Source: Owenia fusiformis | Taxonomy: Eukaryota; Annelida; Polychaeta; Sabellida; Oweniidae | DNA length: 64,000 nucleotides | Assembly: GCA_903813345.2 (NCBI GenBank) | Contig: CAIIXF020000004.1 | Span: 7,709,525 to 7,773,524, forward strand | Reading direction: 5' to 3' | Part shown: piece by piece, positions 1 to 64,000 of the stretch | How the letters are laid out: the number at the start of each line of letters is the position of its first letter | Position numbering within the stretch: the first letter of the stretch is position 1 | Translations under genes and position numbers: made by a program | The notes under the pieces: generated by a model | The model's database searches: none | Seen by the model: only the letters and a program-made list of their open reading frames with translations | What the model was told of the DNA's origin: nothing

Positions 1-361
1 AGTCATAAATCAGAGCAGAATACATAGCATTCCTTTGCCATTGCTGATTCAGTCTTGTGTAATCCTTGTGTAACCTCTTGTGTAACCCCTTGCTTTATTA
101 TAACTTCCAATCAATGTGCTAGAATATAGCTTTGCAAACCCTTTGCCCAAATAAGGAAACTCCTGTTTCATAACTAACCAATCACAACGCAATGCATACT
201 AATATCCCTGTTAAGCTTTGGTCATGCTTGTAAGCTGAAGAATTAAGTTTAGTCTGGGTCTGGTCCTGGTCTCCTGAAGTGTGAAGTACAAATAAAGAAA
301 CCAAAAGAACAACCTTGCGTCTTGTTAGACAACACTACAATTGCTGAACAATAGACGACAA
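1..361. other. No gene recognised; possible LTR-like tail
   Basis: No coding signal is visible. An AATAAA at about 292 followed by an ACAACACTACA-type end resembles the 3' part of a retroelement LTR, but no partner copy or primer site could be found. Confidence 0.3.
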
Positions 362-657
362 CAGTGGCGGATCCAGGAACCAACAAGTGGGGGGGGGGCC
401 CAAATTTGAGGTCCGAGAAAAAAAATTTGGGCCCCTAAAACCGAATAGTGGGCCCAAATTTTGAAAATTTGAGGCCCATTTTTTCAAAATTGGGCCTAAA
501 ATTAAAAAAATAAGGCCTTAGAAGGCCCATAATGACCAAAAGGCCCACTTTTTGGGGCCTTAGGCCTAAAATTTTTTTGGGCCCAACTTTTTTTTCTGGG
601 CCAACCTTAGGGGGGGGGGCCGGGCCCCATGGGCCCCCCCCCCCGAATCCGCCATAG
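362..657. mobile_element. hAT-like MITE with CAGTGGCGGATCCAGG-type ends
   Basis: The left end CAGTGGCGGATCCAGG is mirrored by GAATCCGCCATAG at the right end. The interior is G-run, C-run and GGCCC-rich low-complexity DNA without an ORF. CAGTGGCG-type termini are typical of animal hAT-derived MITEs (family knowledge). No clean 8-bp target duplication is seen. Confidence 0.6.
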
Positions 658-2073
658 AGATTGTTAAGATCCGAAATGGAGTTGAAACGGTCGTGTAACT
701 GTTCTTTTATTGTTAATCATCTTGTGAGCTAGATAAAAACAAACACAGAAAAATAATAATATCTCATGGAGAATGACCACAAAAGCTTAAAACAATGAGC
801 CTCATACATACAGTTTTAGGTAGCCTAAAAAATAAAATCGCCTTGATAGACGGCTTCGATCGCCGATGGCATGATTATATAGAATCTGTCTATTTTGTTT
901 CCCGAATATTATCTGTTAATACAGTTAATTCAATCCCTTTAAAAAGCTATGTCAAAATGATCAAACAATACATATTTCCTTCATTGAATTAAGAGTGTTT
1001 AGTGTGTCCCCTATCTTCTGAACACCCGGGATCTTCCTTTTTTATGGAACCATCGTTTTGTTAATTTTGATAAAACCGGGAAATCATACGGGCGTACACT
1101 CGCAAAATGGGCTAGCTACGCCTCTGAGGGGTGCTCCATTCGGGCTGATAAATAGTACCCCGAACAGGCTGAATGATGCAGTCATGTTTTTACTCTTTAT
1201 TTGTAATGGAACAACCATTCTTACTGGAATTTTCCAGGTTATGATTTTGACAGGCTTTTTTCAAAAACACTTCACTGTCAATAAAATACAGGTTTTTGCT
1301 TGAACAATTGAACTTTTGACGTCATTTCAAATATTGCCTGGCTATTGAATTTTCGGCCGCCGAAAGTCCTTCCAGATGTATCTGTTGCCATATTGATTAT
1401 GGCTGATTATTGTTGTTATTCATTTTAATTATATTCAATATTATTACAGTGCATTAGGCCAATAAAAAACTTGTTGCTCTGGGTCTGGTTTGTGAAGTGT
1501 TCCCTAGATTAAGCCCAGATAGAGGAGGTCAATCTTCTTGTCAAAGACACGAGTTCAACAAGATCGAACTGTTCAATACTGTCCAAAATCACTGTTCCAC
1601 AAGTAGTTACTTTGACGAAACGTCAATGTAACAAAATGGATGAAATTCCTGGATACGAGTTTTTTGTTTTCTCGTTGGGATTTTATTTTTTGGTAATTTT
1701 TTTACCTCTGTTAATGGCAGGCAAAATTCAGCCTAAAAGGGGAAGTATATTAAACGGTTATAGGGAACGTATGTTAATGTTAGGTCAAATATCGCTGCAC
1801 TATAGTGTGCTACCAGCTACTTTATTAGACGTCCTAGTATTTGTATTCTATTTTGTTTACCACCAATGAACCTCTTGGGTATGTACCGTATATATATACG
1901 GTCGTAATTAAAATGGCAGATAGACCCAGAAGTACCTCCTTGAAGGAGCCCTGTGTTCTTTTATGTGCACTTATACATAGACATACAAGTACACACCACA
2001 GCCTTTTGTACGAGTTGCGGTCCACTCAGTCAAACACCCTGAAGTACTTCACGCAAACAAGCAAATTTAGTCT
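658..2073. other. Intergenic, no supported gene
   Basis: Only short ORFs without recognisable domains occur here. The longest, at 1612-1869, is hydrophobic and low-complexity. I see no splice sites or repeats that would support a gene. Confidence 0.4.
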
Positions 2074-2147
2074 TGCCTGAACCGGGGATCGAATCCGGGA
2101 CCTATTGCGTAAGAGGTACCTGCGCTACCGCTGAGCTACACGGGTGG
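2074..2147 (-). repeat. tRNA-Lys-like SINE head or tRNA pseudogene
   Basis: On the minus strand the segment folds like a tRNA. It has an A-box TAGCTCAGCGG, a B-box GATTCGATCCC, an acceptor-like start and an anticodon loop CTCTTAC whose central CTT would read Lys codons. The anticodon stem and D stem contain mismatches, so a working tRNA gene is unlikely. A tRNA-derived SINE or pseudogene fits better. The SINE body would lie toward lower coordinates, where no tail was identified. Confidence 0.6.
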
Positions 2148-2862
2148 ACTGTGATTTCATACCATGGACTATATTGCAAATATAGAGTAAAAACACAACT
2201 GTATCATTCAACCTGTCCGGGGTAGTAAATAAACATGTACTTTTTAACACATATTTGTTCTTCTATCAATTCAATATCATTTTATTCTCATTGACATTTT
2301 CACATTTCTTTGTATAAATAAATGGAAGCAAATGAAAGGCACAAGTTGAGAGAATTCTAATAATGTGTCCATGTGAAAAAATGTAATGGGAAATGTAACA
2401 ATTTTAGTGCTTTTTTGATTTTTACGTTTAATTGACATTATTTTTCAATGTGCATGAATTTGGGAATTTTTGCATCTTTAAACCTTTTATTACCACCTTT
2501 TTTGAATAGAAACCACAACTCTTTTTCCAGATGTGATTTGCAATAGATCTTTCCGAATAAATTCCGTTGTCTTTTGACATACTAAACGATTGTGCTAATG
2601 TTTTGCAATAAAGAATTCCTTATTTTGAAAAACTTCTTAGAAACTTGTTTGTAAACAATGCTACATACAAGCATGACATCATTAGACCATTATATCATAG
2701 CTTCTTTGGTTGTAGGGTTAATTGGAAAGTTATTTTGCGCATGTTCAATGATGGTTGGCTAAATACAACATTTCACACACTCTTCCTTCGATGCAGTTTA
2801 TAAGAATAACAAGTCTCTAATTTTCATCTTCCAAGTTTCCAAGGCGGTAATGTCACGCAATG
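2148..2862. other. No gene; 3' flank of the paralogue 1 gene
   Basis: AT-rich sequence downstream of the stop codon of the minus-strand gene ending at 2863. It probably includes that gene's 3' UTR. No other feature was recognised. Confidence 0.35.
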
Positions 2863-5800
2863 TTAGTTGCCTCTCGTAGGAGTTTCTCCGACATTGTCAC
2901 CGTAAATATCCATTTCAGATGGCGTCCAAGCAAAATCACAAATCGCCAACTGCAACATATAGGCTAATAACATGAGATCTCTTCACTCGCACAGATTGTA
3001 AAATCAAATTGTATTTTATAGTCACACGTTGTTAATACAAGTCATTTCGAGGCTTTGTTTTTATAATAAAAGTCATTTAGAGTTTAAAGCAATGTTAAGG
3101 CTCCTAAGGATAAATGCATATCACTTAAATATTAGAAATCCATTTACTTATAGATTCAAGTCAGTTAGAGCCTTTGGTATAATTACCAGTTTTTTTACCA
3201 GGTGGCTAATTCGGGGAAATAACATGGCAGGGTATTACACAGTTCCCTTAAACTTGAATATTCATGATCATCAGTTTTAGTGGTTCACTTTTTATATTAC
3301 CCTTTTGTATCTGATTGTTATACAATTTGAAATATGTCCAGTAAAAGAAAATATTATCTGCCCAACATAAGAAAAGATATTTCACTTTTAGTGATTTTAC
3401 AACATGGTGTCTATGGGGAATCTCCCCCGGCCCGACCTAGAAGTCACATTTTCAAAGTAAATTAATTTTTCAAAGTTGAAAAACTCTTTTCAAAACCACA
3501 TTTCGAGATGTAACACTGTGCAAAAAGCCAAATATAGTAGCGTATAAGTGGCAAACTATTTGTGAATATAGTTCAGTATGTCCTCACTATATTGTATTCG
3601 GTATGGGAAACAAACTATTCTTGCCTCAGAAGCGGAACATTTAGTATTGGTGGTATATACTCTACGATACTAAATATCGTTTGAACTATTCTCCGATTAT
3701 TCTTAAGAGCCAGGAATAGTAGGATATAAGTACATAGAAAAGATGAGTATAGTATGTATTACGTAATCCAAAAACAAACTATACGCCTCTTATACGCGAG
3801 GCTATATATTCTTTGATGTGCCTTAATTTGCTTGGAGTTAATCCTATTTTAGTTTTCAATAAGCGCTAATGTAAACAAATAAAATCATGCAATTCACTTA
3901 AGAAAGCTTAATCAAACTTAATGTCTGAGATCTCATTTAAAATTTTATGATGCTGAAGTATATGATTTTAAATGAACTTTAAATATATTTTAAAAATGTA
4001 AGTCAATACAAAAAGTGGAATGAAACATTTGGGTATATTTCAAATATAAATCAGTAAATTATTTATTCTCCGTTCTGAGTAAAACAAGCGCATATTAATT
4101 TGAAGTTTGTTTTTAGTCTTACCAAAAATCAGCAGCAATTTCGGTGTAGTTAAAATTAAAATGAGGTAAAGCGTATCATGATATCTTTGTTTTTTTGTCA
4201 GTTTTAAATTGAGACAATCCTGACTTTCCTATGAAAAATTAGACCCTAGTCAGGGAGGGGGTTCGGAGGTTTAGAGTGAAGCCATCTGGAGGAAAATTAA
4301 TTGTTGTATAATTATGTGGCAGAAGTTGATGATGATGATGCATTTCTAAATTTTAAAAAGAAAACAATATTCAAATGTATGAAATACAATAAGGAATCAG
4401 TATAAAATCCCTGGGATTAAATATTATGAAGGATGAGGGATTGCGCTGAACGAAAACTTATTTTTGTATGCAAATCATTAGGTTACATGTACAATTTATA
4501 ACATATATAATAGTACGGATCAACCTTATCAACAAGTGTCACAAAACGATACAGAACAAAACACAAAGTTTAAGTATAAAATATGCATATATTTCAATAA
4601 ATTTGTCAATTACATAGCATACAGTAATTACAGAGTACATTATATTTTACAATTTCATGAATAAAATGGTTTAAAAGGTTTAACTTGGCTCATGAGTATG
4701 TTTCAATTTGAGACATAGTATGTGATGTGCTGTAGGTTCATTAGTATATTAAAAGGTTCAATTTGGCGCATTAGTATAGTTCAATTTGGCGCGTTATTTA
4801 TGATGTTCATAATGCCCCAAATTGAACTATGCTAACACGCCAAATTGAACTTTTTGATATACTGTAAAACGGGTAAATTTGACACCGGGAAATTTTAGCG
4901 ATTTTTCAATATTAGGGGGTTTTAGCGCGGGAAATTTTAGCGAAATGAAGATTAATCTTTAAAAAATCAAATTAGCGAAATGCATTAGAAATTTCATCAT
5001 TTATGGCAGAAGAATGAATAACGGACATGACAGAGGAATTATCAAAATGTAAGACTTCTAACGCACATGGTATTGGTCCAAACTGGATGGATGGCTATTT
5101 ATCCTTCAGACATTGAAAGAAACATACGATTTAAAAATATTTACCTTTTTCAAATTACAAACCGGAAGTCGAGCACTGAACGAAAAGCTCCTTAAACACT
5201 AGTATTCATGTAGTTTCCCGGGAATTTGCATATTTTAGCGCCCGGTTTATTTTAACCCCGGTTTATTTTAGCGAATTGAATTTTTAGCGAAACTATAGCG
5301 ATCGCTAACAATCGCTAACAATTACCCCTCGCTAACAATACCCGTTTTACAGTACTATTGAACTGAGAGCACATCACATACTAAGTCCCAAATTGAAACA
5401 TACTCATGAGCCAAGTGTAACCTTTCAATGTAAGGATGAACTTTGAACATCATAAAAAACGCGCCAAATTGATAAATACTAACGCGCCAAATTGAACTTT
5501 TTAAAATACTTGTACTTGGAGCACATCACATACTATGTCCAAAATTGAAACATACTCTCATGAGCCAAGTTCAGCCTTTCATTGTAAGGATTTACTTTGA
5601 ACATCATAAATAATGCGCCAAATTGAACTACACTAATGCACCAAATTGAGCTTTTTAATATATCAATGAAGTTTGAGCACATCACATACTATGTCCCAAA
5701 TTGAAACATACTCATGAGCCAAGTTTAACCTTTAAATGTAAGGATGAACTTTAAACATCATAAATAAATTGATGAAGTTTGAGCACATCACATACTATGT

Positions 5801-8800
5801 CCAAAATTGAAACATACTCTCATGAGCCAAGTTCAACCTTTCAATGTAAGGATTTACTTTGAACATCACAAATAATGCGCCAAATTGAACTACACGAATG
5901 CGCCAAATTGAGCTTTTTAATATATTGAAGAAGTTTGAGCACATCACATACTATGTCCCAAATTGAAACATACTCATGAGCCAAGTTTAACCTTTCAATG
6001 TAAGGATGTACTTTGAACATCATAAATAATGCGCCAAATTGAACTATACTAATGTGCCGAATTGAGCTTTTTAATATATTGATGAAGTTAGAGCACATCA
6101 CATACTATGGCCCAAATTGAATCATACTCATGAGCCAATTTTAACCTTTCAATGTAAGGATGTACTTTGAACATCATAAATAATGCGCCAAATTGAACGA
6201 TACTAATGCGCCAAATTGAACTTTTTAATATACTGAATATGTACTTGAAGCACATCACATACTATATCCCAAATTGAAACATACTCATGAGTCAAGTTTA
6301 ACCTTTCATTGTAAGGATGTACTTTGAACATCATAAATAATGCGCCAAATTGAACTATACTAATGCGCCAAATTGAACTTTTTAATATACTGATGTACTT
6401 GGAGCACATCACATACTATGTCCCAAATTGAAACATACTCATGAGCCAAGTTTAACCTTTCAATGTAAGGATGTACTTTGAACATCATAAATAATGCGCC
6501 AAATTGAACTATACTAATGTGCCAAATTGAACTTTTTAATATACTGATGAACTTACAGCACATCACATACTATGTCCCAAATTGAAACATACTCATGAGC
6601 CAAGTTTAACCTTTCAATGTAAGGATGTACTTTGAACATCATAAATAACGCGCCAAATTGAACTATGATAATGCGCCAAATTGAACTTTTTAATATACTG
6701 AATATGTACTTGAAGCACATCACATACTATATCCCAAATTGAAACATACTCATGAGCCAAGTTGAACCTTTCAATGTAAGGATGTACTTTGAACATCATA
6801 AATAACGCGCCAAATTGAACTATGATCATGCGCCAAATTGAACTTACTGACGAACTTAGAGCATATAACATACTCTTTCCCAAATTGAAACATACTCATG
6901 AGCCAAGTTTAACCTTTCAATATAATGATGTATTTTGAACATCAAAAATAACGCGCCAAATTGAACTTTACCAATGCGCCAAATTGAACTTTTTAATATA
7001 CTGATGAACTTAGAGCATGTCACAGACTATTCTCAAGATGAAACATACTCATAAGCCAAGTTTAACCTTTCAATACAAGGATGAACTTTGAACATAATAA
7101 ATAGCACGCCAAATTGATCTATACTAACGCGCCAAATTGAACTTTTTAAAATACTGATGTACTTGGAGCACATGACATACTATGCCCCAAATTGAAACAT
7201 ACTCATGAGCCAAGTTTAATCTTTTACTGTAAGGATGCACTTTGAACATTATAAATAATGCGCCAAATTGAACTGAACATGTATACTAATGCGCTAAATT
7301 GAACTTTTTAATATACTGATGTACCTGGAGCACATCACATACTATGTCTCAAATTGAAACATACTCATCAGCCTAGTTTAACCTTTCACTGTTTCTTTCG
7401 ACATATGGGTAATAACTGTGGATTAAAGGTGAAGAAAAGTCATTTATCAAAAATCAAAAAATTAACTTTTCAATGAGTTAATCGATTAATTCCAAATTTT
7501 AACACAATATTAATCATAGCAAGAGAGACACTAAAGAATCAAATGAATTAGAAAAACTTAATTTGCAAATTATTTTTCTGTGGAAATCAGAACCATCAGC
7601 TGTAGATATTAATCTTTTAACTCATAACAAACGGATTAGTTATCAGTGAACAAAACTCATCTCATGGAAATTAAATACTTGGGGATTAAAGTTTTTTTAT
7701 ATTGCTCTGACATGTCAATATATGTATGAGATGGTGAAAAATTGCATGATCTTGAAAGAATTGTTGGTCAAGGGGAGGGGGTCGCTAGGTACGGGCCTGT
7801 ATAAAATGCGTAATGTATTTAGCTGAATATTGAGCATTTCTGTGTCAAGATTGTTTTTTTGTGGCTGACAAAGTGAATACAGGTGGTTGTGCCTGTGTAA
7901 TATAAGAGGGGGATTTAAATGTCGTTTATTGTAACCTTGATGTGACAGAGAAACAATAGAGTAAACATGTGAGGAAAACTTATTAATGAAGAATTAACAA
8001 ATTATTTTTCCAATGAATTGATCGATTGAATCCAAATTTTAACACAATGTTAATCATAACATGGGGGATAATATACAATCAAATAAATATAAAAAACTTA
8101 ATTTGCAAATTATTTTTTTGTGGAACTTAGAATCGTTGGCTGTAGGAAATTAATCCATTGACTCTAACAAACAGATTAGTTATCAGTGTTAACGAAACTT
8201 ATTCTATAGAAATTGAATAATTAGGGATTAAAGTCTTACTTATCATATTGCTCTGATATAGCTGTATGTCCATACTGTATGTTATTTGCATAAGTTTGTT
8301 CTTCCATGCACCGATTTGCTCAAAACATAATCATCAATTTGTCAGATGAAACATTTGCAATAAATGTAAAATGCGCCCGTTTCTTTATTTGCATTATTAC
8401 ATTATCAACTAAACATACCGAATCTTGCAGCTTTTGTATATGTATGTATATTGAAACGGAAAACAAAGAATGATTAATAAAACCAGTTGTTATAAACAGA
8501 AATGGTCCAATTCTAATAGAAACAATTGTATTGCACGGGCTAATCTCCCGGGGCTAATCTCTGTTGTTTATCACGGGTGTTTATCTCAGATATCATATTG
8601 ATAAAAGAAAACATATGAATTGTGAAATGTGAAAGAATACAAGTTTTAACTTTGTTTTAATATGGCTTATAGTACTTGTATCATTTACATAAAGCATGTT
8701 ATTTCCTAATTTATTATAAGTGATTTGTCAGATGAAATCTGAGCAATATTTCTGGTATATTACAGGCTCGTAATAAGTTTGAGCTCAGGGGGTCGATTTT

Positions 8801-11800
8801 CAAAACGTACCAAGGGGGTCAAAATTGATAATGTTGGCCAAAAAATTAACTTTTCAATGGATTGATCGATTTAATTCCAAATTTAACACAATCTTAATCA
8901 TAACTCGAGGGACATTATACAATCAAATAAATATGTAAAAACTTAATTTGCAAATAATTTTTTGAGAAATAAGAACCATCAGCTGTAGAAATTAATCCGA
9001 ACAAACGGATTAATTAGTGTGAATGAAACTCATTTCATAGGAATGGAATACTTAGGGATTAACGGCTCAAAAATAAAAGCATATAATCCGGTTTTGATTG
9101 CAAATGCCAACATATTATTTGCTCCTGACTAGAATATTATTCTATATTGTATGGCATTATATGTTGTTCCCTTTAAATAATACACGAATAATATTGTTAA
9201 AGAAAAATTAATTTTTAAAAATAGTTATTATATCTTATTCCCCTATAGTACAGAAAATAACTGCCTACCATACAGGAAAAAATATTCTCTACGATTCCCT
9301 CTTATTGCAACTATATTGAACATTTTATTCTATATTATTTTTACTTCAATACCAAGTGAATTGAAAAATGTAACTTTCCACAGACTTAATGAAATGAATC
9401 CAAAATTTAACACGGTGTTAATTATAATTCGACTGTCATTGTCCAATTTAGTAAAAGTAAAAAGCTTAATTTATAAATGACTTTTTGATGGAAATTAGAA
9501 CCCTCAGAAATGACCAGATTAATCTGAACAAGCGAGTTAATTAGCATTGAAAACAAAATACATTCAATGCTGGACTTTGCTTTTAATCTGTTAAAACAAC
9601 AAACTCGGGAACTGAAGTTATTACGTAATATGGCGTATAAGACGCGTATAGTTTGTTTTGAGGTAGAATAAGAGAAGAATAAGTCAAGTATAGTTTGATA
9701 TAGTCTGTTTTTTATTTAATATAAGTTGTTTTTCACCGCATATAGTAGGTTTGATTCCTACTTTTAGGCGTATAAGTGGAAAATAGTTCAGTAAAGATAT
9801 ACACTCTGCAATGATATATGCAACTTATTTTAGTTTATATGGGCGTACCAGAGAGTATATCAGGACTTATATTAAAGTGTTCCGTTTTTAGGAATATGGG
9901 AGAAACTATTCTCGCCCATATTTTAGGTGAAATTCAAACTATATGGGGGTTATTCTAAAAAATAGTTTGCTATAGTACAAACTATATTTGGCTTTTTTCA
10001 CAGTGTAATCTAAAACTAATCAACTGAACTATACAGTACACACCTGCCACAACTTTAACTGATTGAAATGGTTTTTTCGACAAATCAAGCAAACAAGATA
10101 CAAGGCTTTCTTCAAAAACCAAGAAATAGGAATATTGTTAAAATTCAGAGGAATTTAAAATACCCATTATACAGTAACTATAACCCAATCAAAAGGGAAT
10201 ATTTCACAAATGTGGCTAATAACTGTAAATATTACTCACATGGGCAAGGTTTGCATTGATGTTGAAGACTAAGGGGGAATCAGTTCCTTGGAACACAACT
10301 GGAAAGAATAGATCAGTGCGGTTTAATATTAGGCCATTCAATGTTAAGTATATGTTAGATATATTGTTCATTCGAACATTACTGTATTCACGCCTTCTAT
10401 AATCTGTAAACAAAATCAACATTTCACCCGGGGCATATTCGCGAAGAATACCCCTGGTTATACTTGTAATATGTGACGTCATAACGGGGGGTCGTAGTAA
10501 TGGCGGGCCATAATGAATATTCGGAACACTTTGGTGAGTTTTCATGTTGGAAACGTAATACAGACCTCAGAGCAGGGGTAATATCGTCGAATACACCCCT
10601 TAGGGCTAGGCCCAAAAGCTTTCGAACCCCCTACTCCCTTTCGTCATTCGGGGTACAGAAAACGTTCGTGCCTAGCCCTGCGGATTGTATTCGACAATAT
10701 TAATTACCCCTACTCTTCGGTTACATAGCATAGTCTAAGCCGTGCATAACTCATAAGCTGGAACAGTTTATTTGAAGATGATATGATGAATGTATGACAT
10801 TTAGTGTGCAAATCCATTTTTAATCAGGCACACATATAAGGATATATGGTTTCAAATGGTCAAGATTAATGATATAACTTTATTACCCTCTGTGAAGAAA
10901 CAAGGTGCATTTACCAATCGTATCTTTTTCATTTTTTGTTATTATCATACAAAACATTTAGAGGTTTAATGTATGTTTACTTTGACCAAATGGAGAAAAT
11001 TTCAAAGAATTTCGTAAATATGGTAAAAAGTTAGAGAGGATTGAATAGAACGACTCCCAAAATCATGAGTGTGAGTTTTTACTGTAAATTGACGTCACAA
11101 ATATGGGAAATCCTATGATGATACCAAGCAATGTGCTCAAGAACACAATCTTCTGAGACATGAAGTAAAATTGTTAGTTACGTTTAGAGGAATACACCAT
11201 TTTAAAGTTTTCAATCCAATAACACTTTGTGAAAAATGTCAGCTATATAATAAAAGTCAGATAATTACAACCATTTTGCGATAAAATTTGAGGTAATATA
11301 ATTTCAGATTCAGATTCAAAATTACGATGAGGAAAAATGGCTTCACTAACTATACTGTATGTGGCATATAAGCTACACTGTATATTAAATGATAAGGCAT
11401 AACAGATATATTGTACGTGAAATGATGAGGAAAATAGCTTCACTGTAAGCGAAATGATGAGGAAAAATAGATTCACTGTAGGTGAAAAACTGTCAGAATA
11501 TTGTCGAGACAAAAAGCTACACGTACTGTAGGTGAAATAATGAACTTCCGGTTTGCATTCAACTATTATGTTCTAAATCTGATGCTTCTGTCATCGAATT
11601 TTTAAGGGTAGCAAACTTACATGCATTTGGTATGGGTGCGACAGCGCCATCTTTGTTTACTTGAAGGCCCTCTGGTGAGAGTTTTATAACAACTTGTCCT
11701 AAAGAACCTTTCTGAAACAAACGTAAAATCATGAAAAATCCAGTTCACTATACTGTATATATATACCCTCTGTAATGAAAAAAGGTGCATGGTCCTTTAT

Positions 11801-14800
11801 CAGTCATAACATTTTCAAAATTTTGTATAATATTACTAAACTGTCGGAGGCACATACACATGTATTTTATGATTTTAACATGTTAACTTGTAACTTTCTA
11901 TAATCTAAAAAGAAAGATCACTTATTCTTGACCCAACGAAATATAAAGAATAGGTCTAATTAGCCAAATACATGTCACAAATTAATCATATATTATGGCT
12001 TTTAAAATCAAATAACAAATGGTTCCCTTTTAATGGTAAGGATAACACAGTTTAAATCAAACCATCCAACCAAATCAAACTTATTAAAGCGGCAACAAAA
12101 ATTAACAAAACAGTTTAAATCAAACTTATATTTTAAAGTGGCATCAAAGATTTATTACACCGTTTGAATCAAACTGATTAAAGTGGCAATAACGATTACA
12201 GACTAGTAAAATGTTAAAAGCAATAAAGGCACGTTTCCTTCACAATCCAAATTTTTTTCTTCAATATCACCTGATTAAATATGGATGTTATAAAAATGTC
12301 CTAATTAATCTAAGTATTGTTTAATTATTGCAAGACAACTTTGTAAGTAACGTCAGAACTATTTGACCCCCAAAACACAGGCACGATAAGGAATATTGTG
12401 AGCAAAAAAATAAAGTAAAAACTGAGATAAATTTTCCCTCATTATATCTTTGTCATACCATTAAATACAAATACTATACAAAGTCTTGCATAATTGTTTC
12501 AGAGTGACACTAAAAATAAAATGTTATTCAAGTCTCCGGTTTCCAATTAAGTTTCATATCATTCTAATAGAAATGACATTTAAAAGATAATTGCTGAAAT
12601 ATACTCTAAGCCAATTTAATGTAATCTTATACTGTACACAGATTTTTTTTTTTTTTTTTATTATTATTAATTTATTGCAATCACTTTTATATCAGTGGCA
12701 CATAGTTTAACTAGTGCAGCAGTTAAAACATACAATACATGTGTGTAAGTACAATTCTAAAGCAGAGCTAAAAACATTTACAACATAAGACATAAAAACA
12801 AAACTAAAATATTTGCAATACATTAATTCGTTGGTGCTACATATATGTTTTTGATAAAATACTTTGAGCATGCATCAAAAATATAACCTTGTTCTTGACC
12901 CAAGATAGCATAGGCCGCATCCCCAAGCACCCATTCTAAACCATTATTGGGAATGCATGTCTTAAAATAATTATAAATGTGTGGAAGTCTATTCTCAATG
13001 CTATTATAAAATATAAACCTTTCCTCTTTAAACTTTGGGCAGGTAAAAAATCGATGTTCAGGAGTTTCTTTACAGCTCATATTACAAAAAGAACACGTTC
13101 CATCACTTATACCCCATCTCTCAAGATCAATGGCGAGACCAAAGCATCCTGATCTTGCCTTGAATTTAAGTTTTTGAGCATAGAAGTCAAAATCAGTTTT
13201 AAGGTATTTTTCCATAAGTGTGTTTCTTTTAATATTACTATATACTGTAAGTGACTTTTTCTGGTTTATCGAGTCAAAAAATGTATTGCGTAACAAATCA
13301 TTAGATATTTTCAAATATGACGAGTACCAATCTGTGTCCTCTCTGTATATTACATCGTCTAAACCATGGTTGGTCAAAATATCTTTAATGCTAGAAAAAT
13401 AAGACCAGGTGGCTGTATTTCCCTTTTTAAAGTCCTCAAACATATAATTTAAAATATTCTTGTGGAGCCCTGCTTTAAGAGAGCTCTTTAAATAGATAAA
13501 ATAGTCAATTTTTCTTTTTTCTATGACATTACATATAGGCCTCCATCCCAAGTCACCGAACAGGGCCTCCTTAGCAGGATTACACTTGAGTTGTAATAGC
13601 GATTTTCCTATCTTATATTGAAAGGTAGCTAGTGTTTTGCAATTTGATTTGTTCAATACGAAGGTACTACAACCATGCAAAATTGCAGGTACAAACATTG
13701 AATTATATATAGTATCACCAAAGCTTATGCGCTTTGCATTACAGTGTTTACTCAGAGTTGAACACAACATGCCTTGCATATGTTTAGCTTTTGGCTTAAG
13801 GAAGGCATCTATGTGATAGGTGTCCTTTAATGTCCTATCAAAGTAGACCCCCAGATATTTATAGTTTTGAACTTCAGTTAGTTGAAGATCACCAAGATGC
13901 CAAATTTTTTCTTTATTGATGCGCTTACCTATCACCATTACTTTTGACTTTTTTGGGCTATATTTAACGCCCCATTTTAGTGAAAATTTATTTGCAATTT
14001 GCAACATTTTGTTCAATTCCCCTTCAGATTCGGCCAAAAGGACGATATCATCTGCAAAAAGCAGAGCAGGGACATTTTCGTTATTAAAAGGTATTCCTGT
14101 GTTTTCTGAATGTAGCATCTCAATTAATTCTGTCATTATGAAGGAAAAAAGCATAGGGGATAAGCAGCAGCCCTGTTTCAGGCCTGTGGGAGCACTATAC
14201 CAGTCACTCTCAGGGTTGTTACCTGTGATTAGAGTGTCATTTTCAAAATTCAGATTTTTCATAAGTTCATTATCAAAAAAAATCACAGATTTCTACAATT
14301 CGCTCTGTTGTATGTGCTTTGTTCACAGTACGATCATGAGCACTCCTTGCCCTTTTCTTAAAATACCATTTGGTTCCGACAAATCACTTTATGTTAATCC
14401 TTTGAAAATTAATGGACATTCTTTTTTAAATTCTAATTAGGCTAAACAGGAAATTTTGTATCCGCATTTCATTAGATAGGTTAAATCACAAATCTTTTAC
14501 TAGACATTGAAAAAAATTGTAAGGGAATTACGAGGTTTATCCTACACTTAGTATACTAAATGTATAATAACATTAAAAAATAAATTTGATATTTATTGGC
14601 AAAATGAATAACCGGAGGATATCGTAACGATATACTCCGGGCGTAGGATATCGTGACGATATACTCCGGAAAACCGAATATGCGGAGGATATTGTGACGA
14701 TATACTCCGCTTGTTGATTTCCCACCAAATTGACTCTATTTGGCATGAAATTCATTTTGCAATGATATTATACATTTAGTACACTTCTTGTAAGTGTAGG

Positions 14801-17800
14801 ATAATAAGAACATCCTATCCTATATGTAATAAGAACATCCTATCCTATAATTGAAAAAAATAGTAAGGGAATTACGAGGATTATTTTATATCTTCTGTTT
14901 TTAGCTGCCACTTTTAAGTTTTATATGTATTTCCATGAACATGTTAGTATCCATATCAAAGAGATGCTCAGGTGTGGCACGTTTGATGCATCAGTCACAT
15001 TTGATCTACGGCAGCCGTATGGCGTCCAAAGCTTCCCAAAATCAAGAGAATTGGCAGCATAACATATAGGGATAAGCAGTACGGTGTAGATTTTTTAAAT
15101 CGATTTTGTGAAGCTACGACCTCCGTGCGTCCACCGTAAAGCAAATGTGACTGATTCCTTCTTTGAATCATCTAGAATAAGTATATGTTACCTCTCCTGT
15201 TGCCATGACAGTGACGTCATTTGCTATATCCCATAATGTCACAGTGACTGTACCTCTCCTGCATTGGAGCTCGAATGTTGGCTAGAAATATAATTACAAT
15301 GCAATATAATACGACATGATACCTAATGATATCTTATAAGAGCAGTAAAAAATCCATGTGTTTTAAGAGTCCTGAAGCAATATTGTACACAAACTCCCAC
15401 ACTCCCAGGAACCCTGATACCCCCTCCCAGACTCACCCTATACTAACCTGTATATTTCCTCCAACATCCACGTCACCATTTGTAATGACTCCATTGATAT
15501 CGCTACTATCAATCAAGAATGCCAATGTGAATTCCTGACCGTACCAATTATGTATAAAGATGGGTAATTTAGCGGGTGTAGGTCCACGGACAAACAGACC
15601 AATGTGGTCATCAGGGCCCGCAGGACCACCATCGAGAATCTTGCTGCTCCCAGGGTATATCGGTACATCATGATTGGCGTCGATCCAGTCGGAAAATGAC
15701 CAGTAGAGGCACCCAGGACATTCGACCGCGTCTAAGAAATATTTTTAATCCATACAAAATGCAAATTAGTATAGTATGAGGTGAGGCCCAGGGTGAGGCA
15801 CTTGTGTTTTCCAGGAATTGAAGAAATATTTTACGAGGGAAGAATCATGTTCAATAACATTATCATAAACCGCTATGTAGGGTTGTGCATATATAAACAG
15901 AATATATTGAAGCAAATCGACTCTCTAGAAAAATCAGATCCAAAACGATTCTGGGAATTGGTTCAACAATTGCGATCTAATGAACATAACAATAATAAAA
16001 CTAGTAACATTGATGCCGACTCATGGCTTAAATATTTTTCTGATCTGAATAAAAAACCTACATCCACATGTCGAGAATTTGAAAATGAAATCGAGTCAGA
16101 ACTTAATACATTAAAAATGAAAAACATCCTTATAGCACAACTAGATAGAGAAATATGTGGAGATGAAATATCCAAAACTTTGAGAGACTTGAAAAGCAAA
16201 AAATCAGGGGCAAATGATACAATCTCAAATGAAATGCTCAGATATAGTGGCAGTACTCTGATTAAACCCATGTCTAAGCTTTTCAATCTCATTCTAAAAT
16301 CAACATATTATCCTCTTATATGGTCATCTGGCGATATAGTTCCTCTTTACAAGAAGGGTGATGAGAGCGATCCTCAAAACTATAGAGGGATTACTTTAAC
16401 AAGCCTATTGGGTAAAGTTTTTACTTCAATTCTAAATTCAAGATTAGCACAATGGCTATCGGAGAATAAGATTTTATGCAAAAGTCAAATAGGATTTTGT
16501 AAAGAGCGGCGAACAACTGATCACATAATTGTTCTTAATTGTATTATTAAGTCCATGAGAGCAATAAAAAAGCCGTTATCTGCATGTTTTGTTGATCTTA
16601 AACGTGCATTTGACACAGTATGGCGACAAGGATTATTCTATAAACTTCATAAAATAGGCTTAAGTAGTCGCTTTATTAGTGTTATCGACCATATGTATGT
16701 GAATACTGAATGCAGAGTCAAGCTAAAAGGTGGTTTTACAGAACACTTTCCCAGTAATGTAGGGACTAGACAAGGCTGTAACTTGAGTCCGATGTTATTT
16801 AATATATATCTTAATGATGTTCCATCTCTGTTTAACTATGTAAATTTTGATCCTTATATTCTAGACGGAAACAAAATCAACACATTGATGTATGCCGATG
16901 ATATAGTATTGTTTAGTAAGACAGCGAAAGGATTACAGCTGATGCTGAACAAATTTGAAAAATATTGTAATACATGGAAATTAAATGTTAACATTAACAA
17001 AACCAAAGTGGTGATATTTAATGAAACTAAAAAGAAAAATATCTTTAAATTTGGTAATAGCATAGTTACACAGTGTGCAAACTATTGTTATTTGGGTGTA
17101 ACATTTCATCAAAACGGTAATTTTAAATTTGCATACAATGTTTTGTACTCAAAAGCACTAAAGGCTCAATATGCAGTCAAAAATGCTTTTTATAATAGTA
17201 ATGTGAAATCTCAGATCAAATTATTTGACACTATATGCTTCTGATGTTTTGGCTACAGATATTGTAAAGTTAAAAGACAAATCCTTGAAGGACGTACTTT
17301 TAAATAATTTATTTCCGTTTGAGAAGTTACACAATAGATATTGCAAACAGGTATTACGCGTCAATAATAACTGCAGTAACGTATCAGCTAAGGCTGAATT
17401 GGGCAGATACCCGCTGCTCATTAATATATTAGTTAGTACTCTAAAATTTTGGTTTCACTTGAAAAAGTCACCAACTGATTCATATTCATTTATTTTTAGT
17501 AAACATGAGGAAGACTCACATGAATCAGGGCATTGGAGCTTCTTTTCATTTATCACTCGGATTTTGTCAATATCCAATAAAAATATTGATATACAAAAAT
17601 TCGATACATGTGATCAAGTCAAAATTGATAATTTAATTAAATCTACAATGACAAATTTAGAAAAAGAATACAAAAGCGCGTTTATGCAAGACATCAATAG
17701 ACCAAATGATGCTCCAGGTAAATTCAGAAGCTATAAACTAGTAAAACATGCATATAAAAGAGAAAGTTATCTTAATTTACAGAACTCCACCTATAGACAA

Positions 17801-20800
17801 TCTATTTCTAAGGTACGGTTATCGATGCATAACTTCCCAATTGAACGAGGTCGATACTTCAAAGTAGAAAAATCGAAACGATTTTGTTTCTTTTGTAATT
17901 CAAAAAATACAATAGGTGATGAAGAACACGTTCTTTTTTGTTGTTCTCAATCAGAACTAAAACTAGCTCGATCTCGATATCTCAGTAAAATAAAAAGTAT
18001 AAACAATAGTTTTTCTCATTTTAATACAAGTAGTCTATTTCTATACTCCCTGTTAGCGCACGATGATGCAATTAATGAAATAATTGGTGATTATTTTACA
18101 AGAGTTCACAATATTACCAAAGAGTTGTTAAACAAAACTGATGTGAAATCATTTTATGCTGTTTAGTAAAGTACTTAGTGATTGTTAAAATTCACCCTGG
18201 GTATAGTCTGTCACGTGACTTCATGGATGACGTGTGCGCGAGTGATTCGCATTTTCTTTCGCTTGAGGTTTGTAATCACACTTTTTACATGTTTTAAGAT
18301 TTTGTATCTCTGTGAAACTTGTCCCGTACCATCAATGTCTGAAGACGATCTAATTCACCAAATATCTCATCCAAGCGTGTCCCGGTTAAAGAGAAATTCG
18401 CACTTTTGTGTCTCGCAAAATGACGTGTGCGCGAGTAAATCGAATTTTACGAAGGATGGGTGCGCGAGTCTAAAATATTTTTATTCACTTGAGACAATTC
18501 TGCAAGCTAAGGCAGAATACAACTCACGTGACATTTGTTTTTGTCATCTTAAAGTAGTATGTTAAAGAATAGTTTGCTATTTTGTAGATGTTTCATGTAT
18601 GGCACATACATGTCTACGTTTAATGACAATAAATGTTTTGAAATAGCTTGTAGGGCTGTCCGGCATTGCAGGTGAATAAAAATTTGAACCAAAAATTGAA
18701 TTAAATTTTTGGCGGTCTCATAAAACCGGCAGCATATTCATTTATTGACATCCCATACAAGGGGGGGGTCAGAGTTGTTATGTGGTTACTCGGCATCCGC
18801 CACGATCAGAACCATGTAAGGAATAGTAAGGAGAAGCCCATGATACCAAGTAATATCAAATAATTATAGGAGCTTCTAACTTCTTCCGCATCCCCACCCT
18901 TGGTATACGCAGCTGACGAAATGGACCGGTGCGGTATGGGTCAAAAGCTGGACCTGTACGGGTGAACTTTGGGGGTACTTAAAATCATTCGGAGGGATCA
19001 TATATTTCAACTTAGATACGAAGAAGTCAATATTGAGCAAGTTATAGCTGTTTTAAATTCAAATAAAACCGTTAACCCGTACCGGTCCAGCTTTTGACCC
19101 GTACCGATCCATTTTGTCAGCTGCGTATACCAAGGGTGGGGATGCGGAAGAAGTTAGAAGCTCCTATAATTATTTGATATTACTTGGTATCATGGGCTTC
19201 CCCTTACTATTCCTTACATGGTTCTGATCGTGGCGGATGCCGAGTAACCACATAACAACTCTGACCCCCCCCCCTTGTATGGGATGTCAATAAATGAATA
19301 TGCTGCCGGTTTTATGAGACCACCAAAAATTTAATTCAATTTTTGGTTCAAATTTTAATTCACCTGCAATGCCGGACAGCCCTACAAGCTATTTCAAAAC
19401 ATTTATTGTCATTAAACGTAGACATGTATGTGCCATACATGAAACATCTACAAAATAGCAAACTATTCTTTAACATACTACTTTAAGATGACAAAAACAA
19501 ATGTCACGTGAGTTGTATTCTGCCTTAGCTTGCAGAATTGTCTCAAGTGAATAAAAATATTTTAGACTCGCGCACCCATCCTTCGTAAAATTCGATTTAC
19601 TCGCGCACACGTCATTTTGCGAGACACAAAAGTGCGAATTTCTCTTTAACCGGGACACGCTTGGATGAGATATTTGGTGAATTAGATCGTCTTCAGACAT
19701 TGATGGTACGGGACAAGTTTCGCAGAGATACAAAATCTTAAAACATGTAAAAAGTGTGATTACAAACCTCAAGCGAAAGAAAATGCGAATCACTCGCGCA
19801 CACGTCATCCATGAAGTCACGTGACAGACTATACCCAGGGTGAAATTAGATTGTAAGAATTGTTTTGCCATGCATGTACATGAATGTTTTATTTGTTATT
19901 TGCTTTATTGGACTTATCTTGATGTACATTACATGTTCAAGAGACCAATAAACTTATTATATATTATAATAAGGAATTTCGATGAGTTTCAAGAGTATGG
20001 TACATTTTGTAATGAAACATTTTGTAATGAGGCAAAATGTATTTTGAGGCAACAACTTTTATGAGGAACAGTAATATTCTGCAATTCTGTGCCGGGTAAA
20101 ATTTATAGATTAAACATTTATGAAACAAAATATAAATGACGCATGGCCTTGTTGTGATGCATCATTATGTTATGATATAATTACCTGTTTCGGAATCCTC
20201 CAGGCAAATACATTCAGTCAAATCAAACTCTCTGTTGCTAGGACACGTTATTACATCAGTGTGTCTCACTGACGTATCAGCTCTATCTGGGAAGTGTCTG
20301 TAAGTCGATGTGTCCAGTTTTTCATAGACTATGTTACCATAGCAACACTGGCCTAAATAAGGATTTCAAACTGAATATCTTTCGTAAAGCAGATGTAAGA
20401 ATAAATGATGGAGTAATGGCTGAACTTTTAAAGAATTTGAAATAACCCAAATCTGCATTCTGTGACAGTTAAACCAATATATCGAATGCCATTTGATCTG
20501 ACGAAAACTTTTCTTTGTACAGAAGTGTTTTTTACAGTGTTCAAAACTACATAGTTCTGAGGAATTGGATTCTTTTGGAAACAGTTATATAAGAAGAGGT
20601 GTTTTCTCAGACAATTTAATGTATTTGTTCAGATGAAATACTGTATAAGTGATATTTAATTTGAGTGGTTAATTTGCCGAATGTTCAAATTTTATCATTT
20701 TTCAAATGACAAGAAACGTCCCATTGGATAACATTATAAAGATAACATTACCGATATTTAATTTTCCGAAATTTTCAGAAATTAGGCAATTATATAGGCA

Positions 20801-22241
20801 AATTAAATGATTGGGCAAAATTACCACTTTTACAGTATGTGAAACATTTACTCTCTAAGAAAATAGTTCTAACACTTACTAGCAGGGTCAAAAGTACCAC
20901 AGGAATCATTTGAAGGGGCTGGTATCAACTCACCTTGATAGGAAAACAAATAAGATATTACAGTGGCAAATGTTCTACTAGAATCTACTTCTGTGGGACA
21001 AAAGTACTACCGATGAAACTGGGGTACCATGGTAACTCTCCTAGTAACAGTAAAACCTTTAATATTATCATGAGTACTGTCCTAAGGAAGAACAAATCGT
21101 GATATATTTACATGGCAACTGTCCTAGAATAAAACATGTTACCATGGCAAACTCCCTATTGCGTAGAGTAAAACACGAATGACTTATATGGCAACTGCCC
21201 TGTCTTTCAATGTAAAGAAATGTAAAGAAATGTATAAGTTTTTATCATGACACTGACTAAATCAAATATAACCATGGCAACTATAAAGTAAAACAAGAGA
21301 TATTTCTATAACAACTACCCCGTTTTAAAAAGTTAAACATAAATATATTACCTTGGCAACAGAAGAAAGAATTCTAAAATAAAGTAAAATGTTACCATGG
21401 CAACTGGGATCACTTCCGGGTACATTGTTGGCAAAATCGCAAAGGTTCCTTGTACGATCCCAGACCAAAGGGCGCATACATTTGCGCTGAACCGCCACAA
21501 AATCATTCAGTTTCACATGACCATCGACACATTGGTGATAGGAGCAGTCATCATCTCCAAAGTCAGCTGACCAAAAGTACCCGGATGTACATAGTGAGAA
21601 ATCGGGTACATCCACTCCTATAAAATGACATAGATAACACATTCTCGTGTGATATTACAATCAGAGTGTGATAGAGATCAACCCCCACCCCTTTTGTAAA
21701 TGTTCAGGCTTACTCTTGGTTAAACATGAAAATTCCACATAATGATGTAATAAATATGATGTTACGGGTAGTTACCAATACCGTTACCAAGGCCCGTAGC
21801 CAGAGGGGGAGCTGGGGGAGCGGAAGCCCCCTGGCCAGAAATTCTTTCAAAATCATGCAGTTTTTCACCATTCTGAGAATTTTTCGCATGATTTTTAGCC
21901 AAGATTGTGAAAAAGCTCCCCCCCCCCTGGAAAAAGCTCCCCCTCCTGGTAAAGGCTGGCTACGGGCAAGATATGTACATTTCCTCAAAGAAACTAAACA
22001 TTTTTTATGAAAATGTGGTATTACTTTAATTGACTGAAGGCGACATTCTTATCGACTTACGTGCATGGTTTGAATCAACGGGGTGACTATTGAAGGTAAT
22101 CGTATGACGACAAGACTCTTACATGTCTTAAAAGTGAAATTAATATTTTTTCTTACTGGTGAGTTTCTCCTGAGCCGATGCAGCAGTAATCAATATATAT
22201 ACACCAGAACCAAATCCTGGAATGAAGAAGTCGGAACTCAT
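2863..22241 (-). CDS. Secreted chitin-binding / laminin-G-like matrix protein, paralogue 1
   Basis: Nine coding exons in consistent phase: 22241-22157, 21617-21396, 20933-20880, 20352-20185, 15731-15448, 15281-15192, 11711-11621, 10403-10240 and 2949-2863 (414 aa). Order: signal peptide (VYILITAASA), six-Cys peritrophin-type chitin-binding domain, short linker, Cys-rich block ending in a CPSNREFDLTECIC-like motif, then a laminin-G-like region ending ICDFAWTPSEMDIYGDN before the stop. All introns have GT/AG ends and the paralogue at 35208-41816 has the same exon plan. The architecture recalls molluscan Pif/BMSP-type shell-matrix proteins, which bind chitin in extracellular matrix; that match is inferred from domain order. 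Introns are swollen by LINEs, a palindrome, a satellite and MITEs. The start is uncertain because CATTCCAG just inside exon 1 could be a splice acceptor fed by an upstream exon near 23.2 kb. Confidence 0.7.
3270..3490 (+). repeat. Dispersed repeat, inverted partner at 34640-34862
   Basis: This stretch (from TTTTAGTGGTTCA through ATATGTCCAGTAAAAGAAAA to GAAGTCACATTTTC) matches the reverse complement of 34640-34862. Each copy lies next to the last exon of one matrix-protein paralogue but in opposite orientation. It is either an uncharacterised interspersed repeat or a segment inverted after the gene duplication. Confidence 0.6.
4672..7390. repeat. Satellite array, ~155-bp monomer, about 14 copies
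   Basis: Monomers contain GAGCACATCACATACTATG, CATACTCATGAGCCAAG and two GCGCCAAATTGAAC motifs. Spacing between CTCATGAGCC motifs is mostly 149-157 bp, with one shortened unit near 5713-5820. The first monomer (4672-4815) is inverted relative to the rest, giving a head-to-head junction. A MITE splits the second unit. Short minus-strand ORFs inside the array are repeat artefacts. Confidence 0.9.
4862..5352. mobile_element. Tc1/mariner-type MITE with TA target duplication
   Basis: Inverted ends CTGTAAAACGGG and CCCGTTTTACAG are flanked by TA on both sides (4860-4861 and 5353-5354). Removing the element restores a satellite monomer, which confirms insertion into the array. The interior repeats TTTTAGCG-like motifs and has no ORF. 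Confidence 0.85.
7455..9570. repeat. Four spaced copies of a ~230-bp repeat
   Basis: Related blocks start near 7455, 7985, 8838 and 9360. They share TTTTCAATGRRTTRATCGAT, TTTAACACAATRTTAATCAT, AAACTTAATTTGCAAAT and a closing TAGGGATTAA-like motif. They are separated by unique sequence and are increasingly diverged. No coding potential is seen. Confidence 0.7.
7733..7800. mobile_element. Fragment of a TACGGGCC-ended MITE
   Basis: The sequence around TTGCATGATCTTGAAAGAAT and the terminal GCTAGGTACGGGCCTG matches the right half of the elements at 21790-21971 and 36041-36232. The left half is missing. Confidence 0.5.
10565..10722. mobile_element. Foldback MITE with ~40-bp arms
   Basis: The left arm AGAGCAGGGGTAATAT...AGGGCTAGGC is repeated inverted as GCCTAGCCCT...ATTACCCCTACTCT around a ~60-bp loop. 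No ORF. It lies in the intron between exons 7 and 8 of paralogue 1. Confidence 0.7.
10723..11620. other. Intron of paralogue 1 with degenerate minisatellite units
   Basis: From about 11320 to 11560 a few degenerate units of the type TGAAATGATGAGGAAAAATAG occur. They are homologous to the large array at 36400-37830 in the same intron of paralogue 2. The remainder is unremarkable AT-rich intron. Confidence 0.6.
11712..12640. other. Intron sequence, nothing recognised
   Basis: AT-rich intron of paralogue 1. The CCCTCTGTRAWGAAAMAAGGTGCAT motif near 11765 also occurs near 10888, suggesting a short internal duplication. No gene. Confidence 0.4.
12644..14290 (-). mobile_element. 5'-truncated LINE (LINE-1 of this window)
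   Basis: A minus-strand non-LTR retrotransposon copy. A T-run at 12644-12659 is its poly(A) tail, preceded in element orientation by AATAATAATAAA-like sequence, about 165 nt after the ORF stop. Only the C-terminal part of the reverse transcriptase ORF remains. No endonuclease or upstream RT blocks are found. It lies in an intron of paralogue 1 in the same transcriptional orientation. Confidence 0.8.
12823..14286 (-). pseudogene. LINE reverse transcriptase, C-terminal fragment
   Basis: An open frame of 487 codons holds the RT blocks GLKQGCCLSPMLF (residues ~35-47), FADDIVLLAE with catalytic FADD at 77-80, and a thumb region with YLGVYFD. A C-terminal zinc-binding motif follows (CSFC then HRFFTC, a C-x2-C-x8-H-x4-C-like arrangement). 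The first catalytic Asp block of the palm, normally N-terminal to this, is absent. Sequence 5' of the open frame shows a frameshift at a T8 run (14274-14281) and further stops. The retained frame is long, so decay is recent, but the copy cannot be autonomous. Confidence 0.8.
14507..14880. mobile_element. MITE-like element with three internal 28-bp palindromes
   Basis: Inverted arms (TATCCTACACTTAGTATAC near 14540 and GTGTAGGATAATA near 14800) enclose three imperfect palindromes of the type GGAGGATATCGTAACGATATACTCC between 14610 and 14710. A 30-bp direct repeat containing GTAAGGGAATTACGAGG flanks the whole at 14507 and 14850. No ORF. Confidence 0.6.
14991..15154. mobile_element. MITE with TCAGTCACATTTG inverted ends, copy A
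   Basis: Ends TCAGTCACATTTG and CAAATGTGACTGA are inverted. The internal blocks AGCTTCCCAAAAT and GATAAGCAGTACG are shared with the copy at 56117-56286 in a DRC9 intron, which defines a family. Confidence 0.8.
15448..15731 (-). CDS. Paralogue 1 exon 5, start of the laminin-G-like region
   Basis: This 284-nt exon enters in phase 1 and ends in phase 0 (ATACAG before GT). It encodes a block beginning DAVECPGCLYWSFSDW and ending DVDVGGNIQ, with a beta-strand-like core (KLPIFIHNWYGQEFTLAFL) recalling concanavalin/laminin-G folds. It aligns along its length with 39352-39638, mostly by conservative changes. The first Cys of the CPGC pair is missing in the paralogue. Confidence 0.8.
15850..18166 (+). 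pseudogene. LINE reverse transcriptase with one frameshift
   Basis: Two overlapping frames (15781-17244 and 17225-18166) join by a frameshift near 17225-17244. RT blocks in order: GDIVPLYKKGDESDPQNYRG, SQIGFCKERRTTDH, the first catalytic block CFVDLKRAFDTVW (~residue 270 of the first frame), GTRQGCNLSPMLF, then YADD (~residue 370). The second frame carries a zinc-binding CFFC...H-x4-C motif near its C terminus. The N-terminal endonuclease is truncated away. All RT catalytic aspartates are present, so only the 5' truncation and the single frameshift disable it. Confidence 0.85.
18191..19844. repeat. 1.65-kb near-perfect palindrome (foldback element)
   Basis: Arms of about 775 bp (18191-18967 and 19071-19844) are inverted copies with only scattered differences, separated by a ~103-bp non-palindromic spacer. 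Both outer ends read TTCACCCTGGG. Imperfect flanking repeats GATTGTTAA and GATTGTAAG may be a target duplication. Each arm contains the same open frame (18182-18565 on + and 19470-19871 on -) with no recognisable domain, probably fortuitous. The element interrupts the 3' region of LINE-2. Confidence 0.9.
20940..21395. repeat. Intron-2 minisatellite of ACCATGGCAACT-type units, paralogue 1
   Basis: About nine degenerate units spaced 40-70 bp carry (T)ACCATGGCAACT followed by AAAACAAGA-like sequence. Read on the gene strand, the unit core AGTTGCCATGGTAA is the same sequence as the exon-2/intron-2 junction at 21391-21404. The paralogue's intron (40460-41105) has the same structure. Confidence 0.7.
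21396..21617 (-). CDS. Paralogue 1 exon 2, peritrophin-type chitin-binding domain
   Basis: This 222-nt, phase 1-1 exon encodes one complete chitin-binding domain of the peritrophin-A/CBM14 type. Six cysteines are spaced C-x14-C-x4-C-x18-C-x12-C followed by a final Cys in DPSC, with the aromatic SGYFW start and a CDFANNV block before the last Cys. These disulfide-knotted domains bind chitin in extracellular matrices (family knowledge). The symmetric phase allows the exon to shuffle without breaking frame. Confidence 0.85.
21790..21971. mobile_element. hAT-like MITE with GGCCCGTAGCCAG ends
   Basis: AGGCCCGTAGCCAG at the left is mirrored by CTGGCTACGGGC at the right. The interior holds AGCTCCCCC runs and a conserved AATCATGCAGTTTTTCACCAT core shared, inverted, with 36041-36232 and 7733-7800. 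It lies in intron 1 of paralogue 1. Confidence 0.75.
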
Positions 22242-22419
22242 TGGGAATTAAATAATTCTTGATGATATATAGATAATATACAGACATTCAGAAACTGGTG
22301 ACCAAAGTTTTTTTTATATGTCAGGTGCAAATGCCCCCATGAATGTGGGGGTGTTTTGCCTAATTCTTATTTTTGACATTTAGTGATTAACAACACAAAT
22401 GTTAGCCATTCGAAATCTT

Positions 22420-22815
22420 GTAGTTGGACAAAATGGTGAACAATTTCAAGACCTACATTTAAATATAAATGCTGAATAATTGCTGATATGAAGCATTGTT
22501 TCCAGTCATCGATCACTCTATTATATTGGGAAAGTGTTTTGTAAAAGAAAACAAGAGAATCGGTAATAGGAAAATGCTGATATAAGACCTAATTTTCATC
22601 TTCAATTCATCAAGGTATCCAACAAAAACAAAAAGGTGGACAATAGGTAAAATTTCAAGATCCAGAAATAAATGCACGAAAAAAGGCAGATATGAAGCAT
22701 TGTTTCCAGTAATCAATGTCTTATTACATTGGTAAAAGTTTTTCGTAAAACAAGAGAATTGGTAAGGAAACTACTGACATAGTCCTGATTTTCATCTTCA
22801 ATTCATCAATATCCA
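22420..22815. repeat. Tandem duplication of a ~195-bp unit
   Basis: Two head-to-tail copies share GATATGAAGCATTGTTTCCAG, AAACAAGAGAATYGGTAA and TTTTCATCTTCAATTCATCA. It lies upstream of paralogue 1. No coding signal. Confidence 0.75.
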
Positions 22816-23160
22816 ACTTCACAATTTGGAATAGGTTTCAGCTCTGGGTAAGGTTTGCCTTATCAATTTCAAAGTCAAAAATTTATAAAAAAAAGAAAAC
22901 CTAATATCCTAACTTTTGTATATTTCAGATAGTAATGTATAATGTGCAGCAAAGCTGTGGCCTTTTGTAATTTAGGGAGTCTCAGCCATGTTAATTTTTC
23001 CGAAAATAACATGGCAGAGAAGTATCAAAATATAAGAGGACTCAGATATGATAGCTAAACTACAAAACAAACTAAATAAAATAAAAAATAAAAATAATAA
23101 TAATAATCTCGGATAATCATTCAAAATATTTCCAGGCGCATCATTTTAAAAATGACTGTT

Positions 23161-23575
23161 GCCACGTCATCTGCAGAAACAATAAAATATACTTACATGA
23201 TTATATATGCTTGTACCCTTGGACCTCGTCTGCTACATGACCTTAAGTCGTGAAGACCTTAGGTGTGAAATACAGGGACCATCACATCAACTTCCATAAT
23301 CCCAATAATATCTACTGTGAGTATTCTCCTACTTCAATGAGGGGTTTCAAGCCAAAAAATGCTCAGATTATTTGCAATTACTGCACATAAACACTGACAG
23401 GGTAGTTGATCTCTCTCTTGGTCGCAAGAAATAGGATCGTGATGTTTTAATATGTATTAAAAGATTTGTAGCGAAGGCCCCTGTATGTAGTTACTATTTG
23501 CAATGTCTCATTATTTTGAAACAAATGTCAAATTATAGTGACAAATGACACCAAGCTTCGTCATGTAAGGGATAA
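23161..23575 (-). promoter_or_regulatory. Upstream block conserved between paralogues; possible 5' UTR exon
   Basis: AAACAATAAAATATACTTACAT here matches 48508-48531 and CAGTGACAAATGACACCA-like sequence matches 48673-48690. On the gene strand this gives an identical splice-donor context (AT followed by GTAAGTATATTTTATTG), suggesting a non-coding first exon ending near 23200 in this copy and near 48533 in the other. Promoter elements are not recognisable, so the role is inferred from conservation alone. Confidence 0.45.
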
Positions 23576-23686
23576 CGCAACCAAATGCAATAACATGCAT
23601 TTAAATGATCTGTCTTTTAGAGAAAATTAAGATTTGTTGCCATGTTTTGATTTCATGCCATCATACCAAAGTATGCCCTTTGCAGT

Positions 23687-24108
23687 TGTAACATGGCCAT
23701 TTTCATACTTTCATATTTCTCACTTTTCATATTGATCAATCCTTTATATTTCACTTATTATCAATATAACAGGTCCCTAGGTTACTATTGTATCAGTGCC
23801 AAATGTTTTAATCCTCTTGTTTGCCATGCCTTGCCTTTTCACTTTCTTTTGTTTCAAACCAGTTTTTAGCTTTTCATGTTGTATGTTCAATGTTGTTTAA
23901 TTTTGTATTGTGTCACTTCCATGTATGGAAAACACACTCACTCACTTGAGTTTGGGTGTTGGCCCAGCCTCAGTTATTGCTTATACATAGACTGTACAGA
24001 ACACGATTTTTGAAGAATTGAAATAGATTTGTTTTTATCTTATTTTATATTACTTTTCTGTTGACTTTTATATTATTGCCACCCACGGCCTTAGCCCCGG
24101 ACATTACA
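23687..24108 (+). repeat. Left LTR
   Basis: 422 bp, TG...CA termini, nearly identical to the right LTR. An AATAAA-type signal is not obvious; a TATTTATA-free, AT-rich U3 is seen. Confidence 0.9.
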
Positions 24109-24109
24109 T

Positions 24110-24127
24110 TGGTACCAGGAGTGGGGT
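24110..24127 (+). promoter_or_regulatory. Candidate primer-binding site (tRNA-Leu type)
   Basis: TGGTACCAGGAGTGGGGT lies one base after the left LTR. It matches the complement of a typical metazoan tRNA-Leu 3' end (TGGTGTCAGGAGTGGGAT) at 15 of 18 positions. The tRNA comparison is from memory of the family. Confidence 0.6.
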
Positions 24128-24216
24128 TGGTGAGCAACAAGTGGGGTTGGTGAGCGAAGAAGTTGGGTAGGTGAAGGCAACAAAGTTTTACTGGACTAAC
24201 AATCATACTTTTTATA

Positions 24217-24967
24217 ATGGTATTTACAACAAAATGGAATACCATATCGTTTGTGAAGCGATGTTGGTTTTGTAAAATCTTCAAACCACACCAAGCGACA
24301 ATGTGAACTATTCAAAAATGCCAGGTATTTTTGTTCAAAATGCCAAATATATGGACACCGTGATAGAGATCACCAGGAATTCCCGACAATCCAGCAAAAT
24401 TTCGTGAGATCAACCAAATCTGCTTCGACACAAACAAAACTTTTAGAATCAAATGAGCGATCAAAGCAACATAATAAATATTGCCAAACAGCAACTGTGA
24501 ACATGGATATTTATAAATACAACATGGACAACTACAAACGTATAGAGAGCGAATTATTTGGACAGAAGAATGGAAATCGAATATACAAAGAACGCATCCA
24601 GACCCTACAATCACAGAACAATAACATTTCAGCTGTGATTAAAGCTCAAGACGTACATATCCAAGAATTACAAAAGGACTTACAGGAATATTCTGATCGC
24701 ACAACTAGGGATGATCAAACCATCTCCAAACTGAAATCTGATCTGACGGATTCTGAGGTGAGAATAAATGTATTGACAGCTTCCTGTGATAAACATCTAA
24801 ATACAATCATTGATATCAAAAATCAACTCCAGGAACAATCTGAAACAATGGAAATCTACGAAACCGTGATAAAAACGCAGCAGGAAAAATTGGATCAAAT
24901 TATTACTCGAACGGGAACAACTGAAACCACAACAATATGGAAACAATTAGGAGAACATCTATTTTAG
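24217..24967 (+). pseudogene. Zinc-knuckle and coiled-coil (Gag-like) protein, one frameshift
   Basis: The only ORF in the LTR element. An ATG at 24217 leads in one frame to a Cys-x2-Cys pair at 24262-24273. The companion His and Cys (spacing C-x2-C-x4-H-x4-C) are read in the adjacent frame, so a 1-nt shift at the A4 run near 24274 splits a nucleocapsid-type CCHC knuckle. A second knuckle, CSKCQIYGHRDRDH (C-x2-C-x4-H-x4-H), follows in the open frame. About 180 residues of predicted coiled coil then run to the stop at 24967, rich in E, K, Q and heptad-like leucines and isoleucines. Zinc knuckles fit Gag RNA binding, but a long C-terminal coiled coil after them is not the usual Gag order. The frameshift may be a mutation or a sequencing slip. 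Confidence 0.6.
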
Positions 24968-25260
24968 AAAGGAAAGACACCAAATCATCACAAAGCCATA
25001 CTATTTGATGTTTGATTTGAGGATATGCTTCGTTTTGACCTACAACTACAAGAGATGTGTATTAACTTCTGCAACAGATGCATATTTACTATAATATGAT
25101 AATTTGGAACAACTTTTATCTTCACTGATCTTCAATTGACTGTCATGACATCAGATATACATATATCGTTAGTGACTAGCCTTTTACCACAATGTGCCAA
25201 TCAAACCTATTGAGTAATCAATCTTCATGGTGTATTTGTCTTAAATTGATGTTTATTTAT

Positions 25261-25570
25261 TAGCCAGTTATGGTGTTCATTTACTGCCTAGGGAGTTCAA
25301 GCCTTATGGTGCAAAGTAACTAGCCTTTATGGTGCTAAAGCCTATTATGGTGCATATATTAAAGCCTTTAATGGTGTATACTAGCCTTTTATGGTGTATG
25401 AGACGCCTTTATGGTGTATATTAGCCTTTAATGGTGTTCATTAGCCTTTTATGGTGTGTAATAAGCCTTTTATGGTGTGCAATAGCCTGTATGGTGTAAA
25501 TTAGCCTTTTATGATGTGCATTCGCCTATATGGTGTTATATTTTGCCTTACATGGTGTTAATTAAGCCTA
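25261..25570 (+). repeat. ~20-bp tandem array inside the LTR element
   Basis: About 15 imperfect units of TAGCCTTTTATGGTGTATA-type sequence occupy the interior between the ORF and the right LTR, where pol would lie in an autonomous element. Confidence 0.85.
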
Positions 25571-25827
25571 AAATGATTTTACTTAATATGTTTTTTGGTA
25601 CTTCAATGGCTTTTCATTTAACTAGTCAACATTTTATACTTTAGAATTATGTTATACTTTGCTTTATAATGTTGACCATTGTGGATGTTATTAGGGGAGG
25701 AATATGCTCATTTTTATACAGATGTGTTACATAATTTTAAATTGCTACAAATCTTTCCTTTATGTATTTTGTATTTATGACCTACTTAAGGTAAATGCGG
25801 GACGCATTTAGACGTTGTCCGCGTGGA

Positions 25828-26249
25828 TGTAACATGGCCATTTTCATACTTTCATATTTCTCACTTTTCATATTGATCAATCCTTTATATTTCACTTATT
25901 ATCAATATAACAGGTCCCTAGGTTACTATTGTATAAGTGCCAAATGTTTTAATCCTCTTGTTTGCCATGCCTTGCCTTTTCACTTTCTTTTGTTTCAAAC
26001 CAGTTTTTAGCTTTTCATGTTGTATGTTCAATGTTGTTTAATTTTGTATTGTGTCACTTCCATGTATGGAAAACACACTCACTCACTTGAGTTTGGGTGT
26101 TGGCCCAGCCTCAGTTATTGCTTATACATAGACTGTACAGAACACGATTTTTGAAGAATTGAAATAGATTTGTTTTTATCTTATTTTATATTACTTTTCT
26201 GTTGACTTTTATATTATTGCCACCCACGGCCTTAGCCCCGGACATTACA
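25828..26249 (+). repeat. Right LTR
   Basis: 422 bp, TG...CA, followed by the CAGT target duplication. It differs from the left LTR at one visible base. Confidence 0.9.
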
Positions 26250-26372
26250 CAGTGAAAAAAGTTTGAATCAAAACTCCCCATGAACATCAAAAGAGTTCAC
26301 CTGTTGAATACGCCATCTATAGAAAATATCAAAAATTGTCATTCTTATTTTGACAGATGGAGGAAGGTCAAA

Positions 26373-26883
26373 TAGTGGAATGGGTGATAGGTGTTTTTCG
26401 TGCGATGAAGTCTAAAAATTTTAATTGGTATAATCATTTAGGCCACTTAAAACTACATTTATTCATGAATTTTCAGTTTCCAATTTTTCAGCGTTAAGCG
26501 GCTGTTCCATTTTACCCCCCCTGAAAAACCAAAAGAGGGTATGTATACAAATGCAGCCATTTCACCATTATAATTCGAGCAATTCTATTGAAAGTTCATG
26601 GGAACATACATTGTATAATAGACATGTATCATGCAAAATATGAGTGTGAAAGCTCTACTTGTTGCCATGGTAACCACTCGTTGAATTATAAAAATGACTG
26701 AAAAGGGCAATTTTCGTACATTCGGATTGCAGTAAACTGAACTTATCTTGTTGTAAGAGATTGATTGATCAGTCTAAATATGCTTAAAAACTTCCCAGAT
26801 GTGTATGGTATAAATCTAGGGGAAAAGTAAATTTTTGGGATGTTTCTTATATTTTACATGATTTTTTTAATATGCATACCCCT
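26373..26883. repeat. Left terminal inverted repeat of the Academ-like element
   Basis: About 510 bp, inverted partner 32266-32780. It contains a palindromic GTTGCCATGGTAAC (26661-26674), a match to the RFX X-box consensus. Confidence 0.85.
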
Positions 26884-27456
26884 ATTTGGGATCCATATGT
26901 GCTTTCCTTGTCTGTAATGTCAAAAACATAGATATCTTCAATATTTCAAGTTGAATCCTTTCTTATCTTATATTATACTGGAAAGCTAAATGCATATTAA
27001 TGAGATCCATGGTCAGGATTAATGTAATATTTGTATCTGTTGCTATGATGACAACATATAACTATTAATTTTTCGCACATGTTCCATGTTATATCGTGAA
27101 GACAGCAGATTTCATCATTTCAGGAATATTTGTCTTGCATCATTACATACACAATACACAGAGTAAAAGGTCTAAAGAGGTACTATATCTAGTATACTTA
27201 GATGGGGTTTGTCATGACTGACTCTTCAAAATTGAGGTTTTAAAAAAGCACATGTAATGAAAAATCAGAAAATGGAACTTGTTACAAGATTAAGTTGAAA
27301 ACAGGTAAAATAAACTAATAACATTTATGACATATTATTCTCTTACATCTGAAGAAATTGAAAATACATTAAACATAAATTTTCAGAATAGTTTACCATG
27401 AAATTAAGATTAAACTGAAAAAGTAAATGTCAAGCAATATATATTTCAGGGAAGCA

Positions 27457-28054
27457 ATGAGTGAACGAGTCTTGAGAAAGCGTGTTGCACCTGCATCAGA
27501 GGCTCGCGGTGAGACATCTAGGCCAACATATCTGTTTTCCGATTCCAAATGTATTTCTGAAATACAATAAGAAGGAATATCTTACACAATGTACTACAAA
27601 AATAACTAGAGCAACAATTAATCATGCTATGCATATAAGAGAGGATTGGAACTTAATTCGCAAAATTGGCGGACGTGATCTTCTGGCTGGAGAGGCTCAT
27701 TTCCATCAGGCTTGCAAGCGCTCATATTGTGAACCTAAAATTGTTGGAAAACCTGAGGTAGATGACTATAGTGATTTAATTGAAAAAACTACAGGGACAA
27801 ATGTCAAATTTGATGAAAAAGAACCAGAGGAATCCAATGACCCATCATTCACCTACATATGTGAAAGGATATCCGAAGACATTATGCTTAGGAAGAATGT
27901 TGGTTCTCTTAATAACATTCACAAACAATATCAGACCCATAAACAAGAAAATGATCCCGTGAATTATCAAAAGGACTATCGCAGAAGTAGATTGAAATCT
28001 CGCTTGCAGTCTCATTATGGTAATAGAATAGTTTTACAGCCTGGTAAAAAATGA
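27457..28054 (+). CDS. Transposase N-terminal part, zinc-finger-like, frameshifted
   Basis: An ATG at 27457 opens a short frame ending near 27570. The adjacent frame (open from 27482) continues with YNKKEYLTQC, a GEAHFHQACKRSYC block with possible zinc-binding Cys/His, and ends at 28054. Together they look like the N-terminal DNA-binding region of the protein that continues at 28065, interrupted by shifts near 27565 and at an A6 run near 28046-28051. A TTTCAG just before 27448 could be an acceptor for an upstream exon. Confidence 0.55.
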
Positions 28055-28064
28055 GAAAGACATT

Positions 28065-31000
28065 TTGATTTATAGCTCAAGTCTAACTGTATCAGATATT
28101 GCCGACTCAGCTGCAATGGTAAATCAGACAAATGAACATGGATGCCTGCAGAAAGCAGCACATTATTTAAGAGACAAGATAATTGCTGCTAGTGAAAACG
28201 TCTCTCCAACAAACTGGCCACCATCTGCTTCAGAATTATCAGCAAGTATGTTCCACACTATTCCACCAGAGTTGCAATATTTTCTTATACTTCTGCTATC
28301 AGGCAATGACACAAAAATGAACAATACAAAATATAAACGCTTGACTCATACCATAGGGCAAGACATTTGCTATGGTGCAACAAATGGATCATTCAAAATG
28401 CCAAAACATTACTTGCTTGCGATAGCTATTCATCATCTTACAGGGAGTGCAGAGTTGATCACACTACTGAATCATCATGGCTACTGCACCAGTTACACAG
28501 AGGTCCTAGAAATAGAGACTGCAATATGTGAAGAGATTAAACAGCAAGTGTCATCCTTACCACCATCAATATCCATTTTGTCAAACCAAGTTCTGATGTA
28601 TTGCTTCGATAATTTTGATCTCAATGAGCAGACTCCCAGTGGTTCAGGAACTACACATTCTACCCATGGCATTGTCATTCAAGAACAGAAATCTGTGAAT
28701 CCTCACTGTCATCAAGACACAGCTATGGAGGTTGACGCACATACAGAGTCTAGTGAAAGTCAAGGTCAGCTGGAGCCAATGGATGATGATGGTGGTGATA
28801 TTTCTTCAGAATCTCAAGGTGGTGTGCCAATCCTTCTACCTCAGTCAGATGAACATGTTGATGAAATTGTTGATTCTAGTGCTCAGCCTCCATCACTTGA
28901 ACCAACTAAGGAACGCTACCCTAATGCAAGGAGGTCAGTTAAACTGACAGAGGACATATTACCACCATGTTATGCAGTTAACAAAGCAGAACCACCTAAA
29001 GGGTTTGGTGTCTTCACAATCTCAGAGGAAAGTGAGGTGGCATTAGCTAATGCTTCTAGAAGTGATCTGATGTGGATTTTGTGTCGTCATCAACAGTCAG
29101 AAAATCAGAGTGTCCCTAGCTGGGCAGGTTGGGTGTCACTAACAGGCAAGGGCTCAACTAATGTACCAGTTCAGTCTGTTATAGACTATCTTCCTCCAAT
29201 AAACCACCCAATAACTGAGAATGCTACGGTTCAAGAGTGCCTGAATATTGCTATGCAAGGAACAGCTGAGGTGGGCCAACATTACACATTAGTAACATTT
29301 GATCTGGCAGCAGCCAAAAAGGCCCTGAACATTGTATGGCAATTTCAAAAATACTGTACTGTGATTGTAATGTTAGGTGTTTTCCATTCGCTGTGTTCTT
29401 ATTTCTGCACCATTGGAAAATTTGTGAGGGGCTCTGGTTTTGAAGAGATACTGCTTGAATCAGAAATTTGTGCTAGTGGATCATTAGATGCAGTCCTTAA
29501 TGGAAAAAATTACAACAGAAGCCTGAGAGTTCACAAGATAATGTATGAAGCACTGGAACGTATGTTGTTTGAGAAATTCCAGCAGGAACACCAACTAAAT
29601 CCAGCTGCAAAGAAGAAACTTCAAGATCTAGCTGAAAACCTAAATGAAGAGCTTCTGCAGCAATCCCTCTCTGATAAAGATGTTAGTGAATTCTGTCAAA
29701 AATTCTTCCAGTTCAAAATGGACATCAGACAAGGGAAAATGGGTAAAACTCCACAGTTCTGGGTCCAGTACAGTGATATGGTTGGCACTGCACTTCAGTA
29801 TATCCGTGCCACAAAGGAAAATGATCTCAACCTCCACATTGGAGCACACTCAGCCATGAATAGTGCATTCTTTGCCATGGACCATCAAAATTATGCCAGA
29901 TTTCACTGTTACCAATTTCTCACCCTTCTCAACCTAGATAAGACACATCCTGGTGCAACAGAGCTCATCTCAAACAATGGATTTTCTGTTTCAAGATCAG
30001 ATGTATCATGCTCACGAAATCCTGTGGACATTACCATAGAACAAACTATCAATTGCAATGCAAAATCTAAAGGTGGTATTGTTGGTTTCAGTAGGAACAA
30101 GGGTGCATATCAGCGCTGGTGCGTTACACGAACACAGAGAGGACTGTATACAGAGGCTGCCCTTGATATAGCTGGAATGAGAGACTCAGACGATATCCTC
30201 CATAGAGACAACTCATTAGCCCAAGTAACAACATCTGAAGCTGGTGTAAAGTCAGTAATGCAGGCATTCAAAAGCTTCATCAACCCATTTGACATCAATG
30301 AGCCTGCTCTTCACTGTGTATCATCTGGTTTGCCAGCCCCAGCAGAAGTTCAAGGGCTGACTGATGCATTACAGAAAGGTTACCAAGCAAGTGAACAATT
30401 CATTGATAGACTGAGAGTTCAAAACTCAGAACTTAAGTTTCACGATAGCATAAAAAAGATGAAAGTTGCAACATTTGCAAATTCTGCTGTGACCAAGAAG
30501 ATGACAACTTCAAAAAATAAGGTTGTTGAAATCAGCGCCACAAGAAACCTATTTGGCCAACTACTTAATGTATCTCAAAACAGTGAGATTAGTCTTGAGA
30601 GGCTCATGGGATATTGCATGGGTCCTGTTCCTTGGCCTCTCGCCCTACCTGATGGTTCTCTAGCAAAAACACCAAAGTCAACACTCATTCATGAGCTGCA
30701 AGGGAATGACAGTATTCCATCTCCCCCATCTGAATCAATAACTATCTTGGATGGAAATATGAGTTTCTATCAAATGGAAAAAATAGCACCAATATTTGGT
30801 AAAGTTGCAAGAGACATATTCACACACTTACCAAAATCCAAGAACGTACATTTTGTAACCGATTCCTACCATGAAAACTCCATTAAAGATCTTGAGAGAA
30901 ACAAAAGGGGGCAGTCAGATCCAATTATCCTGAAGGGAGCCCACACTAAAACCCCATCAAAATCATGGAATAACTTCCTAACAAGTGGCAAAAATAAAGA

Positions 31001-31985
31001 GGAACTTATCAAGTTCCTGTTACGTGAATGGCAAACCAAGAAGTATGCCAGTGATCTGAAGGGAAGAAACATCTACTTCTCAGACCAAGAGAATACAATT
31101 CTACTCACAAGTGATGGTGAAAAGGTTTATACTTCCCCAGTAAATGACCTAGCATCTAACCAAGAAGAAGCAGATACAAAGATGATTCTTCACATGCTGT
31201 TCGCTGCAAGACATGGAAAACCAGTAATTGTTCGATCCCTTGATACTGATGTCTTTCTACTACTCCTAAGGTATGCTGACAGGGTCGATGTACCGATATA
31301 TTTTGACACTGGAAAAGGAGATGGACGTCGCCTCCTTGACATCCAAGCAATAGCCTCCCGCCTGGGCCAGCAACTTTGTGAAGCACTGCCCAGCTTCCAT
31401 GCTTTCACGGGGTGCGATAGCACTAGTGCATTCATTCGCAGAGGCAAGATAAAGCCACTCAAAATTCTTACCAGAGGTCCTCCAGATGAAAGGAATCGTT
31501 TCCTGAAACTGTTTACTACAATGGGAAATACTGTTGAGGTTACCAACCAAATGGAATCTACTGCTGAGGACTATGTTTGCAAAATGTACTCTAGAAAAAC
31601 CAAGCTAAGGAACATCAACAAACTTCGCTATGAACTATTTCAACAAAGATATTCCCCCAAGAAATCAGGAGATGCTTTGACTTACGATGGAACTGACTTG
31701 TCACTGTTACCCCCCTGTAGAGACTCTATAATTCAAAAGTTGAAAAGGAGTAACTATCAAAGCTATATCTGGAAACAAACACACATTGCTGTCAGTGAAC
31801 TCCCAAATGCCACGTTGCATGGCTGGCAACTTGATACCAATGGTAACATTGAGCCACAATGGTCTAGTTTACCCGTCTTACCGAAAGACCTTGTAGATCT
31901 GCTTGATGAGGTTGCTGAGCCTATTGTACTTGAAGATGCAGACTTCTTGGGAAGTGTTGAGGGTGGGGATGTTCTAGACAGCTAG
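28065..31985 (+). CDS. Academ-like transposase: DDE-type core plus XPG/FEN-like nuclease
   Basis: An intact 1306-codon frame. Candidate DDE residues lie in CFDNFDLNE (~178), TLVTFDLAAAKKA (~411) and PVDITIEQTINCNAK (~652). The C-terminal third has acidic motifs spaced as in XPG/FEN1 nucleases: VTDSY (~930), QEEADTKM (~1032), RSLDTDVFLLLL (~1057) and FTGCDSTSAF (~1112). These correspond to the ExE, DxD and GxD blocks of FEN1 (family knowledge; assignment by eye). The long inverted repeats around it mark a mobile element, not a host gene. The preceding 190 codons are in another frame, one nucleotide off at an A6 run, so the natural protein is probably about 1500 residues. The long intact frame suggests recent activity. 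Confidence 0.7.
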   Translation: MIYSSSLTVSDIADSAAMVNQTNEHGCLQKAAHYLRDKIIAASENVSPTNWPPSASELSASMFHTIPPELQYFLILLLSGNDTKMNNTKYKRLTHTIGQDICYGATNGSFKMPKHYLLAIAIHHLTGSAELITLLNHHGYCTSYTEVLEIETAICEEIKQQVSSLPPSISILSNQVLMYCFDNFDLNEQTPSGSGTTHSTHGIVIQEQKSVNPHCHQDTAMEVDAHTESSESQGQLEPMDDDGGDISSESQGGVPILLPQSDEHVDEIVDSSAQPPSLEPTKERYPNARRSVKLTEDILPPCYAVNKAEPPKGFGVFTISEESEVALANASRSDLMWILCRHQQSENQSVPSWAGWVSLTGKGSTNVPVQSVIDYLPPINHPITENATVQECLNIAMQGTAEVGQHYTLVTFDLAAAKKALNIVWQFQKYCTVIVMLGVFHSLCSYFCTIGKFVRGSGFEEILLESEICASGSLDAVLNGKNYNRSLRVHKIMYEALERMLFEKFQQEHQLNPAAKKKLQDLAENLNEELLQQSLSDKDVSEFCQKFFQFKMDIRQGKMGKTPQFWVQYSDMVGTALQYIRATKENDLNLHIGAHSAMNSAFFAMDHQNYARFHCYQFLTLLNLDKTHPGATELISNNGFSVSRSDVSCSRNPVDITIEQTINCNAKSKGGIVGFSRNKGAYQRWCVTRTQRGLYTEAALDIAGMRDSDDILHRDNSLAQVTTSEAGVKSVMQAFKSFINPFDINEPALHCVSSGLPAPAEVQGLTDALQKGYQASEQFIDRLRVQNSELKFHDSIKKMKVATFANSAVTKKMTTSKNKVVEISATRNLFGQLLNVSQNSEISLERLMGYCMGPVPWPLALPDGSLAKTPKSTLIHELQGNDSIPSPPSESITILDGNMSFYQMEKIAPIFGKVARDIFTHLPKSKNVHFVTDSYHENSIKDLERNKRGQSDPIILKGAHTKTPSKSWNNFLTSGKNKEELIKFLLREWQTKKYASDLKGRNIYFSDQENTILLTSDGEKVYTSPVNDLASNQEEADTKMILHMLFAARHGKPVIVRSLDTDVFLLLLRYADRVDVPIYFDTGKGDGRRLLDIQAIASRLGQQLCEALPSFHAFTGCDSTSAFIRRGKIKPLKILTRGPPDERNRFLKLFTTMGNTVEVTNQMESTAEDYVCKMYSRKTKLRNINKLRYELFQQRYSPKKSGDALTYDGTDLSLLPPCRDSIIQKLKRSNYQSYIWKQTHIAVSELPNATLHGWQLDTNGNIEPQWSSLPVLPKDLVDLLDEVAEPIVLEDADFLGSVEGGDVLDS

Positions 31986-32265
31986 AAAAGAAAAATGACT
32001 ATAAACATGTTAAACTTCAAAACAATGCTAATGGAGGTAAATTTGTACTCTCATACTGTTTTGTGACATTGTCCATTTAATATGTGGTAACCATAGCAAC
32101 AGTTACAAAAAATTTTCTGAAGTGTATCTTAGCTCCTCACTGTAGATTGAGTTTTCCTATTAATTATACAGTGAAATATTGGTGATAGCCTACAGAGTAT
32201 ACTATAAGAAACTCATTTTGACATTTTGATAGACATTGGAGAAATAATCACTTTCTCATCTTGAA

Positions 32266-32780
32266 TGAGGGTATGAGTGTTAAAAAAATCATGTAAAATA
32301 TAAGAAACATCCCAAAAATTTACTTTTCCCCTAGATTTGTACCATACACATCTGGGAAGTTTTTAAGCATATTTAGACTGATCAATCAATCTCTTACAAC
32401 AAGATAAGTTCAGTTTACTGCAATCCGAATGTACGAAAATCGCCCTTTTTCAGTCATTTTTATAATTCAACGAGTGGTTACCATGGCAACAAGTAGAGCT
32501 TTCACACTCATATTTTGCATGATACATGTCTATTATACAATGTATGTTCCCATGAACTTTCGATAGAATTGCTAGAATAATAATGGTGAAATGGCTGCAT
32601 TTGTACACATACCCCTCTATTGGTTTTTCAGGGGGGGGTAAAATGGAACAGTCGCTTAACGCTGAAAAATTGGAAACTGAAAATTCATGAATGGATGGAG
32701 CTTTAGGTGGCCTAAATGATTATAACAATTAAAATTTTTAGACTACATCGCACAAAAAACACCTATCACCCATTCCACTA
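32266..32780. repeat. Right terminal inverted repeat of the Academ-like element
   Basis: About 515 bp, inverted partner of 26373-26883, with the same X-box-like palindrome GTTACCATGGCAAC at 32477-32490. Confidence 0.85.
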
Positions 32781-33289
32781 AAAGAGGTCAAAACTTTTAA
32801 AAGAAAATGCACCTTAATCACATCAAATCATGTGTTAGAGTTGATCCGTACATACACTTTTTCATTCATCAATCAAAATCAAACCACTGGTGATGCTGGT
32901 GTAATAACAATAACTGGACTATATTCTTGCTTTTAAAATGCCATCTATTCGCGTTTGTCCCCTCATAGACGGACAGTCTGTATTTTCTCCAATAAACGAC
33001 AATCAACTATCCCAACATTTTCCATTCTCTACGCTTTGTTGCTACTTTAATAGTTATAACGGCAGCAGTACGACGAACCATCAGTGACATATTATTTTCA
33101 CCAAAGACGTAGATTCGTATGATCTTTAGAGCAAGGACGCAGCATAGGTTTTTGAACTTTTGAGTGATGACTGCAAAACTTGGAATCTTCAATTCAACCC
33201 TGCTGGTATAAATAAAATATTCAAGGTAGTTGTTCACTGGCAATAGGTGGCTTCACGGTATAGCGAAGGTATAGCATAGGAGCAATGAT
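32781..33289. other. Intergenic, nothing recognised
   Basis: Unique-looking AT-rich sequence between the transposon and a tandem array. No ORF, splice pair or repeat supports a gene. Confidence 0.4.
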
Positions 33290-34005
33290 TGGATGAGTGT
33301 TCAGCTTCAGGACATATACTATTTCGTAATTTATATCATATTTCGTTACATCACACTCGCACTGATGAGTGTTCAGCTTCAGGACATATACTATTTCGTA
33401 ATATATATCATATTTCGTGACATCACACTCGCACTGATGAGCGTTCAGCTTCAGGACATACTATTTCGTGATATATATCATATTTCGTGACATCACACTC
33501 GCACTGATGAGTGTTCAGCTTCAGGACATATACTATTTCGTAATATATATCATATTTCGTGACATCACACTCGCACTGATGAGCGTTCAGCTTCAGGACA
33601 TACTTTTTACTATTTCGTGATATATATCATATTTCGTGACATCACACTCGCACTGATGAGTGTTCAGCTTCAGGACATATACTATTTCGTAATATATATC
33701 ATATTTCGTGACATCACACTCGCACTGATGAGTATTCAGCTTCAGGACATACTATTTCGTGATATATATCATATTTCGTGACATCACACTCGAACTGATG
33801 AGCGTTCAGCTACAGGACATACTATTTCGTGATATATATCATATTTCGTGACATCACACTCGCACTTTTGAGCGTTCAGCTTCAGGACACATACTATTTC
33901 GTAATATATATCATATTTCGTGACATCACACTCGCACTGATGAGCGTTCAGCTTCAGGACATACTATTTCGTGATATATATCATATTTCGTGACATCACA
34001 CTCGT
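33290..34005. repeat. Minisatellite, ~70-76-bp unit, about ten copies
   Basis: Units read GATGAGYGTTCAGCTTCAGG, ACATACTATTTCGTRATATA, then a CGTGACATCACACTCGCACT block. Longer units (with an extra ATAT and TTCGTAAT) interleave with shorter ones (TTCGTGAT). The repeated motif TGACATCA resembles a CRE/AP-1-type site. Confidence 0.9.
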
Positions 34006-35050
34006 CACACTAGGAAAATATAAGTTGAGTTGAGTTAACACTAAAGAGTCCAGGTGCATGACAAAATTGGTCAATGTCACAATTTTCATGTTAATGTTTT
34101 GATTTTTTTAGGATTAGCTGACATCCTTTCCCAGTGTCCATAAATTTGGAACTTTCATCTTCAAACCCCTTTTTACTATCATATTTGCAGTAAATACGTC
34201 AAATCTTTTTTTAGATATTATTTATGATATACTGTATTTGTGATATAATACTGTAGGCCTATATTTCCAATAAACCCTGTAATATGTGCGACACTAAAGA
34301 ACCATGATGTATTGGACACGCTGATGATGTCAACGTTTGTGACAGAAATCGTTTTGAAACAAAAAAGGAATAGTTATAGCCTATTGCTAATTTTGAAAAA
34401 CTAAAACTATTGTTTGTAAAAATTACTACAAGTATATGTAACCTTTGAAATAAAAAATCTGGCCAACATCATAGATTCTGATGTGGCATGGTTTATGGGA
34501 AATGTTTATTTCATGGCGCACATATGTAGGTTTAAGTGACTAGATGCGAGTATGAACAATCTTGATTTACGTCATCAAATATTCAGAATTCAGTCAAAGT
34601 GATGCCATATTTGAAATCTACATGCAAAAGTATTCTCGGAAATATGGTTTCGAAAATTGTTAATCAACTTTGAAAATTTAATTTTTTTTGAAAATGTGAC
34701 TTCTTGTTCGGGTTGATTCGCCATGGTACAAAATCAAAAAAATATTCGAAATATTTGTTCTTGTATTAGACAGATAACGTTTTCTTTTACTGGACATATT
34801 TTAATTTGCATAAGTATAAGGACATATGGGTTATATGAAAATTGAACCACTAAAACAGATGTAATTTAAGTTAATTTGAACTTTCTACTATCAGCCATGT
34901 TAGCTGATCCGAATGAGCCACCTGGTGGTGAAACTTCAATTTCAATTCAATTAATTTATTTCATAATTTCTTATATAAATTACATTATAAATTCATGCCG
35001 CTCGACGCCCGTGGGCCCATGTGCAAGTTCCCAAAGCAGTCGTGGCATAC
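34006..35050. other. Intergenic with an inverted dispersed repeat
   Basis: 34640-34862 is the reverse complement of 3270-3490. The rest is AT-rich and featureless to the eye. Confidence 0.5.
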
Positions 35051-35051
35051 A

Positions 35052-35150
35052 ATGTTAGTCGGCTCTTGTGGGATTTTCTCAACATTATCAACGTAAATAT
35101 CAATTTCACTGGGCGTCCATGGTCAGCCGTCCACGCATAATCACAAATGT
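35052..35150 (-). pseudogene. Degenerate duplicate of the matrix-protein last exon
   Basis: On the minus strand it resembles the last exon at 35208-35294: ATTTGTGATTATGCGTGGAC, then a GGACGCCCAGTGAAATTGAT block and ACGTTGATAATGTTGAG, ending with CAAGAGCCGAC before TAA. An internal insertion duplicates the TGGACG part and disrupts the frame. Confidence 0.65.
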
Positions 35151-35207
35151 GTTAGAACAAGTTTTCATTTCCAGTTTTCAAAGTAGACCCAATCATGTCA
35201 CACAATG

Positions 35208-38200
35208 TTAGTTGCCTCTTGTAGGTGTTTCTCCAATATTGTCAACGTAAATATCCATTTCACTGGGCGTCCAAGCGAAATCACAAATCGCCAGCTGTAA
35301 AATATTATGAGATTCATTCATTCTCGTATGATTGTGAAATTCTATTGAATTTTAGTCACATGGTGACGTAACTATAAGCTATTTAGACCCTTGGGTAAAA
35401 TGCACGCCATTTTTGAGCCCCTTTCTATAAAAACGAGTCATTTGGAGCCAAATTGATAAATCCTAGGGTTTTCAAGAATTAATTTCAATTTGATGACAAC
35501 AATACATATTTATCAGCTGCCATAGAAAAGGTTTTTACAGTGTTAAAAAGCCACAATGTCATGTCTTTTGTACAAAATAATCGAATGTTTTTAACTGACA
35601 AACTACATTGAGATGGCTTGCTTTTTTTAATATAACAATTACCCAATCAGAATGCAGTATTTCAATAATGTGGCTAATAACTTTAAATATTACTCACATG
35701 GGCAAGGTTTGCATTTACGTTGAAGACTAAGGGGGAATCAGTTCCTTCGAACACAACTGGAAATAATAGATAAGAGCAGTTTATTATTAGGCCATTCAAA
35801 GTTAAGTTTGACAACGTTGAGGAAACTCTCACTACCATCATATTCAACCTCGTTCTGAAGGCGGTTAATTGAAACTGAACAGTCACCCTCAGTGGTAGCC
35901 AATTGTCATTTAACTATGGTTCAAGAGGAGTCTGAATAGGAAAGAATCATTCATGTCCTAGACAGAACAAACAAATAAAATCCAATGCGTCAATTAGGAT
36001 ATGATTTGTCTGTTTTTCTGCAAGAAAAATGGCTCACCAAGCCCGTAGCTAGGATTTACCTGGGAGGGAGCGGTTTACTAAGGGTAGCTTTGGCCAAGGG
36101 GGAGCTTTTTGACAGTTTTTGGCAAAAAATCAGGCGAAAACTGCTCAGAATGGTGAAAAACTGCATAATGTTGAAAGAATTTCTGGCCAGTGGGGGTAGC
36201 GGCCGCTCCCTCCGCTCCCCCTGGCTACGGGCCTGCTCACTAATACAAGTGTGATTGAAAATTAAACCGATAAGCGAGTATGTGATGTAATGTTTGAGTC
36301 CTTGCGAAACTTCAATAAATCGTAACTTGATACATTTCCCTGCTGGAAATATGGTAGACAGTAATGAGTTTGATTGCTATTTGATAGTAAAATGATCTAC
36401 TGTAAATGATATTATGCGATTACACAATAGGTGAAATGATGAGACAAAATAGCTACATCTGCCGTATGTAGATGCTTCGCTATAGATGCAATGACGAGGC
36501 AAAATAGCTATAATTAATGAGGTGAAATGATGAGGCAAAATAGCTATGAGGTGAAATGATGAGGCAGAATAGCTAAATCTGACGTATGTAGATGCTTCGC
36601 TATAGATGCAATGACGAGGCAAAACAGCTATAATGAGGTGAAATGATGAGGCAGAATAGCTATGAGGTGAAATGATGAGTCACAATAGCTAAATCTGACG
36701 TATGTAGATGCTTCGTTGTAGATGCAATGATGAGGCAAAATAGCTATAATGAGGTGAAATGATGAGGCAGAATAGCTTAATCTGACGTATGTAGATGCTT
36801 CGCTATAGATGCAATGACGAGGCAAAATAGCTATAATGAGGTGAAATGATGAGGCAGAATAACTATTATGAGGTGAAATGATGAGACAAAATAGCTATAA
36901 TGAGGTGAAATGATGAAGTAAAATAGCTATAATGAGGTGAAATGATGAGTCAAGGTAGCTATAATGAGGTGAAATGATGAGTCAAAATAGCTATAATGAG
37001 GTGAAATGATGAGACAAAATAGCTAAATCTGACGTATGTAGATGCTTCGCTGTAGATGCAATGACGAGGCAAAATAGCTATAAGATGAAATGATGAGGCA
37101 GAATAGCTATTATGAGGTGAAATGATGAGACAAAATAGCTATAATGAGGTGAAATGATGAAGTAAAATAGCTATAATGAGGTGAAATGATGAGACAAAAT
37201 AGCTAAATCTGACGTATGTAGATGCTTCGCTGTAGATGCAATGACGAGGCAAAATAGCTATAATTAATGAGGTGAAATGATGAGGCAGAATAGCTAAATC
37301 TGACGTATGTAGATGCTTCGCTATAGATGCAATGACGAGGCAAAATAGCTATAATGAGGTGAAATGATGAGGCAGAATAGTTATTATGAGGTGAAATGAT
37401 GAGACAAAATAGCTATAATGAGGTGGAATGATGAAGTAAAATAGCTACAATGAGGTGAAATGATGAGTCAAGGTAGCTATAATGAGGTGAAATGATGAGT
37501 CAAAATAGCTATAATGAGGTGAAATGATGAGACAAAATAGCTAAATCTGACGTATGTAGATGCTTCGCTGTAGATGCAATGACGAGGCAAAATAGCTATA
37601 ATGAGGTGAAATGATGAGGCAAAATAGATATTATGAGGTGAAATGATGAAGTAGAATAGCTACTCTGTATGGAAAATGATGAGGTAAAAAGCGATCGTGT
37701 ATATGAAATTAAGAGACAAAATAGCGTCATTGTAGATGAAATGATGAGGAAACTAATAAGACATTGTAGATAAAAACGTATGAGGCAAAATAATTGCACT
37801 CAAGGTGAAATAATGAGGCAAAATACATGTAATTATGCAGCTACACTGTTTGTGTATTCTGTTAACGTCATGTAACTGCGTGTGTACCACATGTGATGAT
37901 TCTGTCATTCGATTTTTAAGGGTACTGTAGCTATTGCAAACGTACATTCCTTGGGTATGGCCGTGACAGCGCCATCTTTGTTTACTTGAAGGCCCTCTGG
38001 TGAGAGTTTTATAATCACGTGTCCTGAAGCACCTTTCTGAAATAAAAATGAAAATCTGAAATAATTTGAGAATACTATTCTAGTAGGTCAAATTAGCCAA
38101 ATAACTAATGTTTCTTATGATGAGTCAAACTCATGTGTTCACATCGCTATGTGATGTAAAATATTGTTTAAATCAAACTACTAGATATGTACATGTATCA

Positions 38201-41200
38201 AACTGATTAAAGTGGCAGCAAAGATTACAGACAAGAGTGTAAAAAGTAAAATGTTAAAAGCAATATTTTTTCAGATGTGCACATACTCGAACTCTCAAAC
38301 ACTTGTCAGGAACTCTAGTCATGGCATGTTTCTTTCACAATCTAAATTTTCTTTTATGATTGATCCAATATTTAATTACATTTTATATTTTACATTATTT
38401 GCGGCATCTTTAAGTTTCATACACATATTTATAACAATAAGGGTCAAACTCAAATGTGGCAATTTTAGGCCTATGATACTTTCCAACCATAACATAAATA
38501 TAGTATCTTACCTCTCCCGTTGCCACGACAGTGACATTGTTGGCTATGTTACGTAATATCACTGTGACCGTATCACTCCTGCATCTTAGCTCAAATGTTG
38601 GCTACAAATACAATTACAATGCAATATTGTATGACATGATACAATTCAGTACAAAAGTTATCAACTGAAAATCCTCATCACTGATACCCCCACCTTCTTG
38701 ACTATGTGAGTCCAATATTTACATCTTTATTTATACGAAGATGTGTTGAGATGTCTGATTCATAGTTATCTGAATACTCAAGGTATTAAAGTACGTTTGT
38801 CGTATCATCATGATAAACCATGACATCTCTATTTCTTCTGAGCCCTGCTCAGATCACAGAATATGCCTCATAATATCAGAGCATGTTTCTGCAGGTGAAA
38901 CAGAAAGATGCTATATTGAGTATCAGAATGATGTCGTATGTAAGATGGAAAGTGGAACATGGGGAAAGCAATATATCATACAAGTACCAACGAGTGGTTA
39001 ATTATTTGTGGTTGAATTTTATCATTTTCCTTATTCCCATTGGATAACATTATGAAGATAATATTTCCGACATTTAATTTTCCGAACCAGGCAAAAATTA
39101 GGCAATAGGTAAATTAAATAATTGGGCAAAATTAGCATTACTGTATACGTCTTTAGACTGACGGGTGCAAAATTTCGCGCCTTGTTAGGGATAGGATTTT
39201 CGCGTGTTTTTTATTTCACGCTACCAAGGAGCTGGACAGGAGAATCTAGCTAAACAATATTTTCGAAATCTCCAGAAGAGCCCCCCGAATCAAAGACCTA
39301 ATTTACATATACGATAGCTTATTTTATATACAGAATCAATCTTATACCAACCTGTATGTTTCCTCCAACATCCTCGTTACCATTCGTAATTACACCATCG
39401 ATATCGGTACCATTAACCAACAAGAAAGCTAACGTGAAATTTTGTCCATACCAATTATGTATAAAGATGGGTAACTTAGCGGGTGAGGGTTCACGAACAA
39501 ACTTGCCGACATGATCATCGGGGCCTCTGGGTCCTCCTTTGAGGATCTTGCTTCTCCCGGGGTATATCGGGACATCATAGTTAGCGTCATTCCAGTCGGA
39601 AAAGGACCAGTAAAGACAACCGGGAGTTTTAACTGCATCTAACAAATTGTTTTAATTCTTTCAAAATGGCATTAGTATGAGGTGAGGCAATATGTTTTCC
39701 TTGAAGTAAAGACATATTTCTAGCATTGCTTCAAAAACTGTGGACACCCCCCTTATGCCTATCTACTTCTCCAACAGAACATACTAGTCTTGCTTCAAGG
39801 CTATGGACCCCCCCTCCCCCTTATCTACTTCTCCAACACAACATCAACCTGGTGTAAAGAAGATAGAGGGTCCAGAGTCTTGAACTAACATAGGTCGTTC
39901 GAAAAGTCTTGCACGACAGCTTCTCAAGAGAAGAGATTTTTTTATTCTTATGTGAAATTTCATACAGATATAGACTGCTACTAATTATTCACCTGATTCA
40001 GGATCCTCCAGGCAAAAACATTCAGTTAAATCAAACTTTCTGTTGCCAGGACAAGATATTACTTCAGTGTATCTAACTGACGTGCTAGGTCTATCATCAA
40101 GAAGGAGTCTGTATGTAGTTGGGCTAAGTTGTTCATACACTATGTTACCATAGCAACACTGTCCTAAATAATCATATATCAAAATAGTCTTTCATATAAA
40201 AGCTAAGAATAAGCGATGTAATTAGAAACTTTTATTGAATTTCACATGGCTCAAGATTTAGATTCTGTGACAGTTTATGTGCATAAACTAGAATCTATGG
40301 ATGATAATATGACTAAGGTTGTAACACAAAATTGATTATTTGTAATATCAAGGTTGATCTTAGACATTCACGCGCAAAGAAAATAGTTCTTATATACTTA
40401 CTAGCAGTGTCAAACGTACCACAGGAATCATTTTCAGGGGCTGAAGGCAACTCACCTTTTTAAGAAAACATAAAATTTTACCATGATAAATGTTCAAGTA
40501 CAATCAACTGATACATGTGATATGGAACAATATTTTACCGAAATTGGAGTAATACAATAAATATCATCATGGTAACTGTCCAAGTAATGGTATAACATTA
40601 AATATTACCATGGGTTCTGTCATAAGATCAAAACATGATATATTGATTATAGTCCAACTTATATGACAACAGTCCTAAAAGAAGAAACGTTACCATGGCA
40701 ACTCATCTATGGTATAGAGTAAAACATGGAATAGAGGTTCATGAGTAAAACAAGAATGTTTAACATTGCAGTTGCCCTCCATTTTAAAGTAAAATAACAA
40801 TTAATGACTTTTTATCATGACAACTAATTAGACATGATGAGATAATATCAAAGTTCAACAACTGCACTATAGTAAAACAAGATATATTACCATAGAAACG
40901 GGTCATATGTACAGTACTATAGAAACTGCACAGTAGGGTTAATACATACAATATACAGCAAAGCAGTCAGCAAAACAAGAAGTATTACCATAGAAATTGC
41001 CCGTAGGGTTATATATAAAGTAAAACAAGAAATGGTACCTTTGCAAATACCATTGAACACTGAAGTAAAAATCAACGTTTCAAAAATTAAAACAAGAAAT
41101 GTTACCATGGCAACTTGGATCACTTCCTGCTACATTGCTGGCAAAATCACAAACGTTCCTTGTACGATTCCAGACCAAAGGGTTCTCACATCTACGCTGA

Positions 41201-41816
41201 ACGGCCACAAAATTATTCAATTTCACATGACCATCGACACATTGGTGATATGTGCAATCATTGTCTCCAAGGTCAGCTGACCAAAAGTACCCGGATGTAC
41301 ATAACGAGGAGTCGGGTACATTCACTCCTATAACATGACATGGATACCACATATGGAAAATGTGAGAAGAGAAGAAAAACTGATTTAGAAGTCTATTGTG
41401 CCAAAGAAGTTGGGGATCCTTATTCTTGGTCACAAGGGTCTATTTAAAAAAAACAATTTCACCCCCTCCCCTCCCATATACCTTGTCAATACCTTGTCTA
41501 TTCTCGATCAGTTTGCGTCCAAAATGACCATCCAAATTCCTTCCACAGTGTAGAAGAAGATGATGTTATATAGTGATACCAATAATTTAATGATATATTT
41601 CCTGAATAGTTTTTCAACGCTTATAAAAATGTGTAGCACTTACTATAACTGAACGTGACATTCTTACTGACTTTTCTTTTTATTAATATAAAACAACTGG
41701 GGTCACTGTTGAAGGTAATTATATGAAGGCAAGATTCTTTAAAATGTGAATTCTTTTTTCTTACTGATGAGTTTCTCCTGGGCTGATGCAGCAGTTATCA
41801 ATTGCAATATACACAT
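35208..41816 (-). CDS. Secreted chitin-binding / laminin-G-like matrix protein, paralogue 2
   Basis: Same nine-exon plan as paralogue 1: 41816-41765, 41327-41106, 40455-40402, 40163-39993, 39638-39352, 38601-38512, 38036-37946, 35831-35698 and 35294-35208 (395 aa). The start is a different ATG: the paralogue 1 start is lost and an internal ATG gives a short signal peptide MCILQLITAASA. Domains follow in order: chitin-binding (exon 2), linker, Cys-rich CPGNRKFDLTECFC block, laminin-G-like region. The exon 8 acceptor is uncertain. The best-looking site (CCGCCTTCAG, exon edge ~35855) breaks phase, while a weaker GGTAG acceptor giving 35831 keeps it. All other junctions agree with paralogue 1. 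An intact frame with many synonymous-looking differences suggests both copies are under selection (inference). Confidence 0.68.
36041..36232. mobile_element. hAT-like MITE in paralogue 2 intron, CTCAC direct repeats
   Basis: Ends CAAGCCCGTAGC and GCTACGGGCCTG are inverted; CTCAC flanks both sides. The internal GAATGGTGAAAAACTGCATAA core matches the element at 21790-21971 in inverse orientation. The 5-bp flank duplication is shorter than the 8 bp expected for hAT, so the superfamily is uncertain. Confidence 0.7.
36400..37830. repeat. Minisatellite of AATGAGGTGAAATGATGAGG units (~31-33 bp)
   Basis: Some 40 units of TAATGAGGTGAAATGATGAG plus GCAAAATAGCTA fill the intron between exons 7 and 8 of paralogue 2. 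A longer variant (AAATCTGACGTATGTAGATG, then CTTCGCTRTAGATGCAATGA) recurs about eight times, giving higher-order periodicity. Paralogue 1 has only a few degenerate units at the matching place (11320-11560). Confidence 0.9.
38602..39351. other. Intron of paralogue 2, no separate gene
   Basis: AT-rich intron between exons 5 and 6. A TTTCGCG-rich stretch at 39160-39240 may be a decayed MITE of the 50814-51291 type. Short ORFs here have no support. Confidence 0.4.
39352..39638 (-). CDS. Paralogue 2 exon 5, start of the laminin-G-like region
   Basis: 287-nt exon, one codon longer than its partner at 15448-15731. It encodes DAVKTPGCLYWSFSDW through NEDVGGNIQ with the same KLPIFIHNWYGQ core. Loss of the first Cys of the CPGC pair coincides with a gained Cys in exon 8 (LIINCSYLL). 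Confidence 0.8.
40460..41105. repeat. Intron-2 minisatellite of ACCATGGCAACT-type units, paralogue 2
   Basis: About ten degenerate units (ACCATGGCAACT, ACCATAGAAACT and similar, with AGTAAAACAAGA spacers) fill the intron. As in paralogue 1, the unit core equals the exon-2/intron-2 junction at 41101-41114. Confidence 0.7.
41106..41327 (-). CDS. Paralogue 2 exon 2, peritrophin-type chitin-binding domain
   Basis: 222 nt, phase 1-1, six cysteines in the same spacing as 21396-21617 (SLCTSGYFWSADLGDNDC, YHQC, QRRC, RNVC, DPSC). Substitutions are mostly conservative. Exon ends are conserved exactly. Confidence 0.85.
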
Positions 41817-41829
41817 ACACCAGAACCAA

Positions 41830-42919
41830 ATCCTGAAATGAAGAAGTCAGTTACTGTTTTAGGAATTATAGATCATTCCATATTCAAATTGGAAGAATCT
41901 CTAATGCAATTATACAGGTTTTCAGGATGCGCGCTCCCCCTAAAATTCGGCGTAGACAATTATTTAGTTCTAACGGAATTTGAATAACACTTGCATGTTG
42001 TATTTATAGTGGGGATTATTCTTTTTATTTTCAGATTGTATGAATTGTATATTGAATGTTAAATTCAAAACTACGCAAATCAATGTTAGAACACCAATTT
42101 TATAATTGCAAAACGACAGTTTTGATAGTTATAATAGATGGTACTCATGCTTTAATGTTAAAACATTAGCCTATTTTAAATTATGTAGCCGCTGACGAAA
42201 AATCAACGCACTGCTTGAAAACGATGATCTTTGCCCGGGGATCTTTGACATCGTACTCATTTCTTGATGAAATATTGTTCTATTTCTCTGAAAATGCGGG
42301 ACATACGTAACATGTTATTCAAAAAGTATTCGATGGAATCAGACGATGTGATGTTACTACAAATGAGGATGGAGATAAAAGTATGGTCAGTCGATTTAAA
42401 TTTTAAAAAGTTATCAATTACAAGTATATCGCACGTTATCATATGTGTTTGGGATGTTCAGTTTAATCAAGATTTCGGTTAAGAAATGGTAGATTTTACC
42501 GAAGGTTGATGAAAATGATTTTACCGAAAAACAATATGTTTGTCGTTATCCAAGAAATATATACTAGTATTTACTATTTTCTAATTCCAAAAATGCTCAG
42601 ATTGCAACAAAATGCATTCAAATTTTGGAAATTTCTGGGACCCCCCTATTAGTCATTCTCCGACCTCCTTCGTCATCTTCCGGCCACGAATTCAATAATC
42701 AAGGCGCACCCCCTAACCTGATATCCTGGATCCGCCCCTGAAGGTTGTTTAAATAAAACAGGGGAGGTTATGAAATCAATTTAACTAGAAAATAGGAATT
42801 CTCGCGGAATAGCAAATCCCACCGTTTGACCGCACAAAACATTCGTCATTTTGGGCAAATTATGAAAGAAATAACTAGGCATCAGTTCTGTCAAATTTTT
42901 TCCAAATCTACAACATTAT
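41830..42919. other. Upstream/intronic region of paralogue 2
   Basis: No gene recognised. GATATCCTGGATCCGCCCCTG at 42719-42739 looks like one end of a hAT-like MITE, with an upstream CCCCCTATTAG block; the other end was not found. Confidence 0.4.
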
Positions 42920-43117
42920 TCTTTTTTTTTTTATCATGTTTTATTTAATACAATAATATATGTTAAAAGAAAATTTCCAAAAAGGCGACTTGGTTTAACA
43001 TTATAAGTCGCAGGGTTAATTAACAAAATTTATTAAAAAAAACAAAAAACAATCCATTTGGTGAAGCAAATTGGTGAATAAATTAAGCATAGAAGGTTTG
43101 ATAATTGCTGCTAACAC

Positions 43118-45951
43118 TCAGACACTTACACACTTCTGGAGAAAAGAGGCACTAGTTTCAAGAACAGTTATGTTTGTAGCGTAGTTAAATTTTGAGCTGC
43201 CAAAAAGAAAGAAATTCAATTTCTCTTGTTGGGTCTTAAAATTCTTTTTATATTGAATTTCAAGGTTATTTAGTTTAATTTCGAAGTCAGTTAGGAGGGT
43301 CCTACGGAGTCTGCAGTTAAAGATGACATGCTTGGATGTTTCACTTTTGAATCCACACTTACATTTTGGTGTGTCAGCTAGAGTAAAGTTGTGGGCATGA
43401 AAATGAGATTGAAAAATCAAGTCGACTCTAGTCCTATTAAGACTGATTTCCTCTGGTCTAGGTAAATGCAATGAGGTAGATGATATGATAGGTTCTGGAT
43501 AAATGAGAAGTGTCAATTTAGATTTGAAAGTACTTAAGTTGTCTATCTCTTGGAGTTGTTGGGGTAGTTTATTCCATTCTGAGATAGCTGTAAAAATGCA
43601 TGTTTTCTTTAATAATAATTATTGTTTTCTTTCGATTGGTAAGATAAGATTCAATAAGTAGCATTATATTTGGACCAAACCGTATGCATGTAGCTTCTTA
43701 AGTAATAGCTTATGGGGTAAAGTATCGAAGGCGGCCGATATATCAAGAAAGACTGCACGGACATCATTACCATTATCCATATTAGAAGTTAAAAAATCAA
43801 GAATACTTAGTAGTTGGTGTTGTGTACTGTGACCTGGGAGAAATCCACTTTGAAAATTAAATAGAAGATTGTTTGTTAGCAAATGGTCAACCATCCTTTT
43901 AAAAATAACTCTCTCGGCTACCTTTGAAAGGCAGCTTAATAAAGTTATTGGACGGTAATTAGAAACAAGGTTTTTGTCACTTTTTTATGGCATGGGATAA
44001 TATTCCCTAGTTTCCAGGAATTAGGAAATTTTCTCATTTCAAACATCTTATTGAGAAATTTTGAAAATAATTTTGATAAAGATGGAGCTGCTAACTTGAG
44101 CATTTTATTACTTAGTTTGTCAGGACCTAAAGCTTTGCTAACATCGAGTGATAAAATAATTTCATAAATCTCTCTGTCATTTGTTGAAAGAATGTTTAAA
44201 AAAGAATCAGTTCTAAGGTCAAATTGAACACTGTCTGTATCTACTGTACGTTATGATCAGAATGAAAATTTTTGATGAAATGGTCAAGAAATAAATTAGC
44301 CTTTTCTGTGCTGGTGAGTATAGAAGAGCCGTTTTGGTTGGTCAAAATAGGAATCCTAACAACTTTAGTTTTGAATAAAAGTTTAGATATGACCGACCAG
44401 TAAGACTTGCTGCCATATTTAAGGGAGTTTAATTTCTCATACATGTGTGCTTCATACTCAAGTTTGGCCTTTGTTATTTCCTCGTTAACAATATCACACT
44501 GGTCAATGTACTTTTGATAGCGTTCTTGATTGTTGTTGTGGCGGTATTTGAAATGTAGACGATTCCGTTTATTAATTAGTGTTTTAATGTGAGGCTTGAA
44601 CCATGGTTTATCATTGCTCCGGACCTTTATAAGTTTATTTGGAATGGTATTGGTAAATATTTGGTAGAGTTGGTTAGTAAATTGATCACATAACATGTTC
44701 ATATCATCATTGATCAAGTTTTGAATTTCTAATTGAGTCGTTGATATTTTGAACATCAGCCTCGGAATATGACCAAATTCTACGGAAATATGGCAGTTCC
44801 TTCACTGTACCAACAAATGAAGTACAGACTAGAGTGCTGTGGTCAGTATTTCCGATTGGAGGTGTAACATTTGAAGAGGATATAAGATTTGGTTGATTAG
44901 TGATAAGAAGATCAATGCAGGATTGGCTTCTATTTGTGACACGAGTTGGTTGGTCAATTAACTGTGAAAGACCCAGACTTTGGAGATGGTTATTAAGCTC
45001 ATTTCCAGTAAAGTTTTCATTGTCAGCGTCCCACCAAATTTTGTTGCGAGCATTAAAATCCCCATTAATGACAAGCAGGTCAGCATTGGCATTAGTCAAA
45101 AAGTTGGAGCAGGTATCATAAAATCTTTTAAAATATGCTTTAGACTGTTGAGTATCTTGGGAAGGGGAACGGTAAAAAACTCCATATATAATGCTCTTGT
45201 GGTGGAGCTTAAGTTCAATAAATAAGGCATCTCCCTCAGCATTAACAAAATCATGTCGAGCTATAATAGGGATTTCTTCAGATATATAGATAAGTAAGCC
45301 ACGATTTTTAGCCGAGTAAATTGGAGGATGGAAATTTGGAATGGAAAAACGATTGGTAATTTCATCTTGGGTAAAGGTTCCGACTTCACAGAGACCTACA
45401 ACTTGGGTATCTTCTGTTAAGATACGTGTTTTAAGAGCATCAAACCGAGCGCCAAATTGAGCACTGATGCTATTTATGTTGGAGAACAAAAATTTTACAG
45501 TTGACCAGTTATGAGGTCCAGGATGTGATTCTATGTCGCCACTTAAAATAAGTAAGGATTCAATTGTATTGGGTATATAGCAAAGTTGAGGAGTAAAAAC
45601 AATGATAAGAAGCACAAATGAAGTGATAACATATATCATATTACGCAAACTATATGAAGTTGCACTACATGCTACTTGGACATAATTGATAATACTTAAG
45701 ACTAGGAAGCCCATAATGTTTATATAAACAATAAACACAGTTATGAGTACTAAGGAAATCATATGCAGTGAGAGATTAAGCAATAAACCATTGACCGTTG
45801 TAAGGAGCAATAGTAATCCAGTCAATAGTTGAAAGAGTACTTGAAGCATTTGGCATTTACTAGGTTTGGGAGAGTCAAGTAATTTTTTTGTACTGCAGTT
45901 ACTACTGAATAGACCAATGGCTCTACGCCAAGATTGAGTATCTATGCCCAT
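43118..45951 (-). pseudogene. LINE ORF2: APE endonuclease and reverse transcriptase, degraded
   Basis: Read from 45951: residues 35-125 contain three to four hydrophobic segments, then SGDIESHPGP (137-146). An APE endonuclease follows, with SNINSI, LLVINGDFNARNKIWWD, SCIDLLITN and GNTDHSTL. The frame shifts near 44707-44756 into a linker (ends 44241), then again into RT blocks readable from 44220 to 43664 (DVSKALGPDKLS, a YRPITLLSCLSK-like block split by an A-run shift, QSGFLPGHSTQHQ, the first catalytic block AVFLDISAAFDTLPHK). The FADD/YADD block and surrounding palm are deleted between about 43660 and 43520. The C-terminal zinc-binding segment (CKCGFKSETSKHVIFNC) resumes at 43516-43118. 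The protein cannot be active. Confidence 0.85.
45514..45543 (-). other. 2A-like motif with His in place of Asn
   Basis: Encodes SGDIESHPGP, close to the ribosome-skipping consensus D-(V/I)-E-x-N-P-G-P but with His at the Asn position. 2A-like motifs just N-terminal to the endonuclease are known in CR1/L2-type elements of marine invertebrates (family knowledge). Here it follows several hydrophobic segments. Confidence 0.7.
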
Positions 45952-46558
45952 TGCCTTATTAAGCAGTTAGCATAAGAGAAATACACATTAAAAAATATCA
46001 GGTTGAGGTATGGAAAGATGAGTTCATACGCTACATTCTTCTATGTAAGTTTCATGAGGAAGAAGTAAACAAAGTGTGTAAGTGCCAAAGTGAATGAACC
46101 TTTAAGAAGACTATGACAAGTTTTTAACCTGTTAAATAATAGATGGCAACTAAGTTGCTATCTTGCAAGTGGTTCAGAGAGTCTAGCAGCAATAAAATAA
46201 GAAAGGACCAGTGTGTTTCACCAAGGAGGATTATTGGCTTGGTTTGCAAGGGAAAAACCTTTGTGAATGGGTCACAAAGTTTGTAAGTTGGTTCAACAAA
46301 CAAAGGAACTGGTGTGAAAGCAAATTAAGGTTTTCAGGATCACACTGTGATATCAACAAAAATTAGTGTATGAGTGTCTGTAAACATTGGCACTGAGTCA
46401 ACTTTGAGAAGAAAAGGTAACATGTACTTATAGTATTTGTATACTGACACAATTAACCCTTTGGGTTGAAAAGTTCAGAAAAGAGATGAAATATCATCTG
46501 TAATGTCAACCTGTTTTCTTTGATCAGATATATGTCCAATTGCCCAAATTTTACCATT

Positions 46559-47203
46559 CTAGGCCCATGCGTCCTTAACGTTAGTTGCTTGTTTCAGGCG
46601 CCACAGGAGATTCTTGTTCAATGGGGAGAGACTTTCATGTAGAGACACTCCTGTAGATTTAAGGGACTTGCGTGTCCGGATTAGATGGTCACGAAGTTTA
46701 CGGCTTCTAAATCGCACAATTATTGGCCTCGGTTTCCCATCTTTGCCTTTAATCCTATGAGCCACATCAATATCATCTTCGGTAACAATGGTGTTTGGCA
46801 TAATGGTGCTCAGCTTTGTAGATACGGCTTTAATGCAATCTTCATTTCGCTTATTAGTGTCATTTATACCATGGACAATGAGATGGTCCTTACGAGAGTA
46901 CTGATTGTTCTTGTTAATGTCACTTTTCATGTTGTTTAAATCACCTTTCAAGTTGGACACTTCAGCATTCAGCGAATGGACATCTTCTCTGAGCTTTGTG
47001 TTCTCAGCTTTGAGGGCATCAATGCTGGTTTTGAATAAAGTTTCCATTGCGCTGATGATATCGGCTTTGAGTGATGTCAAATCAGCTTTTGTTACGACTT
47101 CATCAGGTATATCAGGTTCAGCTTCAGCAGATGCACTTTTAGTAGTGTTCCTGTTCTTAGGCGACATGGTCAGCGAAGGGTTAATACAGTGATAAAATGG
47201 CAA
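46559..47203 (-). CDS. LINE ORF1: coiled-coil RNA-binding protein
   Basis: An intact frame of 214 codons; the Met at codon 13 (MSPKNRN) is an equally good start. A low-complexity N terminus is followed by a heptad-rich coiled coil (about residues 40-100). An RRM-like/ORF1p C-terminal domain follows with DHLIVHGIND, DIDVAHRIKGKDGKPRPIIV and RDHLIRTRKSL blocks, as in L1/L2-type ORF1 proteins (transposase-22-like). Such proteins trimerise through the coiled coil and coat element RNA. It remains open although ORF2 is broken. Confidence 0.8.
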   Translation of the reverse strand: MPFYHCINPSLTMSPKNRNTTKSASAEAEPDIPDEVVTKADLTSLKADIISAMETLFKTSIDALKAENTKLREDVHSLNAEVSNLKGDLNNMKSDINKNNQYSRKDHLIVHGINDTNKRNEDCIKAVSTKLSTIMPNTIVTEDDIDVAHRIKGKDGKPRPIIVRFRSRKLRDHLIRTRKSLKSTGVSLHESLSPLNKNLLWRLKQATNVKDAWA

Positions 47204-47400
47204 GTCCAGAAATCAAATATGTAAATCCGTAAATATAGCTCAAAGATTTCATATATGTCCAGAAATTTCGTGTATAATCCAGCATATAATGTTCATAAAT
47301 ATGGTTGGCCAGGTAATTTAGTGTAAATCCATCAAATAATCGCAAATAGTTGCAAAAACGTCACAGCCTTCCTTCTAGTGTGTTTCCACTTAGGCAGCCA

Positions 47401-48495
47401 TACTTATTATTCATTAAAAACATCAGGACAACTTACCATGTAATACATTAATAAAACTCTGAAATAATTCCGTTAACCGTTTTGCTTTTTGAGGTACAAT
47501 AAAAACGTGAAATTACACACGTGAAAATCATCAAACAGTGTGGCCATGCTTATGAGTATTCATATACGTATTGGTATAGGTATATGAGTAAAATCGTAAA
47601 ATAGCGGTGTAAAGACCACTAATTTTCAGGATGGCTGAAATGTGTTTCTTAAATATCTACATTTTTAGTTTTTTAGCTACATTTTTATATCCTACATAAC
47701 TTTTTTACATTTTAAAGCATACTGCTAAATAGTTTCATATTTTGTACCTAAATAACTTTAAAATAAACACTAAAATGGCCGCCATTTTTAAATGAGTGGC
47801 CAAAGAAGAAGTGAGTAGCTCCCATAATACTATTATATTCTTTCGCATTCGGGGATTCCCCTTGGGCATCCTATATGGTCATACAAGCCTTATATGGATC
47901 TATTAAATGATATTCAAAATGGCGGACAACGGTCAGTTGGATTCCTATATGGTCATGTAAGCCGTATATGGATCCAGCACGTGGGTACCACGTGATCGAA
48001 CACGAAGGCTGAACTTTGGGAGATCTCCCCCTCCTGGAGTGGCCATTTTGAAAATCGGATTTCAAGCTCGGAACTTATACACTCATATGGCATTTTGTAC
48101 AAAATATTAACAAAATTGGGCAAACGGCATTCGAGTTATCGTCAAGACATACGGACGGACGGAGGCGTCCCCTATATTCATGTACACTGTACCTCCGAAC
48201 TTCGTTCGATGGGATAAAAATGAACGGATGGGGGAATAGCGGATTTCTAAAAGAAAACTTAACCAATCCGCAAAATTTATTTTTTCACGAAAAAGAGTAC
48301 AAATAAATCTCTAAATAAATATATGTAGTTGCACATGGTAAAATCTGTAATATTTTATGATCCTTTTTTAACTGCTAGACTACCACTCATTAATTTAGAA
48401 CAAAAATATTGACTTTAGCATCGCACGCTGGTGACGTTGCGCCTTTTTTAATAGAAGCGTATCCGTTAAGAATAGGAGATCTGATTGAGTATTTC
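47401..48495. other. Non-coding; short duplicated motif
   Basis: The motif CCTATATGGTCAT followed by AAGCC and TATATGGATC occurs twice (47869-47898 and 47942-47973). An ACGGACGGACGGAG run near 48152 resembles the tail of an interspersed repeat. No gene. Confidence 0.45.
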
Positions 48496-48705
48496 CACGT
48501 CAAATGAGGAAACAATAAAATATACTTACATCTTTACATACTAGTATGCATCAAAAATGGAATGGTAGTTTAATTCTCTCGGTGCCCAAAAATGTGGAGA
48601 TATTTTGATTTGTGGTAGTGGAAGTCCAGTATATAATAGCAGTGACAATGTCTCGTTAATAATATCAAATAACAGTGACAAATGACACCATACTTTGTTA
48701 TGTAA
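48496..48705 (-). promoter_or_regulatory. Upstream block of paralogue 2, homologous to 23161-23575
   Basis: Shares AAACAATAAAATATACTTACAT and CAGTGACAAATGACACCA with the block upstream of paralogue 1 and, on the gene strand, the same GTAAGTATATTTTATTG donor context. It suggests that paralogue 2 starts here with a non-coding exon, giving a ~6.7-kb first intron that holds LINE-3. Confidence 0.45.
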
Positions 48706-49412
48706 AAACAGATTTATTTTCTCCTATATATGTCATGTTTGTAACCTAAATACAGTGAAACCTGTGTTAGTAAGCACCTCTCTCTAGTGAACCTGTATTA
48801 CAGTGAGCGTTTTTATTTGGCAAAACCTTTTTTTCTCCCATTGACTCCCATGTTAAAGTACATTCCTGTAGTGTAACACTGTGAACACTTAAATGTTGGC
48901 ATAATTAATTGAATTATCTTTCACGATATGATATCACTAGTTTTTTGTAACAGCCTTTTGAAGTTACCTGTATTGTAAACAGATTATTGAAACCAGTCCT
49001 AATTTTCTCCGGATGACCGTTACGACATGAAATATTGGGATTTATGCATGTAAATGAAATCGGCTTTGCGGTTGGCTGTTGACCTCTGATACGTGTACTA
49101 TTTGTCTGTAATCAAATCATTAGACAATTGTTTCTTGTCACGTTAGATCACGGTTTGGGATAGTATGGGTTTGTTTTCCTAGTCCTGGTGTACACTTAAA
49201 TATAATAAAACGTGTAACTTGATCCTTTTAGAGAACGTGTACACCTGAACGTGTGTAATCATGGGCCTTACTGTTTCCCTCTGAAGTGGTTTTTCCAGGG
49301 ACCTTATATAATTGTTTCACTTTTACCTTTATACTCAATCATACAAATAAATACTAAGAAGAGGACTAATCCCTAGAGGGCCATCATAACTATTTTCTAT
49401 TGATTTTATGTT
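48706..49412. other. Intergenic; CAGTGAAACCTGTGTTAG terminus
   Basis: CAGTGAAACCTGTGTTAG at 48754 resembles one end of a Tc1/pogo-type element. No opposite end or ORF was found. Confidence 0.4.
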
Positions 49413-49578
49413 CATATATCGTGCGTGGGAGCCAAAGTTCAACGATATCTTCCAACGCTTATGGGAAGGTAACTGTAAAATACAGCAACGATCATCAAAC
49501 TAAAATCCCAGTTACCTTCCCTTAAGCTGTGGACGATATCGTTGAACTGCGGCCACTACGCACTACGCACAATATATG
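49413..49578. mobile_element. Foldback MITE
   Basis: Inverted arms: CATATATCGTGCGTGGGAGC then AGTTCAACGATATC on the left; GATATCGTTGAACT then CTACGCACAATATATG on the right, plus GGGAAGGTAACTG/CAGTTACCTTCCC nearer the centre. No ORF. Confidence 0.75.
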
Positions 49579-50220
49579 TATAATTGACCATACGCCCAGG
49601 ATCCTGTAAGTTTCCTCTAGTCCAAATATCAAAGCATAACGTCAACTATAACTAGTCTAATTCGATGAAAACTAAAAATGTCCACGCTTAGATTCGGCCA
49701 TCTTCAGTGTGGAAGTAGAGGCCGTTACCTTCGCTTGATACCGACTAGTGAAGTTTTGATACGGACTAGTGAAGTTTCACCGCCTAGTTCCCCAATACGT
49801 CATTGTGATGTTCAATCATTGTAAGCATGTTCCTTACACATTTCTTTATCTTGATGTGAAAGAGCAAGGTATGGTGTTGGTTAACAACTTAACACCCAGA
49901 TATTTGCATATTATTCAAAGCGTTTTTAGAAAATTTTGAGACCACCATTTACTGATCACATTTCCATTATAGAGGTATGTTATCTCTGAACCCAAAGGTT
50001 TTCCCCTGTTGTTATAACTGAAAGATTGTGGCAAATCATTGTTGACAGATTATTATCAGCAGAATTTCAATTTTGGCATTGGCGCTTATTTCATGGGAAG
50101 TCTATAGGATGGGGGACTCAAAAATGGGGATCGGAGCAATGTTAAACAATAGTACCCTGGTTAATAGTACCAATACGCTGTAGACTCACATAAGAGTTGA
50201 TATAATGTTCATTTTTCTTG

Positions 50221-50226
50221 TTTATT
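50221..50226 (-). terminator. Poly(A) signal of eL33
   Basis: AATAAA on the minus strand, about 23 nt after the eL33 stop codon. Such a very short 3' UTR is common for ribosomal protein genes. Confidence 0.7.
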
Positions 50227-50248
50227 TGACCAAATATTGTACAGTAAA

Positions 50249-52711
50249 TTAGACTCTTGAGGGGTACAGCATCTGGAAGCACAAAAATAACAAATCTTAG
50301 ATATACTGTTATTTCATAAAATACAAGGATTACAAATGCAAATCTAAACAACAATGCAGTTCAGACAAGGGCTTTACAAACGATTTCTTTGTATGGACAG
50401 CTATGTTGTTTTTCCTCAAATGTAAGGTCATAGGATTTTTTATAATGACATTTAAGATTCGTAATTTTTTTATAATACACATTTTAGGTTTTGAATTTTT
50501 AGCATTCCAATTTTTTGTCCAACATTTTAAGATTTTTGATACCAATTAGACATGTTAGAGTTAGCTGCACAACAGATTTCACAATTACTATAGTATTTGC
50601 GATTTTCTACCTTTGGATCTTTAATAGTTTCACTATTTAATATTACTTTATTATTTACTTTATATTGATCCAAAATATTTCAGATTCTATCTCAAATTTA
50701 ACCTCTTGAATCCCATGCTCTAAAATCAGTTTGAAACCAGAAAATTTTCAATTTTTGCCAGCTTTTGACATTTTACTACACACATCGCAGTAGTGGATGC
50801 TCAAATTGCCATACTGTACTCCTGGTATATTTCGACGCTTTAAATTTCGCGTTTTTTCAAAATTGCAATTTCGCGGCTATTTAATTTGGCTTATTTGAGT
50901 TAATGACATTTCGAGGATTGCACAAGTTGAATTGACGCCTTCCGATTACCGTCAATCAATGCGTATCTTGCTATTTTAGCCCGTTCAGAATCCGAATATG
51001 TTTGTATTTCCCACGTTTAGGGTATTTATTTGAATATTCTTGAATGGCTTTTTCAACTTCAATTAGTAGGATATCATTGTCGTCAACAGTTCTTGCCTTT
51101 GTTGGCCTAATAAGCCAATTCAAAATGTTAGACATTTTAGGCCTTTTTTAAATTATCGCCCAACGACACTGGACGAAACGTTTTCACAACAAATGTTCAC
51201 AAATGTCCACATCACGACAAATGTTTGAGATTTTACAACATTCGCGAACAAAGCGAAATTAAATCGCACGCGAACAATACCCAGAGTACAGTATTAGGTT
51301 TCAAGGTAATTTCTTAGATGAAGAGAGATCTCGTCATTCTGGGATTAGTCAATGGTTAATGCAATAACAGAAAGACTTACAACTCTGATTCTTCTGCCCA
51401 TAGCTTTAGCTGGAAGATTTTTCCTGAACTTTGCTCTAACTGCACCGCTGTTTCCATGGGAACGTGTGATTTTGCCCCAGATCACTCTAATTTTATTGGC
51501 CTTATCTTTGCCTGGGGTGGCAGTCTTACTGTAATAAAAAACAATAATATCATTCACATTTGTGATTTAATGAAATCACTGGGCAGGGTTCTCACCAGGA
51601 AGTTTTAGACAACAGATTTTTCGCTCTATCATGACTACTACTCCCCCTGTGAAATCAGATATATCATATTACTTATTAAGTAGTATACTATTCTACCATC
51701 CCATTTAAATCACAATATACATTTCTAAAAGGTTTCTGACTGCCTATTCCTTGTTCATGTGTTTTCTCAAGAGTTTTACCACAAATTATGTGACAAAAAA
51801 TGTAAAACTAGACTCCAGAAAAAACACTTTGGACTTCAGAAAAGCTATTAAGACTCTGGAGTAAGAGAGTCTAAAGACATTCGACTCTGAAGAGTCTAAA
51901 AGCCTAGTGAGAGCCCTGCTGGGTAATACTGTAATATGTTACATGGACACAATGCTAAGATATATTATAAAAGGGGCAATCAATAAACTTCAGAAGTTTT
52001 GTAAATGGATGATCTTCTGGTGGCAAAATCAAAATTGTAGTGACAACTTTGAATCTAAAATTGAAGGATCATATTACAACATTATATAGAAAAATAAAAA
52101 CATGTACCTGTCCTAACTTTCCAGATAGGTAAGTATAATGTGTAATTTTAGTAGTTTTGTACTATGATAGCAAAATTACAAAAACAAACTAAAGCATACA
52201 AAAGTTAGGCCATGTCAGTGCTCTCCCTTGAATTTTTGTGTGGAGGATTTTAGGATTTTTTTTTGAAACATTTTACGATTTTGTAGTTTTTAGTGCAACA
52301 TTTTAGAATTTGTTTTTTATTGTAACATTTTAGGAGGTGCATCTAATTGCATTGAAGAGTATTTTGGTTTTATAAAATACATGGAGGTGCCTCAAGAGAT
52401 TTCAATGTGGGGAGAGCACTGCATGTACCTTATTGATGTTTTTATTTTCCATAATCTGTTGGTTCTTCAATCGCTTATTTCTAAAATTCAAAGTTGTGAA
52501 CTTACTTTTTGGCTTTGTAAACATATGCGCATCTTTTGCCCAGGTAGAATTCTGTGTCATCTTTGCGTGACACACCATCTATCTTGAGGAGAGATGTATT
52601 TTCACGCTGGTTCCTAAGTCCTCTCTTGAAGCCAGTGAAGACGGCTTTGCAGTAAAGTCTACCTGCCTTCTTGGGTGGGTTACCCTTCACGACAACGGTT
52701 TCTTCTGACAT
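50249..52711 (-). CDS. RPL35A: 60S ribosomal protein eL33 (RPL35A)
   Basis: Three coding exons (52711-52506, 51528-51381, 50272-50249) in perfect phase give 125 aa. The core is unmistakable: [73 protein letters not shown], and the tail VMLYPSRV. The last coding exon is only 24 nt. It is preceded by a CTTCCAG acceptor and encodes MLYPSRV and the stop; it would be missed without the conserved tail. The N terminus is about 15 residues longer than in vertebrates ([15 protein letters not shown]). Exon 2 begins after a CTTTCAG acceptor just upstream of the ATG, so a 5' UTR exon lies upstream (near 53151-53190). A MITE sits in the last intron. Structural component of the large ribosomal subunit in the cytosol. 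Confidence 0.95.
50814..51291. mobile_element. Tc1/mariner-type MITE in an eL33 intron
   Basis: Inverted ends CTGTACTCCTGGTAT and ATACCCAGAGTACAG are flanked by TA on both sides (50812-50813, 51292-51293). The TTTCGCG-rich interior resembles the 4862-5352 element in style. No ORF. Confidence 0.8.
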
Positions 52712-53150
52712 GATACTGCCACCTGAAAGGGCAGGAATGTTTAAACTTTAATAATGCAAATGGCAATGTAACAGATCTGATATGTGAGGTAAAATTCGAG
52801 AACGAGAATGAATTGAAATGAGAAATGAGCAAAGAAAGCAGCTAGAAGAAGATAAAGGTCTCTTCATAGCTTTATTCCTCATGAAATATGCGATTTTTTT
52901 ATAAAATGAAAGGTCAGTACTGGTTAAATATAACATGAAAAAAATGTTTGAAAAAATCTGCTTCCGAAGAAATCACTGGAGAATCATGTTGGAATATCGT
53001 CAAAAATCATTGAGTTTCAACTTCCATCGGCATGATTTGTAGGTATCATTAAAAAGATGAGGATTTTATGCACACATCTGTGTCGTCATTTTAACATTTT
53101 GTCGAATGAACACAGATATATTGAGTAAAATAGAAAATAATTTAACTCAC

Positions 53151-53336
53151 TTGGTTGGGATTTTCAAGATGGCGCTAAAAAGGAAGTAGTAAGAATTGTG
53201 GGACCGGAAGTGCTCAGAGACCTTAGTGACAGAGTAAACACTTTTGGACATTTTTATTCTCTCATGTTTTCATAAAATAAGTACCATTTTTCTGTAGTTC
53301 AACTTTAAAATCGGCGTCGCAACGAAAAAAGAAAGG
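53151..53336. promoter_or_regulatory. Bidirectional promoter of eL33 and DRC9
   Basis: A candidate eL33 5' UTR exon ends at a GTGAGT donor at 53150 (minus strand) and starts in a pyrimidine-rich CTTCCTTTTTAGCGCC tract of TOP type. A DRC9 5' UTR exon appears to end at a GTTAGT donor near 53336. Between them are a CAAGATGGCG YY1-like motif (53165-53174) and an ACCGGAAGTG ETS/GABP site (53203-53212), both frequent in ribosomal-protein promoters. Transcription start positions are inferred. Confidence 0.6.
53203..53212 (+). promoter_or_regulatory. ETS/GABP-like site
   Basis: ACCGGAAGTG is a full match to the ETS core and lies in the short gap between the two divergent 5' ends. Confidence 0.55.
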
Positions 53337-53543
53337 TTAGTCATCATTTATATGTAATAACATGAAGTATTGGTGCAGAAACGAATGTAATAAATCAACT
53401 TGAACTTCGACAGATTTTTCACTTTTGGATTTATTTTTCAAAATCAAAATGTTGAGTGAAAATGTATGAAATATATTTCAAAATAGCTAATGTGACTCCT
53501 TTATCTTCAATATTTAATTCTAATTGAATGGTTTTCTTTAAAG

Positions 53544-56500
53544 ATGTTGGAGGAGGCGGAGTCGATCCATGTGGCAGCGGTCCTTGAGGACTGTGTCGAT
53601 CAGTTAGCCGTTCTTGGAAAAATTATGCCATCGACATTTGAAGCAAGAAAAGATGCATCAGAAGTAAGTTGATATAGGGAATGATTAATTAGACAAAATT
53701 GAATTTTTTGCTTGCATAAAACTTCTAGATTATTTTGCATGGCATGTACAGAGTGCATTGCCTCATAGTCCGTAAGTCTCTAAACACTTTTTGAACATTT
53801 TTTTGAGGATCTTTCATTATTTTCACCATTTTTAGGAGTACAGCGCAGTTAATGAAGTATTATTTTCTCGCTTTTCCGTTCTCTAGATTGTTGATGATGA
53901 AATATCTCAACTGGTTGAAGGCCAAAAGAACTTAGAGGACAAATACGAGCATGCTGTCGCCAGTAAAGGCAAGGATATGCAGAGCATAGGCAAAGATCTT
54001 AAGAACAGCACACATATATTTGCAAGAAGCCTGAAGCAGAGTCCACTTACACCTGATAACATGGGAAAATTGCAGGATGACAGGTATGTAATAATATTTT
54101 AACCAGTTTCTGACATTTCCTAGTCTAAATACAATGTACAGGTAGATAGATGAAATTTCATACCCTTCTAGAAAAATTCAGTTACTGAAATTACAAATTC
54201 TTCTTATTTCTTCAATAATAATATTGATATTTTGTATTTTCTGCTTACATTTACGTTAGATTATTTTCTCCAGTTTTGGAAATTTTCTACTCAGAATAGA
54301 TTACAGTAAATGAGAATTTTGTACCCTTTTGAGAAAACCTCTACTGATTTTATACATTCTTTTTATTAATTTGATAGTACATACATGTATTAAAATTCTA
54401 TACTTTTCACTTTCAGGGCATTTCTAGAAACTGTACTGTTTGATGCCATGAGAGAGATCATTCAGTCGGGAAACTTTGAGAGTTTGATCCAAGCTGTAAA
54501 GTTAGAGAAGGAGAAAAAACAAAGACTCCAGGAAACAATTTTGAAGTAATGGCAACATTTTTATTTATAAGTACAACCATGGGCTTTCAATAGTGTATTG
54601 AATGCCCATTGTACAACATGTATTTTTTTATTTTCAAACCATGTAAGACTATGAGTGAACAATTATTTAATGTTGATAAATTGTCTAAAAAAGTAATTAC
54701 AGTAATTATGTTATTAGGGGGTAAAATGATTTTTAGTTTTCTGGGGTTTCGTCTTCTGCAATTTCTGATTTGACAGGCACGGTATGATCATTGAATATCC
54801 TCGACAGATATGTATGAAGAGAATTTGAAATATGTTGTTCATAGCCGTAGCATATATTGAATGCAGTGGGGATGTACTTGAAATCTGCACGCAATTTAAC
54901 ATTTCGACTTGTTTACCCCACATGCAAATCAACATTTTGTTAAAAGGGGAGGGGGTTAAAACCTAACTAAATTAATTACTTTTTTGACCCGGCCCTTTAA
55001 TTAAATGAACTTAATTAATTAAATGAACTTATCAACGTTACAGGGAGGAACAGGGACGTAAGAGGGTCAAAGAACTCCAGAGAAAATTGATTGATGTCAA
55101 AAGAGAAAAAGAGACGGAATGTCAAGAGAGGGATGAGATGATTGCCCATCTGAAGGATCAACTCCAGGAAATGAAAGCTAAGACCAACATGGAAGGTTTG
55201 TAATCAACTCAAATTTATTTGCTTATGTCACAAGTGTAGCCAACTGGCTATGATATAAGACAAAGGACGATTCTCAGTTTGGAGAACAGTCTCCTGGGTT
55301 AATAATTTTTTTCATGAAAAATATAGAAATATTACCCAAATTTAACTATAAATATTCAAAAGAAGACATTTAAATCTACAAAATGTAAACATAGCAAATT
55401 GGTCTGTAGCAGGGATAACGCTCAATTAGACCGATTCAATAAAATACAAGTCTCGATTTGGGGAAAAAAGTTCATCAGTGTACTGCGCTAATATTTTTTT
55501 GTCAAAAATCTAGAAATAATACCCAAATTAAACTATGACTATTCAAAAAAAGACATTAAAATCTATATTATGTAAAAAAATCAAATTTGTCCGAAGCAGG
55601 GATAATGCTCATTTATTTTGATGAACTTCGTTCTCCAAACCGAGAATCGTCCTTTACATACATGTCAAAAGTAGTTCTTAAGATGTATTAAAATGAAATG
55701 AAATGTTTCAAACAAAACACATCATTTATACTATTTGTCACATTTAGGCAAGTATATCAAAAAGTGTGCTGAAGTGGGTGTTGCGCAGACACAGAAGAAA
55801 TGTTTCCTAACTGAGAATGAGCTAAAGACTGAGATCGACAGACTGCGACAACAAGTGGATGAAGAGACGAGAGTTAACACGGAAATAGAGGCTTACCTCA
55901 GAACACATCAAACAGTAAGCTTTACCATTCAAGCCAAAAATATACTTTCTTACCATGTGTTATCAAAAATGTCTTGAACCCCAAAATATAATTTCCAATA
56001 ATCCTCTCAGCCTACATGTACATATACATGTACTGTACATGTATGTAGACCCAATATAGCATATTGTATTCACATCAGAACCAAATAGAAATGTACTGTA
56101 TGAACATAATCGTTGCCTCAGTCACATTTGATCTACATATGTTTTATATGTCTCTGATCTAAAGCAATAGTACAGCGGCCATAGCTTCCCAAAATTGAGA
56201 GATAAGCAGTACGATGTAGATTTTTTAAAACAATTTTTGAAGCTACAGTGTCTCCATGGCCGCCTTGGAGCAAATGTGACTGAGGCTTAACATGTGACAT
56301 TTTTTCATGCTAGTGCCATATTCAAATTTGAGCCTTTATTGATAAAATTAATAAAATCTTTTATTTTCTTAAATAGAAATTTCATGCTTGATTTTTTTGC
56401 AGGAACTAGAAACAAAGGTGGACTATTGGATGGGAAAATACGACGAAGATGTGGAAAAGAAACAAAAAGAGCTTGATATTCTAAAAGCAAATAAAGCAAA

Positions 56501-58146
56501 AGATTTAGAAAGACTGCAAGACCTCACAAAACTGGTATGATATTTTTTTATTCAAACACATTGTTTTGGATGCAGCTACTTTTATTCAAATAACTTAATT
56601 ACTTATTTTTCATTATTTTCTGGGTTATGCACATTAAAACCTGTATATCCTAATGCCTCTATGAACTGAACACCTCTCAGGCAGAAGATGAATGCTTTTG
56701 CATTTTTCCTTAACATTTTTGAAATTCCATTGTTTTTAAAAGCATGTATGCTGTATACAGAGCAGCCATTTTGAATGAAAATTAAAGTCAATATTTCACA
56801 TATTTCATTGTTTTCTTTTCCAGTATGCAGAATATGAACAGATTGTTGTGGAGGATCGGGTGGAGAAAGAAAAAGCAAGGAGGAAGGCAGAACTAGAAGC
56901 TGAGGAGCTAAGAGCTGCCATAAAAGTAAGAACATTTCTATGTCGTCTGTTCAGCCCTTTGCATTAATTTTTTCTTTAAAAGATTGAAGCGTCCCAATTT
57001 TATGGTATTTTTGTATAATTTAGAATGGTCACTATTTCCTCGAGTCTTGTCAATAACTTGGCGAGACATCATGGCATGTTGAACAATGTATACTTACAAT
57101 GTGGGGAAAATTGAGGGGTTGAAAAATATTCATCCTCCTAAGCAGGTGTCCAGAATCCGTACCTCCTTCTTCCCCCCTGCTATAACCAATTTGGAAGCGC
57201 CTGATTAAACTGAATCATGTGATCTTATTATGTGCAATGACCTATACATGATTTCTGTCGCCAATCAGATTGCGAGTTCTTAATCGGGGAAATGCTAACT
57301 GCTTATCGCAGGGGGTAAAAAGAAAGAATATATTCTGGATTTTGAAGCCCTGTGATCGGAGGTTGAAAAATATTTAGATGCCACAGTATTTTAAAAGTTG
57401 TGAGGATAGCTCTTTAATTGAACTTGGAACACACTGTCATTTGTGAGATATTACATGCTTTCATCTAAAATTGAAATCAAGGGGTCTGCCCTTTTTAAAA
57501 ATGCTCTGATATCAACTTAATTTATTCACATGCTATTCTTTGTTTTCAGTTACAAGCCTGGTTCAGAGGAGTCATGGTGAGGAGATGCCTGGTATTCAAT
57601 TGATTTATTCACATGCTATTCTTTGTTTCAGTTACAAGCCTGGTTCAGAGGAGTCATAGTGAGGAGAGGCCTGGTATCCAATTAATTTATTCACATGTTA
57701 TTCTTTGTTTCAGTTACAAGCCTGGTTCAGAGGAGTCATGGTGAGGAGAGGCCTGGTATCCAATTAATTTATTCACATGCTATTCTTTGTTTCAGTTACA
57801 AGCCTGGTTCAGAGGAGTCATAGTGAGGAGAGGCCTGGTATCCAATTAATTTATTCACATGTTATTCTTTGTTTCAGTTACAAGCCTGGTTCAGAGGAGT
57901 CATGGTGAGGAGAGGCCTGGTATCCAATTAATTTATTCACATGCTATTCTTTGTTTCAGTTACAAGCCTGGTTCAGAGGAGTCATGGTGAGGAGAGGCCT
58001 GGTATCCAATTAATTTATTCACATGCTATTCTTTGTTTCAGTTACAAGCCTGGTTCAGAGGAGTCATGGTGAGGCGAGGCCTGGGACCTTACAGCAAAAA
58101 GAAAAAGAAGAAGGGCAAGAAAGGAAAGAAGGGGAAAAAGAAATAG
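53544..58146 (+). CDS. DRC9/IQCG: Dynein regulatory complex protein 9 (IQ domain-containing protein G)
   Basis: Eight coding exons in consistent phase: 53544-53663, 53887-54083, 54417-54545, 55044-55195, 55748-55914, 56403-56534, 56824-56925 and 58042-58146 (367 aa). Most of the protein is charged coiled coil. The C-terminal part [19 protein letters not shown], then an IQ motif [17 protein letters not shown] and a poly-Lys tail ending at the stop, match the DRC9/IQCG family; the vertebrate form is somewhat longer. DRC9 is a subunit of the nexin-dynein regulatory complex of motile cilia and its IQ motif binds calmodulin (family knowledge). The ATG follows a TTCTTTAAAG acceptor, so a 5' UTR exon is expected upstream. 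The last intron and exon are amplified into seven 82-bp repeats, leaving seven candidate acceptors; only the last unit reads on into the normal C terminus. Confidence 0.92.
55262..55655. mobile_element. MITE with an internal direct duplication in a DRC9 intron
   Basis: Inverted ends AAAGGACGATTCTCAGTTTG and GAGAATCGTCCTTT. Two ~120-bp direct copies inside share ATTCAAAARAAGACATT and GCAGGGATAAYGCTCA. No ORF. Confidence 0.75.
56117..56286. mobile_element. MITE with TCAGTCACATTTG ends, copy B
   Basis: Same family as 14991-15154: CTCAGTCACATTTGATCTAC and GCAAATGTGACTGAG ends with AGCTTCCCAAAATT and GATAAGCAGTACGATG inside. Confidence 0.8.
57534..58080 (+). repeat. Seven 82-bp repeats, each with a splice acceptor and IQ-motif sequence
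   Basis: TTACAAGCCTGG starts at 57550, 57632, 57714, 57796, 57878, 57960 and 58042, an exact 82-bp period. Each unit has CTTTGTTTCAG or TGTTTTCAG, the sequence for [14 protein letters not shown], and ATTAATTTATTCACATG spacer. Units 1-6 run into a stop-containing spacer; unit 7 continues into the true C terminus. Confidence 0.95.
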
Positions 58147-58380
58147 AAAGGCTGTTTATTAGGACAATCATTATTATCTGTTGTACTTTAATTTGCATGT
58201 TTATAAAACATGAATATGAAATTTGTTGTTAATAATACCTGGACTGGAGTCAAAAACTTCACATTTTATTGCAGTATAGAGGAACTCAAAATAGAAAAAA
58301 ATAACACAGATCCGTATATTGTTAATTCTACGATAGTGACAGGGTAGTGTGTGATATGTGGTCTTTACTTTCTTCATTAC

Positions 58381-58865
58381 TGATCAAATCTTAACTATAA
58401 TTTTTTTCATTGTTACTCATGGTTTGAATTCCTCCACAGATTATTTACTGAGCAATAATCCAATTTATAACTAACCAAATAGATCAAATCTTAACTATAA
58501 TTTTTTTCATTGTTACTCATGGTTTGAATTCCTCCACAGATTATTAACTGAGCAATTATCCAATTTATAACTAACCAAATAGATCAAATCTTAACTATAA
58601 TTTTTTTCATTGTTACTCATGGTTTGAATTCCTCCACAGATTATTAACTGAGCAATTATCCAATTTATAACTAACCAAATAGATCAAATCTTAACTATAA
58701 TTTTTTTCATTGTTACTCATGGTTTGAATTCCTCCACAGATTATTGACTGAGCAATTATCCAATTTATAACTAACCAAATAGATCAAATCTTAACTATAA
58801 TATTTTTCATTGTTACTCCGGGTTTGAATTCCTCCACAGATTATTGACCGTCCAATTATCCACAT
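58381..58865. repeat. Five 100-bp tandem repeats
   Basis: GATCAAATCTTAACTATAAT recurs at about 58382, 58482, 58582, 58682 and 58782, an exact 100-bp period. The last unit is the most diverged. It lies just downstream of DRC9, possibly beyond its 3' UTR. Confidence 0.95.
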
Positions 58866-59403
58866 TCTGACACAGCATCTTTTTGTTTCACCTGAATCTC
58901 AGGGCTGAGAAGAAATGAGATGTCATGGTTTATCATGATGATTATCCAAGGGATTGTGATAACACATAAAGTACAGTGAAACCTGTATATACGAACACCT
59001 CTCAATATGAACACTTTTTCTTGAACCCAATATTATTATTGATCTACATGTTATACAAATATTGAAAATTGCACACAACCTTACCCAATTTCCCTATTAA
59101 GGTAGTCCCACACTCAGAAAAATATGAAGAAAAATTAATGTCATATTAACATTCCAATTTCAAATACCCACATAAACATGTGAAAAAACACTTATCAAGA
59201 ACACATGTACTTATAACGTTTAACCCTAATGTCTGCAACATTTTTTTATAACATGTCCGACTCGTTATATAGTTTATATTTTGAGTTCCTCAGTCTAGAA
59301 GGTTAAACGTTACAAGTACATATGTACATGTCTTCAGATTTCGGTTGAAATCGGAGTTGAAAAACAAAGGATTCGTCACCTCAACTATATAAAACGTGCC
59401 CCC
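58866..59403. other. Intergenic; one Tc1/pogo-like terminus
   Basis: ACAGTGAAACCTGTATATACGA at 58974 resembles a Tc1/pogo-type end. TAACGTTTAACC and GGTTAAACGTTA (59215 and 59301) form a small inverted repeat. No gene. Confidence 0.45.
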
Positions 59404-59495
59404 TATAATGGTTGATTCTGTATATCGTGTTTATACTCTAGTGAATATATCATATACTCACGAGAGTATAGCGATATACAGAATCAACCATTATA
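59404..59495. repeat. 92-bp near-perfect palindrome
   Basis: TATAATGGTTGATTCTGTAT is mirrored by ATACAGAATCAACCATTATA. The central parts (ATACTCTAGTGAATATA and TATACTCACGAGAGTAT) also pair. Confidence 0.85.
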
Positions 59496-59503
59496 TGATC
59501 TTA

Positions 59504-59682
59504 TTATCCCACCTTAAGTGCTTTATAAAAAGTCGAAGAGTTGTATACGCTGTCTGGGAGTTGTATACGCTATCCAGGAGTTGTTTATCGTTTTCAAGAG
59601 TTGTATACGATGGGTGTTGGTTTTATATTGCAGTTATACAATGCTATTATACAATCATATAAAGCACTTAGGGTGGGATAAA
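59504..59682. mobile_element. Small MITE with GAGTTGTATACG repeats
   Basis: Arms TTATCCCACCTTAAGTGCTT and AAGCACTTAGGGTGGGATAA enclose four GAGTTGTATACGMT-type units. It abuts the palindrome at 59404-59495. Confidence 0.75.
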
Positions 59683-60446
59683 AGATGGTATCAAGTAAGG
59701 AAGATCAAGTCAGTGCATATCTGAAAATCATACATTGTTGTGTGCAAAATCATCATTTATAAGACCTAAAATGTGAAAATATGATAACAAATATAGGGTA
59801 TAGAGCGAGGTAACGGTAAGGTACAGCACAAGGAATTTGATTTTGCGTTATACCATAGGCGTGGCCAGGGGGTGCGATGGGTGCCCCTCCCACATAACCA
59901 ATACAAATGAACTCATGATGAAGAAGAAGAAAAGAGCTTTAAAATGCTTTTTATTCGAAGCTTATAGCTCAATTTTGAAGGAAGTTGCGTCAATTTTTGT
60001 AAAATTTAAAATAAATCCTATTTTTGACTTGTTTATGCCACAATCGCACCCCCTCCCCCCTCCTGACTGAAAACCAAAGTTTTTTGGCGATCGCACCCCC
60101 TGACTAAGCTGCGCGTTATACCGTATACTACAGTCGGAGCTCGTGTAGGTTTAACTATGAAATTCACGGTCAAGTTCACTCTCTTACATAAAAAAATATC
60201 TAGAAACTAGGCTAGATCTTTCTGAAACGATGAAGACATCAGTTTGCTCAATTTCCATACTTTATTCATGGCTATGTGTTGACTTTGTAGTTACAGCCCA
60301 TTTTATTCTTTTATTGCGTCAATAAAAAAATATTTAGAAACTAGACTAGATCTGGCATCAATTTGTTCAATTTCCATCACCTTCCTGTTGTACCTTTACC
60401 CGGCGCGTTCAACTGTCACCATTAATGTGGTATTGTGATATTGCAA
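59683..60446. other. Non-coding; MITE remnant and short duplications
   Basis: GGCGTGGCCAGGGGGTGCGA at 59860 with CGCACCCCCTGACTAAGC at 60092 looks like a decayed inverted-repeat element. AATATYTAGAAACTAGRCTAGATCT occurs at 60197 and 60331. ACTTTATTCATGGCTATGTG near 60261 recurs near 61431, on the other side of the ankyrin ORF. Confidence 0.5.
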
Positions 60447-60600
60447 TAGGACTACTGTGAACTTATACTTACTCATGAAGGTATAATTATTAGGAGGTAT
60501 TTGCCAAGGTATTTTGGCAAAATACTATTGGACTAGAATGATAAACACACATATGGATAACTGTTTATCCGTTTATTCAATAAATTGAAGCAATTGTATA
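60447..60600 (+). repeat. 154-bp direct repeat, left copy
   Basis: Starts TAGGACTACTGTGAACTTA and ends GAAGCAATTGTATA, includes ATTCAATAAATTG. The partner of equal length is at 62317-62470. Confidence 0.9.
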
Positions 60601-60775
60601 ACATTTATATAAATTCGTATTATCGAGCCAACTGTCACCATCAATTTGGTACAGTGGCCAAAACAGTACAATTCACCTAAACTCAAAAGTATGATATTAC
60701 CAAAAGTGGATAGTTGGAGTTGACAAGGACATTGCTAAATTGAAATGAACATTTGATTCAATATGATTAACAGTC

Positions 60776-61390
60776 ATGGTAGAATCATTATTTACATTAG
60801 GATTAAATAATATTCGTTTGAGGAGATCGTTAATCTTGGAATGGGCCAAACTTGAGTCTAGGAAGGACTCGATGAATAATGACGTTTTAAAAGTACTGAT
60901 TGACAAAAAAGGTGGGGGGATCAATGCAGTTGATCAATTTGGTGATAATGCACTAATGTATGCCGTACGTAATAATGCAACAAAATGTGCGAAGTTGTTA
61001 CTTGACCATGGTGCTAATGTAAATGCTGTTAACAATAATGGTAATACAGCATTAATGTATGCAGCATCAGTTAACAGTACAGTAGACTGCGTCAAGTTGC
61101 TCATTGCATATGGTGCTGATATCAATGCTAAGAATAATGACGGGACGACAGCTTTAATACACGCGAAACCTGAATGTATGTGCATATTAGTTGATAAGGG
61201 GGCGGATGTAAACGCCATCAATAGAATAGGACTTACAGCTCTCATGCGGGCGTCAAGATTCAAAAATACAGCGCCCATGGAAGCGTTATTGCGTTTTTTT
61301 AAGCGTTTTTTTAAGGAACCACGCCCCGCCATAAATCATCATACCGTGAGCAAAGCTCTTATGATATCACGTCCCCTTAAGAAAAGATGA
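60776..61390 (+). CDS. Ankyrin-repeat protein
   Basis: An intronless frame of 204 codons. About four ankyrin repeats are visible: FGDNALMYAVRNNATKCAKL (from residue 55), NGNTALMYAAS (from 88) followed by VKLLIAYGADIN, DGTTALIHA (from 122) with ILVDKGADVN, and IGLTALMRAS (from 151). The N-terminal ~50 residues and a basic C terminus (FFKRFFKEPRP...KKR) are unassigned. Ankyrin repeats mediate protein-protein contacts; the partner cannot be inferred. Lack of introns and flanking repeats on both sides suggest a retrocopy, a mobile cargo gene or a 3' exon of a larger gene. No promoter is recognised. A complete open frame with regular repeats argues that it is real. Confidence 0.65.
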   Translation: MVESLFTLGLNNIRLRRSLILEWAKLESRKDSMNNDVLKVLIDKKGGGINAVDQFGDNALMYAVRNNATKCAKLLLDHGANVNAVNNNGNTALMYAASVNSTVDCVKLLIAYGADINAKNNDGTTALIHAKPECMCILVDKGADVNAINRIGLTALMRASRFKNTAPMEALLRFFKRFFKEPRPAINHHTVSKALMISRPLKKR

Positions 61391-61825
61391 ACGATTTGTT
61401 TTCTGTAATGACAATCTTTACTTTGTTCTTTATACTTTATTCATGGCTATGTATTGACTTGATAGCTAGGCAAAATATATCGAATTCCAATCGTTCATAA
61501 CGACAGTATTTCAAATTAATAGGCATACTATATTTTACAATATTGCCACAAGGAGGGTAGATCCACAGTGGTATGCAATAATGTTACATTTTACCACCAG
61601 CTTATTAATCAGAGCATGTCAAGAAGTATCTGGCGTTATCAATTGTTGGCGACATGTAAGCGATTGTACATGTAGTTAGTGGAATAGTTCCAAAACCTAA
61701 GTTATCTGAAATCTGTATCCGTTTAGAAGCCATGCAAAATCCAGCAGAGTTAAATTACTGGGTTCACCATACGAATCAAATCAGTTGAACAACGAGAAAA
61801 ATCTGAGTTCATATCGATGTCATTA
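61391..61825. other. Non-coding region downstream of the ankyrin ORF
   Basis: Begins with a repeat of sequence also found upstream of the ORF (TACTTTATTCATGGCTATGT). No gene or other element recognised. Confidence 0.4.
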
Positions 61826-61975
61826 TTAATGCCGAAGTCTTTATTTGCTCCGATTTTTACTGTGGCGCCTGGCCGATTGAGTATTTTGTTTACAAAATTG
61901 CCACAATTGTTTACAAAATACACATCGGCCAGGCGCCAGTGCTGAAAATCGGAGCAAATGTGCCCACGGCATTAA
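61826..61975. repeat. 150-bp inverted repeat (hairpin)
   Basis: Arms of ~64 bp: TTAATGCCG, TTTGCTCCGATTTT, GGCGCCTGGCCGAT and GTATTTTGT on the left are mirrored on the right. A ~20-bp loop itself contains a repeated TTTACAAAAT. MITE-like. Confidence 0.85.
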
Positions 61976-62316
61976 AGTGAACAATTTGAGGCGATTCCGA
62001 GTAGAGGCTAATAAAATAACAACATTTAAAAGAATTTTTCACACAACTATTTTTTGTCGAGTTGTTTTCCAATGCTGTCTTTTTTAACTTAGCCATTTCT
62101 TAATCGTTCTTAATACTAGTCTTTTTCTTTCTTAATACCGTGTCATTTTCTTTCTTAATACTGGGTCATTTTCTTTCTTAGAGAAAAAATGTTTTCATTT
62201 TTTAAAGTTTAGAAAATTATATACTGTAATTTTTGCATTTTCAAAACACCCCGAATCAAATCGTCATGTAAAACAGATCAAACAAGATAAACATCTGGTC
62301 ATGAAGATAGAAGTGG

Positions 62317-62470
62317 TAGGACTACTGTGAACTTATACTGACTCATGAAGGTATAATTATTAAGAGGTATTTGCCAAGGTATTGTGACAAAATACTATTG
62401 GACTAGAATGATAAACACACATATGGATAACCATTTATCCGTTTATTCAATAAATTGAAGCAATTGTATA
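62317..62470 (+). repeat. 154-bp direct repeat, right copy
   Basis: Same length and order as 60447-60600 with a few substitutions (for example TATACTGACTCATG for TATACTTACTCATG). Confidence 0.9.
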
Positions 62471-64000
62471 TACACGTCGCACGAAACTGGCAGTAGGACG
62501 ACACATTGCCTTAACCCATCAGTTTTATGACGTGCACATCCGCATGGTACTATATCTTTACAGCGGGGATTTCAAGTTTTTGTCAGTGCAGACATAGAAA
62601 GTTGCGGTTCTCATACGCGCGCGTTTTTTAATATTTTCATTTGAAACTTGCAGGAACGGTGCTTTGAATCTAGCTCTCTACTCTTTGAAAACGTCATGTA
62701 TAATCAATACAGTTGAACTATTTATTTTTTGTCGTGAAAATATTATTTTTTTAGTTTATTTTTATTTTACAACTTTTTGGGAAAAAATGTAACAAATTTT
62801 TATTTCTTGACATATTTATCGGATATTTTGTCATCATGAAATTCGAGATTCTTTTTAATGATGGTGCAAATTTCATAACAATTGATGAATTTTTATTATC
62901 AGTGTTATGTTTTCCAAAAACGGTGTACCACTGTGCTTGTTTCTTTAATTGACGGCACATTTGCCTTTAATTGGGCGAACGTACAGGTCCCGACGCAATA
63001 AGCTTTATTTGATTTAATACACTCAAAAATAAAGTTTGCTATCAAATCGGAATATTCATAAAACATAAACCTTGCCTTTGTTTTCCCAATTCTAAAAGCA
63101 AGCCAAATAAACTATGATAATCGTTTGACTCTCGAGAAAACAGAACTTGAACTTGAACATACTAAAATCGAAGTTACCTATAGTTACGCTCGTAAAGTTA
63201 ATTACATGTTTAACGGCCTGCTGAGTGAATGTATCTAATCAAATTTGTGACATACCCATAAGATCGTAAATCACAATTCTAAGTTAAAAATGTAATTTGG
63301 ATTCGTAAGAAGTATTTCTGTTTTAAACTTACCTTTGCTGTCTGAAAAAGATCAATATTCATAGACGGGGATGTTGAAACCTATATTTCCTTTGAATGAC
63401 CTGCATTTGTACTACGAAATGATCCTGTGGAGAAAAGTTGATGAATTCCAAACAGCTAGTTCTAGCAAATCTACTGGTATAAGCTTACTTTCTAAAAGTA
63501 TTTCAATGTTAAAAATATCTATTCAAATGTTTCACTTTTAAAATGATATTGGCTTCCCTTAACTTAAATATGTGACTAATGAAGAATGCTTTTTACCACA
63601 TCAAACTTAAGACGTGAACTTGACAATTACTCGATACATGATATAACGCGATTTTCTTTCATTTTCTACAAAAATGGTATGTTTTCAAACGGTCACTTAT
63701 GTTAATCTATGACCGTGGTATGATTGAAAATGAAAGAACTGAACCAAGTATTGTCGACTTGTTTGAATTATAAGATTTATTTTGATTGATTTAATCTCTT
63801 CTTGAATTTTAAAACGTTTGTCCGAATTACATCTGCTATGGAATTAAAGTTCAAATATACCTCAGAATTGCTTATTGAATTAACCTAGCAATTAATTTGA
63901 AAATAATTCTGTACATAGGTTATATATCATAGATCATAGATATGTAAAAAATGAAAATGTGTTTTGAAAGATGAATTGATAACAAACGTTTTCGCACACG
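62471..64000. other. No supported feature to the window end
   Basis: AT-rich sequence with short ORFs only. I see no domains, splice-site series or repeats that would support a gene. Confidence 0.4.

Follow-up and report, generated by a model that had tools for sequence, protein, structure and literature searches.

The window analysed here, a stretch of 64,000 nucleotides from the annelid Owenia fusiformis, carries on its forward strand, at 53544-58146, a gene with eight coding exons. Joined conceptually across GT-AG introns of 223, 333, 498, 552, 488, 289 and 1116 nt, these exons give a coding sequence of 1104 nt, stop included. The encoded protein matches PDB DRC9 chains 9fqr (E=1e-83, residues 7-367), 8j07 (2.5e-80) and 8glv (1.2e-29), as well as the IQCG fragments 4m1l and 4lzx. 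Homology over residues 7-367 takes in both the coiled coil and the C-terminal IQ motif, and the gene is DRC9/IQCG, as the initial annotation had proposed. Head-to-head with it, on the minus strand at 52502-52711, lies a reading frame that we take to be RPL35A-like; human RPL35A likewise neighbours IQCG.

The array at the last intron-exon boundary of DRC9

The boundary between the last intron and exon 8 is amplified into seven 82-bp units, each with its TTTCAG acceptor (7 of 7), which agrees with the first description of the locus. Tandem Repeats Finder (TRF) reports a period of 82 with 7.0 copies and a score of 1072, far above chance; the array begins near 57506 rather than at 57534, and what is repeated is the intron tail together with about 43 nt of exon, not a 27-nt exon. 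Successive exon starts are spaced exactly 82 bp apart (Table 1). Full exon 8 is entered from unit 7 only, the other copies being truncated: when units 1-6 are read through, a complete IQ motif is followed by a short tail and an in-frame stop (C/F/I variants). The product would finish in VSN* (or VFN*) and lose the Lys-rich tail alone.

Table 1. Features of DRC9 and of the two arrays of like design (positions without a contig label are those of the window)
Feature	Location	Strand	Basis
DRC9 CDS exon 1, ATG at 53544	53544..53663	+	conceptual GT-AG join; PDB homology
DRC9 exon 2	53887..54083	+	conceptual join
DRC9 exon 3	54417..54545	+	conceptual join
DRC9 exon 4	55044..55195	+	conceptual join
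DRC9 exon 5	55748..55914	+	conceptual join
DRC9 exon 6	56403..56534	+	conceptual join
DRC9 exon 7, phase-0 end before GTAAGA	56824..56925	+	conceptual join
DRC9 array, 7 units x 82 bp: ~40 nt intron tail with acceptor + ~43 nt exon 8 start	57506..58084	+	TRF; unit table; unit comparison
Unit 1 exonic copy, up to its in-frame stop	57550..57603	+	unit table
Unit 2 exonic copy, GTCATA	57632..57685	+	unit table
Unit 3 exonic copy	57714..57767	+	unit table
Unit 4 exonic copy, GTCATA	57796..57849	+	unit table
Unit 5 exonic copy; no difference from unit 3 across the unit	57878..57931	+	unit table; unit comparison
Unit 6 exonic copy	57960..58013	+	unit table
DRC9 true exon 8 (unit 7 acceptor): IQ motif, Lys-rich tail, stop 58144-58146	58042..58146	+	unit table; conceptual join; PDB homology
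KIF4-like kinesin, 18 units x 159 bp, acceptor + truncated exon start	G000:C2:23266359-23269174 (L005)		profile search; PDB
ISWI/SMARCA-like gene, 5 units x 137 bp, design as DRC9	G000:C2:4915297-4916006 (L007)		SNF2 profile search; PDB

Unit 1 is the most divergent, with 5-7 differences from the others, and units 2-7 differ from one another at 0-4 positions. Unit 2, which is not an edge unit, comes second in divergence, and unit 7 carries one private change. The identity of units 3 and 5, the ATA change common to units 2 and 4 and the distance of unit 1 from the rest make it likely that two units (164 bp) were duplicated together inside the array.

Arrays of the same design in other genes

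A survey of the same genome, comprising 809 matches to nine protein families in which arrays were spotted by eye, yielded at least two sister arrays, the profile searches scoring best candidates only. In the first, stretch 290-327 of the kinesin profile is matched 18 times at a spacing of 159 bp (one step of 158), in a gene whose best PDB match is KIF4. Copies 1-17 stay in frame to NKPVAL* (13 copies) or NKPVVL* (4 copies), and the 18th continues through the full exon to its donor. In the second, a stretch of the SNF2 profile is matched four times from 143 to 177-179 and once from 143 to 196, the matches lying 137 bp apart; here a SMARCA-family chain heads the PDB matches and ISWI comes next. 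The order of parts is the same in all three genes, truncated exon starts first and the complete exon last. Their unit lengths of 82, 159 and 137 bp are 1, 0 and 2 mod 3, which argues that no frame constraint acts on them. If earlier acceptors were used, the kinesin would end just past its motor domain and the ATPase partway through a domain, so that these two genes seem to need their last acceptor. No arrays were seen among the 25 ABC_tran and 14 AMP-binding matches surveyed.

The sister arrays also bear on whether the DRC9 array could be an assembly artefact, with a wrong copy number or a consensus error. Tandem repeats are error-prone, the copy number comes from one assembly, in which the array occurs once, and an amphioxus array of related type was once aberrantly assembled in a draft genome, as told in the part of PMC3087553 covered here. 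Against this, 579 bp is a small distance for long reads, should the assembly rest on such reads, distinct variants follow one another in order across the units, and two further arrays of like type exist in the genome. We regard an artefact as extremely unlikely.

Splicing of the array

Arrays that duplicate an intron-exon boundary have been described in amphioxus under the name of mirages: minisatellites found at this position in the globin genes BflGb6 and BflGb9, in Adh3 and in TnC (PMC3087553, PMC3902484, each covered in part). The BflGb6 mirage has units of 150-160 bp made of the 3' end of the intron and the 5' part of the exon, acceptor signals included (PMC3087553). The DRC9 array resembles them, as far as the covered parts of these reports go, in its boundary-spanning units (intron tail, TTTCAG, start of exon 8), in the complete authentic exon adjoining one edge (unit 7 only), in splice signals kept in all seven units, and in the homogenisation of inner units with exclusion of edge units (no difference between units 3 and 5, unit 1 apart). 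It differs in lying in another gene and another phylum, an annelid rather than a lancelet, and in having counterparts here, for a total of at least three genes. In keeping with an annelid, profile PF16915 of the annelid erythrocruorin linker has 3 matches in this genome above its cut-off (best E=5e-7); a search for COX1 gave no match. Adh3 data and globin RT-PCR suggest regular splicing in amphioxus (PMC3087553), and in the covered part of PMC3902484 the Adh and TnC mirages yield no aberrant mRNAs; the repeats of PGBD5 are likened there to mirages, as similar yet imperfect. The three PDB DRC9 alignments compared (9fqr, 8j07, 8glv) show nothing inserted directly ahead of the IQ motif. We conclude, with a probability of roughly 0.8, that the DRC9 array is a mirage, a tandemly duplicated intron-exon boundary that would be spliced out as intron with acceptor 7 mainly used. 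By the same analogy, variation in copy number between individuals is plausible, as had been suggested.

Several observations pull against the mirage reading. The literature, covered in part and including work on annelids, molluscs and intron gain, describes mirages for amphioxus only, and none were found in it outside that group. All seven DRC9 acceptors look intact, so that sequence alone does not force the choice of the last one, and preference for the first would give a short form of DRC9.

Earthworm metallothionein minisatellites were considered as a parallel and set aside: in the part of the literature covered, they are intronic and do not lie at exon boundaries. The minisatellite of the human gene IFI6 (6-16) reportedly provides splice donor sites, a finding credited to Turri et al. 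in 1995. It is alike in supplying several splice sites from an exon-edge minisatellite (PMC4526556, covered in part), and it differs in that these are donors, not acceptors, and that alternative use is reported there.

If the seven near-identical acceptors compete, two stable forms of DRC9 could be made, a full-length one from acceptor 7 and one from acceptors 1-6 that ends in VSN*/VFN* without the Lys-rich tail. The in-frame stop of the first six units falls after a complete IQ motif. Exon-junction nonsense-mediated decay requires a junction downstream of the stop; exon 8 being terminal, there is none to trigger it. The equivalent choice in the sister genes would nevertheless leave a kinesin that stops just beyond its motor domain and an ATPase broken off within a domain, and acceptors of this type are probably ignored there, and the amphioxus data suggest normal splicing (PMC3087553, in the part covered). 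Two stable forms thus appear unlikely. Minor use of upstream acceptors, giving some DRC9 that lacks the Lys-rich tail, is possible, and an early acceptor would be less harmful in DRC9 than in the sister genes, as the IQ motif would be kept and the tail alone lost.

The initial annotation had gone further, proposing that a 27-nt mini-exon (LQAWFRGVM), ending in GTCATG and followed by GTGAGG as donor, could be spliced in from 0 to 6 units ahead of the terminal IQ motif. Part of this stands. The segment is in frame, with phase 0 at both ends, and exon 7 ends in phase 0. GTCATG is found in 5 of the 7 units; the other two, units 2 and 4, have GTCATA, which changes M to I and weakens the donor. Donors were scored over the nine positions of the consensus MAG/GTRAGT, which 16 donors inferred in this genome match at 5-9 positions. 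By this yardstick, ATG/GTGAGG is indeed a plausible donor (7/9, within the genome range), and ATA/GTGAGG reaches only 6/9.

The length of the introns weighs against chains of mini-exons. Those of adjacent units would be separated by introns of 55 nt, whereas 114 introns inferred in this genome all measure at least 117 nt, none of the 114 falling under 100 nt (kinesin, 34 introns, minimum 118; PTP, 28, minimum 157; dynein heavy chain, 52, minimum 117). These introns were inferred from neighbouring profile matches on one contig with a gap under 15 kb and a small profile step, using 126 of 144 kinesin rows (18 array rows excluded), 99 of 99 PTP rows and 78 of 80 dynein heavy chain rows (slightly wider step), a procedure that would miss any intron next to a very short exon, or one that a single match spans with stops. 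With a 117-nt minimum, only 13 splice chains with 0-3 mini-exons would fit, instead of 64 chains with 0-6, and chains of mini-exons were rejected as the main reading on this ground.

Further evidence points in the same direction. By the IQ consensus, the nine-residue insert is not a complete motif, since the residues after VM would be L-Q and not V-R-R; the extra segments would be incomplete IQ motifs. GTGAGG is present in true exon 8 too, as V-R codons, and so looks like a by-product of these codons; a downstream duplicate of the exon, described below, has GTGAGA. Donors were scored in two units from DRC9 and in a single unit from each of the sister arrays, where the best donor reached at most 5/9 in the kinesin and at most 6/9 in the SNF2 gene. 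With no strong donor in the scored sister units, and with unit lengths of 1, 0 and 2 mod 3, the IQ mini-exon looks incidental. Its splicing-in is, we think, very unlikely, and the function proposed for the mini-exons is weakly supported.

Nor is the DRC9 array a cluster of mutually exclusive exons: units 1-6 are truncated, and the 27-nt piece cannot replace exon 8. Such clusters likewise consist of tandem copies of coding exon sequence within a gene. Theirs, however, are complete and diverged exons with both splice sites, whereas the DRC9 copies are near-identical truncated exon starts that run into an in-frame stop. Two apparently mutually exclusive exon pairs met in the survey are spaced by 47 nt (L006, Pkinase, G000:C10:2255500-2259000) and 50 nt (L008, Ion_trans, G000:C5:18144500-18147000), which is expected if introns so short cannot be spliced, and both pairs are probably made exclusive by this sub-minimal spacer. 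A third pair (L009, Ion_trans, C8) is 225 nt apart, so tight spacing is not universal here. All three were rejected as arrays, the first being diverged GSK3-like exons and the others channel exon pairs with no array over the match; the labels GSK3 (L006), Kv (L008) and Cav are our presumption. At G000:C9:37986009-37994334, in what we take to be a muscle myosin gene, 12 matches to one N-terminal segment of the motor form a row that is a candidate for an unusually large cluster of exclusive exons. Exclusive exons in muscle myosin are attributed to 'all bilateria except chordates' in the part of PMC3912159 covered here, and such a row would thus speak against a lancelet as the source of the genome.

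Inferred origin of the array and possible exchange between its copies

Returning to the mirage reading, the array would have arisen when about 40 nt of the 3' end of the intron were tandemly duplicated along with roughly 43 nt from the start of the final DRC9 exon, a route that we infer. The first duplication was perhaps primed by a 3-bp CTG homology: before unit 1 the intron reads GCTCTG-ATATCAAC and the true exon GGCCTG-GGACC, and CTG, being common to both sites, makes such priming possible, three bases being weak evidence. Slippage or unequal exchange may then have expanded it, at one point by two units together, as the likeness of units 2-3 to units 4-5 suggests. The spliceosome would remove 56926-58041 and join exon 7 mainly to the seventh acceptor, producing full-length DRC9, and the array would be tolerated because it behaves as intron. 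Exon definition, an established mode of splice-site recognition, may account for the choice of the last acceptor, in that only the last copy has a partner; for the kinesin and SNF2 genes this would be the donor further downstream, and for DRC9 the poly(A) end.

Some 15 kb downstream, the last three exons of DRC9 recur in a degraded duplicate (L002), whose last exon is matched at G000:C4:7782796-7782908. Its copies of exons 6 and 7 are about 96% and 90% identical to the originals, most of the intron sequence being unmatched; its last exon is interrupted by a stop within the IQ motif, differs in its tail and is preceded by a single acceptor. This single acceptor fits a single-copy ancestor with expansion after the duplication, and it could also reflect loss.

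Differences among the exonic copies of the three arrays were pooled and tested for synonymous bias, with transitions weighted fourfold, in a test devised after the kinesin variants had been seen. Twelve of 16 changes were synonymous where 4.6 were expected (P=1.5e-4); counting two linked kinesin changes once leaves 11 of 15 (P=4e-4). By array, the proportions were 7/9 in the kinesin, 4/4 in the SNF2 gene over the shared 83 nt, and 1/3 in DRC9, which taken alone shows no bias (1 synonymous, 2 not). The SNF2 differences at positions 83-89, past the duplicated stretch, were excluded; with them the SNF2 ratio of synonymous to other changes becomes 6:4.

Such a bias is unexpected for a purely non-coding array unless copies exchange with the functional exon, and counts to that extent against the mirage reading. 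We read it as probably reflecting exchange of the copies with the true exon, which is under selection, although this may not explain it fully; translation of the copies would equally predict it. It is conceivable, if doubtful, that the units are not inert, either since upstream acceptors are often used (for tail-less DRC9, or for 1-3 mini-exons) or through continual exchange with the functional exon, the synonymous bias being then the visible trace of purifying selection. In that case mirages outside chordates would be widespread and active, supplying new exons and introns and isoforms of varying length.

With three arrays in an annelid genome, mirages would extend beyond chordates and become a broader feature of animal genes. 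They would offer a natural setting for testing how as many as 17 near-perfect decoy acceptors are passed over in splicing, and one in which the proposed passage from a duplicated boundary to a gained intron could be followed. The practical consequence for DRC9 is modest, in that gene prediction at this locus may yield spurious mini-exons or truncated ends.

Other repeats and frames were noted in the window. A second minisatellite, at 58382-58862 (100 bp x 4.8, 97% matches), begins about 240 bp past the DRC9 stop codon and has an acceptor-like CCTCCACAG in each unit. Further long minisatellites are found at 5359-7392 (154-bp period), 33292-34004 (72-bp) and 36490-37749 (about 32-bp). An open frame of 1317 aa without Pfam match occupies 28032-31982, and reverse-transcriptase frames are present at 12826-14292 and 15775-17241.
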